A DNA stretch of 64,000 bases from Siderastrea siderea (Eukaryota > Cnidaria > Anthozoa > Scleractinia > Rhizangiidae), in NCBI GenBank assembly GCA_964030785.1, contig OZ034967.1:52667533-52731532 (forward strand), in the 5' to 3' direction. This document shows, one piece after another, positions 1 to 64,000 of the stretch. The position numbers and the translations under genes are program-made. The notes under the pieces were generated by a model, which saw only the letters and a program-made list of their open reading frames with translations, was not told the origin of the DNA and did no database searches. Numbering within the stretch: position 1 is the first letter of the stretch; every line of letters starts with the position of its first letter.

Positions 1-7
1 TCGTGGC

Positions 8-675
8 GTCAAGTGAGGTGACTAAATTTCACGGGCGTACCGATAGTTTTCTATCAGGCCCTCAAACCGACCTCTCTGGACTCCGCAGTGTCGCCTTCTG
101 CTTGTGGACAATCTCACTCAGCCTCTCCCCGGCTGAGGGACATTTTGTCGTCGAAACGTGGCTCGCAATGATTCATGTGTGCACTTCAAATGAAAACGCA
201 TACCAGGAAAGGCGAGTTTCGTATTTAAGAGGGATTTTCGACGGCTTAAAATAGGATCTGGAACCCATGAGAAAGAACAGAGGTATGCGCAAGACCCAAG
301 AATACACCTTTGAAGTTGTAGGGCGATTCGTTTATTGTGATGGAATTTATCGAACCTCAAGTGAGGTGCAGTGTGAAATTGTTTCCTGCCTTTAATTAAT
401 TCTAAACGTTCAATAACTGATGATAAATATAAACCTCAATTTCTCGCCCAAAAAGCTTCAAACCAGCCCAGGAAGCCCTCCAATAATGACCAATAAAACA
501 ATGAAATAAGACAAATCTTTTTTATTTCGACTTCTTTCTGATTTGTGGCAATTTGAGACGTTTTGTATCATTTCCATACAAACTCTTAAATGTTGCCGAT
601 GTCATTATTATGCATAGCGTGGAAAAAACAGTCTAATTTATGCGCAGCTCTCAACCTTAGCTTGGGCTGCCTGTG
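8..675. repeat. direct repeat, copy A
   Basis: This stretch recurs at 996-1661, about 987 bases downstream in the same orientation, with few differences over most of its length. Both copies end in the same GGGCTGCCTGTG string. Open frames inside it are short and present on both strands, so I do not call a gene. It could be a local tandem duplication or two copies of an interspersed element. Confidence 0.85.
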
Positions 676-995
676 GTCACATTTACCTGTTTACCGCAAA
701 AAAAATGTTGTCGAAATTTAGAAGCAGAGACGAGGAGCAGTTTCCACCTAGAAAAAAAACTGCGCCGGTTTTCAAAGGAATGGAAATTGTGGTGGGTATT
801 TTCCACGGTCACAGCAATATTTTTTTTTAGGGCAGACAACCCTATATATGGGAATTAAATAATGAGGTTGTTTTGCGGGCAGTGAGCAGGATCACTTGCG
901 CCAAATACTCGGCATAAAATCATCGAATGGATTGATTAGAGTGCAACAAAAGATAGTTCTTCGTTCGTCCCTAAAACAAAATTATGCTTTTCGAA

Positions 996-1661
996 GTCAA
1001 GTGAGGCGAGTGAATTTCACGGCCGTTCTAATATTTCTCTATTTCTGTAAACCGACCTCTCTGGACTCCGCAGTGTCGTGTTTGCTAATGTCGACAATCT
1101 CACTCAGCCTGTCCCCGGCTGAGGGACATTTTGTCGTCGAAACACGGCTCGCAATGATTCATGTGTGCACTTCAAATGAAAACGCATACCAGGAAAGGCG
1201 AGTTTCGTATTTAAGAGGGATTTTCGACGGCTTAAAATAGGATCTGGAACCCATGAGAAAGAACAGAGGTATGCGCAAGACCCAAGAATACACCTTTGAA
1301 GTTGTAGGGCGATTCGTTTATTGTGATGGAATTTATCGAACCTCAAGTGAGGTGCAGTGTGAAATTGTTTCCTGCCTTTAATTAATTCTAAACGTTCAGT
1401 AACTGATGAAAAATATAAACCTCAATTTCTCGCCCAAAAAGCTTCAAACCAGCCCAGGAAGCCCTCCAATAATGACCAATAAAACAATGAAATAAGACAA
1501 ATCTTTTTTATTTCGACTTCTTTCTGATTTGTGGCAATTTGAGACGTTTTGTATCATTTCCATACAAACTCTTAAATGTTGCCGATGTCATTATTATGCA
1601 TAGCGTGGAAAAAACAGTCTAATTTATGCGCAGCTCTCAACCTTAGCTTGGGCTGCCTGTG
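996..1661. repeat. direct repeat, copy B
   Basis: Second copy of the 8-675 repeat. It is nearly identical from the ACCGACCTCTCTGGACTCC segment to the end. The first 60 or so bases are more diverged. It abuts the left end of the fold-back element at 1662. The 320 bases between copies A and B (676-995) show no gene. Confidence 0.85.
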
Positions 1662-4600
1662 AATTTAAGAGCAACTGTGATGCGAGCAATGCTCCCTTAC
1701 ATCAGGAAAACACGAAAATAGTTTCAAACTACAGCAGGACACAAATGTAAACTGGTAACATTTCGCATATAGCTTTAATTAAAATATACAGCATTCAAAT
1801 AGCTCATTAACTATGTTCAATTCACAAGATAAACAAGTTATGAAGTACATGCCACTCGATGATTGCTAATTGCGCTTTACAAAACAACCTTGATCTACAA
1901 CTATTAATCTGAGAATAAATCAATAAAAGCAAGTCATATTGCCTATATCACAGCCTGTGTTTTGCAAACTTATTTAGCGAACACTTAGTGCCTTGCAAAA
2001 CAATGAAATCAACGAAGGGCATCTTGTTCTGTTTACATTTGCACCCGTTACCTCAATTTTCTGTCATCTTCAATCAAATATATAGATCCATGCGTTTCAG
2101 AGATCATCTTAGAAGCGTCAAACAGTCGGTTTTTAAGAAAATTCTTCGTTCAACAACCTTCATTTACAACAAGCTTTCCCTGCATTTCGTTCTCTCGTGT
2201 TATAGTATTCTGGCAGTAGCCGCTGACCAGTTACTAATGTCAACAACAACACCGGGTACTTCTTCATTTTGCACTCGCGTTTTGGCTCTTAGCTATCTAA
2301 AATTTGAATTCATGATCCTTCACGAATTAATAGTGAAATTATTTGAAAAAAAGGGTTGGAGCTCATGGGGAGAAGAAACAAATTTTTGTCCTTAATTTAA
2401 TCTGCAAGCACACAACCACAATGAAGACCATGGTTTGGCTAAGTAAAATAACTCGTACAGCTGGGTACGTCTTCATGGATTTGAAAATAACCTTCCTGTT
2501 TTCGACTTCTGGGGCTTTGAAAGGTTCCTTCAGTTTTGAGAAAGTAATCAGCTGCAGTTAAGAGACAACCTTAACCCTATCTAGACCGGGCCTTCTTTGG
2601 TCTTCTGAAGCCGTTGTGGGGCAGGCCTCCAGCAAACTCCGATAGCAATAAAGCAAGGAAAATGAAACTTAGAGGGTCAAAAGTATGTCCAAGAATTTTG
2701 CCAAAGAATGTCTCCTTTGAGATCGGCAAGGGATACTGATGACGTCACACGACGTCAGATTTATGTCATAATTTCCAATTGGATCCACCGTATTGGATTT
2801 CGTGATTTCCCTAAGACTTTGGAAAGCCACCCAATTGATCAAAAATGAACAAAAATAATAAAAGAACTCTAAAATTATCTAATAGCATGACACCTTCAGT
2901 AAGAAAGTCATTTTTGTTTTCAGTTAAAACAGTACAGTACCGAACAATTTCAGATGAACACGCCTGTCAAAGTTTGATTGCCTTAGCAAAGTGAATCTCA
3001 CTGTACATTGACCTACCACACTAATTTGTTCCCAACTAATTTTTCAATAAACTTTTGGCGGTGCTTGTTCACACATTAAAAAAATAATAGAAAAGTTTCA
3101 AGTCCCCAAAGGCAGAGTCCGTGCACTCCCCCCCCCCCCCCTCCCCCATTATAGGGTTAATTTAAAATAAAGTAGGGTTTCAAGGAAATCAAAAATTCCT
3201 TCGGCAATGACAGTAGTAAATGACTAGAGACAGTATTCGAGAGGAAACGAGTTTCTGTTCTAGGTAACGGGCCTCTACTGTACAGGTAGAACTTATAGTA
3301 GATAGAACTTATAGTAGAGTAATTTTTGCGCGAGCTCGAGTATCTCACCCGCTATTCAATCCCTAATAAAAATCTGAGGATACTCGTAACTTCCACTGAT
3401 TAAGCCTGGTTCTCATACCACCCAGCTGGCTAGTCTGTGATCAACTCCGGAAGGGTCTGCACTTAAACCCGGAACGCCAGAACGCTGGAACGCTGGAACG
3501 CTGGAACGCTGGAACGCTGGAACGCCGGAACACTTAAACCTGGAACGCCGGAATACTAAAACCAGGAACGCTAGAATACTTCGACTCTAAATGACGATTT
3601 AATATACAAAAGATCGCTGAAAAGACGAACAATTAAGGTTAAGCCACGCTACATTATTAACGTTACCTTCTGACTCCCGCCAAAACCTGCGCGCAGGCTA
3701 GTTAAGATCCAGTGTCTCACCTCTTTTTCTCTGGACTTTGGCTGGGACTAAAGGAAGGGAATAACAGTTTATCACCTTGTAAATGTTACTTTAAACGTTT
3801 TAAGTCAAAGAGTAAATTTCAGGTACATACGCTTACCTTGCTGGAGAGTCCTCCATGTCGATGCCAGGGCGAAACAGCCCAGCAATCAAATAATTTAGAA
3901 TAATAATGGTTGGCGGGAAAACGTAAGGCAGGGGTTGGGGAAGGGATAGTGAGGAGAATGGTTTTGGCGGGAGTCAGAAGGTAACATTAATAATGCGGTA
4001 GCACGGCTTAACCCTAATTGTTTGTCTTTTCAGCGATCTTGTGTATGTTAAATCGTCATTTAGAGTTGAGGTATTCCGGCATTTCGGGTTTAAGTATTCC
4101 GGTGTTCAGGGTTTAAGAATTCCGGCGTTCCGGGTTTAAGTATTCTCGCGTTCGGGGTTTTAGTATTCCGGCATTCCGGCGTTCCGGCGTTCCGCGTTTA
4201 AGTACATGCCCTCCGGAAGTGACATTCACTATGTTTGGCGGTATTAACTGCTAATCTAGAGAAAGTGCAGCAAAACCAAGTCGGGGCGAAATTTCAAAAG
4301 CAAGACGTTTTTTGGGGTATCGTAGGTTCACATTTGGTAGAGCAGTACCCCACGATCAGGTGGTTCTGGGGGCTACATACTGCAAACTGAATCATAACCA
4401 TTAAGTCGTCATGGACCAAGCTCCCACAACTGTTTTACCAAACAGAAAGTATTCAACGGAGGATATTTCTATCAAGTAGTAAAATATTTGCCATACTGAC
4501 GTTTCGCCAGGGTCGGATTCCAGAATTTAACAGCTTGGATGAAACTAGAAGTTTATTTTCAAACATGTTAAGATGCCCCCCCCAAAGTCCGAGTTATGAC

Positions 4601-5385
4601 GTTATTTCACCTTGCTAAAAATACAAAGAAAATAGAAACCACGTCACACACTGTGGTTATGTGCTTGCAGCTCTAAATTAAGGGCAAAAATTTGAATTTT
4701 TGATTTTCCCTCATGAGCTCCAGCCCTTATTTTCAAATGAATTCACCCTTCATTGGTGAGCGATCATACATTCAAATAGAAACGCGAGTGCAACAGGTCT
4801 TTTTGTTGACATTAGCTACTGGTCAGCGGCTACTGCCGGAAAATTTAACACGAGAGAAGTAATACATGGAAAGCTTGGTCTAAATGAAGGCCTTTGAACA
4901 AAGAATTTTCCCAAAACCAACTGTTTTGACGCTTCTAAGATGATCTCTGAAACGCACGGATCAATATTTGATCGAAGATGACAGAATAATTGAGGTAATG
5001 AGTGCAAATGTAAACAGAACAAGATGCCCTTCGTTGATTTCATTGTTTTGCAAGGCACTAAGTGTTCGCTAAATAAGTTTGCAAAACACAGGCTGTGATA
5101 TAGGCAATATGACTTGCTTTTATTGATTTATTCTCAGATTAATAGTTGTAGATCAAGGTTGTTTTGTAAAGCGCAATTAGCAATCATCGAGTGGCATGTA
5201 CTTCATAACTTGTTTATCTTGTGAATTGAACATAGTTAATGAGCTATTTGAATGCTGTACAATTTAATTAAAGCTATATGCGAAATGTTACCAGTTTACA
5301 TTTGTGTCCTGCTGTAGTTTGAAACTATTTTCGTGTTTTCCTGATGTAAGAAAGCATTGCTCGCATCACAGTTGCTCTTAAATTC
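1662..5385. mobile_element. fold-back element with long terminal inverted repeats
   Basis: The left arm begins AATTTAAGAGCAACTGTGAT and its reverse complement ends the element at about 5385. The arms can be followed for roughly 700-800 bases (1662 to about 2460, and about 4590 to 5385). Matching landmarks include a shared TTGCAAAACAATGAAATC segment. The interior has a second, independent inverted repeat. No transposase reading frame is visible, so it is probably non-autonomous. I did not find a convincing target-site duplication. Confidence 0.75.
3420..4215. repeat. inner inverted repeat with 9-bp GGAACGCTG tandem repeat
   Basis: Bases about 3440-3690 are the inverted complement of about 3940-4215. 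Each arm carries a degenerate run of GGAACGCTG or GGAACGCCG units and a shared segment ending in GACTCCCGCCAAAACC. It sits in the middle of the larger fold-back element, making two nested palindromes. A poly-C run lies just upstream, near 3128-3142. Confidence 0.75.
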
Positions 5386-7393
5386 CACGCATAGGTTGTG
5401 GTTCGTAATTTGCATAATTAAGAAATACTGGTGTTTCAAAGCGGCGCCACGTTCTTTAAACCGTCTGGCCGCACGATTTTATTTTATTATAATTAAGACC
5501 AAGTCTTTAACTTTCCATGACTGCAAGGAATTTGCTAGACGAGGTCTCACTTTTTGTTAACATGTATTTTTGTTTACCCATTTTTCCTACTTTTTTAAAA
5601 GCTGTTAAACTGGGTTGTTAAAAGGAACTGTTTTAACTACTCAAAACAACTACATGGAAATGTCAGTAACAGTGTAGGATAAGGAAGAGTTGTACTTATC
5701 AACCATCAGTAGAATTTTGTCCTGCATCAAATTTTAAGTGTTGTGAGGAGTTACCAAAGTTATTGAAAATTGGCATTTTTGTACCAATAAAATATGCATT
5801 TTTGTCCACCAGGGGACCCCCCTTGTAAACTGTTGAAGAAAGCATTTAGAGCCCAAACGAAAAGTGTTTTTAAAGTACCCAGACAAAGTGCAATTCACAT
5901 ACAAGATTTGAAGGAAATCTATTTTGTGACCAATTTGGGTTATGAGGATCTTAGGGAGACAGCCACTTAAATAACAAAACAAATGTACATTAGTGCATTA
6001 TCTGTCTTACGGTTTTCAAATCGACAACCGAAGGTTTACGCTATGCCAATAATAAAAAATATATATCTAATTTGTTAAGCGCTTCATAGTTCACACTTAA
6101 TGATAAAGCTTTAAAGCATCTCAGGACCATCTAACAAAAAAATTGCTTTGAGAGAGTTCCAACTACATTGGTGGTTCCGTCGGCACGTTTTTGTTAATTA
6201 CTTTTTAACAAATCTGCTTCCTTTTTAAAAACATAGCTAAATCTAGCTAACAAAACAAAACATAGGGAGCGGCATAGCTGACCAAATTTATTTGCCTTAT
6301 TAAAAAATATTGCGAAATTTAGCTTACATTTCATATTTGAAAACAGCAGTGGCAATGTTTCCCTTTACAAACAATATTATCCAAAAGGAATTAAATTCAG
6401 AGAGAAATTACATGATCAAAATTATGTATGAATTTCATGGTCAGTTAATAAATTGGTGTTTTTGAGTGAGATTTTAGGCAAAAAACTGAACTACGATATA
6501 AAAAACCTCCTGGTGTCGAATTATTTAAGTGCAACCCTTCTCACACCAGGTTTTTGAAAGATGTCTGACGATATTAAAATGGGGAGGAAAATAATTTTTA
6601 AGTTTCCTAATTCTGATTTATGTATGTTTCATTAAAATGACATAAATCAGCATTCGATTTACTTATGACATCCATTCAAGTGCAATATAGGAGGTATGGC
6701 AGATTTAATTAATATGGGTGGGCTAACTTCTCCCGGCGACAGCCCGCTGACCAAGAAGCCTGAGAACTCTGGGAACTATTGTGTCATTGAGCTGTGAAGT
6801 TGAGCAGTTGGCATATCCTTCGCCTTTTCAAACTAAACAAGAAGTGAACGTTAAAGAAACTACACAATGCGGGTTTCTAGAGCTCCATTACTGCATTCCA
6901 GGGCTCCATTTGGCTAAAAACAGCATTTTTGTTCAGGCTCCAGGTCGAGAGAGGCCTTGGTCCCGCGCTCCACGACAAACTGAATTTCAGGGCTCCAGAG
7001 CTCCCAAGACCCCTACTTTGGGACCCTAAAAAGAGCAGGGCACGGCCTGTCACATTCATTCATGGATTGTGAGAGTGATGTGCAATGATGGATAATGGTT
7101 CAGAGGGTGGGTTAGAGGATAGATCATGGGTGGGGAGACTGGGATGGCATTATGAATTGATAGGAATGATAAGACGTCCAGTCCTATCGTCAGTTAAAAT
7201 TCGAAAGCGCAATGATGAAATTTGATCCACAGAACGATATTACTGTTACTATAAACTTTTAGTCAGACTGGAGGGAGTTAAAAAGAATTCGAAGGTGCTT
7301 TATATTTTCGCTTGCAGTCGGCGCCTTTACAGAGCAAAACTTTCAATTTCGTCCAAACGCACTTAAGTTTTTGTGCCTTTTTTGTTTTCAGTA
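5386..7393. other. no gene seen
   Basis: AT-rich sequence between the fold-back element and the putative first exon of gene 1. Open frames are short, overlap on both strands and show no recognisable domain. It may hold the gene 1 promoter, but I see no dependable core promoter motif. Confidence 0.5.
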
Positions 7394-7471
7394 GTAATAT
7401 TGAATTGTTAGCCCAACGCATGTTTTGTTCCTAACATTCTGCGTTTGTTTAGACTAGTTCTATCAGAGGTC

Positions 7472-7501
7472 ATGTTGTTGGTTGCCATCTTCGTGCTGAG
7501 C
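7472..7501 (+). CDS. tentative start exon of gene 1 (signal peptide)
   Basis: ATG followed by a short hydrophobic stretch MLLVAIFVLS, ending at a strong GTAAGTAAG donor. A TTTGTTTTCAG acceptor at 7393 could start this exon after a 5' UTR intron. Problem: the exon ends in phase 0 whereas the TSP1 exon at 8745 needs phase 1. Ten residues are also short for a signal peptide; genes 2 and 3 have 55-nt start exons ending in phase 1. Either a small exon between 7502 and 8744 is missing from this model, or this is not the true start. Confidence 0.35.
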
Positions 7502-10500
7502 GTAAGTAAGAACGCTGAATTTCAGTAAAAAGGGTTTTTTTTTATTAATCTAAAGCAAGAGAGGATGAAGGAAAAGAGCGAATCCCTCATACATGGGCCT
7601 ATTCCGTGAAATATTGCGACACCTCATTGGTCGGTTAGAATGACGTCATGTGAATCAGATTGTTGACATGGGAACAACAGATAAAAAAAAACTTTGCAGC
7701 ATGGGTGGGAACTAATAACAAATTTCAAATAATTATCATGAGGCACGGGGATTCACTCTCTTACTTCATCCTCTCTCGTCCAAAGATGGTGTGAACGTGA
7801 TTAACTGTCAACGGTAAAACTGCCTAAGTTAATTCTCAACGGTAAAGCAAAGGCAGTTCTCATAACAAATGTGGTTGAATTATCTCAACTTAAGGAATTT
7901 CAGCTCGTTCAACAGCTTCTCTGGCTGTAAACTAATGTGGGTAAATAGTTTATCAGTGAGAACTATAAGCTAAATAATAAAAAATAGTGAAGTTGAAGTT
8001 GACGGCTGCACATAATTTTAAGGTCATTTTCAGAGTAAAAGCAAAATCCTAGTATAATAACCCACGAAAACAAAAAAAAATTCCAAAAGCAATCGCATAA
8101 GTTTAGATAAAGTGTAAGATTGAGATACCGTCGACGGAATTATCTCCTAATAATATTTCAAACACCTAAAATTCAACCGAAAGACCTCAAAAAGCAAAAC
8201 TGATATTTAATACTCAGATCAGTATTCTCACCCGGAGGAGGGGGTACTCAACAAAGTTTTATACGGGGAGGCTGTGCCCGGAGGCTCAGACCCTTACCCT
8301 GATTTTTTAACCAAAATGGTGCCGCTTTCATATACCTAGAGCAAATTGCACCTCTTTCTTATACCGAGAGAAAAATTGCACCCCTTTCTTATACCTCAAG
8401 TACAAGTCAAAACAATAGAATTTCTATGATCGCCACATTTTTCCGGGACTTTCAGTCCTTCCGGCTCAGTTGCTCAAAGGCACCAAGCTTTTAAATGTTT
8501 CGCATTATTACTTCTACCAAAATGTGGCACCCTTTTATGCACTTAGCTTTAGCCGCCATCTCGTTCACATTGCAGCGGATTTTGGGACCCTAAAATGACG
8601 ATTTTCCCTACCCTTTAAGTTTACTGCGAGCTTAAAAAAGGCATCTCTTTCGGGCGGAGCCTCTTCGTATAGCCCACTAAAGATGTTCAGAGTACCCCTG
8701 GGTATTCTCAGCATGCTTACTATTTCTTTGTTTTTGATACAAAGGAAACGTAATGGTGCAGGGCGAGTCCCCGTACGGTCCTTGGAGTGTTTGGTCAGAG
8801 TGTAGCGTTGACGAAGGACAGGGAGTGATGAGCCGAACAAGGGACTGCATAGTAGATGAATGTCCCCAGCCTGGGGAATACCTAGACGTCATGGCCTGTT
8901 TTGTGAAACCATGCAATTGTGAATGTCCAGTACCTCCAGGTAGGTTAAAAAACTTCCTTAGTTAATTAAATACATGAAACACATTAAGATATTGTTGTTG
9001 AAATGATCACAAAAATACAAATCAGTTTGCTAATAAAGCTTACCTGATAAACAGCAAATCAGCTTACCAAACACAAGCTACAGCCAACAAATAATCTAAC
9101 CGTTTATCCTTGCATTCGTTTCCAGCGCAGTTCTTTATCTGTGGTTACTGCTAATTTTAGTCAAAGACATCCAAAGTTGTCTCTTACACGCATTAACAAA
9201 ACCTGGTCATAACACATTTGTCGATCAGAGGAATATAATAATAAAACACCCCGATACAAGGACAGTGATAATCTGTACGTTACGCAGTAATGTCTTTCTC
9301 TTTTCTAGGCCCACAAGAATTTACCACTGTTGGTAAATATTCGTTTGTGTTACTTCTATTGTAATTCTTTTTCTTTTTTTTTTTTATCACAACTGCTTCT
9401 CTCTCTTTTACTCCTTTTCTTTTACTAAATTTTTGATTTTTGTACCAGTAAAATTTTCGTATTTATGTATTTATTTATTTGTATATTTATTTATTTATTT
9501 ATTTATTTATTTAGCCTCTTCAAGTACAACACCAAACGGAAAAAAATAGACAATTAAATAAAAACCAAAGAGAGCAAACAATGGCAGGGTAGTCGCTACA
9601 GCAAAGGCTAGCTAGTTACAGTGGTCCCCTCACACCTAAAAAACAGTAAAAACTAAGTACAGGAAGAAAAGTGTGCCAGCCCGCGGGCGCTGACATTTAA
9701 GGCAGATGGACGTCCAAGTACAGGGATCTTCCTGGTCTTCCAGAAACATTTCGTATAGTACCACAACAATCAACAACAGCTTTTAGTTTGTTTGTTTGTG
9801 ATGTGTGTTTTTTGTTCATTCGTTTATTTTTCTTTTTTTAATTTCTAATATCATGTTTTCGTTTTCTTTGTCAGCCTCAGTAGAATCGACTACTGCTAGT
9901 AAATATTTGATTCTTTTTGTTTTGTTTTGTTTTTATTTCCTTCTCTCGTTTTATTATAACTTCATCTTCTCCACATTTTTTTAACTTTTTCTCGGACATT
10001 CTTCTTCACTTTTTCAGCCACAGGAGAAGCGTTTTCGTTCTAATACTTTCCAAGCCTTTTTATGCTTCTAACATTTTGATCATTGTCACCCTCAGAATTA
10101 AGAATCAACCCCTGCTACTAAATAGATATTTTCGTCTTTTGATAATTATCTTGTCTTGTTCTCGTTTTGATTTAACCGTGGTCACCTTTACCATCTTTTA
10201 ATGTCTCTGACGAATAAACTACTGCTCGTAAATATCCCCTAATTCCTTTTTTATATTGCCCTTCTTCACCATATTCTTTAACTACCGTTCTATTTCTTCT
10301 TCTTCTTCGTTGTCGTCGTCGTTCTCCACCATTTCTGTTCTGACTAACATCATCCTCTTCTCGTGTTATGATAACATTATCTCCACCTTTTTATTTTTCT
10401 ATTATTTTCCTTTTCTTTTTCAGCCGCAGGCGAAGAATCTACATCTTGTAAGTATTCGTTTTCTTTTTCATACATTTAATTTCTGGTGTTTACTTCAAAC

Positions 10501-13500
10501 TTTTTCTCCATCTTTTCTAACATTTCTACTATTTTTTTCCTTGTCAGACTCAGAAGAAACAACTACTTCCGGAAAATCTTTGTTTTCGACATTTTTACTT
10601 TCCCCACTCGTTTTATTACCCCACCATCTTCGCCATCTCATCACCAGTTCACTTAAACTTCTGATAAAATATTTCGTTTCTTTTTTTAAAATTTATTCTT
10701 GTAACTGCGTCTTCTTTCTCACATGTATTTTTTTTTCTTAGCACCAGAACAATCGACTTCTGCTGGCAAATATTTTTCTTTCTTTTTAATATAACATCGT
10801 CTTCCTTCCCATCTTGCACTTCTGTCATTTTCTTTTATTGTCAGCACCAGAAGAATTTTCTACTGCTGAAAACTTTTTGTTTTCTTCTTTTTGATATCCT
10901 GTATTATATTTTTAATAGAACATCACCTTGCCAAATTTTTGCATTTTTAACATTATATTTTCGTTTTCTATTTCAGCGCCAGAAAAATCGACTCCTGGTA
11001 CACACTATTTCTCTTCTTTTTTTTTTACATTTCTTCTTCTCGCTTTACTTTAAAAGCACCTTCACTTTATATATTTTTGTTAATATCGTGTGTTTGTTTT
11101 CTTTGTCAGCCTTAGTTGAATCAACTGCTGCTGGTAAATATTTGTTTTATTTCGGTTTGGTTTTAGTTTTATTTCGTCCTCTCGTTTTAAATGTGTTAGA
11201 ACTTCATCTTTTCCACCTTTTTTATTTTTCTAACATTCTTCGTCACCTTTTCAGCCACAGGAGAAGCGTCTACGCCTGGTAAATACTCGATTTTCACTTT
11301 TGTACATAAATATTTTCTCGTTTTAATTAAAACACCATTTCCCAGTCTTTTTCTACTTCTAACATTTTCGTGTTCCTTGCCAGCACCAGAAGAATCAACT
11401 AATGCTGGTAAATAGTTATTTTCGTCTCTTTTTTTTTTGTGCATTACCTATTCTCGTTTTATTGGAAACGCGATCATCTTCACCATTCTTTTAACATTTC
11501 TGACATTTTCTTTCTCGTTACCAGCTTCAGAAGAGCCAACTACTACTGGTAAATATTTTTTCTTACATTCCTTCTTCTCGTATTATTGTTATTATAACAG
11601 CAATTTCACCATACTCTTTAATTTTTGTTTTTGTTTTTTTCATCTTCACCATGCTTTTATTTGCATTTTCTCCTCCTTTCTTTTAATAATTACAGCATCT
11701 TCTCTCTTTCAATTCTTTTTAACATTTTTCTTTATCTTTTTAGCCCTAGAAGAATCGTCTACTCCTGGTAAATATTCGACATTTTATCCTATCCTACATT
11801 CAATTCCTTCGATTTAATAAAACCTTTCTCCCTCTTTTTTTAATATTTCTACCATTTTTGTCACGCCAGAAGAATAAACTAAAGCCGGTGAATATTCATC
11901 TGTTTGTCTTTTACATATGCTGCTCTCGTTTTATATATTATTTCCCTGGCGTCAGCCTCAGAAGAATCAGTTACTACTGGTATATATTAATTTCCTACAT
12001 TCAATTCCCTCGATTTAATAAAACCTTTCTTCCTCTTTTTTCTTAATAGCGGAGCCTGCGGGCAAAGCCCGCCAGCGGAGCTCCATTGCTAAGGAAATTT
12101 GGTAATGTATCGATGCGAAAAATTTTGGTTGTGACGTCAGCGTACGTCCGTCCGTCCGTCCGTCCGACCGTCCGTACAGACTCTGGGGGAGGGGGAGGGA
12201 AGTCCCAAGGCAACCCGACCGGGAGTGGGGAATGCCATCTTTTCTTGGCGGGAAATCGCGCGGTGCTTTTGGGCAACCGGCGTGAAATCGCATGACCATC
12301 GTCGCTTTTGAAAAAGAGGTTTCTTTAAAAAGCTTAAGTTTATTTAGCAAAACGATTGTTCGACGGTACTGTAGTTTTAAACTTGAGAAAAAAACGTTTA
12401 ATGCCTATAAATGGAAAGAAAAAGTCCAAAAGAATACTGGTAGTAGGCGAAAACTTCAAGTTACGAAAGCTGCCTTCAAAGGACCTCATCGCTTTGTTTT
12501 CTTCACGGCGGAGAGCTTCCCTTGTTCTGAAACACAACCAAGTAAATGAAGTTTTTAAAGGGTTTAAGGTGCATGATGTTGAGTATTTATTACGGTCAAA
12601 GAAATTACATTTTGAAATTGAATTTATGTCATTAGAAATGTGTCATTTACTTCTGACTTCAAAAAATTATTAGAAAACGAGCTCAGATTTGTGACAGATG
12701 TAGTCTTAGAATATTTTGCCATGCTGGAAGTGTAATGCGAATTGCATTTAAGTGTAAACTTACGAGTTTTCGAATAAACTTTTTCAAAAATGATTTCTCT
12801 GTTTATTTTGTGTTTGTTTATTCATAACAGTAGGTCAAAGCACAGTCGCAAGGCAACTGCACAAGCATCACTTACGGCGAATAATTGCTTTCAATTTTAA
12901 CTGTCGGATCGGTTTGTGCAATTGTCGATTTTCTTGTCCTAGAACTTTTCAATAGTAAGCGAAGCAGTTGTCGGTTTAAGACTATTTTATCCGAAAAGCT
13001 TCCGAAAAACAAGTTTTTTTGCGTTCCTCAAAGCGCCTAACTTTAAATGGGCTTACTTCGCATCCGCAAAACTTATGCCATAATTTAAAGCGTGTTTGGT
13101 GTTTGCTCGTTTTCAATCTTGATGGTATAAATTTTGACCAGACTAATAGGGGCAGTTCATGTTATTTGTTAACTGAACATCTGAACGCGATGAAGATAGC
13201 CCATTTACTTCAGAATAAGTATTATTTTGTTGTTGTACATGAGCGCTGTTTCAAGTTCATTCAAGCCAACGGCCAATAATCCAAGGAGATTTGACAAGCC
13301 TTGACAGTTATTGACAGGATATGGAAACATTTAAAAAACCAAGCAAGACTGCTCCTGAGTAAAATATGTGTTCAGTTTGATGCCCGAAAAAAAAATTAAG
13401 CTGTGCTCAGCCTCTAGAATGAGCTTTCGAGCTTGGTTTTACAGAACAGATCCTCAAAATCTTGGAGGACAATTCGGAACACTTTCGGGCTTTTTGAGAA

Positions 13501-16500
13501 ACACTTTTCGAAAGGGAACGAGCCAAAGAAAGCCCCGAAATATATTTCAGAGCGAAAAGTTTCAGGACTATTTTTGAGAAACGAGCACCAGTTTATTCCT
13601 TGGAGGCTACGCTTTTAGGCTTGGCTAAATCTATATATTATATCTACCATTTTTTGTCCCGTAACAGCAGAGATTTGGAAAACGATTTTATCATAAAATT
13701 AAACGCTAAAAAAGTTTTAAAACTCATTTTAAAAAACTCTTAAAAAAGCAGACGACGTTTCGAGGCTACCCTACGCCATTATCAAGTCAAAAAGGTGATA
13801 GTTAAAACAAGAATATATAAAACGTGAAAACAATAAAAATAGTTGTGTGTCCAGTGGGCATAATAGTCTAGTGGGTTAGTGCTATATTTTGCGAAAATCG
13901 TTACAGACCGGACAAAAGCACCAAACTTGGCACACTTAGTCTTTGAAGCATGGGCTTTAAGAAAATCCAATGCTCCAAAAAAAATATTTGCACTTAAAGG
14001 TGAAAATGACGTCATTTGTTACGTCACTCTTGTGTTTGGCTGTTTCTGATTTTGTGTGTTATATACTAATGAACAACATTCGGGTAAGGGCTTTCTCGCA
14101 CTTAATCGGACAGAAAAGTGCAAAACGTTTTGGCAATACTTTTTAATACAATAATATCAATTAATACACGGGCCTTTTCATAAATTGTAAATATATTTGT
14201 TGTTTTTTTTGCCGAATCGCGCAAATTAAGGGCATGATTCTAAAATTTTTTAATTATCCGACTGCATCACTTTTCCTTCAATGGATAAACTCTCTAAAAA
14301 ATCAGATAACATTGCTGTAATATTATAGACAATTTTTTTTGTGAGATAGTCTTAGCTCGCTTAGAAGCTGAGATAATAGCACGCGCCTGCATAACACCAG
14401 CGGAGGTTAAAGCAAACTACTCGCCTGGAAAATTTCAGCGGGAAACTCGTGTGTGACTGGATTGCCGCAGCAGGGTAAGTTGCACCGTATTTCATACTTC
14501 CTTCGAACAAAAAATATACAATACGGAATATTCTTTTAAAAATAAGTCTGTCACTCAATTTCCTAACGAAAGAAGGCGCTACCGCATTGCTTAATATTAT
14601 TTCCTCATTTTCATATCTTGTCCAAATACAAGAAACTGGTTTCAAGGATACAAACGCACACTCTTCAACTTTAGCATTGCAAAATCGCCGTATACTTGCC
14701 TTGTACTCTTGTTTTCTGATTGATTACCAAATTAAACGGCTGAGATTCAATTCTGGTGAGCTTTATTTGCGAAGAGTTAGCTCGGTTTTGTTTATAATTC
14801 GCATTACATGCGGTCAGTAGTTCCACGTGGCAAAATGAAATTGACCACTCTTGCTGCACGAATAAAGAAACAGAACACGCATTATAAAGATTCTTGATAA
14901 TATACTTCTCGAGGAGGTTTGCAAAGAAAATGTTTCTGAAGAACTTTTTTTTTCCACTGCAATTATCTTTTTTATATATTTTGTTTTGGTTTCTAGAGTT
15001 CATGATACAAATTACAGTTTGTTACGTGGTAGGTTTGTATTTCTTAGAACAATATGTGACTATGGACTGGACCTTATGTGTTATATGCCAAGAAAAATCA
15101 TCAGAGCCACTTTCAAGCCCACAGCATTCTGCAAACAGGCGTGATCCTCTTTGTGTATACAGCGATTTTATTGAAAATTTGTCAGAATTCGAAAAATTAA
15201 ATGCAATTCCTGTAAAGTCTGGTATCGCATTAGCAGATGTGTCTGAGAGATCCGCAGAGGCCTTCTTGAGAAACAAAGCATTATGGCATCGCTCTTGTCA
15301 TCAAAAATTTAACAACTCGAAACTTGAAAGAGAGCAAACCAGGAAGCGCAAATTAGAGGCAGAAGAGACAAATGGCAACGAAAGCACAGATGGTGAAATA
15401 AGAAGATCAAAACGAAAGTACCTTGAAAGTTCCCGTCGTGACAGCAGTAACTGTATTTTCTGCGACCAAAATTCAGGAAAGCTTCATGAATATAGCACAT
15501 TTTCATCGGATACGTCCCTCAGAAATATGGCTCAGGAAATGGAAGACACCGTAATGGTGGCTAAAATCAGTGGTGGCGACTTAGTAGCTATCGGAGCTAA
15601 ATATCATCTCCAGTGCCTAACTGCCTATAGAAACAAATATCGCTCATATGTTAGACAGCATGAAACCCGGCTAAATATCTTAAGAGAAAGAAAGAAAGCT
15701 AGAGCATTTGCTGAACTTGAATCATACTTTGAAGAATCGCTTAATGCAGGAATTTCCATCTTTCAGTTATCCGAACTGCATACCTTGTACCAAAAGCGTC
15801 TTAAGGAACTCGGAGAAGACATTTCCGTCAACAAAACTCGTCTAAAGGAGAAGCTGCTCGATCACTTTTCTGGTATGGGACTACAGGAGCAATTTGATGG
15901 AAAAAATACTGTTTTAGTATTTCCTGAAGGCATGCAACAGACGATTAAAGATATGTACCTTAATCTTAACTATGACGATGAGGTGCTTCTACTGGCTAAG
16001 GTTGCAAAGATTTGCCGGAATGAAATTCTTTCTGTGAATACTTCGTTTTCTGGAGCTTTCTCGCATGATTGTCAATGTAGCATCACACCCATCACAAACG
16101 AGCTCATTTCCATGATTCTATATGGGCTAAACATTGAAGATGAGGCGAAAGACTCTCAAGCCTGTCTCACTATCTCCCAGTTTCTTTTGTTCAACAGCAA
16201 GAAACGAGGAAAACATTCTTCTACTCAAAACAGACATTCTCCTGAACAAGAACCTCCCCTTCCTGTGTATATTGGACTGAACATTCATAGTAAGACACGA
16301 AGTAAAGGGCTTGTCGACCAGATGGCAAAATTGGGTATCAGTGTATCCTACGACAGAATTTGTCAGATTGAAAATAACCTTGCGCTCTCAGTATGTCAAC
16401 AGTTCAAGGAAGACAGCGTTGTTTGCCCGTTAAACTTGCGAAAAGGAATTTTTACTGTTGGAGCACTGGATAACATCGATCACAACCCTTCATCTACAAC

Positions 16501-19500
16501 AGCAGAGGGTTCCTTGCATGGGACTGGAATTAGCATCATGCAATTTCCGACACAAGAGAATGAAGGTACCTGCAGAGAAGCATCTTTTTCACAAACTGCA
16601 AACTCTAAAGAGAAACCGAGTCTTCCAGAAGCTTTCGCAAATGTGCCACCCATACATGTCACGGACACAACAACTGTGCCATCTGTATCGAATACAACTG
16701 AGTACAGTGGAGGGATGGCGATTAAGCAAGCTATTGACATAGAAAAAGGCTGGATAAAGCAAAGTGTCGAGCTCCTCAGATTGGAAACACTTCGCAAGGG
16801 TCAGCCAATTTCGTGGGCCGCCTACCACGCTTCTCTTCAGCCCCCCGTTGAGCATCTACCCTCAATTATTGCAATGCTTCCCATCTTCCTTGAGAAAGCA
16901 GACTCGCCTGCAATGGTTAAACACGGGCTGGATATCGTTAGAAACGTTACCAGGTTCTTGAATGCTGGACAAGTTCCAGTTCTTGCTTGTGACTGTCCTA
17001 TCTTTGCGATCTCCAAAAAAATTCAGTGGAGCATGCCGCAGTTGTATGGAGAAGACAAATTCCTTATAATGTTCGGAGGGCTCCATATCGAGAAAGCCCT
17101 ATGGAATGCACTTGGAGATCTCCTACGTGGTTCAGGCTGGACAGATGTCTTGACTGAAGCGGGAATAGCAACGTCCGGTACAGCCGATTCATTTTTAAGA
17201 GCAGCCCACATTACTCGGACACGACACATGCATCAGGTTACGGCACTGGCGCTAGCTAAGCTACAACAAGAGGCTTTTTTGAAAAGCAGAGAGCATGATT
17301 TGGAAAAATGGCGACAAGAAATGATGGAAGCATGCCCAACATTCCACTTCTGGGACATGATTCTGAGAACAGAAATAGTTGTCTTGGCGTTTATACGATC
17401 GCACAGAGAGCGAGACTTTACTCTGTACATAGAGTGTCTAAAAGAACTTACGTTCTTATTCTTCGCTTTGGATCACGTTAACTACAGTCGCTGGGTTAGT
17501 GTCCATCTACGAGATATGCAATCATTGCCTGACAAACTGAGGGACATTTTCAGCAAGTTCTGGGTCGTTCAGAAGACATCTACGAGATTTTCAGCAATCC
17601 CAATTGATCAGGCCCACGAACAGGTAAACGCGAAAGTCAAGGGTAGCGGAGGAGTTGTGGGGCTTACGGAAAACCCGGCTGCATTGAGCAGATGGCTAAT
17701 TTCTGGCCCAGAAATGGCAAGGCTTGTCACACAGTTTGATGAGCAATACATGCCACAACCAAATCGAGAGGATACTAGTCACCATGAAGAAGGTCTGTCA
17801 CAACAGGTGAAGTTTCAGCAACAAGTTAACAACCTTGTTAATCAAATTAACAGATGCGGCAATCCGTTTGACGAGAAATGCCAAGAACTGCTTGTCCTAA
17901 ATACCAGAGAGTGTGCAGCAGAGAATGTTGTGACATCAGTGTGCACCATTGAAGAAGTAGGAAAACGACAATTTGAAACGTTCAAGAGAGAAGTTCTTGA
18001 GGAAAGAACGAAACCAATCAGCACCGCCATTAAAAGAAATTCATTGCCATTATTTAGCACAACGAAGCACAAAGTTCGTTCGTCAACAAATAAAATCAAA
18101 GCAATTCAGAATGACGTCGGACTGTTCAGTCGCTTGTATATCAGTACCCAGCAGCGTGAAGGAGACCTTGACGAATTCTTCGCCCACGAGAACCATGCCT
18201 ATCCCCCTTCAATATCCAATTTTGGCAAGCTTCGTTTGGGTGATAAGTCGGACTTGCTTAAGATGTTGCAAGATACAGGGACAAAACCAGATGATTGCAG
18301 GTTTGAGTGTAAAATCTTTGATGGTGGCGCACTGATTCATTTTCTTAGCCCAAAGAATGCAACACTGCTGTTTTCAGAATATTCACACCAAATCTTTTTA
18401 CCATTTCTGGAGAGGGAACTCTCAACTGTCAAACGAGTGGATGTGGTATGGGATCGATATTTGACAGATAGCCTGAAGAACTGCACAAGGGAGAAGCGTG
18501 GGCCCGGTGTTCGGGTGAAAGTTGGTCCCCAGGCTAGAGTGCCAAAGAATTGGAATGCCTTTCATAGAGATTCCACGAACAAAGATGAGTTGTTTAACTA
18601 TCTTTCCGAAGAAGTGGATCATGTTCAGTGGGATTGCTCGAGGGAAATCTATATCACAAAAGGTAGTTTGGTAATTGCCAAGGGTGGTGGCAAGCCAATG
18701 TTTGACTGCACTCATGAAGAGGCGGACACTAGAGTTATAGTTCATTTGCTTCATGCTCTTGAAAACGGGCAGAGCAGAGTTGAAATTCGAACAGTTGACA
18801 CAGATGTTGTTGTTTTACTGATCGGTAAATTCTTTGATGTACAAGCGAAATATCCCCTAGTTGACATATGGGTGGCCTTTGGAGTTGGCAAGCATTTTCA
18901 ATACATCCATGTCAATTCCGTCTGCAGGAAATTAGGCAAAGATCAATCAGAGTCCTTTCCTGCTTTCCACGCCTTTTCAGGCTGTGATACAACTTCGTCA
19001 TTTTGTGGAAAGGGCAAGAAATCTGCTTTACAAACATGGCGATCCTTCCCTGAGGCCACTGAAGCCTTTTTCACATGCAACAAAACCCGTTTGTTGCAGT
19101 AAACTATTCTTCGCCACATTTCAAGACGCTAGAGAGACTTACAGTGCTGATGTACGACAAGAGAAGTACTTTCCATTCTGTAAATGCCGCTCGGAGGGAG
19201 CTGTTCTCCAAGAAGGGAAGGACTATTGAAAAAATCCCCCCTACACAAGTAAGTACTGTAGTGGGATATCGCTGGTTTCCGAGTGCATTTTAAAAGACTT
19301 TTTTCTTAACAAGAATACATTTGCTTGCAGAATGCTTTGTTATTGCATGTTCAAAGAGCTGCATACCAGGCCGGGATTTGGGCAACGTGTGCAGAGACCC
19401 AACCTAACATTCCTTCACCAGCAGCCTGGGGATGGAAATGGAACGAGGAGAGCTGGGAGCCAGTGTGGGCGACAGTTCCAGAGGCGGCCAAAGCCTGCAA

Positions 19501-22500
19501 GCAGCTTATTAAATGTGCATGCCAACTAAAATGCTCCTCGAGGTGTAGCTGCCACCGAGCGAGCCTGACTTGTACGGAATTGTGCTCATGTAAATGTACA
19601 GAATGAAAGGCTATAAGCATAAATTATCACAAGGGATACCAGCCTGAAACAAATATTAATTATTGAAGTTTGATACAAGTGCATCTAGTAATTGAAATTT
19701 TAAAGAGTAGGAACAGTTCTTTAATCGTGATATTTTAATGTAATGATATTTAGGGCTCTGAGTAGTTAAGCAAAACACCCAGCGTGCGCATGGGTAATGA
19801 GTATAGAGTTTTTTGTCATCCTCGGTTTCACGTTTTTCATTCACGTATACAACAATGTACAGCATTAAGTTCTTATAACATTGCAAAAATTGTGTTTGCA
19901 ATAAATGCGATTGCTTAAAGCATTACCTTGAACACAATTTACTCGATAACATTGAATACCCTGGCTTCTGCCTGGCCAAATGTTAATAAATGACATGCAA
20001 ATATGCAGTCGATTTCTATAGTACGAAATCATCCTTTCTTGTAATCCATATTCTTGAAGCATTAGATTTTCTTAAAGCTTATACCCAAATCACTAAGTGT
20101 GCCAAATTTGGTGCTTTTGTCCGGTCTGTAACGATGATTTCGCTAACCTGCTTGACTTAGACATTTTTTACCAAATTTGTAATTTTTGTGTTTTTATAGA
20201 TGAAAATTAACTTAAATGCACTTATTTTTCCTGTTGGGCATTTTTTTGCACCATTTTATTGTTTTTCAGTACTTTTACGTAATTTTTGGCGGTTTTCTTA
20301 CGTTTTGGAAAAATTTTCAAATCCAAGATGGCGGATCGAAGATAACAAATGTTGTCGATTTCTGTGATGACGTAATTGTCCTTTCTCGCGATCCATGTTC
20401 TTGGAGCATTGGATTTTCTTAAAGGCCATGCCTCAAAGACTAAGTGTGCCAAATTTGGTGCTTTTGTCCGGTCTGTAACGATGATTTCGCTAACCCGCCT
20501 GACTATAATACCCAAAGTAAAACAATAGAAAACTAAAAATTCTAATTAAAATAGGAAAATGTCAAGTAAATAGTTTGGCGTGGATGGAGTCACTTTGCGT
20601 GTTGAGAGAAGGATTAATGTCCCTTATAAACAGCATCTCGTATACTAGACAGTCATGGAATGTATAAAAGAAGAAAATGAATATTTATACCAGAAGTGGA
20701 TGCTTCTTTTGTGGCTGAAAAAGTAAAAGCAGGTGTTCTAAAATTTAAAAAAAAGGTAGAAAGGCTCTTAATATGAAAAGAAGGTGTTCTAAAATTTAAA
20801 AAAAAAGGTAGAAAGGCTCTTAATATTAAAAGAGGGGAGGTAAAAATAATGGTAGAGACAAAAACAAGTGGAAAAGATGCTATTATAATAAAACAAGGAG
20901 AAGGAATGTAGAAAAGACGACAATGGATATTTACCAGCGGTAGTTGATTCTCCTGGTGCTGACAAAGAAAAACATATCATTTTTTCTTCTTTTCTTAAAT
21001 AATGACAGCACCTTCTCTCTTTTAATTCTATTTAACATTTTTCTTTACTTTTTCAGCCCCAGAGGAATCGTCTACACCTGGTAAATATTCGACATTTTTT
21101 CCTTTTCTACATTCAATTCCCTCGATTAAATAAAACCTTTTCTCCCTCTTTTTTTAATATTTCTACCATTTTTTATCAGCGCCAGAAGAATCAACTAAAG
21201 CCGGTAAATATTCCTCCGTTTGCCTTTTGCATATACTACTCTCGTCTTATTATACCATTACCTTCCCCGTAGTTTCATAATTCTGAAAAGTTTTCTTTTT
21301 TTCCTGTCAGCCTCAGAGGAATCAGTTACTACTGGTATGTATTAATTTCCACTGTTTTTTTTATTTATTTATTTATACATTTCCTCTTATTTTATATTTT
21401 ATCAACATATATCTTCTCCATCAACTCAACTTCATTTTTTTCTTTGTCAGCACCAGGAGAATCAACTACCGCCGCTGGTAAATATCCGTTTTCTTCTTTT
21501 CTACATTCCTTCTTCTTGTTTTATTATAATAGCATCTTCTCCACTTGTTTTTGTTTCTAACATCATTTTTCCTCTCCTCTTTTAATATTAAGAGCATCCC
21601 CACCTTTTTTTTTTAATTTCGAACACCTTCTTTCCCTTTTTCAGCCACAAAAGAAGCGTCTACGTCTGGGATAAAAATCATTTTCTTCCTTTTTACATTC
21701 CATGTTCTTGTTTCAATTAAATCATCCTTGCCTTCCTCTTGTTAAATTTATTTGTTATGTCATATTTTTTTCTTTGTCAGCGTTAGAAGAATCAACTACA
21801 GCTGGTAAATATTTTTCTTTTCTCTCCTTCTTTTCCTATTCTAGCTCATTTTATTGTACCATCATAGTTACCATGTTTTAATATTTTTGTCATTTTCTTT
21901 TTTCTTTGTCAGCCTCAGAAGAATCAACTACAGCGGGTAAATACATTTCTTCGCCATCGTTTTAAACTTCCAACATAGGTTTTTCGCTTTCTTTGTCAGT
22001 CCCAGGAGAATCGAGTAATGCTTGTTAAAATTCGTTTTCTTTTTTCATTTTCTTGTACCTACTTCTTGATTTATTTATGTTCGTTATCGTTATATAGGTC
22101 TAACATTTTCTATTCCGCTGTCAGTACCAGAAGAATCAACTACTGCTGGCAAATTTTCGTTTTCAGTTCTCCTTTTTCAAATACCTTCTTGACAGCATAC
22201 TCGTCATCGTTTTGTATTTCTAACGTTATTTTTTCCTTTACTTTTTCAGCCCCAGAAGAATCATCTACTCCTGGTAAATACTTATGGTCTTCTTTTAGCA
22301 TTCCATTTTCTCGTTTTCTAAGTCTTTATGCATTCCAAACTATTATTTTTGTTTTTCAGCCTCAGAAGAATCAACTACTGTTGGTAAATATTCATCATCC
22401 TTTCCTGTTTTTTTGTTTGTTTGTTATCTTATTGATCCCTGTTTCTTGATTTATTTAACATCAATTTTTTATCTTTTTTGTAACATTCTCGTGTTCTTTG

Positions 22501-23229
22501 CCAGCACCCTTGACTATTTTTAGTATATATCTTCTTGTTTCTTCATTTATGTAAGCAGTGCCTCTTCTTGTTTTATTCTGATATCATCTTTTCTGTTGTT
22601 GCTGTTGTTATTTTTTTTGGTGTTTCTGACATTTTTTCCTTTGTTAGTCGTATAAAAATCATTGACCTAATTAGAGATAGTCAACAGCCACCAAACTTCG
22701 TGACTTTAACTACAATCCTCTCAAAACCATTCATTGTCCACGGAACTAAATGTAGCGACACCACTGTGCTGAACATAGACAGAGCAATCATAAATGTCCA
22801 AAAAATTTAAGGCTACCATAAATAAACATTAAATTGCCTCACAAGTAAACACGTTATGCAAAAAAGTGATAATCCGTGAAACACGAAAACAAAAAGGAAT
22901 AACTATGAAACCAGTTTGACATGCAGAGTATGCTGAACTTGGACTCTTAGAAAGCCGTCTTCTCCTCCCCACACCTACCATTAAGTAGCCTCCAGGAAAA
23001 CGGCATTTCACGTTTCTTTCTTTCATTCCAGTAACAAAGTTTGCAGTCACGGAGAAGACTGAACCAGGTAGGTCAACACCAAGTGTACTCCACCCAATCA
23101 CAAATGCCAGTTATCAGCCACTACTTTGAACCGCTTATTTAAGCCGCCGCCTTTAAGTAACGTGTCTGATTTATATAAGTTCCGCTGAAAAGCATTCTGT
23201 TAAACATCTGGACAGTTTGACGCTTTTTG

Positions 23230-23260
<31 letters not shown>

Positions 23261-24526
23261 GGTATTTTTTTGCTATTATAGTTGCTATCGTACAAGCAAA
23301 TAGCCTTGTTTAATTCATTTGGTTGTTTAATATTTTCTTCCTTTTATTTCAAGCAGGATTAGGTCAAATTAAATTACATTCTACAGCTGCACCGGCACCT
23401 TCGGGTAGGAAGCAAGTTAGAATATTTTGCTCCTAATAATTTGCACGCTCTGATTGGCTACTCAAACTCGGAATAGTTAACAATTTTTCACCGAAGTGGA
23501 GATGAATAGCAAAAACTATCCCAAGTTTGAGTAAGCAATCAGAGCGCGCGAAAAACACTATCCACTGGTTTGACATATACTAAAATCTGCTATTCACCTC
23601 CCAGCATTGGTCTTGATTTTTGCGCGCGAGTTTTCCCTCATTTCTCAGAAAAAAGGAACTATTTGGTGCTGGCTATCCACTGGTTTGGTATATAATAAAC
23701 CGAATTATTCACCTCCCTGTCGGTGAAGAGTGGCAGATATCCACCACTATTTACCTCCACTTCGGTGAATAACTAAATAAAGTGTTATGATTTACTGAAA
23801 TGAAGTCACTGAACAATGCTTTAGGGTGGTGCTGTTTATTATGCAGTACATGCTAGGTGTTAGGCGTAACCATTAAAATGCGGTGTTCTTCAGCAGGGTT
23901 TTTTTTTTTGCGTGTGGTTCTATTTGTTTGGCAATATTTTGCAAAAAAGGGATTTTGCCAAGTTTCGTACTTGCACGTACGTTAAAGTGAAAAGAGACAA
24001 GACAGACATGTGTGCATCATCGTTTCGTTTCTTTCAGAAATTCCATGCGAGGATAATCCACTCGGGGCAGAAGAAGGAGGGAAGTTGCCAAGTTCAAGCT
24101 TCAAAGCCTCCACGAGTTTTTACGAATTCACTCCCTCAAATGGTCGATTGAATGGACCACTAGCTTGGTGCTCCGCGGAGACAACGCCTGGGGAAGAGTT
24201 CCTACAAATCCACGTACCTGATGCCCAAACGATCTGTGCAATCGCTACCCAGGGCACTGGCTATGTCCATGGTAACGAATATGTTACATCTTATATTTTG
24301 GAGTACTCCAAGGATGGGAATCAATGGCAAATACTTGAAGAAGATGGGAGTGCTAAGGTATCGCTCTTTTTCAAAGAAATTTTTATCCATGTAGATATTG
24401 TTAATCCCCAAACAATATTTCGATGCAACAGTCTGCCGCATTACGTACGTTTTCACAGACAGCCTTTTTAAAAACGGAAGTTATTTTCTGTCAATCATTT
24501 AACTGTTTAATCTACTTAATGCAATG

Positions 24527-24582
<56 letters not shown>

Positions 24583-27500
24583 GGTTTTTTTCCTGTAACT
24601 TTTATAGGGTTTTAAAATTTTTACATACATATCATGTAAAACAAAGGTTACGTTCGCGCCCGATGTACGCCGTCTTAACTTTTAGTACATCTAAGTATGT
24701 TATCACTGCTACATCATCATCGTCATCACCATCATCATCATCATCATGCCGAAGTTGCCTACAAATAGGATTCCATAGGAACTATTTTCGTGTTCTTCTT
24801 TGTTTTTTTTTGGTTGTTTTGTTTTGTTTTTTTCGTTTTCGTTTTTTTTTTTTTTTGCGTGAAACATGAAATGGCTGTCTCTCTCCTGAAAGGTCATCAA
24901 ACCTGGCATAATAAGCGTTCAAACTGGAGGCAGAAAGTTGATGATTAAATCAAGCAATGTTCGGTGGCTCATTGGACGGGTATTTTGTTTCTGCTATGGT
25001 TTAGGTGTTCGAGGGTAACAGACATTCTAAATCAACATCAAAACAAGTCTTACCAGTTCCCGTAGAAGCTAAATACATTCGTATATACCCAATGGAGTAT
25101 GAAGAGTGGATGTGTTTGAGGGCTGAGGTATATGGCAAAGGTACTCATTTGTTTGTGGGTCATTATATACTATACCCTGGATATTAAGCCGAACGCACGT
25201 TCTGATTGGTCACTCGATACTGATAAGAGTTTATTCGATACTGCTATAGAGCTTATTCTATAATGCTAAGAGCTTACAGCTGGTACCATACTGTATCCGC
25301 CACCAACGTTAATACAGCAATTTTAAGAGGGCCACCATAAAAGGTTTGCACACCTCTCTGTTATGGGCCTGAGATTTAACCGGCTTCGTAGATTTTTGTT
25401 TCAATTTCAACTTACGTGAGTTTCAGCACCAAGCCACTAGTTTTAAACATGTAGCTGGTTCTATTTCTCGTCACTTAATTTGGAAATGATTAGGGGAACA
25501 AGAAATGTGACGGTGTCATGTCATAACACATCTTTTTTTTTTCATAATTACAACTTATCATGGATCAGTGGGCCCTAGATTTCCTGATTTTGATGGCTTT
25601 TAATATTTATAAAGATTGTTTATATAAAGATGTAAGAAATTCGTTTAGCAACTTTCCCCCCTGTTATTACTACATTGCTTTTCTTTTTTGGTGTCTTGTT
25701 TGTTTGTGTATTTGTTTCATTTTACAATACTAAACACATAAAAATAAATTATTTTGAGTTCAATTAAGAAAATGTTTTAATCTGTGGGATAAAAAATCTT
25801 TTTTCTTTTTATTTATTATTTGTTTATATATATATTTTTTTTTTTGACAGAAGAACCACTGAAACCTCCTTTTCCAGCAGGTATGACAACAAATGATCTG
25901 ATTATTAGTTGATTCCGAAGTAAACATTGAAAACATCTAAACGCTAAAAAATTAAGGGTGGTTTATTTCCCTTTTTCTGTGCGGTAAAAAGTGATTGAAA
26001 AAAAAATACCCGATGAGAATAAAATTAAATTATCAAAATTAAATGAGAAGTAATTTAACTACGAACAAACAGAATAAATAACAATAAACAGAAATTTCGG
26101 TTTCAGATCTCTCTGTTCGGTTGTTTGAGAAGTTATCCCTAGTTATCAGTAGCCAGGCGTTGTTTTCAAAATTTGGTTTACATCTGATGCGGCTGGAAAG
26201 TCAGAAGCAGAAAGTTCGGTTTATTGTTCATCGTAAAACTAAAGAAAATTCTCTTTCTTAGCTCTAGGAGAAAAAGAAACAACTGCTTCACCAATCGGTA
26301 AGTAGTAGCTACAATTGTGGCCAAGTCTGTATGAGACTGGCTGGTGAATGAATGAATGAATGAATAACCTTTATTTAAACACGATAGAAAGTTAAAGCAC
26401 AATGCTTGTGGGGTCGTGTATTAACTAAATATTACTAAATACTAATAAACTAATATGGCTGGTTTTACGTAAAGGCTAAAAAGCGCAGTTTTAATTGAGT
26501 GTCGTAAAAACCAAAACCAAAGCAATTACTCTAGACCAATCACAAAAGACTTAAACAACACGCTGAACCCGGCAATCAGGACTGGAAGCAAACACATCTC
26601 ATCGGCGTCAAGCGTTAAAAAGCGTGAACGAGCAAGTCAGGATTGGTTTTGGTTTTGAATGAAAAGACAAATCCAATCATTTATAGGTAGTTTCTATAAG
26701 AAGTTACTTCACAAGACTGAATCATTTCACAGACAATTACAAAGAATCGAAAGGTTGTTTTGAAGTACATGTGCGATGACTTTTTTGTTTTTCCCGCTTC
26801 TCGGAACGTCTACCTGAAAGCCTCGACAGGTGTACTCCATCCAGTTCCAAACTGTGCAGCTAAAAATATCGAACGTGGGCTACTGTAAGCCATTTTTTAA
26901 CCTCTCATTCATCTTCTTCCCTATTACTTTTATTTGTTCGTGTAAGCAGAGAAGGAAACCACTAGTCCAACTTCATCAGGTAAGAGCCAGGCATGATGGT
27001 TAAAAAGAGATTAAATGTCCAATTTTTCGATAAAACTCTTAACTAAGCCACGTTACAATTTTTATCACTGCTATTTACCTTTTTGTTTATTTTTTTTTCT
27101 TTTTTACCTTTTTGTTTATGTTTTTATGGTCTAACAGAGGAGGAAACCACTGGTCCAACAACATCAGGTATAATACTAGCCACTGTAACGGTTATGTAAA
27201 GGTAATAGTCCATCTTTGCGTTAAGCAGTGTAGTTTAATGGTTACCCGGGGTACTCAATCAAGTTTCGTTCACAGAGGCTCCACCCCGAGGTTCAAACCC
27301 CCACCTCTTCACACATTTTCGCTTTTATCGAAACAGTCTATGCACTGTACCTCTTCTATACACCAATGCTAAAGTGAACCAACCAGGAGGATGTTTTTCA
27401 TCTCGAATCAGCTAAGCGATGAATGAAATATAAAAAAACGGTACCGATAAGTGTAATAGGTCCGTCAAGTGATCTGGCATCTCCTGTATTATAAGAAGTA

Positions 27501-30500
27501 CTAGTAGTAATCAAAGATTAAGAGAGTGCGTTCGACTGGTTGCATTCTATCAGACAGCCAACGCAGCTCCGGTATACATATTGTTTTGACTAAGAATTAC
27601 TGTAAATGATTTCACCATGGTGAACAAATTTTTTGCTGACAACAAATGTCCTGGAGTATGTGCTAGCGTGTCTTTCCTTCAGTGGAACAGCGAGCGCCCA
27701 ACCCAGCTAAATCACTTATTCAGACAGCACAAAAGCCCCAAAACACGTACTAACAAAGGGCCTGAAACTAATTAATTTTCCAGAAATCTTTGATGACCTA
27801 TTAACTTGCGAAAATTCAGATGACAAATTTTCTATGACAAATGAAACTGACATGCCAGTTTAATTAGCAAAGACATTTGCAACATATAAGTTTGACAAAA
27901 TTTTCTCATCTACTCGAGCACATACAGTTTGCAATTGGCATTTGTTAGTACGCATGGGTTTTTGGGCTCTACAACTAAACCGGTAGGCATCTCAATCCGT
28001 GTAGCACTAAATTTTTGCGGGAGTTAAATTTTGCGGATTGGCGATTTTTTGTGTTTTGCGGGAACTAATTTTTGCGAATGGGAGAAACTGATTTTTCTTG
28101 CTGGGAATTAATTTTTGGGATTTTCGGGAAGTCGCCTTCTATTTGGAATTCTAACGTTGTATTTTTTGAGTACAAATAATCGAATACATGTGAACAACAT
28201 GCACTTAATCAATGGAGTACCTTCAGACGATCCTTTTCTTTAAAGATTTTAACTGTCAAATCATAGTTAATAAAAGAATCTGGTTATGAAGCTCAGCTAA
28301 GTCCTTTGTTTTATGTTTTTGTTACCGTTTTTAGCCTTGACGGTGCACAAACAACAATAGGTTTTGAATTTTGCATGAGCAACTAACCAATAAGGATGTC
28401 ACTGTTAAGTTATTCAGCCACAGTGTGCGAACGTAAAACAAAAGATTGTGCACTGTAGTAGTACTTTCAACATAAATTGCAGCACCTTTGTTAAGGCCTT
28501 TGAAACTTGCAAAGTTTCATAACCGGTCCCCCGAGTAACTATGGTCAAATACATGTACTTGTAGTGTACCAGCTCAGGAGCCCCTGACCAACTGCAATTT
28601 CATTGTTTTATTTCTAAATGTTTTGGCTCTAAATTCGTTTTGTTTCTGAACGAAAGAGACGGTTTAAGTAAATGGGCACCAACATGGTTTTACATTACGT
28701 GTAAAAGGCGATGTTTGTATATAATTCCGACTTTGGAGTAAATTTTTTGCGGAGAAAATTTTTGCTGGAGATTTTTTTCGCTGGAACTTTTTTTTGCAGA
28801 TCGTGATTAAATCCGCAAAAATTGCAAAAATTGGAACCCGCAAAAATTTAGTACCACACGGTAGTCAATATACAAAATTACTGGAATAATAATAATAATA
28901 ATAAGTGGGGCCCTTCGCTGGCTTGTGTACGACTTTACATCAACGAATTTGCCAGTGACATGTTTTGAAAATGACCATCAAGGTAACCACTACACAACAA
29001 CGATAAAGGAGCATTTTGATGCCTCAATTGACAAATTCACATTTCTCGTGTCAAATACAACACAGCTAGGTTGTTGCTGATAATGTAGAGAGTTCATTAG
29101 TAATTTGCCACATAGGCTTGACTGCATATTGTTTTTATTTGTTTAATTTGTTTTATTAAACAGAGGAGGAAACTACTGGTCCAACAACGTCAGGTAAGAC
29201 TGGAGTCTGACAAGATAAGAAGATATCAGGGTTAATTTTGTGTTTAAACGTTTGACTAGGCTGAGTTACGGTTTCTGTCACTGCCATTAACATTTTGTTT
29301 TTGTTTGTTTGTTTTTTAGCAGAGGAGGAAACAGCTGGTCCAACTACATCAGGTAAGATACTACCCAATAATATCCCCTGTTTAAGTGTTTAAGTGCGTT
29401 TAAGTGGTTAGCGCATTAGACTTTGGTTTCACGGAGTTCTGGTCTCTTTCGAAATGTTGTTTCTTTAGGCAATGACATCATTCTCGGTTTGCCTCTCTCT
29501 CCAGTAAGGTATAACTGAAATGGATACAAGCGAAAACCTAATATAATGGTGGAGGTTAACCCCTGCGATGGACAAACATCTCTACCAGGACAAGGAGGAG
29601 TGGGACAGTAATTCTCCTTGCTTCTTCATACTAATAAACTTTGTCAGTCAGTCATTTGTACAAATCAAACATGAAAACGTGAATTTTTTAATTATAAATA
29701 TTTTTAATGATAATTATAATTGTTCTTGCAAGAGGAGAATTAATAGGCCCAACGTCCTCAGGTTAGAAATTTTTGTGGATCAGTAGTTTCTGATTTTATA
29801 GATATCTGCAATGCCGGCGAAGTTTCACGGTAACAAATAATTAAATTCTTAACGCAATTTGCCCCAAAGGCTTGACTGAAACCGGGCTTGCTACATTTTC
29901 TATCGTTTCTTTTATGTTTGTTTCAGTAGACGAGGAAATGGAAACCACCAGTCCAATTACATCAGGTACGATTTCAAAAAGCGTAATGATTCACAAAATT
30001 AATTAGTCAATTAGTTATCACGACTCTCTGGAAGACCATTATTATTTTAATCAAGTGTAATCATTATAATTTTAAAGATTTCGTCATCATCATCATCACC
30101 ATGATCTTATGAACGAAAGAGAGTATTCTGCTTTGCGATCAAATACTTGACTAAGCATTGACATAAAGCTATGTCATAACATGACATTTACTACATTTGT
30201 TTGGTCTTTTTCTGTGGAGAGGAACTACTGCTCCAACTATATTAGATGATATTCTAGTCCGAGACATAATGATCCCACCTTCCCTTATGAGGGCCGTAGG
30301 CGGAAATGCGCGGCCGGAAAAAGCCGTATGGCTTTGCGAGAAACACATGCAAACCTGCGCAATTTTGCCTGGCGTAAATTTTGACGTCAGAATTTTAATA
30401 AACAACGTTAACCATAATTTGGTAATATGACAAAATTTTTATTGATTAAGTTAGGTCGGGCCGGACTGGGAAAACATTTGGCTCTCTGTCATGGCGCACG

Positions 30501-33500
30501 TACCTTCTCGCACTCACTCCGTGCGCCGTGATTTCGACTCAAATATTTTTCCCGTTGGGCCCTTCCATCCACTTAAAAGTAAATCAAAATAGAAATATAT
30601 ACACAGGTTCATTTAGAAAATATCTTCTCTTGAGATAAAATGCTTTACAAAAATATTAGCCTTGCTACAGATCAGTGTATCACTGTTATTTACCTTTTTG
30701 TGTATTTATGTATTTTTCTTACAGAGGAAGAAACCACTGTTCTAACCACACAAGGTGAAATTTACCGAGCATTTTCTTTTTATAACTAGCAAGAGATGAT
30801 ATCTTCTCTTGTAGTTTTATTTTTGTTTATTTAACTTTATCTCAACCGGGAAGGAAGCCACTGTTCAAACTTCTTCTTGACATTTATTTCTTCATTCCGC
30901 AGTTCAAATATATGAATTTCATATATTCATAATTTCATCTTCATCTTTCCCCGGTATATTACGAACCAATTTAATGACCAGCTCCCAGTTGGCTTGATAG
31001 CTCAATTGGTTAGAGCGCTGCACCGGTATCGCAGAGGTCAGGGTTCGAATCCCGGCAAGCCTGATTTTTTCAGGCTTTCTTTTCGCAACTGCATAAGTTG
31101 CGTTAATAACTGCGAGGATCTTCTTGACATTTATTTCTTCATTCCGCAGTTCAAATATATGAATTTCATATATTCATAATTTCATCTTCATCTTTCCCCG
31201 GTATATTACGAACCAATTTAATGACCAGCTCCCAGTTGGCTTGATAGCTCAATTGGTTAGAGCGCTGCACCGGTATCGCAGAGGTCAGGGTTCGAATCCC
31301 GGCAAGCCTGATTTTTTCAGGCTTTCTTTTCGCAACTGCATAAGTTGCGTTAATAACTGCGAGGATCTTCTTGACATTTATTTCTTCATTCCGCAGTTCA
31401 AATATATGAATTTCATATATTCATAATTTCATGTTCAAACTACATTGGGTAAAATATAGCCAGCAATATTATCAACAAGAGAAGATATCTCTTTTCTTGA
31501 GGTTGAGCGCTTGACTTGGTCATGCCACATTTCCCTGCGCTGTTATTCACAATTTTGATTTACATTTTTGTTTCTTCGTTTTTTTTAACTGACTCTGGGA
31601 TGATATTTGGCATAATCCCATCTACGGGACCGCAGCCCTGTAAAATTATTAGGAAAATTACTTATTGTACGTGCTGTTTGCCAAATATTATCTGTAGTAA
31701 TTTAAAAGAGGAAGACGTGGGAAACTTAGAGAGAGTTCTTAATAAGCTTAGTTATAAACATCGTATGACAACACGTTTGACAATGTATAGCAACAATGCA
31801 AATGTGTTAAAGACGTATTTGTGAATACAGGATTTTGTATGTATTGTGCAGTGTCTGTTTGTAAGTGTGTTCATGAGCATCAAACATTTTTGTTTGCTTG
31901 TTGTTTTTAACAGAGGCGGAAACCAATGTTCCTACAGCATCAGGTGAGAATAAATAACATAATGATTAACAAGAGAAGATATTCTCGTGATTAAACGCTC
32001 CACCAAACCACGTTGCATTTTCCACAACTTGAATATACCCTAGCTTTTTGTTTATTTCTTGGTTTTTGTTTGTTTCAGCAGAGGAGGAAACAACTGGTCC
32101 AACTACAGCAGGTGATATTCTAGTCATCATGAGCAACAAAAACGATATCCTGTTTTGGTATTAAACGCTTAATTAAGCTATTCCCTGCACTATCATTTAC
32201 CCTTTTGTTTTGTCTGCTGTTGTTGCTTTTGTCTATACAAAGGAGGAAACCACTGTTCCCTCTACGTCAGGTGTGACTACATCAGTTCAATCAATTTCAC
32301 AGTTTACAAGAGAGGACATCTTATTTCGCTATTTAACCCTTGACTTAACCCAAGCAGCATTCTCTTTCCCTATATTTTACTTTTTTCGTTCCTAATTGTT
32401 TTTTTCCTTGTTTAGTAGTTTGTCTGAGTGTTTTGTTGTTTTTTCAGCAGAAGAGGAAACAACTATTCTTACTACGTCGGGTGCAATATGAGTTTATCCA
32501 TATATTGACTAACTAGAGAGAATATCATCTCTTACGATTAAACGCTTGACTACGCCATACTACATTTTCTATCGGTGTTATCTCCCTTTTCTTGTTTTGT
32601 TTTTGTCCTTGTTGTTATTGTTTTGTTTTGTTGTTGTTGCTGTTGTTGTTGTTACTGCTGCTGCTGTTTTGCTCTTTCTGCTTTTTTGGTCAACAGAGGG
32701 AGAACCGACCTCTTTTCAAGCTAAACCACCAGATGGCATTCTAGTCATCATAATTAACAAGAGAAGATATCCTCTCTTGCGATTAAACGCTTGACTCGAA
32801 AAGACTTGCCATTTCGTTATAAACAGTTGACTGCATCAATGTTATCCTCCTTAGCTTTTTAATTTTTTTTATTAAATGGTTTTTTCCGGGTTTCTTAACA
32901 GAGGAGGAAACCACTGGTCCAACTATATCAGGTAGTATTCGAGCCAGCTCAATCAGATTAACAAATAATGAATTCCGTGACTGAGCCGTGCTTTATTGTC
33001 TATCACTGTTATTTATTTTCTTTATGCTTTTTGTTTATGCCTTGTTTCAGCAGAGGAGGAAACCACTGGTCCAACTACATCAGGTAGGATTCGAGCCAGT
33101 ATTATGATTAACAAGAAGATGATTTCCATGACTGAACCGTGCTACATTGTCAATCACTGTCATTTACCTTCTTTAATGTTTTGTTTATGATTTGTTTCAG
33201 CAGAGGAGGAAACCCCTGGTCCAACTACATCAGGTAGGATTAGAGCCCACATCATGATTAACAAGAGAGGATACTCCTTGATAATGCCTTGCTACATTGT
33301 CTGTGACGTCATGCTAGTCACGTGACGTTCTTACCATGTGCTTGCCGTGTTGAAATAAACATGGAGTTGTTGTTGTTCTTATAAGACTGTTTGTCGTCTT
33401 ATTTCTCGCCTTGTTTACGCTCTCGAATAGCGTAACGTTACATGCTGCCAGAAGTGACTGTCGTCGTGTTGTGGAAAGCCGCTGTAGAGTGAATTCAAGC

Positions 33501-36500
33501 TTTCAAAGTAGCAATTGAGTGAAGATTGTGTTTCAACGCGCCGCCATTTTGAATCCACGGAAATGCCGGATGAAGCAGACGCTCCAGCCGTTATTAACCC
33601 GCCGCAATCAAGGTTTATTGCCAACGTATCATTTCCTCAGAAATTCGACACTAAAGGAAACCTGGCTGCCAATTGGAAAAAGTGGGTACAGATTTGAAAA
33701 GCGCATGAAATTGTCAATGGGTTGGACAAACAACCTTCAACGCTTCTTCTCGCCACGTTTATCACGTGTATCGGTCCAGATACCCTGGAAATACACACTG
33801 GGTTGCCGTTCTCGTCAGATGCTGAGAGCGAAAACATGGATAAAGTGCTTGAACTGTGGCAGAATTACTGCATAGGAAGAACGAACGTAATTTATGAAAG
33901 ATACAAGTTCAACAATCGTTCACAAGAAGCAAATGAGTCGATAGATGCTTACACAATAGCGCTTCGCACACTTGGCGAAACCTGCAAATTTGGTTCGTTA
34001 AAAGATGATTTAATTCGAGACCGTTTAGTCTGTGGTATCAGGGACAATGGTCAGAGGAAAAAGCTTCTCCAGGAACCGAAATTAACTCTGGAAAAATGCA
34101 TTGATAGCTGTCGAGCAGCCGAAGCAACTAAATTGCAAGTCCAAGACATGTCAAGTCAAAGCAAGGAATCAAGTGAAGTCAACGCACTCAAATCATCTCG
34201 TCCAAAGTCAAATCCCAGTGTGGTCGACGACTGTAAATTTTTGTGGCAAGTCTCACGGAAGAAATAGAGAAAAGTGTCCTGCTTTTGGTCAAATCTGCAA
34301 GAAGTGCAAGAAAGAGAATCACGTCCCGAGCAAGTGTCACCTTCATGGAAAGAAGAGTAGCTCTAAGAAAAAGAAACCAAAGGCTCCAAAACCCAGCTCC
34401 AAGGAAAGCTTTCGGAAGGAAGTGAATGCTCTTGAAACCGGCACTTCGTCGGATGAAGAACTCTTAACTGTAGAGCTCTCCACAGAAGATGTTAATGTGA
34501 GTACTGCTGAAGTTGTCAATGTCAGTGCTGTCAGTGACTTCACCAGTAAGATTTATGCAGCTATGGAAATACAAGGAAAGACCGTAAAACTACAGATTGA
34601 CTCCGGTGCATCATGCAATGTGCTTCCAAAGCAATACCTTCCAGAAGGATCAGAGGTCCGAAGACAAACAAGTTGTTGACAGCTTACAACAAGGAGCAAA
34701 TTCTAGCACTTGGAACAGCAAGAGTGAGCATGCGTAATCCTAAGACTAGAAAGAAATACAGTGCTGAGTTTGATGTAGTAGATGGCAACTACACGCCATT
34801 AATAGGAGCTCGTGCTGTACAGCAGATGGTTTCCATTGTGGTCCAACATCACAATATCCAGCTTGTGAGCAACAATGAAGTCTTCACTGCCTCACAGAGT
34901 AGCCCTCTTACGAAGGAGAAAGTGTTAACTGACTTTGCAGACATTTTCAAGGGACTCGGAAAAATGGAAGGAAAGTTACTCCTGAAAGTAAATGAATCAG
35001 TCCATCCAGTTATCAGACCTCCCCGTAGAGTACCAGTGGCACTGAAAGGAAAGTTCAAAGAAGAAATTGACCGTCTTGTCAGCGTTGGTGTTTTAGAGAA
35101 AGTAGAAGAGCCAACTAAGTGGGTGTCCAGTGCAGTGGTCACAGCAAAATCGAATGGGAAATTCAGAGTTTGCATCGACCCCAGACCCCTGAATGAGGCA
35201 CTCAGTCGACGCCATTATCCCTTGCCTGTCATTGATGACATTCTTCCTGAACTTGGGAAAGCACGAGTCTTTTCCACAGCAGATCTGAAAGATGGCTTTC
35301 TCCAGATTGAATTAGATGATGAGTCCAGCCGCCTAACCACGTTTCAGACACCATGGGGCCGACATCGGTGGTTAAGAATGCCTTACGGGATCTGCCCTGC
35401 ACCTGAATACTTTCAGCAAAAGCTAGATCAAAACCTGCAAGGATTGCCTGGTGTCTACAGAATAGCAGATGATCTACTGATTACCACTCAAGATGTTACT
35501 AAGGAAGAAGCAGACAAGGATCATGACGCAAACCTTGTACGCCTACTTCAAAGATGCAGAGAGAGGAACATCAAATTAAACAAAGCAAACTTTAAATGCA
35601 GCCAAGTACCATTCATTGGACATCTGTTAGCAATGAAGGAGTCAAACCTGACCTCAAGAAGATTGAAGCCATCGTGAACATGGAAACCCCCACTGATGTC
35701 CAGGGTGTACAGCGTCTCATTGGCATGGTCAAGTACCTTTCAAAGTTCCTCAGTAACCTGCCAGAGTTATTTCAGCCCCTCCGCAAACTTACACACAAGG
35801 ACGTCGAGTGGCAGTGGACCCAGGAACAAGAGGATGCCTTCCAGATTCTCAAAACTGCTGTTACAAAAGCCACAGTCCTCAAGGACTTCAGTCCACAAGC
35901 TCAAACTGAAGGACAAGGTGACGCGTCTCAAAATGGCCTCGGATTTGTTCTAATGCAAGAGGGTCAGCCGGTTACATATGCAAGTCGTGCACTCACCCCA
36001 GCAGAGCAGAGATATTCTCAGATTGAGAAAGAACTTCTGGCTTAAGTTTTCGGGCTAGAACACAATCATCATTACACGTTTGGAAGACGAGTGATTTTGT
36101 GGACCGACCACAAACCTCTGGTATCAATTTACAAGAAGCCTCTTGCTTCAGCACCAAAGCGTCTACAGAGACTGCTGCTTCGACTCCAGAAGTATGATGT
36201 TGACTTGAAGTACAAACCTGGTTCTGAAATGTACTTAGTTGATACCTTATCAAGAGCCTCTTTAAAGAACATCACTCAGTCTAAAGCAGAGGAGGAAACT
36301 GAGTCCATTCATGCAACCGACTTTCTCCCTATTTCAGAGCCTCAGCTAAAAGAAATTCAAGCAGAAACAGCTCGAGACGACAGTCTTCAACAGCTGAAGA
36401 AAACCATCACTGGTGGTTGGCCAGAAACGAAGAAGGAAGTCCCTACGTCTCTCCATCCGTACTTCCTAGTAAGAGATGAGTTATCAGCACAAGATGGCCT

Positions 36501-39500
36501 AATCTTCAAAGGACAGCGTTGCGTCGTCCCCTTGAGTCTACGTGCAAGAATTAAAGAGAAGTTGCATAGAGCTCACACTGGAATTCAGAGTTGCCTGCGC
36601 CGGGCTAGAGAAACCGTGTATTGGCCAGGAATGAACTCAGACCTAACCAACTACATTTCAAACTGCGATATCTGCTCATGTTATCAGTCAAGTCAAGCAA
36701 AAGAGCCTCTCATCTGTCATGAAATTGCTGATCGCCCTTGACAGAAGATTGGAGCAGATGTTTTCACACTAGATGGTACAGACTATCTCTGTGTGGTTGA
36801 CTATTATTCAAGTTACTTCGAAGTGGACAGACTAGAGAGCAAGACTGCAGCGAGTATCGCCAAGAAACTCCGGAAGCAGTTTTCAGTCCATGGGATTCCA
36901 AATCAACTAATCAGTGACAACATGCCATTCAACTCTCAAGAGTTCAAAGAGTTTGCAGCCAGCTACGAGTTCGAAGTCATCACAAGTTCGCCTGGCTATT
37001 CCCAGAGCAATGGCAAAGTTGAAAACACCATCAAGACCGCGAAAAACATCATGGAGAAAGCCAAGCAAGCCGGCACAGATGTTTACTTGTCCCTGTTGGA
37101 TTGGAGAAATGCTCCTTCTGAAGGAATGTCTAGTTCTCCCGCTCAAAGGATGTTCGGACGCAGAACAAGAACACTGCTCCCCACCACCAGTTCTTTGTTA
37201 AGACCAAAGGTCCAAGAAGATGTGAAGGAGAACCTGATCCAGCAGAAGTCCAAACAAACCAAGTACTACAATCGGACCAACAAGGAACTTCCACCCTTAC
37301 AGTCAGAGAGATTGTGCGAGTCGCTCCTAAACAAGGTGACAGAGAAAGAAAATGGTTCAAAGCTCGTGTCGAAGAACAAGTTGACATTCGGTCGTACGAA
37401 GTCAGGACTGAAGGTGGCAAACTGTACAGGAGAAATCGTCGACACCTTCGCCAGTCCAAAGAACCATTTGGTCAGACTACTGAAACCAGTCCTGTTGTGG
37501 AACCCCAACACAACCAGACCAAATCAACCCCAACAGCTGAACCAACCAGAACCCAAGCTACAGGTCAACCAGTCCAAAACACCCCTGTTGATCTGCCCAA
37601 GCAAACAGAACCGGTGACAGTGTCTCCAAGCCAGGAGCCATCTCCCACAACAAAGCCAACCACAGTTGTGACAAGGAGCGGCCGAGTCTCAAGGGCCCCA
37701 CAGTACTTACAAGACTTTGTTACACTCAGATAAGGACTTTGGAACATTACCTTTGACTAGGTTGTTTAATTGTTATCGCGCGAAGTTAAAGTTGAAGTTA
37801 AGAGACTGTTATTCATTATTTCAGTAACTCTTTTACGACAGAGTTCAGAGACAGTGACATCATTCCTTTCAGTTCGTCATAGCGACCTTTTATATGAACA
37901 CTGCGTTTGCTTATACTTTTTTATTTCTCTTCGAAAAAAGGAAAGGTGTGACGTCATGCTAGTCACGCGACGTTCTTACCATGTGCTTGCCGTATTGAAG
38001 TAAACATGGAGTTGTTGTTGTTCTTATAAGACTGTTTGTCGTCTTATTTCTCGCCTTGTTTACGCTCTCGAATAGCGTAACGTTACATTGTCTATCACTG
38101 CTATTTATCTTCTTTATTTTTTTGTTTATGCATTGTTTCAGGTGAGGAGGAAACCCCTGGTCCAACTACATCAGGTAAGATTCAAGCCCGCATCATGATT
38201 AACAAGAGAGGATACTCCTTGATAATGCCTTGCTACATTGTGTCACACTGTTATTTATCTCCTTCATGCTTTTTGTTTATGCCTTGTTTCAGCAGAGGAG
38301 GAAACCACTGGTCCAACTACATCAGGTAAGATTCGAGCCGGCATCATGATCAACAAGAGAGGATACTCCTTGCTTATGCCGTACTACATTGTCTATTACT
38401 GTTATTTATCTTCTTTATGACTTTTGTTTATGCTTTGTTACAGCAGAGGAGGAAACTACTGGTCCAGCTACATCAGGTACGATTCGAGCCAGCTCATTGA
38501 AAGAAGATAAATTCCTTGACTGAGCCGTGCTACATTGTCTATCACTGCTATTTAACTTCTTCATGTTTTTTTTAATGATTTGTTTCGACCAGCAAAGGAG
38601 GAAATCACTGGTCCAACTACATTAGGTACAATTTGCCTAAGATTGCCAATGAAAACATTGACTATGATTGACAGACGATATCCTCTCTTCTAGTTAAGGC
38701 TTGGACAAACGCCTTGCTAGATTTTCTACCACTGATAACTACTTTTTCTCTACATTTATTTATTTTTCTTGACAGAAGGGAGAACAATTGGGCCAACTAC
38801 GTCAGGTGAACTTTCAATTACGTAATACATGATGGTTAGCAAGCAAGGTTGTTCCTTTCCGGATTAAACGTTTCACAATAAATAAGCCATGCTGCTTTGT
38901 CCGTTGCTATATACATGTCCTTTACCTTGTGCTTTTCGTCAGTTTGTTTCTTTTTTATTAGTGTGTTAGTTTGTTTTTTTGTTTGTTTGTTTGTTTGTTT
39001 TTTGTTTGTTTGTTTTTTTTGTTTGTTAGTTTGTTTGTTTGTTTGTTTGTTTGTTTGTTTGCTGAAAGTTTATATCCCAGCTGTTTGTTTCATGTTATTG
39101 TTAAACAGCTGCGGAGTGTGAACCGGTTGGTGCCGCCTTTGAAGGTCCTTTGCCTGACTCAAGTTTTACGGCATCCTCTGAAGCTGGGGAAGACTATGCT
39201 GCTTTCAAAGGTCGACTATATGGTCCGTCAGCCTGGTGTCCAAACAGGAATTCAGACGTGTTCCTACAAATTGACTTGCCTTCTGAAATGGAGATTTGTG
39301 GAATTGAAACTCAAGGATCTGAGAATTTAGCCACCTGGGTCACAAAGTACGATGTTGTCCTTTCCAGTGATGGCTTACAGTGGCACCGAGTTGAGAAGGC
39401 GAGTAGATCTCTACAGATTGATTGATTAATCGACTGGTTGGTTGGTTGGTTGGTTGGTTGGTTGGTTTATTGATTGGTTGATAAGGTTATTGGTTTGCAA

Positions 39501-42500
39501 TTCATTATCAAATAAACGCGATGACAAATGTGCTAACTAAATCTTACAAAAGTCATTTAAATTGGTTTTGCAGACATTTGGCGGCAACGACAATGCGTAT
39601 GGACCTACACTCCAGTATTTACCAAACTCAGTCTCTGGACAGTACATTCGCATTTTTCCGAGAGACAGTGAGGGATTTCCTTGCATGAGAGTTGAAGTAT
39701 ATGCAAAAGGTATTAAACAACCCCATTTCCGAAAAATTTGTTTCAAATGCCTCCCGTTACAGCGTTAAGATGAGAGACAAATGAGGTCCAATCCACTTAT
39801 ATACTTAACCCTTTTCGAACGTTTTTGACAGACTTTCGAAGGTGTGGAAGGAAATGATGAGGAAATGTCTTATCTCTCATCAGCTCCGCCCAACACCCCC
39901 CCGCCCCCTCCCCTTTCCCCAGATAACGATCCCATGCCATTTTACAGCTAGTTTATCGACAGCATTTAACCAGATTTTCAGTCTGGACGAAGAAATGCCT
40001 TACAATAGCGTCCAGTTTTCTGCTGGTTGGTTTAGTCAGGACTCTATTTGGATTTCTCATCATATACTCGGCGCAATTGCATGAAGATCAAAGACTTTTT
40101 TGAGATAAAGTTATGCTGTATTTTGTTCCTGTTTCATCCGACATACATTAATTTAACTTTTTCAGCAGCAGCAAAAGCTCTTCATCCGACAGGTAAGACA
40201 AACCATATTTGAAATGATTTAATATAAGTTACAGCGATTGACATTTCGTTTATGCGTTATTGTTAACATCGTTGTGTGGGTCCTCATAAGATTATTCCGA
40301 TTTTTACAGGAAAACCGGTAATCAGACCGGGAAATTTTTAATTAAAGATAAAATGCGGGCCATTATGCGAATGAATACCGACAACAACAACTATAAGCTT
40401 TACTTACATGACCATAAAATCCTTACAGTATTCCAAAAGCGTAGGATAACATGAAAGGTCATGCGAAGTCGACATAGTGAACAAAATGCGATGGAAAGAG
40501 GAAGATCAGAATTAAGTCTTTGTCAGCAGACTGACAACAATCTCAATTCGCAGGTCCTGTCTGTTCATACGTATACGAGCAATCATTCCCTAACTGTATA
40601 AAAAAAATAAAAAAAGGAAGAATCATTTTACGAGAGAAAATGTATCAGGCATTTCTTATTCACTCCAGAACATTTCTATACCCTCTGGCTTTGAAAACAA
40701 ACTAGCTATAATGTGAGCCGCTTTCATCATCTTTATTGTCATCTCAAACGAGGCTTAACTTCCATAGTGTAAACAAGCGTACTCTGGAGTAAAAAGGACA
40801 GTTTACTGTAGATGTTGTTGAATTGCCCGCCATATCACTCAGCACGTGTGCGCCGTTCATACAACTCAGTGATTTCTGCAGGCATTTCATGCTCTTTTTT
40901 AATATTTCTGTTTCCCTCCTTTTAAAACAGAACAAGAAGCCACCCCAGAGCCAACCACAACAGGTGAATCTCTTACTTTTTAAAATACGTAAAGCCATTT
41001 CAAAACTGGTGCGGGTTTTATCTTAGTTTACATTGCATATTTAAGGCATTTTAATCCATTTTCAACTCCCCCTGTTGTTACTTCTCCCAGGATACCGAAT
41101 AATGTACTTTTGGGGGGGGGGCGGGGTATGTTGTCATATGTTCAAATAGCCAAAACAATCGACTTCTTTCAATGTTCTGGAAAAACATATGAACAAATTT
41201 CTTCCTTGTTGGAAGTATGACCCAACAGTTGATAACTGCACCCAGTAGTAGGGTTTGAACTAGGTTAGGGTAAGGGTTAGGGTAAGGGTTAGCCTTCTCA
41301 TGCCATTGCGGCACTAGCTTACGAGAGGTTCGGCTGTATTCTTTTCTGTATCAGCCGCTACAACTGCTCCACTGGAAACTCTTCCTGTACCAACAACAGC
41401 CAGTGAACCTATCAGTGAAGGAAAAGACATAGCAATTCTCATCGACAGTTCCTTTGGTGTGACTCCTGCGGAATTTGACAAGCTGAAGTTATTTGTATCA
41501 GGGCTGGTCGATTCCATCTTTGACCATTTCCCGGGAGTTCAGTTTGGATTTGTCGTCTACAGTAACCAACCAAAGCTTGTCATGACTCTCAAGACTTACG
41601 ATGATGTGGACGTATCGGGGATCATCCGAGGCATTGAGTATATCCCGGGAGGGCACCGGACCGACCTCGCCATGCTGGAGGCCAAGCGAGAGCTGTTCTG
41701 CCACGAGGGTAGCCGGGACCGTCCAGAGAACGAAAACGTAATGATTGTTTTCACTTCCGATAACAATGACGCTGGATCCCTTCCGTATAGCTTTGTAACG
41801 CAAAAAATAAAGGTATGCAAGGGTCATCAAGTCAAATAAATAGAGCTAATGAGACCTTTTAAGGGATAAACGTCTGAGCGACTCAGTTTTAATAAGTTGT
41901 ACCTAGAACAGCTGCGTCAAATGCAAATCTCCTTGACCATTAATCACGAAACAAATATTCGCTCGAAAAACCGATCGGAATCGTTAATTTTGTTATTGGT
42001 ACGACTCTTCAAGAAAATAAGTGACAAAGACGGTAAACAGTCTTTTGCCGAAAAACATTATCTGGAGTGTACAGCTTGTTTATTGAGTATGTGAAATTTT
42101 TTTTCTCAACTTGGGCTACCTAAGATTTCCCATGACTATCCGAAGGCTTCAGAACAAAACCAAAGATCAGCAGACCTTTTCCTAGGGTAGCTGATGAGAA
42201 TCGCAAGCTAAAGCTCCAAGAAAACTTTGTTTAAAAAACATGCCCAACTCAGTGTGAAAACGTGGTAGCACGGTACATAGAGTTGGACGCTTTTCTCGCC
42301 TTTGATGCTTGCTTCTGGAATCAAGGAATTTACTTATTTATTTATTTATTAACAATATTTAAACAGAGATGCCCAGTTCACCATACGCTGGTTTAAATGG
42401 GGCTCTGCAAACTATCTAATAAGAACAAATAAATAACAAGAAGAATAAATAAATAACGCACACAAAGAATAAGCAATAAACAAAGGCCTATTGAAAATCG

Positions 42501-43500
42501 CACTTGTCAGCATCTGAAGTGCTTGACATCAAACATTGCATTATTTTTCAGGATTGTTCCTCAAATGTGATTGCTGTTGGAATAAGTTCAGAGGTCAGCA
42601 GATCAGAGCTGATCAATATTGCTTTAGGTTCTCCAGACCACGTGATTCAAGTTTTGTCCCCGGATGGCCTCGACTCGAGTGTCATTGCTATGGTTGAAGA
42701 GATGATAAAGAAGGGTAGCCCCTCCGGGCTCACTAGGAGAGGTAAGCTCTTTAATCTAGAGTAGTTTCTTTGTTTACTCTGACGCAACGTAAGAGTAACA
42801 AATTCGGTTTTCGTTTATGTTGCATGAAGCCGTTCGTGACTAAAAGGTCCCGAATTGAAGTTTTCTTGCCCTTCATGAATGGACCTTTCTGATCAAGAGG
42901 GGAACTTCTTTGAATCTTAAAAAAGCGTTACCGCTTTATGTCTTGAAATGATTGCAGAAACGGCACACTTGACCAAACATCTAACCAGGAGAAAATCATT
43001 TCTTATGCCATCTCTTGACACTAAACATGCCATTGATTAAGAAAAAATGCAGTCTGTCTGAACCGATCAGCATTCATACGCTTTGCCCTCTATCTAATCA
43101 TCCTGTGAACTGGATATTTCTGTCAAAATATCGAGTCACCGGAAATAAACTTTGGTCTCTGCCACTTGCCCTACGAATTTCAACTTCATGGAATAGAAGG
43201 GAACTGCCATTCTCTTAAACTCCCAGTACTGTTCATGCGCAAGTCCCTGCGACGTATACATAACTGGCAAACCACTCAAAAACCAAAACGGACGCTCTCT
43301 GCGACAACTATGCTCGTGTGTGTCATTAAAATGAATTTTCCCCGCGAATAATGGGAAGTAATTTTGTAGTGGTACCGGTAATATAATAAATAATGGGAGG
43401 TTCTTTTTGTCATTTTGCAGGTTGGATAAAGAAAAAAGCAGATAATCCATTGGCAAACAGGCTGGCGCATTTCCGCAACAGGCGATTTCGTTTTTACTGA
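7472..43500 (+). CDS. gene 1: secreted TSP1 / F5/8C / F5/8C / vWA protein with mini-exon linkers
   Basis: Multi-exon gene model. Coding exons in order: tentative start exon 7472-7501, TSP1 8745-8939, mini-exon array 1 (9309-11979 and 21057-22383), linkers 23032-23067 and 23357-23404, F5/8C-1 (24038-24357, 25005-25140), linkers 25851-25880 and 26262-26297, mini-exon array 2 (26950-33233 and 38142-38805), F5/8C-2 (39109-39398, 39574-39709), linkers 40166-40192 and 40931-40963, vWA (41355-41812, 42552-42741), last exon 43421-43500. Almost all inter-domain introns are phase 1, so exons can be skipped without breaking the frame. With every intact mini-exon used, the product is about 1,000 residues. 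The order resembles, from memory, coral coadhesin-type skeletal matrix proteins (TSP1, vWA, F5/8C). Function is inferred: extracellular adhesion or matrix. It is possible that more than one gene is merged here, but continuous phase and shared linker style argue for one. Confidence 0.7.
8231..8702. mobile_element. hAT-like MITE with 8-bp target-site duplication
   Basis: The element is flanked by TATTCTCA on both sides (8223-8230 and 8703-8710), an 8-bp duplication typical of hAT transposons. The ends are inverted: the left begins CCCGGAGGAGGGGGTACTC and the right is the complement of CCCAGGGGTACTC, followed inward by a paired TATACGGGGAGGC-like segment. It contains no transposase. Its right end lies only about 42 bases upstream of the TSP1 exon's splice acceptor. 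A related copy is at about 61025-61427. Confidence 0.85.
8745..8939 (+). CDS. gene 1 exon: thrombospondin type 1 domain
   Basis: The exon follows acceptor TTTTTGATACAAAG and ends at donor GTAGGT, phase 1 to phase 1, 195 bases. Its product has the TSP1 signature WSVWSECS, then a TRDC segment and a series of cysteines (seven in all), ending CECPVPPG. TSP1 domains bind glycosaminoglycans and matrix proteins outside the cell. It is somewhat divergent: the usual CSVTCG-type motif is replaced by CSVDEGQG. The N-terminal part is constrained by an in-frame stop just upstream, which fixes the acceptor. Confidence 0.8.
9309..11979 (+). CDS. gene 1 mini-exon array 1, left block
   Basis: Ten short exons with good AG acceptors and GT donors: 9309-9332, 9875-9898, 10424-10447, 10977-10997, 11110-11133, 11255-11278, 11384-11407, 11525-11548, 11744-11767, 11956-11979. 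All are 24 bases except the fifth-listed type at 10977 (21). All start and end in phase 1 and encode APEESTTAG-like octapeptides. A further 24-base copy at 10742-10765 has a GC donor. Polypyrimidine tracts are strong, and the donor is usually G|GTAAAT. Ser/Thr/Pro content suggests an O-glycosylated flexible linker between TSP1 and F5/8C-1. The stretch also holds decayed copies, listed separately. Confidence 0.8.
9480..9790 (-). mobile_element. 3' tail of a non-LTR retrotransposon, minus orientation
   Basis: A run of TTTA units (read on the minus strand as an AATAAATAAATA tail) is followed by about 270 bases of non-repetitive sequence, as expected for the 3' end of a LINE inserted in reverse. 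It interrupts the intron between the first two mini-exons. The family is not certain. Confidence 0.5.
10019..10870 (+). pseudogene. decayed mini-exons of array 1
   Basis: Several positions keep the mini-exon pattern but lack a usable splice site or frame. Near 10019 the donor half is lost. Near 10095 the donor reads CTACTAAAT. Near 10211 a TAA replaces a Glu codon. At 10549 GGTAAAT has become GGAAAAT. At 10845 the donor is GAAAAC. A similar dead copy lies near 11869, with no AG acceptor and a TAA. They show that copies are gained and lost in this array. Confidence 0.7.
12048..13859. repeat. composite repeat region, no host gene seen
   Basis: Begins with a GC-rich palindromic segment (GCGGGCAAAGCCCGC) and a GTCC tetranucleotide run near 12147-12175. 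It continues with AT-rich sequence holding only short frames. The segment near 13745-13790 (GACGACGTTTCGAGGCTACC) resembles 3' regions of Penelope-like or other retroelements seen in cnidarians. That resemblance is from memory and uncertain. This block and the transposon to its right separate the two halves of array 1. Confidence 0.45.
15062..19606 (+). CDS. transposon-encoded protein, possible FEN/PIN-like nuclease fold, with Cys-rich tail
   Basis: The open frame extends upstream to 14894, but the ATG at 15062 (MDWTLCVICQ) begins the conserved-looking part. From that start: two Cys/His clusters (CVIC at residue 6, WHRSCH near 76; CIFC near 129, YHLQC near 180), a long helical middle, then HEEADTR (about 1216), VDTDVVVLL (about 1246) and FSGCDTT (about 1306). 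The last three look like the acidic motifs of PIN/FEN1-type nucleases; this is inference. A one-base shift near 19067-19072, in a T run, moves the frame. The continuation reads through to 19248, where a GTAAGT donor starts an 82-base intron, and the last exon, 19331-19606, ends in a CXC-like cysteine cluster. The gene belongs to the transposon, not the host. The frameshift suggests this copy may be inactive. Confidence 0.7.
20052..20158. repeat. extra internal copy of the transposon's 3' terminal sequence
   Basis: This segment matches the terminal sequence at about 20397-20504 in the same orientation, including GGTGCTTTTGTCCGGTCTGT and the following TAACGATGATTTCGCTAACC. The transposon therefore has one left end and two right ends 346 bases apart. 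Confidence 0.85.
20653..20972 (-). repeat. inverted duplicate of mini-exon array segment
   Basis: The reverse complement of this stretch matches 21440-21714, including two mini-exons (a CACCAGGAGAATCAACTACC type and a CCACAAAAGAAGC type) with their introns. It also has a 50-60 base internal tandem duplication containing GGTGTTCTAAAATTTAAAAA. Lying on the minus strand, its mini-exons cannot join the gene 1 transcript unless inverted. The two arms could pair as a hairpin in the pre-mRNA. Confidence 0.85.
21057..22383 (+). CDS. gene 1 mini-exon array 1, right block
   Basis: Ten short phase-1 exons: 21057-21080, 21180-21203, 21311-21334, 21451-21477 (27 bases), 21781-21804, 21913-21936, 22000-22023 (weak GTTAAA donor), 22125-22148 (GC donor), 22250-22273, 22360-22383. 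Each encodes an APEESTTAG-type octapeptide, the 27-base one a nonapeptide. The first three repeat, with their introns, the arrangement at 11744-11979, showing a block duplication. Decayed copies occur at 21646 (donor GGATAA) and 22505. Together with the left block they give about 160 Thr/Ser/Glu-rich residues. Confidence 0.8.
23032..23404 (+). CDS. gene 1 linker exons before F5/8C-1
   Basis: Two further phase-1 exons: 23032-23067 (36 bases, VTKFAVTEKTEPG-like) and 23357-23404 (48 bases, GLGQIKLHSTAAPAPSG). Both have AG acceptors and GTAGG donors. They differ from the repeated octapeptide and bridge the linker to the discoidin domain. The second could be spurious, since its acceptor is only moderately good. 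Confidence 0.55.
23430..23785. mobile_element. MITE-like inverted repeat element
   Basis: TTCACCGAAGTGGAG near 23488 is mirrored by CTCCACTTCGGTGAA near 23755. An internal motif CTATCCACTGGTTTG occurs twice. No coding capacity. A TTTTG pentanucleotide run lies nearby at 23224-23256. Confidence 0.6.
24038..25140 (+). CDS. gene 1 exons: F5/8C (discoidin) domain 1
   Basis: Exon 24038-24357 enters in phase 1 and leaves in phase 0 (donor AAG|GTATCG); exon 25005-25140 (136 bases) enters in phase 0 and leaves in phase 1. The product begins EIPCEDNPLG and contains WCSAETTPG, FLQIHVPDAQTICAIATQG, SYILEYSKDGNQW and YIRIYPMEYEEWMCLRAEVYG. These are the beta-sandwich landmarks of F5/8 type C domains, which bind anionic phospholipid or carbohydrate. 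The 136-base second exon has the same length as its counterpart in F5/8C-2 and the same intron phase as in genes 2 and 3. The separating intron holds AAT and ATC microsatellites. Confidence 0.9.
24527..24581. repeat. (AAT)n microsatellite
   Basis: About 18 uninterrupted AAT units in the intron of F5/8C-1. A shorter ATC/ATCATC run follows at 24712-24748. Confidence 0.95.
25851..26297 (+). CDS. gene 1 linker exons after F5/8C-1
   Basis: Exon 25851-25880 (30 bases, EEPLKPPFPAG) and exon 26262-26297 (36 bases, ALGEKETTASPIG), both phase 1 to phase 1, with strong polypyrimidine tracts and GTATGA/GTAAGT donors. They open the second Thr-rich linker and are more diverged than the array that follows. 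Confidence 0.7.
26460..26665. mobile_element. MITE-like element
   Basis: AAACCAAAACCAAAGCAATTAC at the left is partly mirrored by GATTGGTTTTGGTTTTGA at the right. Related AACCAAAACCAA / CCAATCA sequences occur near 51967-52150 and 59430-59560, so this is an interspersed family. A reverse LINE-like tail (GAATGAATGAATAACC) sits just upstream, near 26345-26400. Confidence 0.5.
26950..33233 (+). CDS. gene 1 mini-exon array 2, left block
   Basis: Twelve short phase-1 exons encoding EEETTGPTTSG-type decapeptides: 26950-26979, 27138-27167, 29164-29193, 29323-29352, 29927-29965 (39 bases, or 36 using the next AG), 30725-30754, 31914-31943, 32082-32111, 32451-32480, 32902-32931, 33054-33083, 33204-33233. 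Most are exactly 30 bases. Several have tandem CAGCAG or TAGCAG acceptors, so an optional Ala can be added. Intron sequence is also shared between neighbours, showing exon-plus-intron duplication. The product is Thr/Pro/Glu-rich and likely O-glycosylated. Confidence 0.85.
27997..28861. mobile_element. MITE-like element with TIRs
   Basis: The left end CCGTGTAGCACTAAATTTTT is mirrored by the right end complement CCGTGTGGTACTAAATTTTT. GCGGG follows on each side, and TTTTTGCGGG-type subrepeats continue inward. It is about 865 bases, with no coding frame. It explains the unusually long intron between 27167 and 29164. Confidence 0.75.
29731..32745 (+). pseudogene. decayed mini-exons of array 2
   Basis: Near 29731 the copy has lost a base and gained TAA/TAG. 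Near 30217 both acceptor AG and donor GT are gone. At about 30850-30871 the copy is split by the SINE, with its other half at 31442. Near 32240 the acceptor reads ACAAAGG, giving a 28-base frame-breaking exon. At 32698 the donor reads CAGATG. They lie between intact copies, so birth and death are interspersed. Confidence 0.7.
30872..31431 (+). mobile_element. tandem tRNA-derived SINE with 10-bp target-site duplication
   Basis: TGTTCAAACT flanks the insertion (30862-30871 and 31432-31441). Inside are two near-identical 247-base units plus a partial third. Each full unit has a tRNA-like head with box A TAGCTCAATTGG and box B GGTTCGAATCC, a T6 run, then hairpins (AGCCTGATTTTTTCAGGCT; CGCAACTGCATAAGTTGCG) and the palindromic ATATATGAATTTCATATAT tail. 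The anticodon arm is imperfect and lacks the usual T33, so I read it as a SINE and not as a working tRNA gene. A third genomic copy is at 45554-45785. Confidence 0.85.
33302..33442 (+). repeat. 5' LTR
   Basis: 141 bases, TG...CA ends. It differs from the 3' LTR at three visible positions (for example CACGTGACG here, CACGCGACG there). No standard TGG-starting primer-binding site is obvious right after it. Confidence 0.9.
33563..34380 (+). pseudogene. retrotransposon gag remnant
   Basis: Starts at ATG 33563 (MPDEADAPA). A TGA interrupts the frame at 33695-33697, after which the same frame continues to about 34237. There a frameshift moves to the frame that holds a zinc knuckle pattern (CKFCGKSHGRNREKC), followed by a second Cys cluster and a Lys-rich stretch. 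Gag would form the particle and bind the element's RNA. This copy cannot make an intact product. Confidence 0.8.
34381..37733 (+). pseudogene. retrotransposon pol remnant (protease, RT, RNase H, integrase)
   Basis: Domains in order: aspartic protease with DSGA near 34600; reverse transcriptase about 34990-35560 with the IADD catalytic box near 35463; RNase H about 35880-36250 with WTDHKPL; integrase from about 36540 with an HHCC-type zinc motif and catalytic acidic residues; a C-terminal Thr/Pro-rich tail ending at 37733. Breaks: frameshifts near 34660, 35630 and 37310, and in-frame stops at 36043-36045 and 36739-36741. The element is therefore dead as an autonomous unit. Confidence 0.85.
37947..38087 (+). 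repeat. 3' LTR
   Basis: 141 bases matching the 5' LTR except at three visible positions, preceded by a polypurine tract and followed by the TTGTC duplication. Confidence 0.9.
38142..38805 (+). CDS. gene 1 mini-exon array 2, right block
   Basis: Five phase-1 exons continuing array 2 after the LTR element: 38142-38174 (33 bases, GEEETPGPTTSG), 38296-38325, 38447-38476, 38593-38625 (33 bases, AKEEITGPTTLG) and 38776-38805 (EGRTIGPTTSG). The 33204, 38142, 38296 and 38447 copies share near-identical flanking intron sequence at about 150-base period, marking the youngest duplications. A GTTT run fills 38979-39060, before the next domain. Confidence 0.85.
39109..39709 (+). CDS. gene 1 exons: F5/8C (discoidin) domain 2
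   Basis: Exon 39109-39398 (phase 1 to 0) and exon 39574-39709 (136 bases, phase 0 to 1). Landmarks: AAECEPVG start, WCPNRNSD, FLQIDLPSEMEICGIETQG, WVTKYDVVLSSDGLQW and YIRIFPRDSEGFPCMRVEVY. The first exon's donor is GC (AAG|GCGAGT), otherwise a strong consensus; the following intron carries a GTTG run. The intron position and second-exon length match F5/8C-1. Likely role: surface or matrix binding. Confidence 0.9.
40166..40963 (+). CDS. gene 1 linker exons between F5/8C-2 and vWA
   Basis: Exon 40166-40192 (27 bases, AAAKALHPTG, preceded by CAGCAGCAG so the exact acceptor can vary) and exon 40931-40963 (33 bases, EQEATPEPTTTG). Both are phase 1 to phase 1 with GTAAGA/GTGAAT donors. Confidence 0.7.
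41262..41292. repeat. short interstitial telomere-like repeat
   Basis: GGTTAGGGTAAGGGTTAGGG and following bases alternate TTAGGG with TAAGGG for about five units, inside a gene 1 intron. Confidence 0.7.
41355..42741 (+). CDS. gene 1 exons: von Willebrand factor A domain
   Basis: Exon 41355-41812 (phase 1 to 0) and exon 42552-42741 (phase 0 to 1). After a Thr/Pro-rich lead come DIAILIDSSFGVTPAEFDKL (MIDAS strand), FGFVVYS, GGHRTDLAMLEAKRELF, VMIVFTSDNNDAG, then VIAVGISSEVSRSELINIA and a final helix. MIDAS residues: the first motif reads DSSFG where DxSxS is usual, so the second Ser is Gly; Thr of GGHRTD and Asp of FTSDN are kept. The domain would bind matrix ligands, perhaps with altered metal dependence. 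It is normal in length. Confidence 0.9.
42320..42480 (-). mobile_element. LINE-like 3' tail, minus orientation
   Basis: ATTTATTTATTTATT followed by about 130 bases without coding capacity, located in the intron between the two vWA exons. On the minus strand it ends in AATAAATAAATAAATA, as LINE tails do. Confidence 0.45.
43421..43500 (+). CDS. gene 1 last coding exon (basic tail)
   Basis: Follows acceptor CATTTTGCAG and continues the phase from 42741. It encodes a 26-residue basic tail with KKK and RNRRFRFY, ending at TGA 43498-43500. There is no transmembrane segment, so the product appears secreted. I saw no clear AATAAA in the next 500 bases. Confidence 0.8.
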
Positions 43501-44192
43501 CTTCGCTTATAATTAGAGGGACGAGTATGGTAACCCAAAATAACGTGAACAGTGATGGGGTTGCCGTGGTTTCGTTATTTGACTGATTCCCTATGCTTTA
43601 GCAATTTCGGTAAAAATGTTGTGGTTCTTAGTTTCCGATAGTTTCGGTGACTTTATATTCATTTTAGAAATTATGATTATACCATCTACTTCACGTGTAC
43701 CTCATTAGGTTCATTGTTTAAGAAAGTTAATAAGTAGGTTTATAATCTTTTCTCGTATGCTTTTTCTGTACTCTTGATCGTGCATAATTACGAGGGGGGT
43801 GACTTAGAGAACGCGTCTTTAATTAGATAATACAATTTTGTAATATGGTGTAGATGGGAAAACTACAAAATGTGCCTTTTAGATTTTGAGTACTGTCTCC
43901 AAACTGGAGATTTTAAACACGTTTTCGTGTGCAGCTAGAATAAGGACTTGACTGGTCCTGGACGTCACGGACGACACCGGAAGTCGAGTGTTTTCTATTT
44001 TGGCACGGTTTTGAAGCGATGTAGTCGCAACGCGCAGAGAAAGGAAATGTTAAACATCGGTAACGTCCGGGGTGTCAATTTCCTCGATGTTTAAGGTCCC
44101 TAGTAAGCCACACAAAGAGGTTCTAGTTTTCGAACGAATTGAAGGAATCCTAAAATTTGACTGTTCAAACAGATTGAATGTTACTTTAATGC
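43501..44192. other. no gene seen
   Basis: Probable 3' UTR of gene 1, then AT-rich intergenic sequence. No recognisable coding or RNA feature. Confidence 0.5.
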
Positions 44193-44500
44193 GGTAACCC
44201 ATTGACAGCAATGGACACAACAAAATCTCCGTGGCTTGGTCAGAACTTCACGGAGTGCGTAACAACCAATCTACCTGTGAAGTGGCATGCAGCCATGGAG
44301 CTGTTTCATTCTTGTTCGAAATCATTGTAATGGCATTGCCAGTAGTGTATAAAAATAGGCTTATGCAAAGCCATAAGTCAAAACAAAGGCGAAACAGCTG
44401 CCCATACCTGGCGAGCCACGATAGATTGATTGTGCGCATGCATTTGGTTCTAGCTGAATCGTCGATATTGTGTACTGTCGATTGCTGTCAATGAGTTACC
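44193..44500. mobile_element. 308-bp MITE
   Basis: The ends are inverted: left GGTAACCCATTGACAGCAAT, right the complement of GGTAACTCATTGACAGCAAT. It contains only short frames. No clear flanking duplication. Confidence 0.75.
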
Positions 44501-45073
44501 TCGTAAATTTCAACACAAGAGTTGTTATTTGACATTCGTTATACATTCCATAACTAAAGGCACTTCGCATGCGTGGCTCAAGTTTTCTACTCTGTGATAA
44601 AAAGGAAAGGACTTTAGTCATCAAGTCAGCACAAAGTGGGCATTAGCCCTTTGTGTCAAATACTTTAATCTGTCGCTACGCTGGCCAGTTTAGTGAGTTC
44701 AGTTATTGAATAACATAGAAGTCGCAGGGAATTTGTTCCTACGCCCCTTAGGAGGAGTTATACGTCAGTACGGCTGAGGGGGAAGGAAATGTTTAGAATA
44801 GATACAGTAGAATCTCCTGAAGTCGAACGATGACTGTAGTAGTTTCGCCTCGTTCGCTTTTCTGGTTGCAGTTATTTAATCCACGTTATTTACTTTCTTG
44901 TATTGACTGAACAATGTTGATTGATTTCGTATCCGTTTGGCCAAGACCTAACGCCAATCAATTGAAGAAATTATGCATTTCCCCAGACTGTCTAGAGTTA
45001 ACCAGGGCACTTAATAACCAGAATTAGAAATCGCTGACACTCGCCTTTTCATCCTGTTCATGGAATTTGTTAG

Positions 45074-45340
45074 TACCGTATTTTCTCGATTAAACGCCGA
45101 ACCCCGAATAAACGCCGGGACTAAGAGAGGAAGTTGGGAATAAGCCCCTCAGACGTTTATTTCTGGTATAATGAACTTAAGGTGTAAGGGCAAGATACAG
45201 GACACCAAGTAAAACGAATACTGAAAACTCTTCCTTAAAAAATGGCGGGCCCAAATAAACTGCTGATTCAAACAAACGCCGGGTCCATCAGGCAAGATTG
45301 AAATAAACGCCGGGGGCGTTTACTTGAAAAAATAGGGTAT
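45074..45340. mobile_element. 267-bp MITE with AAACGCC repeats
   Basis: Left end TACCGTATTTTCTCGATTAA, right end AAAATAGGGTA, with AATAAACGCCG-type motifs mirrored inside. No coding frame. Confidence 0.65.
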
Positions 45341-45553
45341 TTTGTTATATTTTAGACTCGGACTCCGCTTTACAAGTCGTCAAGCATTAAAACTGTCTAC
45401 AACTCCAATTTATTTAGTTTGACGAGTGCAGAGTGTAAAGAGGTGAAGTTTAAGTTAAAGGCGCGCATTCTTTTTTGAAAGCGCCATAACTGTGCAGAAT
45501 CCTTTGCTTTTCGTTCGCACACTGTGACTGCACAACGTAATAGAAACATTTCC

Positions 45554-45785
45554 TAAATGTAAAGAAGATCCTCGCATGACCAGCTCCCAGTTGGCTTGTT
45601 AGCTCAATTGGTTAGAGCGCTGCACCGGTATCGCAGAGGTCAGGGTTCGAATCCCGGCAAGCCTGATTTTTTCAGGCTTTCTTTTCGCAACTGCATAAGT
45701 TGCGTTAATAACTGCGAGGATCTTCTTTACATTTAATTCTTCATTCCGCAGTTCAAATATATGAATTTCATATATTCACAATGTC
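45554..45785 (+). mobile_element. tRNA-derived SINE with 12-bp target-site duplication
   Basis: AGAAACATTTCC flanks the element (45542-45553 and 45786-45797). It has the same tRNA-like head (box A and box B), T6 run, hairpins and palindromic tail as the 30872-31431 units. Its 5' end (AAATGTAAAGAAGATCCTCG) is the inverted complement of the internal CGAGGATCTTCTTTACATTT. Confidence 0.9.
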
Positions 45786-45797
45786 AGAAACATTTCC

Positions 45798-47138
45798 ATT
45801 GGTAAGCTGTTCAAACAAAGTTCAAAACCTTAATTATTGTTTATGCACAGACGAAGCTAAAAACGGTACAAAAATCATAAAACAAGGTAATTTGTCGGAA
45901 GCCATAACAATTCCTTTTTTTTTTTTTTTTTTTTTACTATTTTCATCGTTAACCCTGTACTCGACTCCTCTACGCTTTTTTAATAGCCAACTGGAATGCC
46001 CCCTCTCAGGCAAGTTGAGATTTCTACATATCAGGATTTTGTTTGTTCGTTGCAATATTTTTTTATAATACAATCGGCCTAACAAGCTGTTAGAGTTAAA
46101 CACAAACTGGGCACCTAGTGTAGGCTAGTAACTGCCAAAAGAACATTTAATAAAAACAACTTACGATAATGTTCACAATAAAAAACAGCTGTGTTCTTAA
46201 GGTTAAATGGGGGATTTTCTAATTAAGTTCATGAGCAAGTTCACACATGAGTTCGTGTGTAAGTTAATGGGTGAGTTCATGGGGAGTTCAAGTCCGTTAA
46301 TGTAAATATAATAGTTATTATTCTCTGCAGTCGAACTTGTTTGGACTACTTTAGTTTAAACGTTCTTTGAAGACACAGTTTTTTCCAGTGAGCGTCTGCA
46401 CTCATCGCTCTCTTCAACTGGCTATTATATTGCTTGCAAGGGTAATCGTATTTCCACGGAACTAGCACAACTATTCATTCAAATGCCAATATATTTGTTA
46501 TTGGTTTGATTTCCTGCACTTGGAGGAATTCTCTGACAGAAGTTGCGTTCGTGGCTTTTAACAACCATAGATCTTTACCTGTATTTTAGTGTTTCTATAG
46601 GCTCAGAATTTCAACTTAATTGCAAAACTGCCTCAAAAAACTCAGGTTAAACCACGCGGGATCGCGATTAAGTGTCTGTGTTGATCTGTTGCTAGTATTC
46701 CTTCTAGACTTCTGGAAGAAGTGGGATGGTGTGATTGAGCCAAGAATGTAAAGCATCCCTCTTTCTGAGGGCTGAAGCGTCTAGGAGCATCACTACTCCC
46801 CCTAGAAGAGATGTTATTCCTTCGCAGGGTTCCCCCCCCCCTCTGGTAGCTATTTATATACCTGGATGGAGAGAGACCATATGGAGTAAAGTCTTTGCCA
46901 AACTACTGTAACATTGCGCCTCCACACTTCAAAGGGTGGACCACCTGTCTACTATACTCTGTTTTACTTCGTACCACTCTAGCTGGCTTGGCAGTGTGCG
47001 AATTTAGTTTAAAGTGTATCGTGAATTTAAAAAAAAGATAAAAAATGATAAAAAATGATAAAAAACTTCAATGGCACTTATATTAACGTTTATTTGATAC
47101 TTCGTTCAAATTGCGGGTTGCGCCTAAATGTATCTGTT

Positions 47139-47177
<39 letters not shown>

Positions 47178-47222
47178 TTCATTCATTTCTTTATTTATTT
47201 ATTTATCTATCTATCTACCTAT

Positions 47223-47253
<31 letters not shown>

Positions 47254-48936
47254 TCTATTTTGTGTTTGTTATGGCACTTGCAAGCCCGATCTCACTTGGG
47301 CGTGGTGAGAGTTGTTTGAAGGCAAAAGATATTGAGGCATGCAGTGCAGTAGTCGAAGAGTGCGACGCGGAATGGAAAATTCGACAACCGCGCTGGATAA
47401 ATTTTTTCCAAGGATGAGGCAGGTTCAATTGAATCAACTTGTGTCGCTTCCCGACACAGATTTCAATATACAAATACTGAAAATATATTGACACCGAGGA
47501 GAAATGCTTAAAGCAGGCGGAAAGACCCTCATATAGGCGGTATAGGCATGTTCTGCCCCAAAGAAAACAGGGTATAAATCTCGCAACATTCTGTTCTGAA
47601 ATAGACTACGTTTTCCCATCAACTAAATAGTTTGCAGACTTTTGCCGTTTTAGGCGGTAAAAGAGCGAGCACTTTTAATGGTTTGGTACGAAATATGATA
47701 TGCAAAATTATATATTTTGGTTGAAACAGGGTAAATGTCTCAACCTATGGGTGGCATTTTCCCCACCAAAAGTTCCGTTGGATAGCCCTCCGGCCGGATC
47801 AGTAAAATGTCCGTGTTACAGAACTTTCTGTTGTGGTGGACAATGAAGTAAGCATATGTCACACATCAACTGAGCAGATAAAGGCGTTTCTTAGTTCCGA
47901 CTTGCATATAATTTTTAACTCTACATAGGTGTACGTAAATTTTACTCTCTTTTTAATTAATTTTAATGGCAGAAACATATACATTTCCTTTTCGTTATAT
48001 TTGTAATGCGCATTTGATCATGTATTTATGTTAATTTGCGCAATATTAAATAATAAATATTATTATTATTATTATTATTCCGTGTTAAGTTCTCATGAGC
48101 GATATTATCATGCAAATTAAAACGAATCAACAGTGCCATTCGTGGCCAGATTGACTTCACGTCAAGCTGGGTAAACAGCGGTATTTAATTGATCAACATA
48201 ATGGTATGAATTACTTTACGTGTCAGCAGTTGCCTTGGAGTGAGCGTCAAAGAACCGTATTGCACAGGTAAGAGGCCTAGCATTTATATTTTTCAACATT
48301 ATTTGATTGCATCATGAATTATTATTTATTACTGATCTTTCTTTTTATCTTGATTTCTAACTTCCACGAACATTACTCTAAGTTAATTTCTATTTTATTA
48401 CGCGCGAAGACATAGTGATATTTGCAATAATTTTTTTTCAAAACGAAATTCAAGATTTGGTAGTGCTCAAAACCAAATACTACATTATGGTTTTAAATTG
48501 TTTTTGGGTCAATGAAAAGGATGTCATAGTGATTCGGTTTCTTCGGACAACTGAATGGAATAGGAAGAAGCTACAATTGCGCGCCATTTTCTTTATGCGC
48601 TTTTTCTAATTATCAACCGTTTACTCGTTTAACATTGAAATAACAGCTAATATTGCCTTTACAGGACGCCATTGTTGAAACGTCAGACCTGATAATAACA
48701 AATCTATTGAAGAAATAAAAGGAGATCTATTATTCATAACTCCCTTTTGTTCAATTCGTCATGGTCAAACTACTGTATCTAAACTAACTGTATCTAGACT
48801 GTAAAACTGTTTTGTTCAATCCCGCCCAACTTCAAAATTGAATTTTCAAAAAGTATCAACGTTTATTTAAATATAAGCTAGAACCCAGAAGAAGAAAAAT
48901 GCTGCTTATAGCTATTAATTGAATTGCCGTACTTTG
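45798..48936. other. no gene seen; microsatellites
   Basis: Intergenic sequence between genes 1 and 2. It contains a T run near 45915-45935, a TTTA run with variants (47138-47262) and a TTA run (48057-48079). A segment near 46840-46930 (ACCTGGATGGAGAGAGACC) resembles one at 60598-60690 and may be another interspersed family. Predicted peptides are low complexity. Confidence 0.5.
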
Positions 48937-49330
48937 GGATTTCATCCACAGACTCAAAAGTTTGAACCACCTCGTACAGAATAATAAACAGCACCACAGG
49001 AAAGTACTGTTTAGCAGCCAGGTCTAGCCAGTTTCAGTTTGAATATTAATTCTTTAGGATTTCATCCACAGACTCAAAAGGTGGAACCATCTACCCAGAC
49101 ACCTTCTACTCAGCATATTAAAAGTAGCACAGGAAATTGCCGCTTGTTAGCTTTCTTCTTCGCGGTCGTGCTTTGCGATTCCATCTGAGGACTCAGTTAT
49201 CCGCTTTTCATAGTATATCAAACGCTACCAGCAGAAAGGACTGCTTTAATACCAGCAGTTTCATTTGAATGTTTTTACTTGAGGATTTCGTTCACACACT
49301 CAGAAGGTAGAACCACTTTAAAATACTTCT
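48937..49330. repeat. degenerate ~120-bp tandem repeat upstream of gene 2
   Basis: GGATTTCATCCACAGACTCA starts a unit at 48937 and again at 49057. Weaker units start near 49178 and 49283. Shared internal motifs include GGAACCA and a TTCAGTTTGAAT-like segment. Related units occur at 63704 and about 63930 downstream of gene 3. The location just before the gene 2 start makes a regulatory role possible, but it may be plain satellite. Confidence 0.7.
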
Positions 49331-49611
49331 ACCAAACGGGGTTTGGTAGAGGGGTTGACAATTCGCATTGACTTCCTTTGATCATCGTATTTTCAAACTG
49401 TCAATAGAACCATGTACCGCAAATATTTTTTTAAAGTGACCATATTATCCAGGGTTCTCCATCGTAAAGAAAAGTTTATGCACATATTGGTGTCCACTTG
49501 AAAGGTTCGTGGCTAGTCAGTGTCAGCTTCAATTGTAAACCCTTTCCAGGCCAGTTGGTTTGGCGCCTAATATTGCATAATTTATTCATTTATTTTTAGG
49601 CTAGCATAAGA

Positions 49612-50502
49612 ATGATGATGTTATTGTCGTTTGTCTTTTTTATGACCTTGTTGGATTCAGGTCATGGTAAGTTGATTTCTCTTGTTATGCAGCCAGTAAG
49701 GCGTGTAAAAAGCGCCAAGGTTTCTGTACCTCGCCGTAATGGGTCAGAGAAAAATAGCAAATGGAAAATGAAAGAAATACACCTCTGCAATTAGTTACTA
49801 GGGACTTAATCCATGGCGCTCGTGGTGTAGAAAGTGCACAGCACCTTTAATTTCTGATCGTAAAACTAGTCCTCACAATGCCCCCTCCCCTCCCCTAGCC
49901 TCCCCACCCACCCGACCATCACTTTAACCGCTTTTAGTGGTATGCTTGGCCTAGTTTTTAAAACAATCTTTAGCGCCTTGGAATGCCGTTTAAATTTTAA
50001 TTGTATATGTATGTTCTAGTCCATTTCAATTCTACTAACTGAGTCTCGATAAGGATTTTAACGACAACATCGAAAGTCGACTGGTTCTGCTCTCTATCGT
50101 CTCTACGACGGTAGAGACCAGTTATGGAGCAAAATAACATTTTTAAGTTGAAATCCAACACGCCACCTTACCCTTTAAGAGGAGATTTCTTTATGACCTT
50201 TTAGATTCTTCTCATTACTTACAAGGCGTTTCATGGTCTGGCCCCCACATATCTATCGGAACTGCTCACTGTCTATATATAGGCCATCCCGCTGTTTACG
50301 CTCTGAAATTTCTAATCTACTCGTGGTCCCCACATATAGAACAAAATTGTACGGAGCAAGAGCCTTTGCTGTTGCAGCTCCTACATTGTGGAGTAAACTG
50401 CCTAGCGCGATCACTGAAGAACTCTGAATCTGTAGCCACTTTCAAAACGAGCTTGAAAAGCTTCCTTTTCAAAAATTAATCATTATAATTGTTATGTTAG
50501 TT

Positions 50503-50570
<68 letters not shown>

Positions 50571-53500
50571 ATTATTATTATTTATTTTCGTAGGAAGATT
50601 GCTTCCACGTGAGAAGGTTGTTTTGGACAAGAAAGAAGCGTTCAACTTCTTTAAAATCTTCAAGGATAACATTGACCACGAATGCTATGAAGAGGGTTGT
50701 ACGTTTAACGAGGTTGTTAAGCACTATGGACATTCGGAGAAGTCGGTAGGTTGACCACCTTTTATTCTGACTTTGAGAAACCTCTGAAGAAAAGTTTTCT
50801 TACGAAACACCCTGCCTAACTTTTGAATCCTGTTCCAAAATGTAGTCGAAGTCCCACTTTATTGAAAGAAAAATTGCTAAAAAATAAATTCAGCTGTCAA
50901 AACCAATGCAATTGCTCTCATTTTACCCTCCTATTAGAGTAGCTCTTTCAACAATGATGGTAAATCCGTGAGTAAATTTGTCATTCCTTCCTTTTAATAG
51001 ATGTCTTACTATTGAAGGATTAAAGGGTTTTTTTTAATTGTCTCATTGCAGTACGAATACTGGAACACTTACCAATGCAAGCAATTCAAAAAGGACTGCG
51101 ACGGTACTTTCAATTGTAACAACTTATTTTAAGGAAGCCAAAGATAAGCTAAGATCTTGAATCTCCCAAAATTCAGTTGTTTTCAAATAAAAGGAGCTAA
51201 CAATGAGCCAGAGAGGTAGCTAAACAGTGTTTAATTGTACTTAAACATCGCTTTGCGCTGAATTTCAAGCTTTTTTAGACATGTAAAGCAAACACGCGCA
51301 CACGCGAAATACTGTCTCTACGCTGAACCGCAATTTTAGCCGAAAACTAACTTGGCAACATGACGTATCTCGATGGTGTAAACAATGGCGTTGCGGTTTT
51401 CAGAGTTCTTGGGATGATTTGAATGAATCCGAGCATGTGTATTTGCAAAAGGCGATTTGTCTGTACTACTCAAGCCAAAGAGAATTTTTTATCTAGTGTT
51501 TAACACTGACCCCAACGCCACGTCCAAGAAGACTGTAATCCTTTTTGACTTTTTAATTTTGTTGCAGATGTTGCTTGCCGCGGGAATGCCCTTGGAATGG
51601 AGAACTCAAAAATTTCTGGGGGAGGAATTCTTGCCTCTTCGTGGTATTCACCGTATGTGGACTTTCTTCCCTCTCAAGGGCGACTGAATAACAACAAAGG
51701 ATCCTGGTGCCCGAAAGCTGAAGATCAAGACAAGCATCCGTACCTTCAGGTAAGGAGCGGGAATAATTCTTGCATAGGGGGTGAAAATAAAAATGGATAA
51801 TTTAGAGAGAAATCACGTATCAGTGTTTTTTATTTTCTAGAAATGGAAGGCAGGGTCATTTTTATGACTTTCTTGTAATTTAGGAAGGTTAGATCACGCT
51901 AAAAATGCAAAACCTTAACGAGCAATCTATGCAGCTGTGATTCCGGCACATAGGGCGCTTTTCAACTGGGTTTCACAAAACCAAAACCAACTAGTAATTA
52001 CCTAGCCAATCACAACAACCAGAAATGAACCAACTGAACCAATCAGAACGAACGAACAATTCAATACGTGTATCAGGCGCGATTTGGTTTGATTTTTACT
52101 TCTAAATTGGTTGAGAAAATGGCGCGAGCTTTATAAACCAATCACAGGAAGAAGTGAACGCTAACCAAAGCAAGCGAGAATTATTTTCGACACTTCGTTG
52201 AAAACTCCTCACGATACACTGTTTTTGGCCTGTTTAAGAAGCGAAATTATCTTTATGTTATTAACTTATCAACAGACATGAGAAACGTTTGCTACGTTGA
52301 TATCAAATAAAAAAGTAATGGGTATATCCTCAACAGGTTGAGCTTCCTCAGCGCCATGGAGTGTGTGCAGTAGCCACGCAGGGATCTGCCTTATACGATA
52401 CTGATTACGCCACGAAATACGAGATTCAGACTTCACTGGACAGAAAGAACTGGGTGACATACAAAGAAAATGGCACCGACAAGGTAAAAATCCCAGGACT
52501 TCGACCACAAGGGTCACTAAAGAAATTTCCGTCTTAATCAGTCAGTAGCCATATTAGTTTTGTCAAGATTGTGTCGTCAAGCCACTGTTACAGTTTAACC
52601 TAAGGGTTACGAAAGATGGTTCGAGTAAAACAACACATACAATTTTGTTTGTCCAAATAGATTTCTATTTCACAAAACCTTTGCAATAGGAAAGAAAAAG
52701 TCCGTCGGGAAGGTCAGTGACAAGATCAACGCCCCAACCACTTTGCCATGTCTCATTCCCCTACTAAGAAAGTGAATTTAAGTGCACTTACAACATATTG
52801 ACGTTTCGACAGAGCAGATTTTGACAAATTCAGCTTCGCGCAGGATGATATGGTGGACTGAAGCACAAACATTTACTGAAGCCGATTTAAACATTACTTT
52901 TTCTCTATTTTTAACAGGTGTTTTCCGGAAACACTAAGGCCAAAGATATGGTAAAACGCAACCTGGACCAACCTGTTTTAGCCATGTTTGTCCGGTTTGT
53001 GCCCAAAGAGTGGAAAAGCTGGCCATGTATGCGTGTTGAAGTTTATGGAAAACCTGCTAGTAAGTCAAAGCGAGGGTCCATACCACTGAGTATTCCACTG
53101 TCAGCTAGCGTTTGCAAGGGAGAAAATTCGAGTTTTAAGAAGAACAATAATTAGTATGACATGCTTCAGTCCTTCAATATGACCTGCGGAAATTCTGCGG
53201 AAAGTCTGATTTGTCTAGTTTCCACTATACTCTCTGTATATCACGATCGTTGGGGGTCGAGTTCACCAATCTCTGCCGACCATCGTTATACAAATGATGA
53301 CGCGTGGCCAGTCGACTTTATCGCTTAATGTATTTTACTAACGGTAAGAAGTTGAATCATTGCTATCTACATTAAGTTGTACCTTATTTGTATTAAACAC
53401 CGTGACAAAACTGTCCACGGTTGATACATCCGTTTTTTTCTTCAGTGGGCCAGGAGCTTGTTTCATTATCATCATTATCATATTATCATTATATGAAGCG

Positions 53501-55445
53501 CAAAAAACTGAGCCAAACGCGAAGAAAGCAAAGCAAGAAAATATAAACTGTACCCATGAACGGTACCTGTCTCACAAAAATAATTTCGATGAACTGCAAT
53601 CTGCTTCCAATCTTGTGATCCTGCACTTTATCTTGAAATTGTGCGGACGCAGTACGCAGTACGCATGCGTCTGCATCTATGTCATCGTCTTTCAGACTTT
53701 GTTTGTTTGTTTGAGTTTGGTACGGGCTCCTGAGTCTAGAGTAAATCAGGGCAGCGGTTTTCTTGGGGGTGGGGAGGTTTATTCAGCGGGGAGTAAGGAA
53801 GGGAGGGGTTTGCAGAAGACTCGGGCTGTTTGGTCGGCGGGGTAGTGTCTAGGCGACCAAACCGCTGATCAAAGAATTCTTGGAAAGCTGGACGGTTCCG
53901 TTTCTCTTGATTCCTGAAAATGCTGACACGATCTGCTGGCACAAGCTAAAGAGCTTACGTAGTGTGAGTACGACATTGCGTTCGCCTGTTTCTGCTTCAT
54001 GTTTACTATAAATTTTGTACTTATTGTACTTCTTGCGTACCTAAGGACCATTTATGTTCTTGTTTTTTTTTTTTTCAGATTGCACAGTGAGGACAACAGA
54101 CAACAAATGTTGCGTGTTTCCATTTATGTACGAGGGAGAGCGAATGTTTAACTGCGTGTCCTACTCATTTGGCAGGAAATGGTGCGCAACAACGTCCGAC
54201 TATGATAAGGACGGTGAATGGGGAAAATGCTTAGGTTTGTTTAGGTCTCAGTATTCAGACTCTAGCGAGATGACCCAAAGCCCGAAGACACTATTATTCT
54301 ACTATAGTTCTTGAACTGTGAGAGGCTTTCACAAAGCCGCTACTATGTAGCCCAGAAATTAAAGCCTCATTCTAGCCCCCTTTACCCAAACGAGTCTTCA
54401 AATTACACCTTTAACAAAGGGACTTAGATGAGTTCTAGCGAAGGATTTCCTCGAATTTCCACTCTGTCTTGGTGTTTATTAAAAAATATGCTCCCTCAAT
54501 TTAGTGTGTTGCATGAGCCTCGTGGTAAGAGTATAGTTCGTCTTTGATAGTGTAGATCTTCTTGATGAGAGAATAATTTAATCTGCCCCCCCCCCCCCCC
54601 CCCCCACCTCGGTAACACGGAAAGCCATAAAAATCTACACGTAGAACAAAATTTCATTTTTCAAATCTGCATACTTAATCTCCACAGTATCAACGAACGC
54701 TTTTCATTCAACAAATTTATTTCAACTAATTTATTCTTGTTTTTCACGTTGCCATTTTCCTACCAATAGCTCCACCGGTCTCCATAAACAACCAACCACA
54801 ATTCCTTGATTCGCTCAGACAAAGGTTAACGCTCCAAACGTCAGCTGTCAATCTCATTACAGTGGCCAATTTACCGTGTCAACTCAGTTGATAACTCCGA
54901 ATGTTTTTTGTTTTGATTGGTTAAGAAGTGGCGGATTGCCCTAGCTAAATTATATTAAGGGGCCGTTCACATGATACTGGAATGACTTTCATTCATTCTA
55001 TTCCCATTTATTTCTCCGTATCTGTTTACATGATACCGAGACGAAATTTCGTTCCCGTATAAGTCATTCCGGAATGAGTTCATTCCGGTTTTCAATCCGA
55101 ACGAAATTCTCGTTCTGGTAAGACATTTCATTCTGGCATCATGTAAACTGAAAACAAACTCCGTTCTTAGATGAAACCGCAAACCGTATAGTCAGGGACG
55201 AGTGGCGCATGCGTATCGTTTTCAAGAAGGCAGACAAAACGGTCGTTTTCAAGATGGTCGTGCCCGTCGATTTTGTCATATGAATGCAGTACGAACTTCA
55301 TTTTGGAACGAAACTCATTATGGTATCATGTGAACAGCCCCTAAGACTAAGAAGGCCGGTGATGGTAAATTTCCTAATTCTCCAGTTTAAGTTTGCCATT
55401 TATAACAAATTATTCTCTTTCTTCACAGAGGAAGACTTGAAGTAA
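49612..55445 (+). CDS. gene 2: secreted Gla-like / F5/8C / fibronectin type II protein
   Basis: Eight coding exons: 49612-49666, 50594-50745, 51052-51103, 51568-51749, 52337-52483, 52918-53059, 54079-54234, 55429-55445. Every junction has AG/GT and consistent phase; the total is 903 bases, 300 residues. The start is MMMLLSFVFFMTLLDSGHG, a clear signal peptide; an acceptor TTTATTTTTAG at 49599 suggests a 5' UTR intron. Domains: Gla-like (about residues 19-85), F5/8C (about 90-240), FN2 (about 245-293), then EEDLK and stop. There is no membrane anchor. Gene 3 is a tandem paralog. The product should be exported and bind Ca2+, phospholipid or matrix; the exact role is unknown. Domain calls are strong for F5/8C and FN2, moderate for Gla. 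Confidence 0.85.
50190..50480 (+). mobile_element. 3' fragment of a CR1/L2-like LINE reverse transcriptase
   Basis: Translation shows YRPSRCLRSEISNLLVVPTY and GARAFAVAAPTLWSKLPSAI, the typical C-terminus of CR1/L2-type LINE proteins. A frameshift lies between the YLSELLTVY part and the rest. It sits in the first intron of gene 2, followed by an ATT run. Confidence 0.75.
50503..50578. repeat. (ATT)n microsatellite
   Basis: About 23 ATT units at the tail of the LINE fragment, only 15 bases before the splice acceptor of the Gla exon at 50594. Length changes here could affect splicing. Confidence 0.95.
50594..51103 (+). CDS. gene 2 exons: Gla-like domain
   Basis: Exons 50594-50745 and 51052-51103. 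The product after the signal peptide has VVLDKKEAFNFF, reminiscent of the vertebrate propeptide VFL..E.A..IL, then NIDHECYEEGCTFNEVV and YEYWNTYQC. This follows the vertebrate Gla order N-L-E-R-E-C-x-E-E-x-C ... F-W-x-x-Y, including the ExxxExC motif at ECYEEGC. If modified by gamma-glutamyl carboxylase, the Glu residues would bind Ca2+. A separate dibasic propeptide cleavage site is not visible. The two-exon split with a phase-0 intron before YEYW recurs in gene 3. Confidence 0.7.
51568..53059 (+). CDS. gene 2 exons: F5/8C (discoidin) domain
   Basis: Exons 51568-51749, 52337-52483 and 52918-53059. Landmarks: DVACRGNALGM start, ILASSWYSPYV, GSWCPKAEDQ, YLQ|VELPQRHGVCAVATQGSA, TDYATKYEIQTS and CMRVEVYGK. 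The intron after YLQ is absent in gene 3, while the intron before VFSGNT (phase 0) is shared by all F5/8C copies in the window. Confidence 0.9.
54079..54234 (+). CDS. gene 2 exon: fibronectin type II domain
   Basis: Phase 1 to phase 1, acceptor after a long T run. It encodes CCVFPFMYEGERMFNC, then KWCATTSDYDKDGEWGKC. This fits the FN2 pattern C-x2-P-F-x-[FY]-x7-C-x8-W-C-x4-D-Y-x5-W-x2-C. FN2 modules bind collagen or gelatin in vertebrate proteins, so matrix binding is the likely role. Confidence 0.9.
54958..55342. mobile_element. 385-bp MITE
   Basis: The left end AGGGGCCGTTCACATGATA is the inverted complement of the right end TATCATGTGAACAGCCCCT. GAACGAAA / TTTCGTTC motifs recur inside. It lies in the last intron of gene 2. 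No coding capacity. A poly-C run lies upstream near 54587-54605. Confidence 0.85.
55429..55445 (+). CDS. gene 2 last coding exon
   Basis: After acceptor CTTTCTTCACAG it encodes EEDLK and TAA at 55443-55445. Very short, but phase and the AATAAA 175 bases downstream support it. Confidence 0.75.
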
Positions 55446-55619
55446 ACGGCAAAAAAGTTCAACTCAGCTGTTCAAGCACAAAAGCTGGAAGTAGAAAGAT
55501 TTTTAGTTGGAAAAGACAGACCAGTTACTTTGCACATTTTCTTCTTTGTCACATGCACATACATGGGTTATTTTTAAACCTTAGATTGTTATGCGGTGTT
55601 CGTAGAGAGAAAAGCATTA

Positions 55620-55625
55620 AATAAA
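55620..55625 (+). terminator. polyadenylation signal of gene 2
   Basis: AATAAA, 175 bases after the stop codon, the first canonical signal downstream. Confidence 0.65.
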
Positions 55626-57050
55626 CCACATTTATACACCAGCCTTTTTATTGGATTATGTACGGCCTGACTCTCAATACTGACTCCTAGAAAGTGAGTG
55701 TATACATGCATTTTAATTTAATGTATACTTACGCCACCCCTTCAATATCTCTACTTTGATCTTCTCCACATAGAGGGAAAATGAAAATGGCAAGGAACGA
55801 TGGGAAGGTAGCTCTAAAAAAATAGAGCTAGCTCTCTTACACGAATTTCCATTCGTTTTTGCCTTAATTTTTTTGTGAAGTTTTTTTGTGGGAACACTGA
55901 CATACTGCTAAAGAATAAGGAGGCTTTTGAGTCACATTCATAGCCAAATTTTCCCACGGAACAATTGTGTCTTGTTCTTGCCTTTTTGGCCTTGACAACA
56001 ACTTGACAACCTTCTCAGCTCGCAAACGATGAGAAACTGTATTGATTTTTAAACGTTGACAATAAGAATTTCTTGCTTTGTTTGGATAGCAAAACAGGTT
56101 TTGTGAAAGCACAGGGGCACCCAACGGTTCGTTTCGGGAGATATCTGTTCGGTGAGGCCTAAATCGCCTGAGAAATTTGGATTTAATTGCAGTGAAAAAT
56201 AGAGATTTTTTGGCGAAAATAAGCTAAGCTAGCATTTTCGGAGAGCTGTCAGCAGCTATAAAATTTGGCTGATAGGATTCTGCTCCCTAAAATTTTTTAA
56301 GGCCTTAGTTTTCAGCTAAAACCTCCGAACAGATCAACCAGTGTTAGCTGACACAAGTATGCCTTTAAAAGCTCTGAAACAATCCAAGAAAGTAGAAAAT
56401 GATATTTGAAGTATTTCGCTAAAATTTTCTTGTTAGGTGCCCTTGAAAGCAAGTCAAACTCCATAGGATAACTACCAATTGCTCTTTTTGTTTATTTACC
56501 ATCTAGTTTCACTTCTGGATCCTCATTACACGGCTAGCCTCTGACTGAAATGAAACACACGTCAAGTTCCTTTTATAAAAAAAAAAAAAAACAATGAAAA
56601 TATTCCATATACGACTAAATTAAATGCAAACGCAGTCCATAAACCTAATCCGTGACATGCAAGAAATGTATGGAACATTAGCTTTACAACCTTAAATATC
56701 TCCAACTGATCTTTCATTTAGGCTAAATTCCTCTTTTGTTTTTTTCTGGATCAATTCTCTCGTTCTTTTGTTTAAAGTTTCAGACCATTTGCATGTATTG
56801 TAGTAAATATTGAAATTCCGTGCCTCTGAGTCTATTCTGTGATTAAAAAATTTTATCGACTTGTTAGTCTAGCTGTGTTTGAATTCATCTCGGTTGACGG
56901 ACAATTAGAGGATTTGATGGACGATTATTTATGGTTGCACAATTGACCATGCATAGTATTTTCAAATGAGCAGTAACGATTAAAACAGGCGCCAAAATTG
57001 CCAGATAGGACAAGAGACAATATCATTTCACAGCTGATTGTGTAACAAAA
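55626..57050. other. intergenic, no gene seen
   Basis: Spacer between gene 2 and gene 3. Only short frames on both strands. It should hold the gene 3 promoter. A possible 5' UTR acceptor (TCATTTCACAG) lies at about 57032, shortly before the gene 3 ATG. Confidence 0.5.
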
Positions 57051-60000
57051 ATGTTGTCCACTTGGATTGCATTACTGCTGGTATTCATTATACAGAGCTC
57101 TCAGAGTAAGTTTGGTGCTTGCCATAATATTTTATACCTTTAGTGTCTATCACGAGCATTTCACTTAATATATATTTATAGTTACAGTCAGAGGATTTGT
57201 CTCGCTACAAGGCAAAGGAAACTGCGTGGGTTACATTTAATTGCCTTTTTACCCAACGCGTGATAAACGTCAGCGAATGTCTCTTAATGTTAGGAAATTG
57301 GGATGAATCGGTCTGAGAGATCTCTGAGAGAACACTGTCTCATCAGCGACTATGTCACCTCCGGCCTTAAGCGACCACCTTTATAAATGTGTATTTGGAT
57401 TACAAACATTCGTAAACCTGAGTATGATCATCCACCTATCTTTATTCCGAGGCTGTCCATGCACCAACAAGACATTTAACGGTAATTAAAATGAAGCTGT
57501 TTCCTGCAAACGATTGCGTTTATTTATCCTGAGGGGTGTCACTGGAGAGAGTTAAATGTCGAATCAATTCCTGAAACCGGTCCCCAGTCGTACTATCCCG
57601 ATATTAGTCGTTTCGCAGTTGCGATGTAGGGGGCTACGGTCCTTGTTTAGGGAAATTAAGGTTGTTTTTCAATATGCAGGTCTCTCTTACCGCGCACAAG
57701 ATGTGGTTTTGAGCAAGAACAAAGCGTTGTCGTTTTACAAACGCTTTATTGACGATAACATTGACGAGGAGTGTTACGGCGAGGAATCCTGCGATTATGA
57801 AGAAGTGGTTGAGAAGTTTGGTCATTCCGAACAGTCGGTTTGTATGCCATGCGCGATGTGATAAGAATTTACAGTAAAAACTCCTTAACCCTCTCACTTC
57901 CGAAGCGCCCAAGATCGAACTGATAAGAAAAAATAATTTATTTGTGTTTGCAAACATCACATTTTTATAAATGAAAGAACTGCTCAGTTTCAACCACAAA
58001 GTACATGAGCAAACGTTTGACTACAAGAGATGAAGGGTTATTACTGAGGACGTTTCAGAGCATTCAGAGGGAAGAGTTGAATGTCTGCAAGACACACATA
58101 AAGATGGCTGAAATAACTGAGTTGTTATTCTACATGATAAAAATGTGTCGGGAATAAAAGGAAAGAAAACGGAATTATACACAACTTTCATACTAGAATC
58201 ACAACAGTTTATCGGCATAGGTGTTAGTAAAAACTATTTATTCATACCACTTTTTATTATTCTACAAAATATCCCATACTATTCAATCAAACCATTCAGT
58301 CTAAATGTAAATCAGTAGTAGTCTAACAATTCAAGCTAGAGAATAATATAACTGTCAAATTAAGTAACTGAAGCATTCATTAAGCCTGTCAGTTTAAACA
58401 GAATGTCGTCTACTATTAAAAAAAAATGAAACAGTTTACAATGTGTGGTAGCCAAGAGGGACTGCATGGGCATTACATCCTTTTTGTTCGAAATAAGGCT
58501 TGAAAATCCCAGTTCCTTTGTATTTTCATTCTCATTTCTTTTGGGCCCCCTCCCTGTACGTCTTGATTAGTTCCACCACTATATAATCGTTTTGTTTTCT
58601 GATTATTTATCTCCCACAGAAGAGACCCCAGACATGCTAAGAAGTGTTATCGGTGTTGGCCGCGTTAATTAATTCTATTTTTTTAGAGCTAGAACGAATA
58701 TGTGCAAGTTATATCTATTACACTTATGTGATTTCACGTTGGAAAAACTTTGACTGACAATTTAAATCTATTAATTAATATTCTGACAATGAATATTTTA
58801 TCTAGTTATTACTGGTATACATTTTAGTCGAGTTCTATTTTATTTCTTCTCAGTACGAATACTGGAACACGTACCGATGTAATACATCGAAATATCGCTG
58901 CAAAGGTAAATAACCTTCGACTTTTCCATATCCTTCTTAAGTTATTTTGTTTTACTTACAACGCAAGCATAGCCAACAAAGGGGCCGATTACACGGCGAG
59001 TTTCAGCCAGGGCTGAAATTTGGCCCCTCTCACCGGGATGAATTTTTTTTATCTCAGTTTGTGAAACCGGGCTAAAGCTTTCTTCACGCGTACGTAATCG
59101 TAAACGTCTTTTTAAGAAGATTTGTTCAGGAAGCCAAGCTGAAATCTCAGCCAGGCTAAACAGGTTTAAATATCAGCCCTACAACGAAACCTAATATAAG
59201 GGGCCTCATCAGAGAGTTGAAGCTAAACATAAAAGACAGATTGGGATTAAAGAAAAACCCAACAACGATGATTACAGTTTCTTTAAAAAATTATTCTCCC
59301 AGTTTTCTAGAATTTTCTGGAAATAAAAATAATTGACTTTGGCTGCAAAAAGCTTTAGCCGGTGAAAACGGATTGTAACTTGAAAAAATTGGGTCAAATT
59401 TTCAATTCTGCCTTTTATGTCTTAGAGAAATCTCTTGTCAATCACGACAAACATTAATAAAGCAATTAACCAATCATAACTCGGAGCAAAAACACGTGTT
59501 AGGCGCGTCAAGCGCGGGAAAACGCGTGAAACAAAGGCAATTGGTTTTAGTTACTCCTGATTAATGAGAAAGTGGTGCAGTTTAATTAAACCATGAAAGA
59601 CATTAAAGGGGGTTTGTCACCTATTTTTAGGCGTAGATTACTTTAAAAGCCGAAAGACAGATTGAAATCAGAGGAAGCTTAAAAATACTGTTTCAGTTTG
59701 GTTTTAAGTTACTCTACCAGTTCTGAAACTGTAGTTACCTGCCGGCTGTTTGCACTGATCGCTAGGATGGAAATGGAAATGGATTGCAACTTGAAAACAT
59801 TAGTCTAATGTTTACGACTTTCTCCTTTGTTTCTGGCTAAACTGCGAAAATCATTCTGTTTCTTTCTCTTGATGTTGTAAGAGCATTTCTTGTACGACAA
59901 TAGATATTTAATTTGAATTTCAGCACGTTTTTCTCCCCAAAACGTGAAATTCCCCTTGACAGAGCCCCTTTAACAGGAAATCAAGCAAAGGTGAATCAGT

Positions 60001-63000
60001 CACTTAAATTCAAAACAACTGAAAACTGCTCTTAATACCTTGCATACACGCGTGAATGTTCTTTTTAATTCCAATCCAGACGTCGCTTGTCGTGGATATC
60101 CAATTGGCATGAAGAACGGGAAAATACCGGACGAAAACATCGCCGCGTCATCATGGCAGGAACCGTTTCACGCCTTCCGACCAGAGGCCGGTCGTCTTGA
60201 CAACGAAGATGGTGTATGGTGTCCCAACACACTTGGCGAGGTTGATAAGAAGTATTACCTTCAGGTTGAGTTTCCCGCTAGATACAACATCTGCGCTGTC
60301 GCCACTCAAGGCTCAGCCCTTTATGACACCGACTGGGTCACGAAATATCGGATTGAATTTTCCACGGACGGCCAAAACTTCACGCTTTACACAGAGAACG
60401 GAACCGTTAAGGTAGAGTAGAGACCAGGACATACGGCGTAATTTTTCTCAATTCCTCACTTGCACTGTACTGAACGAGACGATTGCTACTTTCTCAATTG
60501 CAACAGTTTGCGTCAATCCCTGAAAGTATGGTTGGAACAATGCGAGCAACACATGATGGATGGGAAATGATTTTTTTTCTGAGGGGGGTTACCCATTTGT
60601 ACACCTGGGAGGAGAGGGACAGTGTTGAGTTAAAATCTTGTTTAAGGAAACAGCACGGCACTTTGCCGCAGTGCCTACCGATATGGGTGTGTTTTTTTGC
60701 GTTGAAATTATTCGCAAATTTAACTTGTGCAGTTTTCTTGTTGTACTTTGAAAATGCAACAAAACTCGTCCTTTGGGGTGTTTCATGTGATGAGATCTCA
60801 TCCATAATAAATCATCCAGGTATTTTGCAATATTTCTTCTCTTACAGGAGTTCGCAGGAAACACTAACGCCAATGAGATGGTCAAAAACGACTTGAACCG
60901 CCCTATCACCGCGCACTTTATTCGTTTCATACCAGTGGAATGGAACTACAAACCTTGCATGCGAGTGGAGGTGTATGGCACGGCCATCGGTAAGATCTCC
61001 ATCTTCATCTCTTGTCCTCACGATCGTACTCAACAAAGTTTTATACGGGAAGGCTCCGCTCGGAGGTTCAAACCCTATACTAATTTTTTTCCAAAATGGT
61101 ACCCCGTTTATATACCTAGAGCAAATTTTGAACCCCTTTCTCATACCTCAAGGATAAGCCAAACAGTAGAATTTCCTTTAATCGCCATGTTTTTCCCGGG
61201 TTTTCAGTCGTTCCGATTCAGTTGCGCAGTCACTTCTGCCACAATGTGGCACCCTTTGATATAATTCGCTTTAGCCACCATTTCTTCCACTTTGCAGCTG
61301 ATTTTGTGACCCTTTGTATACTAAAATGGAAATTTTCCCCGACCCTTTAATATACTGCGAGTTCGAAAAAGGCACCCCTTTCGGGCGGAGCCTCCCCGTA
61401 TAGCCTACTATAGGGAGTACCCCCCAGGTTTTTTAACACGATTGGCTAAACGAAACAATAGCAATAACAGAGAGTATAGCCCTAGTCCATTAAACAAAAG
61501 AAGTGCAATTTGAGGACAACTATTTAAAAGTTCAAAATTGTTCAGATCAACAAGAGCCAAGACCTGGTCCAAAATACAATTAGGCCACTTCCACAAAGGC
61601 GTCACTTGGCTTTAACTGCCAAAATTTATTTTGTTTTCGTTTCTTGTGTAAATTTGGTAATCCCAGTTACGTTTAAATAGCAAATCGCTAATTTGCATCT
61701 GAAACCAACCAACTGAAGAATGGTAGATGTTGCGACATAGCAAAGATCTATAATTTAAAACAGGCGTCATTATGGGCTATTTTCACAAAAAGCTGTGGTT
61801 TATAACCCCTTTGAGACCATCGCTGTTGCTCGTGATACTTGTCTACAGGTAACTTATAATATTGAAGATTATTATCGTCATTCCACTATTGTGTCATTAT
61901 ACCGTATAAGGGCAAGAGGACGCGTAAAATATGCCAGCTTATTATCCAACTGTTATAGTTATTGTACAGAAAGCGCGCGAAACGAGTACAAATATCCCAT
62001 GCACGATATTGTACAGTTGGTTATTGTACAGTACCATGCGCGCGCTCATCTTTTTCTACTTATAGTTTTCTTTCAAGTTACTGAAAAAGGTTGAAGAAGG
62101 TTAAGTTGGATAATAAATCTCTTATTAGATGTTTCGGTGCGAAGTACCGCCGTAAATTTTTACGGGTTGTGCTGTATTTTGACGAGCCCGCAGGGCGAGT
62201 CAAAATACAAACAACGAATAAAAATATACGGAGATACTTCACACCGAAACATCTAATAAAATATATATATTATCTATCAAAACACCGAATAAGCTGTATT
62301 TATTTCGAACCAACATTGAATGGGGTTGGATACTTTCATAGTTTCTCAGAGGAGTTTATTACCCCCGGCTCCGGGGCTTTATTAACAGTTTTACGACAGC
62401 TTCAGTGCGTCTCAGTGGAAAATGTGAGATTATTTTGAAATTTATTTCCAATTTTCGTGAAGTTTACTTTTTCAACGACACAGAAATAACATTAAATGAA
62501 AGAAATAAGTTAATTAAACAGGAAGAGGAATGATGTGGCTCACGCTAACCGGAAAAACCAAAGTGAGAAACAAAACAGGGATCACCCAAACTGCAACAAT
62601 CTTTTCAAACTCCTAGATAGTCTATTTTTTTTCTAGACCACTTTATTTAAATGAATTTCCTTCCAGGATTTTTTGTTTATACCGTAACCTTGTTAGAAAT
62701 AGATTGAAGCACTGATTTTTTTGTTTTTGTTTTACAGCCTGTCCGTGGAAGACCAAGAATGACAATTGCTGTGTGTTTCCGTTCACTTACAAAGGACAGA
62801 AGCATTACAAATGTATCATCGACTGGGTCTGGATGCCGTGGTGTGCTACAACTTCAAATTTTGACAAAGATAAAAAATGGGAAAACTGCCTTCCCCGTAA
62901 GTGCTGATTTGTTTGTTACTCTCTTTCCTATTTCAAAATGTTTTTGTTTTTTGAGCAGGACGAACTAGTCGTCGCTCTGTAACTGTTGCATGCAACGTTC

Positions 63001-63086
63001 GGTGCAACGTGGATGTCTGTCCGGATTACACCGTACCCGTAAAATACTGGAATCGAACTAAAAGGGTAGAGTCACTGGCTCTATGA
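57051..63086 (+). CDS. gene 3: secreted Gla-like / F5/8C / fibronectin type II protein with extended C-terminus
   Basis: Seven coding exons: 57051-57105, 57680-57837, 58854-58905, 60080-60411, 60848-60989, 62738-62896, 62959-63086. Total 1,026 bases, 341 residues. The start is MLSTWIALLLVFIIQSSQ, a signal peptide. The start exon (55 bases), the Gla exon pair (second exon 52 bases), the final F5/8C exon (142 bases) and all phases match gene 2, so the two arose by tandem duplication. It differs from gene 2 in having one fewer F5/8C intron, one extra residue between the Gla cysteines and a longer Cys-containing tail. Secreted; function inferred as Ca2+/phospholipid or matrix binding. The last exon could instead splice on at AAAAGG|GTAGAG into sequence beyond the window. 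Confidence 0.85.
57680..58905 (+). CDS. gene 3 exons: Gla-like domain
   Basis: Exons 57680-57837 and 58854-58905. The product reads VVLSKNKALSFYKRF, NIDEECYGEESCDYEEVVEK and YEYWNTYRC. The vertebrate-like CDYEE and F/Y-W-x-x-Y-x-C segments are present. The cysteine spacing is C-x5-C, against C-x4-C in gene 2 and in vertebrate Gla domains, so the exact ExxxExC motif is disrupted. Nine Glu/Asp lie in the core, compatible with metal binding even without carboxylation. Confidence 0.65.
60080..60989 (+). CDS. gene 3 exons: F5/8C (discoidin) domain
   Basis: Exons 60080-60411 and 60848-60989. Landmarks: DVACRGYPIGM start, IAASSWQEPF, GVWCPNTLGE, YYLQVEFPARYNICAVATQG, TDWVTKYRIEFSTDGQNF and PCMRVEVYG. 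The first exon covers what gene 2 splits in two. The region between the exons contains a repeat-like segment (CACCTGGGAGGAGAGGGAC). Confidence 0.9.
61025..61427. mobile_element. second copy of the hAT-like MITE
   Basis: Shares GTACTCAACAAAGTTTTATA, the TATACCTAGAGCAAATT segment and the right-hand GGGCGGAGCCTCCCCGTATA with 8231-8702. The left terminus is eroded and no duplication was found. Lies in the gene 3 intron before FN2. Confidence 0.75.
62123..62258. repeat. short palindromic element
   Basis: TATTAGATGTTTCGGTG at the left is mirrored by CACCGAAACATCTAATA at the right, 136 bases overall, with further GAAGTA/TACTTC pairing. Probably a MITE remnant in the gene 3 intron. Confidence 0.75.
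62738..62896 (+). CDS. gene 3 exon: fibronectin type II domain
   Basis: Phase 1 to 1. CCVFPFTYKGQKHYKC then PWCATTSNFDKDKKWENC fit the FN2 consensus, including the paired WC and W-x2-C. The four core cysteines are in place. Confidence 0.9.
62959..63086 (+). CDS. gene 3 last exon: basic motif and Cys-containing tail
   Basis: Continues phase 1 from 62896 and runs 42 residues to TGA 63084-63086. It begins RRTSRRSVTVACNVRCNVDV, then CPDYTVPVKYWNRTK. RTSRR is a possible proprotein-convertase site that would release a short three-Cys peptide. An N-glycosylation sequon NRT is present. Gene 2 lacks this tail. Confidence 0.65.
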
Positions 63087-63310
63087 AACCGTCATCTCTT
63101 CTGGACGAACATGCCCATTGTTTTTTCTTCCTAAACATATGGCTTTTTTCCTCTAAGGCCGGATTATCACGCTACCAGTTTTGATTACCACTGTAGCATT
63201 CGGCAATGTAGCACAGAAATTCCAAATACCACTTCATTGATATTATCTACGCCTATAAAATCCACAGGAAAAGTATGAAGAAATGTTATCATGCTCCTTT
63301 CCTCCAAATT

Positions 63311-63597
63311 TCAAAGAAACCAATTACTGTCACTGAAAAAGTTAAAGAAAGTTAAGGATCCTATTGAAAAAGCACAGACTATAAACATTACAGGTTTTTT
63401 TCACGAGGCTGACTCTTTCTCCCTCTAGAGAAAACAAGTGAAAAATACAAAATAGCCAGACTTTTCAAAGAAATTTCAAAGAAACCAATTACTGTCACTG
63501 AAAAAGTTAAAGAAAGTTAAGGATCCTATTGAAAAAGCACAGACTATAAACATTACAGGTTTTTTTTCACGAGGCTGACTCTTTCTCCCTCTAGAGA
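63311..63597. repeat. 165-bp tandem duplication
   Basis: The segment from TCAAAGAAACCAATTACTGT to TTCTCCCTCTAGAGA occurs twice, 165 bases apart, with almost no differences, downstream of gene 3. Confidence 0.9.
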
Positions 63598-63703
63598 GCA
63601 CAAGTGAAAAGTACAAAATAGCCAGACTGTTTGGAAAACTAATGGAACGAAAAGGAAGGAAAGAAAATCTGCTAGAAGGAAATGAATGAATTGTCGTTCT
63701 TCA

Positions 63704-64000
63704 GGATCTTATCCACTGAAGCAAGAGTTGGAACCACTTTGTACAGCGTAATAAACAGTACCAAGGCAGCCTAGTACCCAGGCCTTCTCCTCCCGCTCAC
63801 TAGACTCGACTTGGTGCAAAATGTCGTGACGTCACCGCCATTTGATGACGTCACGAAATTTCGCGCCTGGGTACTAGGCTGGTTCCAAGGGAAAGTAGAG
63901 CTCAGTAGCTTTCATTTGAATGGTCACACTTTTGAATATTGTCCATAAACTCAAATCTTGAGCCATCTTTTACAGAATACTACTCAATAGCTTCATTTCA
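63704..64000. repeat. copy of the repeat found upstream of gene 2
   Basis: GGATCTTATCCACTGAAGC, then GGAACCACTTTGTACAG and AATAAACAGTACC, match the unit at 48937-49056; a second weak unit starts near 63930. In between is an unrelated palindromic stretch around TTTGATGACGTCACGAAATT. It may mark the upstream region of another family member beyond the window. Confidence 0.6.

What the first reader, a model, noticed from the sequence alone, without database searches (positions are those of the whole stretch)
49612..63086. Tandem Gla-like / F5/8C / FN2 genes: an unusual combination of two membrane-binding modules
Genes 2 and 3 join a domain with vertebrate-style Gla landmarks (N-I-D-x-E-C, CxYEE-type, YWNTYxC) to one F5/8C and one fibronectin type II module. 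In vertebrate coagulation, Gla and F5/8C domains sit on different proteins and both bind phosphatidylserine membranes. Here one secreted protein has both, in a likely cnidarian. It could be an ancient clotting, wound or mineral-binding factor. Sequence shows the motifs; function is inference.
Basis: partly seen in the sequence, partly recalled or inferred. Interest (0 to 1): 0.88.

Follow-up and report, generated by a model that had tools for sequence, protein, structure and literature searches.

The report
Coral clotting-type Gla domain gene pair
Two neighbouring genes in a likely stony coral each join a clotting-factor-type Gla domain to an F5/8C and a fibronectin type II domain, and the same genome holds genes for the vitamin K enzymes that would modify it, so the coral likely makes vitamin K-dependent, calcium-binding matrix proteins, a system best known from vertebrate blood clotting and bone.

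Summary
Genes 2 and 3 each encode a predicted signal peptide, Gla, F5/8C and FN2; Gla passes Pfam's cut-off in both (32.2 and 29.4 bits against 27). Borders are GT-AG with phases 1-0-1 around the two-exon Gla module, from recalled knowledge the vertebrate clotting-factor pattern. A near-identical relative on a transcript-sized contig bears out gene 3's splicing and moves its 3' end just past the window. In 15-16 aligned family sequences five glutamates never vary, all on factor IX Gla positions. The same genome encodes a gamma-glutamyl carboxylase and two VKOR loci. A second anthozoan family, Gla plus cysteine modules plus F5/8C, reaches Actinia and Nematostella and keeps a propeptide-type RxxR site in 8 of 9; the window family has it in 0 of 15. 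'Two membrane-binding modules' is unproven: the Gla7/8 equivalents are missing in 15 of 15, and F5/8C scores do not settle lipid against protein ligands. Structure models were too poor to test the fold. Carboxylation, ligand and role are untested.

The parts
49612..49666 (+). gene 2 exon 1: start codon and predicted signal peptide (by eye); donor GTAAGT, phase 1
50594..50745 (+). gene 2 exon 2: carboxylase-recognition-like stretch VVLDKKEA and Gla domain core; phase 1 in, phase 0 out
51052..51103 (+). gene 2 exon 3: aromatic-stack exon YEYWNTYQC...; phase 0 in, phase 1 out
51568..51749 (+). gene 2 exon 4: F5/8C, first part
52337..52483 (+). gene 2 exon 5: F5/8C, second part
52918..53059 (+). 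gene 2 exon 6: F5/8C, third part; phase 1 out
54079..54234 (+). gene 2 exon 7: fibronectin type II; phase 1 in and out
55429..55445 (+). gene 2 last exon (likely): EEDLK-stop, matching the end of relative P0011
57051..57105 (+). gene 3 exon 1: start codon and predicted signal peptide (by eye); phase 1 out
57680..57837 (+). gene 3 exon 2: recognition-like stretch VVLSKNKA and Gla core with one extra residue between the two Cys; phase 1 in, phase 0 out
58854..58905 (+). gene 3 exon 3: aromatic-stack exon YEYWNTYRC...; phase 0 in, phase 1 out
60080..60411 (+). gene 3 exon 4: F5/8C, first two thirds (no intron where gene 2 has one)
60848..60989 (+). gene 3 exon 5: F5/8C, last part
62738..62896 (+). 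gene 3 exon 6: fibronectin type II.

Best explanation
Genes 2 and 3 encode proteins with one Gla, one F5/8C and one FN2 domain that are predicted to be secreted and likely act as vitamin K-dependent, calcium-switched bridging proteins: the coral's own carboxylase would turn the Gla glutamates into gamma-carboxyglutamate, calcium would then fold the Gla end onto an acidic surface (membrane or mineral), and the F5/8C and FN2 end would hold collagen-like matrix. Shown: the domains, the splice pattern, five unvarying glutamates on factor IX Gla positions, a recognition-like stretch before them, and GGCX and VKOR genes in the same genome. Inferred: secretion, carboxylation, calcium binding and both ligands. 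The recognition stretch would stay attached in the mature protein, because the RxxR site seen in the sister family is not found here; matrix Gla protein is a recalled precedent for an uncleaved site.
For: Gla over the Pfam cut-off in both genes; PDB best hits are factor X/IX Gla. Phase 1-0-1 Gla module in gene 2, gene 3 and the C13 gene. Glu unvarying at factor IX positions 17 and 21 (15 of 15) and 27, 36, 40 (16 of 16); all 6 Glu of gene 2 in the 37 ungapped columns fall on the 10 factor IX Glu columns, P = 9e-5, though the alignment itself favours matched Glu. GGCX: HTTM domain 148.1 and 136.5 bits in two exons, carboxylase lumenal domain 93.3 bits, PDB best hit vitamin K-dependent gamma-carboxylase E 3.6e-54 with the KKLD-DW stretch kept. 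VKOR at two loci, two matches each over the cut-off, CxxC kept. FN2 nearest MMP-9 and MMP-2; F5/8C single-sequence best single-domain chains are DDR2 (gene 3) and neuropilin-2 (gene 2). Relatives on contigs of about 1-2 kb, read as spliced transcripts.
Against: The equivalents of Gla7/Gla8 are missing in 15 of 15, so the vertebrate way of membrane docking may not hold. Glu is absent at positions 15 and 33 in all, and at 26 and 30 in many. Gene 3 has an extra residue between the two Gla-core cysteines. With a profile of 11 relatives the F5/8C scores no longer separate DDR2 (100.6 bits) from factor VIII (100.6), with neuropilin-2 at 104.9 and lactadherin at 96.5, so collagen as ligand is weakly based. 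AlphaFold models were too poor to test the fold (mean pLDDT 35.0 and 55.8). No gamma-carboxyglutamate, ligand or tissue was measured. The recognition pattern is loose: it also matches parts of signal peptides, and Phe at its second place, recalled as typical, occurs in 2 of 24.
Confidence: 0.48

Rival explanations
1. Stony-coral skeletal or extracellular matrix protein: the Gla end would bind aragonite or calcium at the calcifying surface, as osteocalcin and matrix Gla protein do with mineral in vertebrates, and F5/8C plus FN2 would fix it to the collagenous matrix.
For: All five species named among the window-family hits are stony corals, while the sister family, searched with the same tool, reached Actinia and Nematostella. 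FN2 is nearest to MMP-9/MMP-2.
Against: No skeletal proteome was examined; one paper search on the subject was only listed. Pocillopora and Stylophora gene models lack Gla, although both calcify. Only 5 of 22 and 6 of 36 rows carry a species name, so the restriction to corals is weakly sampled.
Confidence: 0.2
2. Phosphatidylserine bridge (opsonin), working like MFG-E8 or Gas6: marks dying cells or the symbiont-holding compartment for uptake or recognition.
For: Gla and F5/8C are the phosphatidylserine-binding modules of Gas6/protein S and of MFG-E8 (recalled). One relative is named lactadherin-like. For gene 3 a lactadherin domain (2l9l, 83.6 bits) ties with neuropilin-2. Vitamin K-dependent recognition in a sea anemone symbiosis was proposed for Sym32 (PMC3141003, passages).
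Against: Gla7/8 missing; gene 2 F5/8C scores lower with lactadherin (61.9) than with neuropilin-2 (79.2) or DDR2 (75.2); no EGF or LamG domain was found.
Confidence: 0.17
3. A Gla-derived but uncarboxylated domain: a structural disulfide module that no longer needs vitamin K.
For: Fewer Glu than factor IX; gene 3 insertion; no Glu at 15 and 33 in any family sequence.
Against: Five Glu on Gla positions do not vary; the recognition-like stretch with its Ala is kept in 15 of 15; carboxylase and VKOR genes are present.
Confidence: 0.13
4. A clotting factor proper, part of a vertebrate-like coagulation cascade.
For: Gla and F5/8C are both clotting-factor modules (recalled).
Against: No protease, EGF or kringle domain is joined to them in either gene; no cascade was looked for.
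Confidence: 0.02

Closest known systems
Vertebrate Gla domain (PF00594) of factor IX, factor X, prothrombin
   Same: Profile and sequence homology, the two-cysteine core, ExxxExC in gene 2, the aromatic E-Y-W stack, and exon phases 1-0-1 (vertebrate phases recalled)
   Different: No Gla7/Gla8 equivalents, no RxxR processing site found in the window family, fewer Glu, no EGF, kringle or protease
Anthozoan Gla - cysteine modules - F5/8C family (C13 gene; P0037 to P0047, Nematostella member named SCO-spondin isoform X3 by NCBI)
   Same: Same two-exon Gla module with the same phases in the C13 gene, recognition-like stretch, E17, E21, E27, E40, and an F5/8C domain in the same protein in 10 of 11 by precomputed listing
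   Different: About nine WxxW cysteine modules in between, no FN2 listed, and an RxxR site before the Gla core in 8 of 9; Gla scores 20.2-25.5 bits in 4 of 5 tested, below the cut-off 27, and was not reported for the fifth
MFG-E8 (lactadherin) and Gas6/protein S
   Same: Each uses one of the two modules, F5/8C or Gla, as a lipid anchor (recalled)
   Different: No EGF or LamG; here one protein has both modules plus FN2
Sym32 / periostin vitamin K hypothesis in sea anemones (PMC3141003)
   Same: A cnidarian adhesion protein proposed as a carboxylase substrate (passages)
   Different: Sym32 is described there with two fasciclin I domains and a recognition motif, not a Gla domain
DDR2 / neuropilin discoidin domains; MMP-2/MMP-9 FN2 repeats
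   Same: Best single-domain, single-sequence matches of F5/8C and best matches of FN2
   Different: No kinase, CUB, MAM or metalloprotease domain here; with a family profile the F5/8C lead shrinks

Membership tests
Gla domain (PF00594) | Pfam profile score over the curated cut-off | tested here: met
   32.2 and 29.4 bits against 27
Gla domain (PF00594) | ExxxExC core with disulfide cysteines | tested here: inconclusive
   Met in gene 2 (ECYEEGC); gene 3 has one extra residue (ECYGEESC)
Gla domain (PF00594) | Glu kept at known Gla positions | tested here: met
   Positions 17, 21 (15 of 15) and 27, 36, 40 (16 of 16) unvarying; 15 and 33 never Glu; 20, 26, 30 vary
Gla domain (PF00594) | N-terminal omega loop with Gla7/Gla8 | tested here: not met
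   No Glu between the recognition Ala and position 16 in 15 of 15
Gla domain (PF00594) | Gamma-carboxyglutamate actually formed | not testable with these tools
   Needs mass spectrometry
Gla domain (PF00594) | Gla fold | tested here: inconclusive
   Models at mean pLDDT 35.0 and 55.8; no fold search run
Vitamin K-dependent protein system | Gamma-glutamyl carboxylase in the organism | tested here: met
Vitamin K-dependent protein system | Vitamin K epoxide reductase in the organism | tested here: met
   Two loci, two matches each over the cut-off
Vitamin K-dependent protein system | Cleavable propeptide with recognition site | tested here: not met
   Recognition-like stretch 15 of 15, RxxR 0 of 15; sister family 9 of 9 and 8 of 9. 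Matrix Gla protein also lacks it (recalled)
F5/8C domain (PF00754) | Pfam score over the cut-off | tested here: met
   83.7 and 81.1 bits against 28.2
F5/8C domain (PF00754) | Phosphatidylserine-binding subtype | tested here: inconclusive
   Single-domain PDB bits, gene 3: DDR2 94.9, neuropilin-2 up to 87.0, CASPR2 and lactadherin (2l9l) 83.6, factor VIII up to 71.9, factor V 68.6; gene 2: neuropilin-2 79.2, neuropilin-1 up to 77.3, DDR2 75.2, factor VIII 68.7, factor V 68.6, lactadherin 61.9; family profile: neuropilin-2 104.9, DDR2 and factor VIII 100.6, lactadherin 96.5, factor V 96.1
Fibronectin type II (PF00040) | Pfam score over the cut-off | tested here: met
   54.6 and 51.5 bits against 22.2
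Clotting factor | Gla joined to EGF or kringle and trypsin domain | tested here: not met
   None found in either product

The most novel reading that the evidence does not exclude
The Gla module, its vitamin K cycle and its 1-0-1 exon layout already existed in the ancestor of cnidarians and bilaterians, and stony corals turned it into a pair of vitamin K-dependent Gla-F5/8C-FN2 proteins whose carboxylation is fed by phylloquinone from their algae and which fasten mineral or symbiont surfaces to collagen matrix, so that loss of algae would switch the protein off.
Probability: 0.12. Interest if true: 0.92.

Novelty: new variant of a known kind. Interest (0 to 1): 0.72.

Why it matters
The Gla domain is usually treated as a chordate module tied to clotting and bone (recalled; PMC9643190, passages, takes a tunicate protein as the best hit for Gla). 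Coral and sea anemone genes with the same module and, in one genome, the same exon layout and the enzymes to modify it would date the vitamin K-Gla pair to before the cnidarian-bilaterian split. They would also give the proposed role of vitamin K in anemone symbiosis (PMC3141003, passages) concrete substrates, testable with warfarin and mass spectrometry.

Tried and rejected
Clotting-factor reading: rejected as main reading, since no protease, EGF or kringle is joined. Chance match of the Gla motif: rejected. Contamination of the carboxylase hit: thought unlikely, since the gene is split by introns on a 50-Mb contig and matches animal GGCX. A first gene 2 tail (APPVSINNQ...) was considered from the stop-to-stop list and dropped for EEDLK. 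Structure prediction: two jobs gave poor models, so no fold search was run. Weak Gla-like hits on C11, C3 and C7 (25.4, 22.5 and 22.3 bits, with 2 to 3 stops): I read only one strand of these loci, which for C11 and C7 was not the matched one; read again on the matched strand they are copies of one repeat with no Gla core, and are set aside as chance. Paper searches for vertebrate intron phases: one search was listed but no paper of it opened, held none, so those phases are recalled. Two cysteine modules of the C13 gene gave no Pfam hit. A search of the genome with the C13 Gla exon itself did not complete, so three Gla exons is a lower bound; the Pfam search in six frames missed that of gene 3, which the protein query found.
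Full report
What is there. Genes 2 and 3 lie head to tail on the plus strand. Gene 2 has eight exons (seven, the last); gene 3 has six exons in the window and a seventh at window-equivalent 64119-64132, read from the neighbouring genome sequence. All borders modelled are GT-AG. Each product has a hydrophobic start (predicted signal peptide, by eye), a Gla domain, one F5/8C and one FN2, all over Pfam's cut-offs. The two products are 50.8% identical over 295 aligned residues.

The gene models are borne out by relatives. A search with the gene 3 product gave 22 proteins, and a search with an alignment of 11 of them gave 36. P0001 is 96.7% identical over 303 residues (98% in the local alignment), encoded on a contig of 1342 bases while the gene spans about 7 kb; this reads as a spliced transcript, which is my inference from the lengths. 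Its end, RSKQ, moved the end of gene 3 out of the window. No such near-identical relative of gene 2 was found; its best is P0006 at 80.8%. Rows that name a species (5 of 22 and 6 of 36) are Montipora, Oculina, Orbicella, Pocillopora and Stylophora, all stony corals, so the organism is a stony coral by inference; the genome itself is unnamed (830.9 Mb in 402 contigs). The nearest named gene 3 relative is from Montipora at 73%, so the species is not known.

Is it a Gla domain? Yes by sequence. Pfam, and phmmer against the PDB, both point to factor X and factor IX. In the ungapped alignment of gene 2 to human factor IX residues 9-45 there are 12 identities in 37 columns; all 6 Glu of gene 2 sit on the 10 Glu columns of factor IX (P = 9e-5; the alignment itself favours matched Glu, so this is support, not an independent test). 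That every one of these factor IX Glu is carboxylated is recalled. In the two genes and their relatives with the stretch, positions 17 and 21 are Glu in 15 of 15, and 27, 36 and 40 in 16 of 16; position 20 in 11 of 15, 30 in 7 of 16, 26 in 4 of 16, 15 and 33 in none; outside Gla positions Glu occurs at 16 (6 of 15) and 37 (2 of 16). Rows left out of this count (P0014-P0022 and P0024-P0036) were partial or had no Gla region. Missing in all 15 are the glutamates equivalent to Gla7 and Gla8, which in vertebrates help order the membrane-facing loop (recalled).

Exon layout. The signal exon ends in phase 1, the Gla exon in phase 0 after the residue that aligns with factor IX 38, and the short aromatic-stack exon in phase 1. 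The C13 gene has the same layout. From recalled knowledge this is the layout of F9, F10, PROC and F2. If so, the module was inherited with its introns; I could not test the vertebrate side.

The enzymes. A PF05090 search of the own genome found two matches on contig C9, both over the cut-off. The surrounding 9.9 kb holds further exons: the exon at L003:7295-7894 matches vitamin K-dependent gamma-carboxylase in the PDB at E 3.6e-54, with KKLD-DW kept (that this holds the catalytic lysine is recalled), and another matches the carboxylase lumenal domain at 93.3 bits. The one stop reported inside each PF05090 match lies at its edge, next to the open frames. PF07884 found four matches over the cut-off at two loci, on C13 and C6, one with a stop at its edge; the pieces hold the loop cysteines and CxxC. 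So the parts of a vitamin K cycle are encoded; I did not build full models of these genes.

A second family. The own genome has a third Gla exon on C13, found by Pfam at 24.3 bits in six frames, below the cut-off. Read on the minus strand, it has the phases above, and a rough query of it with nine following cysteine modules found 15 proteins. Eleven of these are relatives of 46% identity or more, among them Oculina, Porites, Desmophyllum, Actinia and Nematostella; the remaining four are remote thrombospondin-type proteins at 22-27%. The eleven are 800-948 residues long apart from one of 702, and 10 of 11 carry F5/8C by the precomputed listing. Gla scored 20.2, 21.8, 20.7 and 25.5 bits in four of five tested, below the cut-off of 27, and was not reported for P0044. 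The core is nevertheless plain in 9 of 9 with an N-terminus: HECYxEGC, then EE followed by V or I, then EY, an aromatic, YTY and a cysteine (P0043 and P0045 lack the N-terminus). In these 9 a recognition-like stretch is followed by RxxR in 8, as in a processed propeptide; P0039 lacks it. In the window family the stretch is kept in 15 of 15 but RxxR is in 0 of 15. I read this as loss of processing, so that the recognition stretch would remain in the mature protein. The pattern is permissive, since it also hits signal peptides.

What F5/8C and FN2 may bind. Against single-domain PDB chains the gene 3 F5/8C domain scores best with DDR2 (94.9 bits), then neuropilin-2 (up to 87.0), CASPR2 and one lactadherin domain (83.6 each), then factor VIII and V (up to 71.9 and 68.6); gene 2 scores best with neuropilin-2 (79.2), neuropilin-1 (up to 77.3) and DDR2 (75.2), then factor VIII and V (68.7, 68.6) and lactadherin (61.9). 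Longer chains with two such domains, headed by factor V or a venom factor V, have higher summed scores. A profile of 11 relatives gives neuropilin-2 104.9, DDR2 and factor VIII 100.6, lactadherin 96.5 and factor V 96.1. So the scores lean at most slightly to protein ligands and do not settle lipid against protein. FN2 is nearest to MMP-9 and MMP-2, then fibronectin and PDC-109.

How it likely works. Carboxylation by the coral GGCX, calcium-ordered Gla end on an acidic surface, and matrix held by F5/8C and FN2. Every functional step is inference. The mineral reading gains from the window family being named only in stony corals while the sister family reached sea anemones; it loses from Gla-less gene models in Pocillopora and Stylophora.

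What is known. PMC3141003 (passages) proposed vitamin K-dependent carboxylation of Sym32 in a sea anemone and a link to symbiosis, and calls VKOR and the carboxylase conserved throughout metazoans; in the passages I saw it does not describe a Gla domain protein of its own. PMC9643190 (passages) included Stylophora and reports its Gla best hit from a tunicate. In the held library, searches for Gla domain with cnidaria, Nematostella, coral or Ciona, and for the carboxylase or carboxylation with coral or cnidarian, showed no report of cnidarian Gla domain proteins in the listings; only PMC3141003, PMC9643190 and PMC3927609 were opened, by passages. The protein databases already carry the Pfam label for some of them, so the domain is not unseen by annotation.

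Verdict. A real Gla-F5/8C-FN2 pair in a likely coral, a new arrangement of known modules as far as these searches show, in a genome with the enzymes for it. Membrane binding by two modules is not shown. Novelty: new variant of a known kind.

Noticed in passing
G000:C13:24750000-24768999 (L005, L006, L007), minus strand: A second kind of Gla gene: Gla exon, about nine WxxW cysteine modules and, in relatives, a C-terminal F5/8C; relatives in Actinia and Nematostella, the latter named SCO-spondin.
   Followed up: yes
window 23986-25139, 39105-39714, 41402-41836: Upstream F5/8C exons (43.0 and 53.1 bits) and a VWA exon (69.7 bits), perhaps one large secreted matrix gene.
   Followed up: partly
window 32899-33301 and 38084-38628 (also single units near 21777-22121): Tandem 150-base units, each holding a mini-exon-like stretch reading like AEEETTGPTTSGK between AG and GTAAG or GTAGG, 2.7 and 3.6 copies; may build a Thr/Ser-rich linker of the upstream gene.
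   Followed up: partly
window about 34001-37730: Retrotransposon-like stretch with reverse transcriptase (66.8 bits) and an integrase match below its cut-off (26.6 against 32.6) between the F5/8C exons.
   Followed up: no
proteins P0017, P0018: Pocillopora and Stylophora gene models have a hydrophobic start, F5/8C and FN2 but no Gla, named inactive carboxypeptidase-like X2; true loss or a model error.
   Followed up: no
window 30872-31437: Tandem repeat, period 247, 2.3 copies, 99% matches.
   Followed up: no
window 51568-52483 and 60080-60411: Gene 2 has an intron inside F5/8C (after YLQ) that gene 3 lacks.
   Followed up: no
G000:C11:34842823, C3:48918704, C7:40574693 (L016-L018): Copies of one repeat give a weak, stop-broken match to the gene 2 Gla query; no Gla core on the matched strand.
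   Followed up: partly
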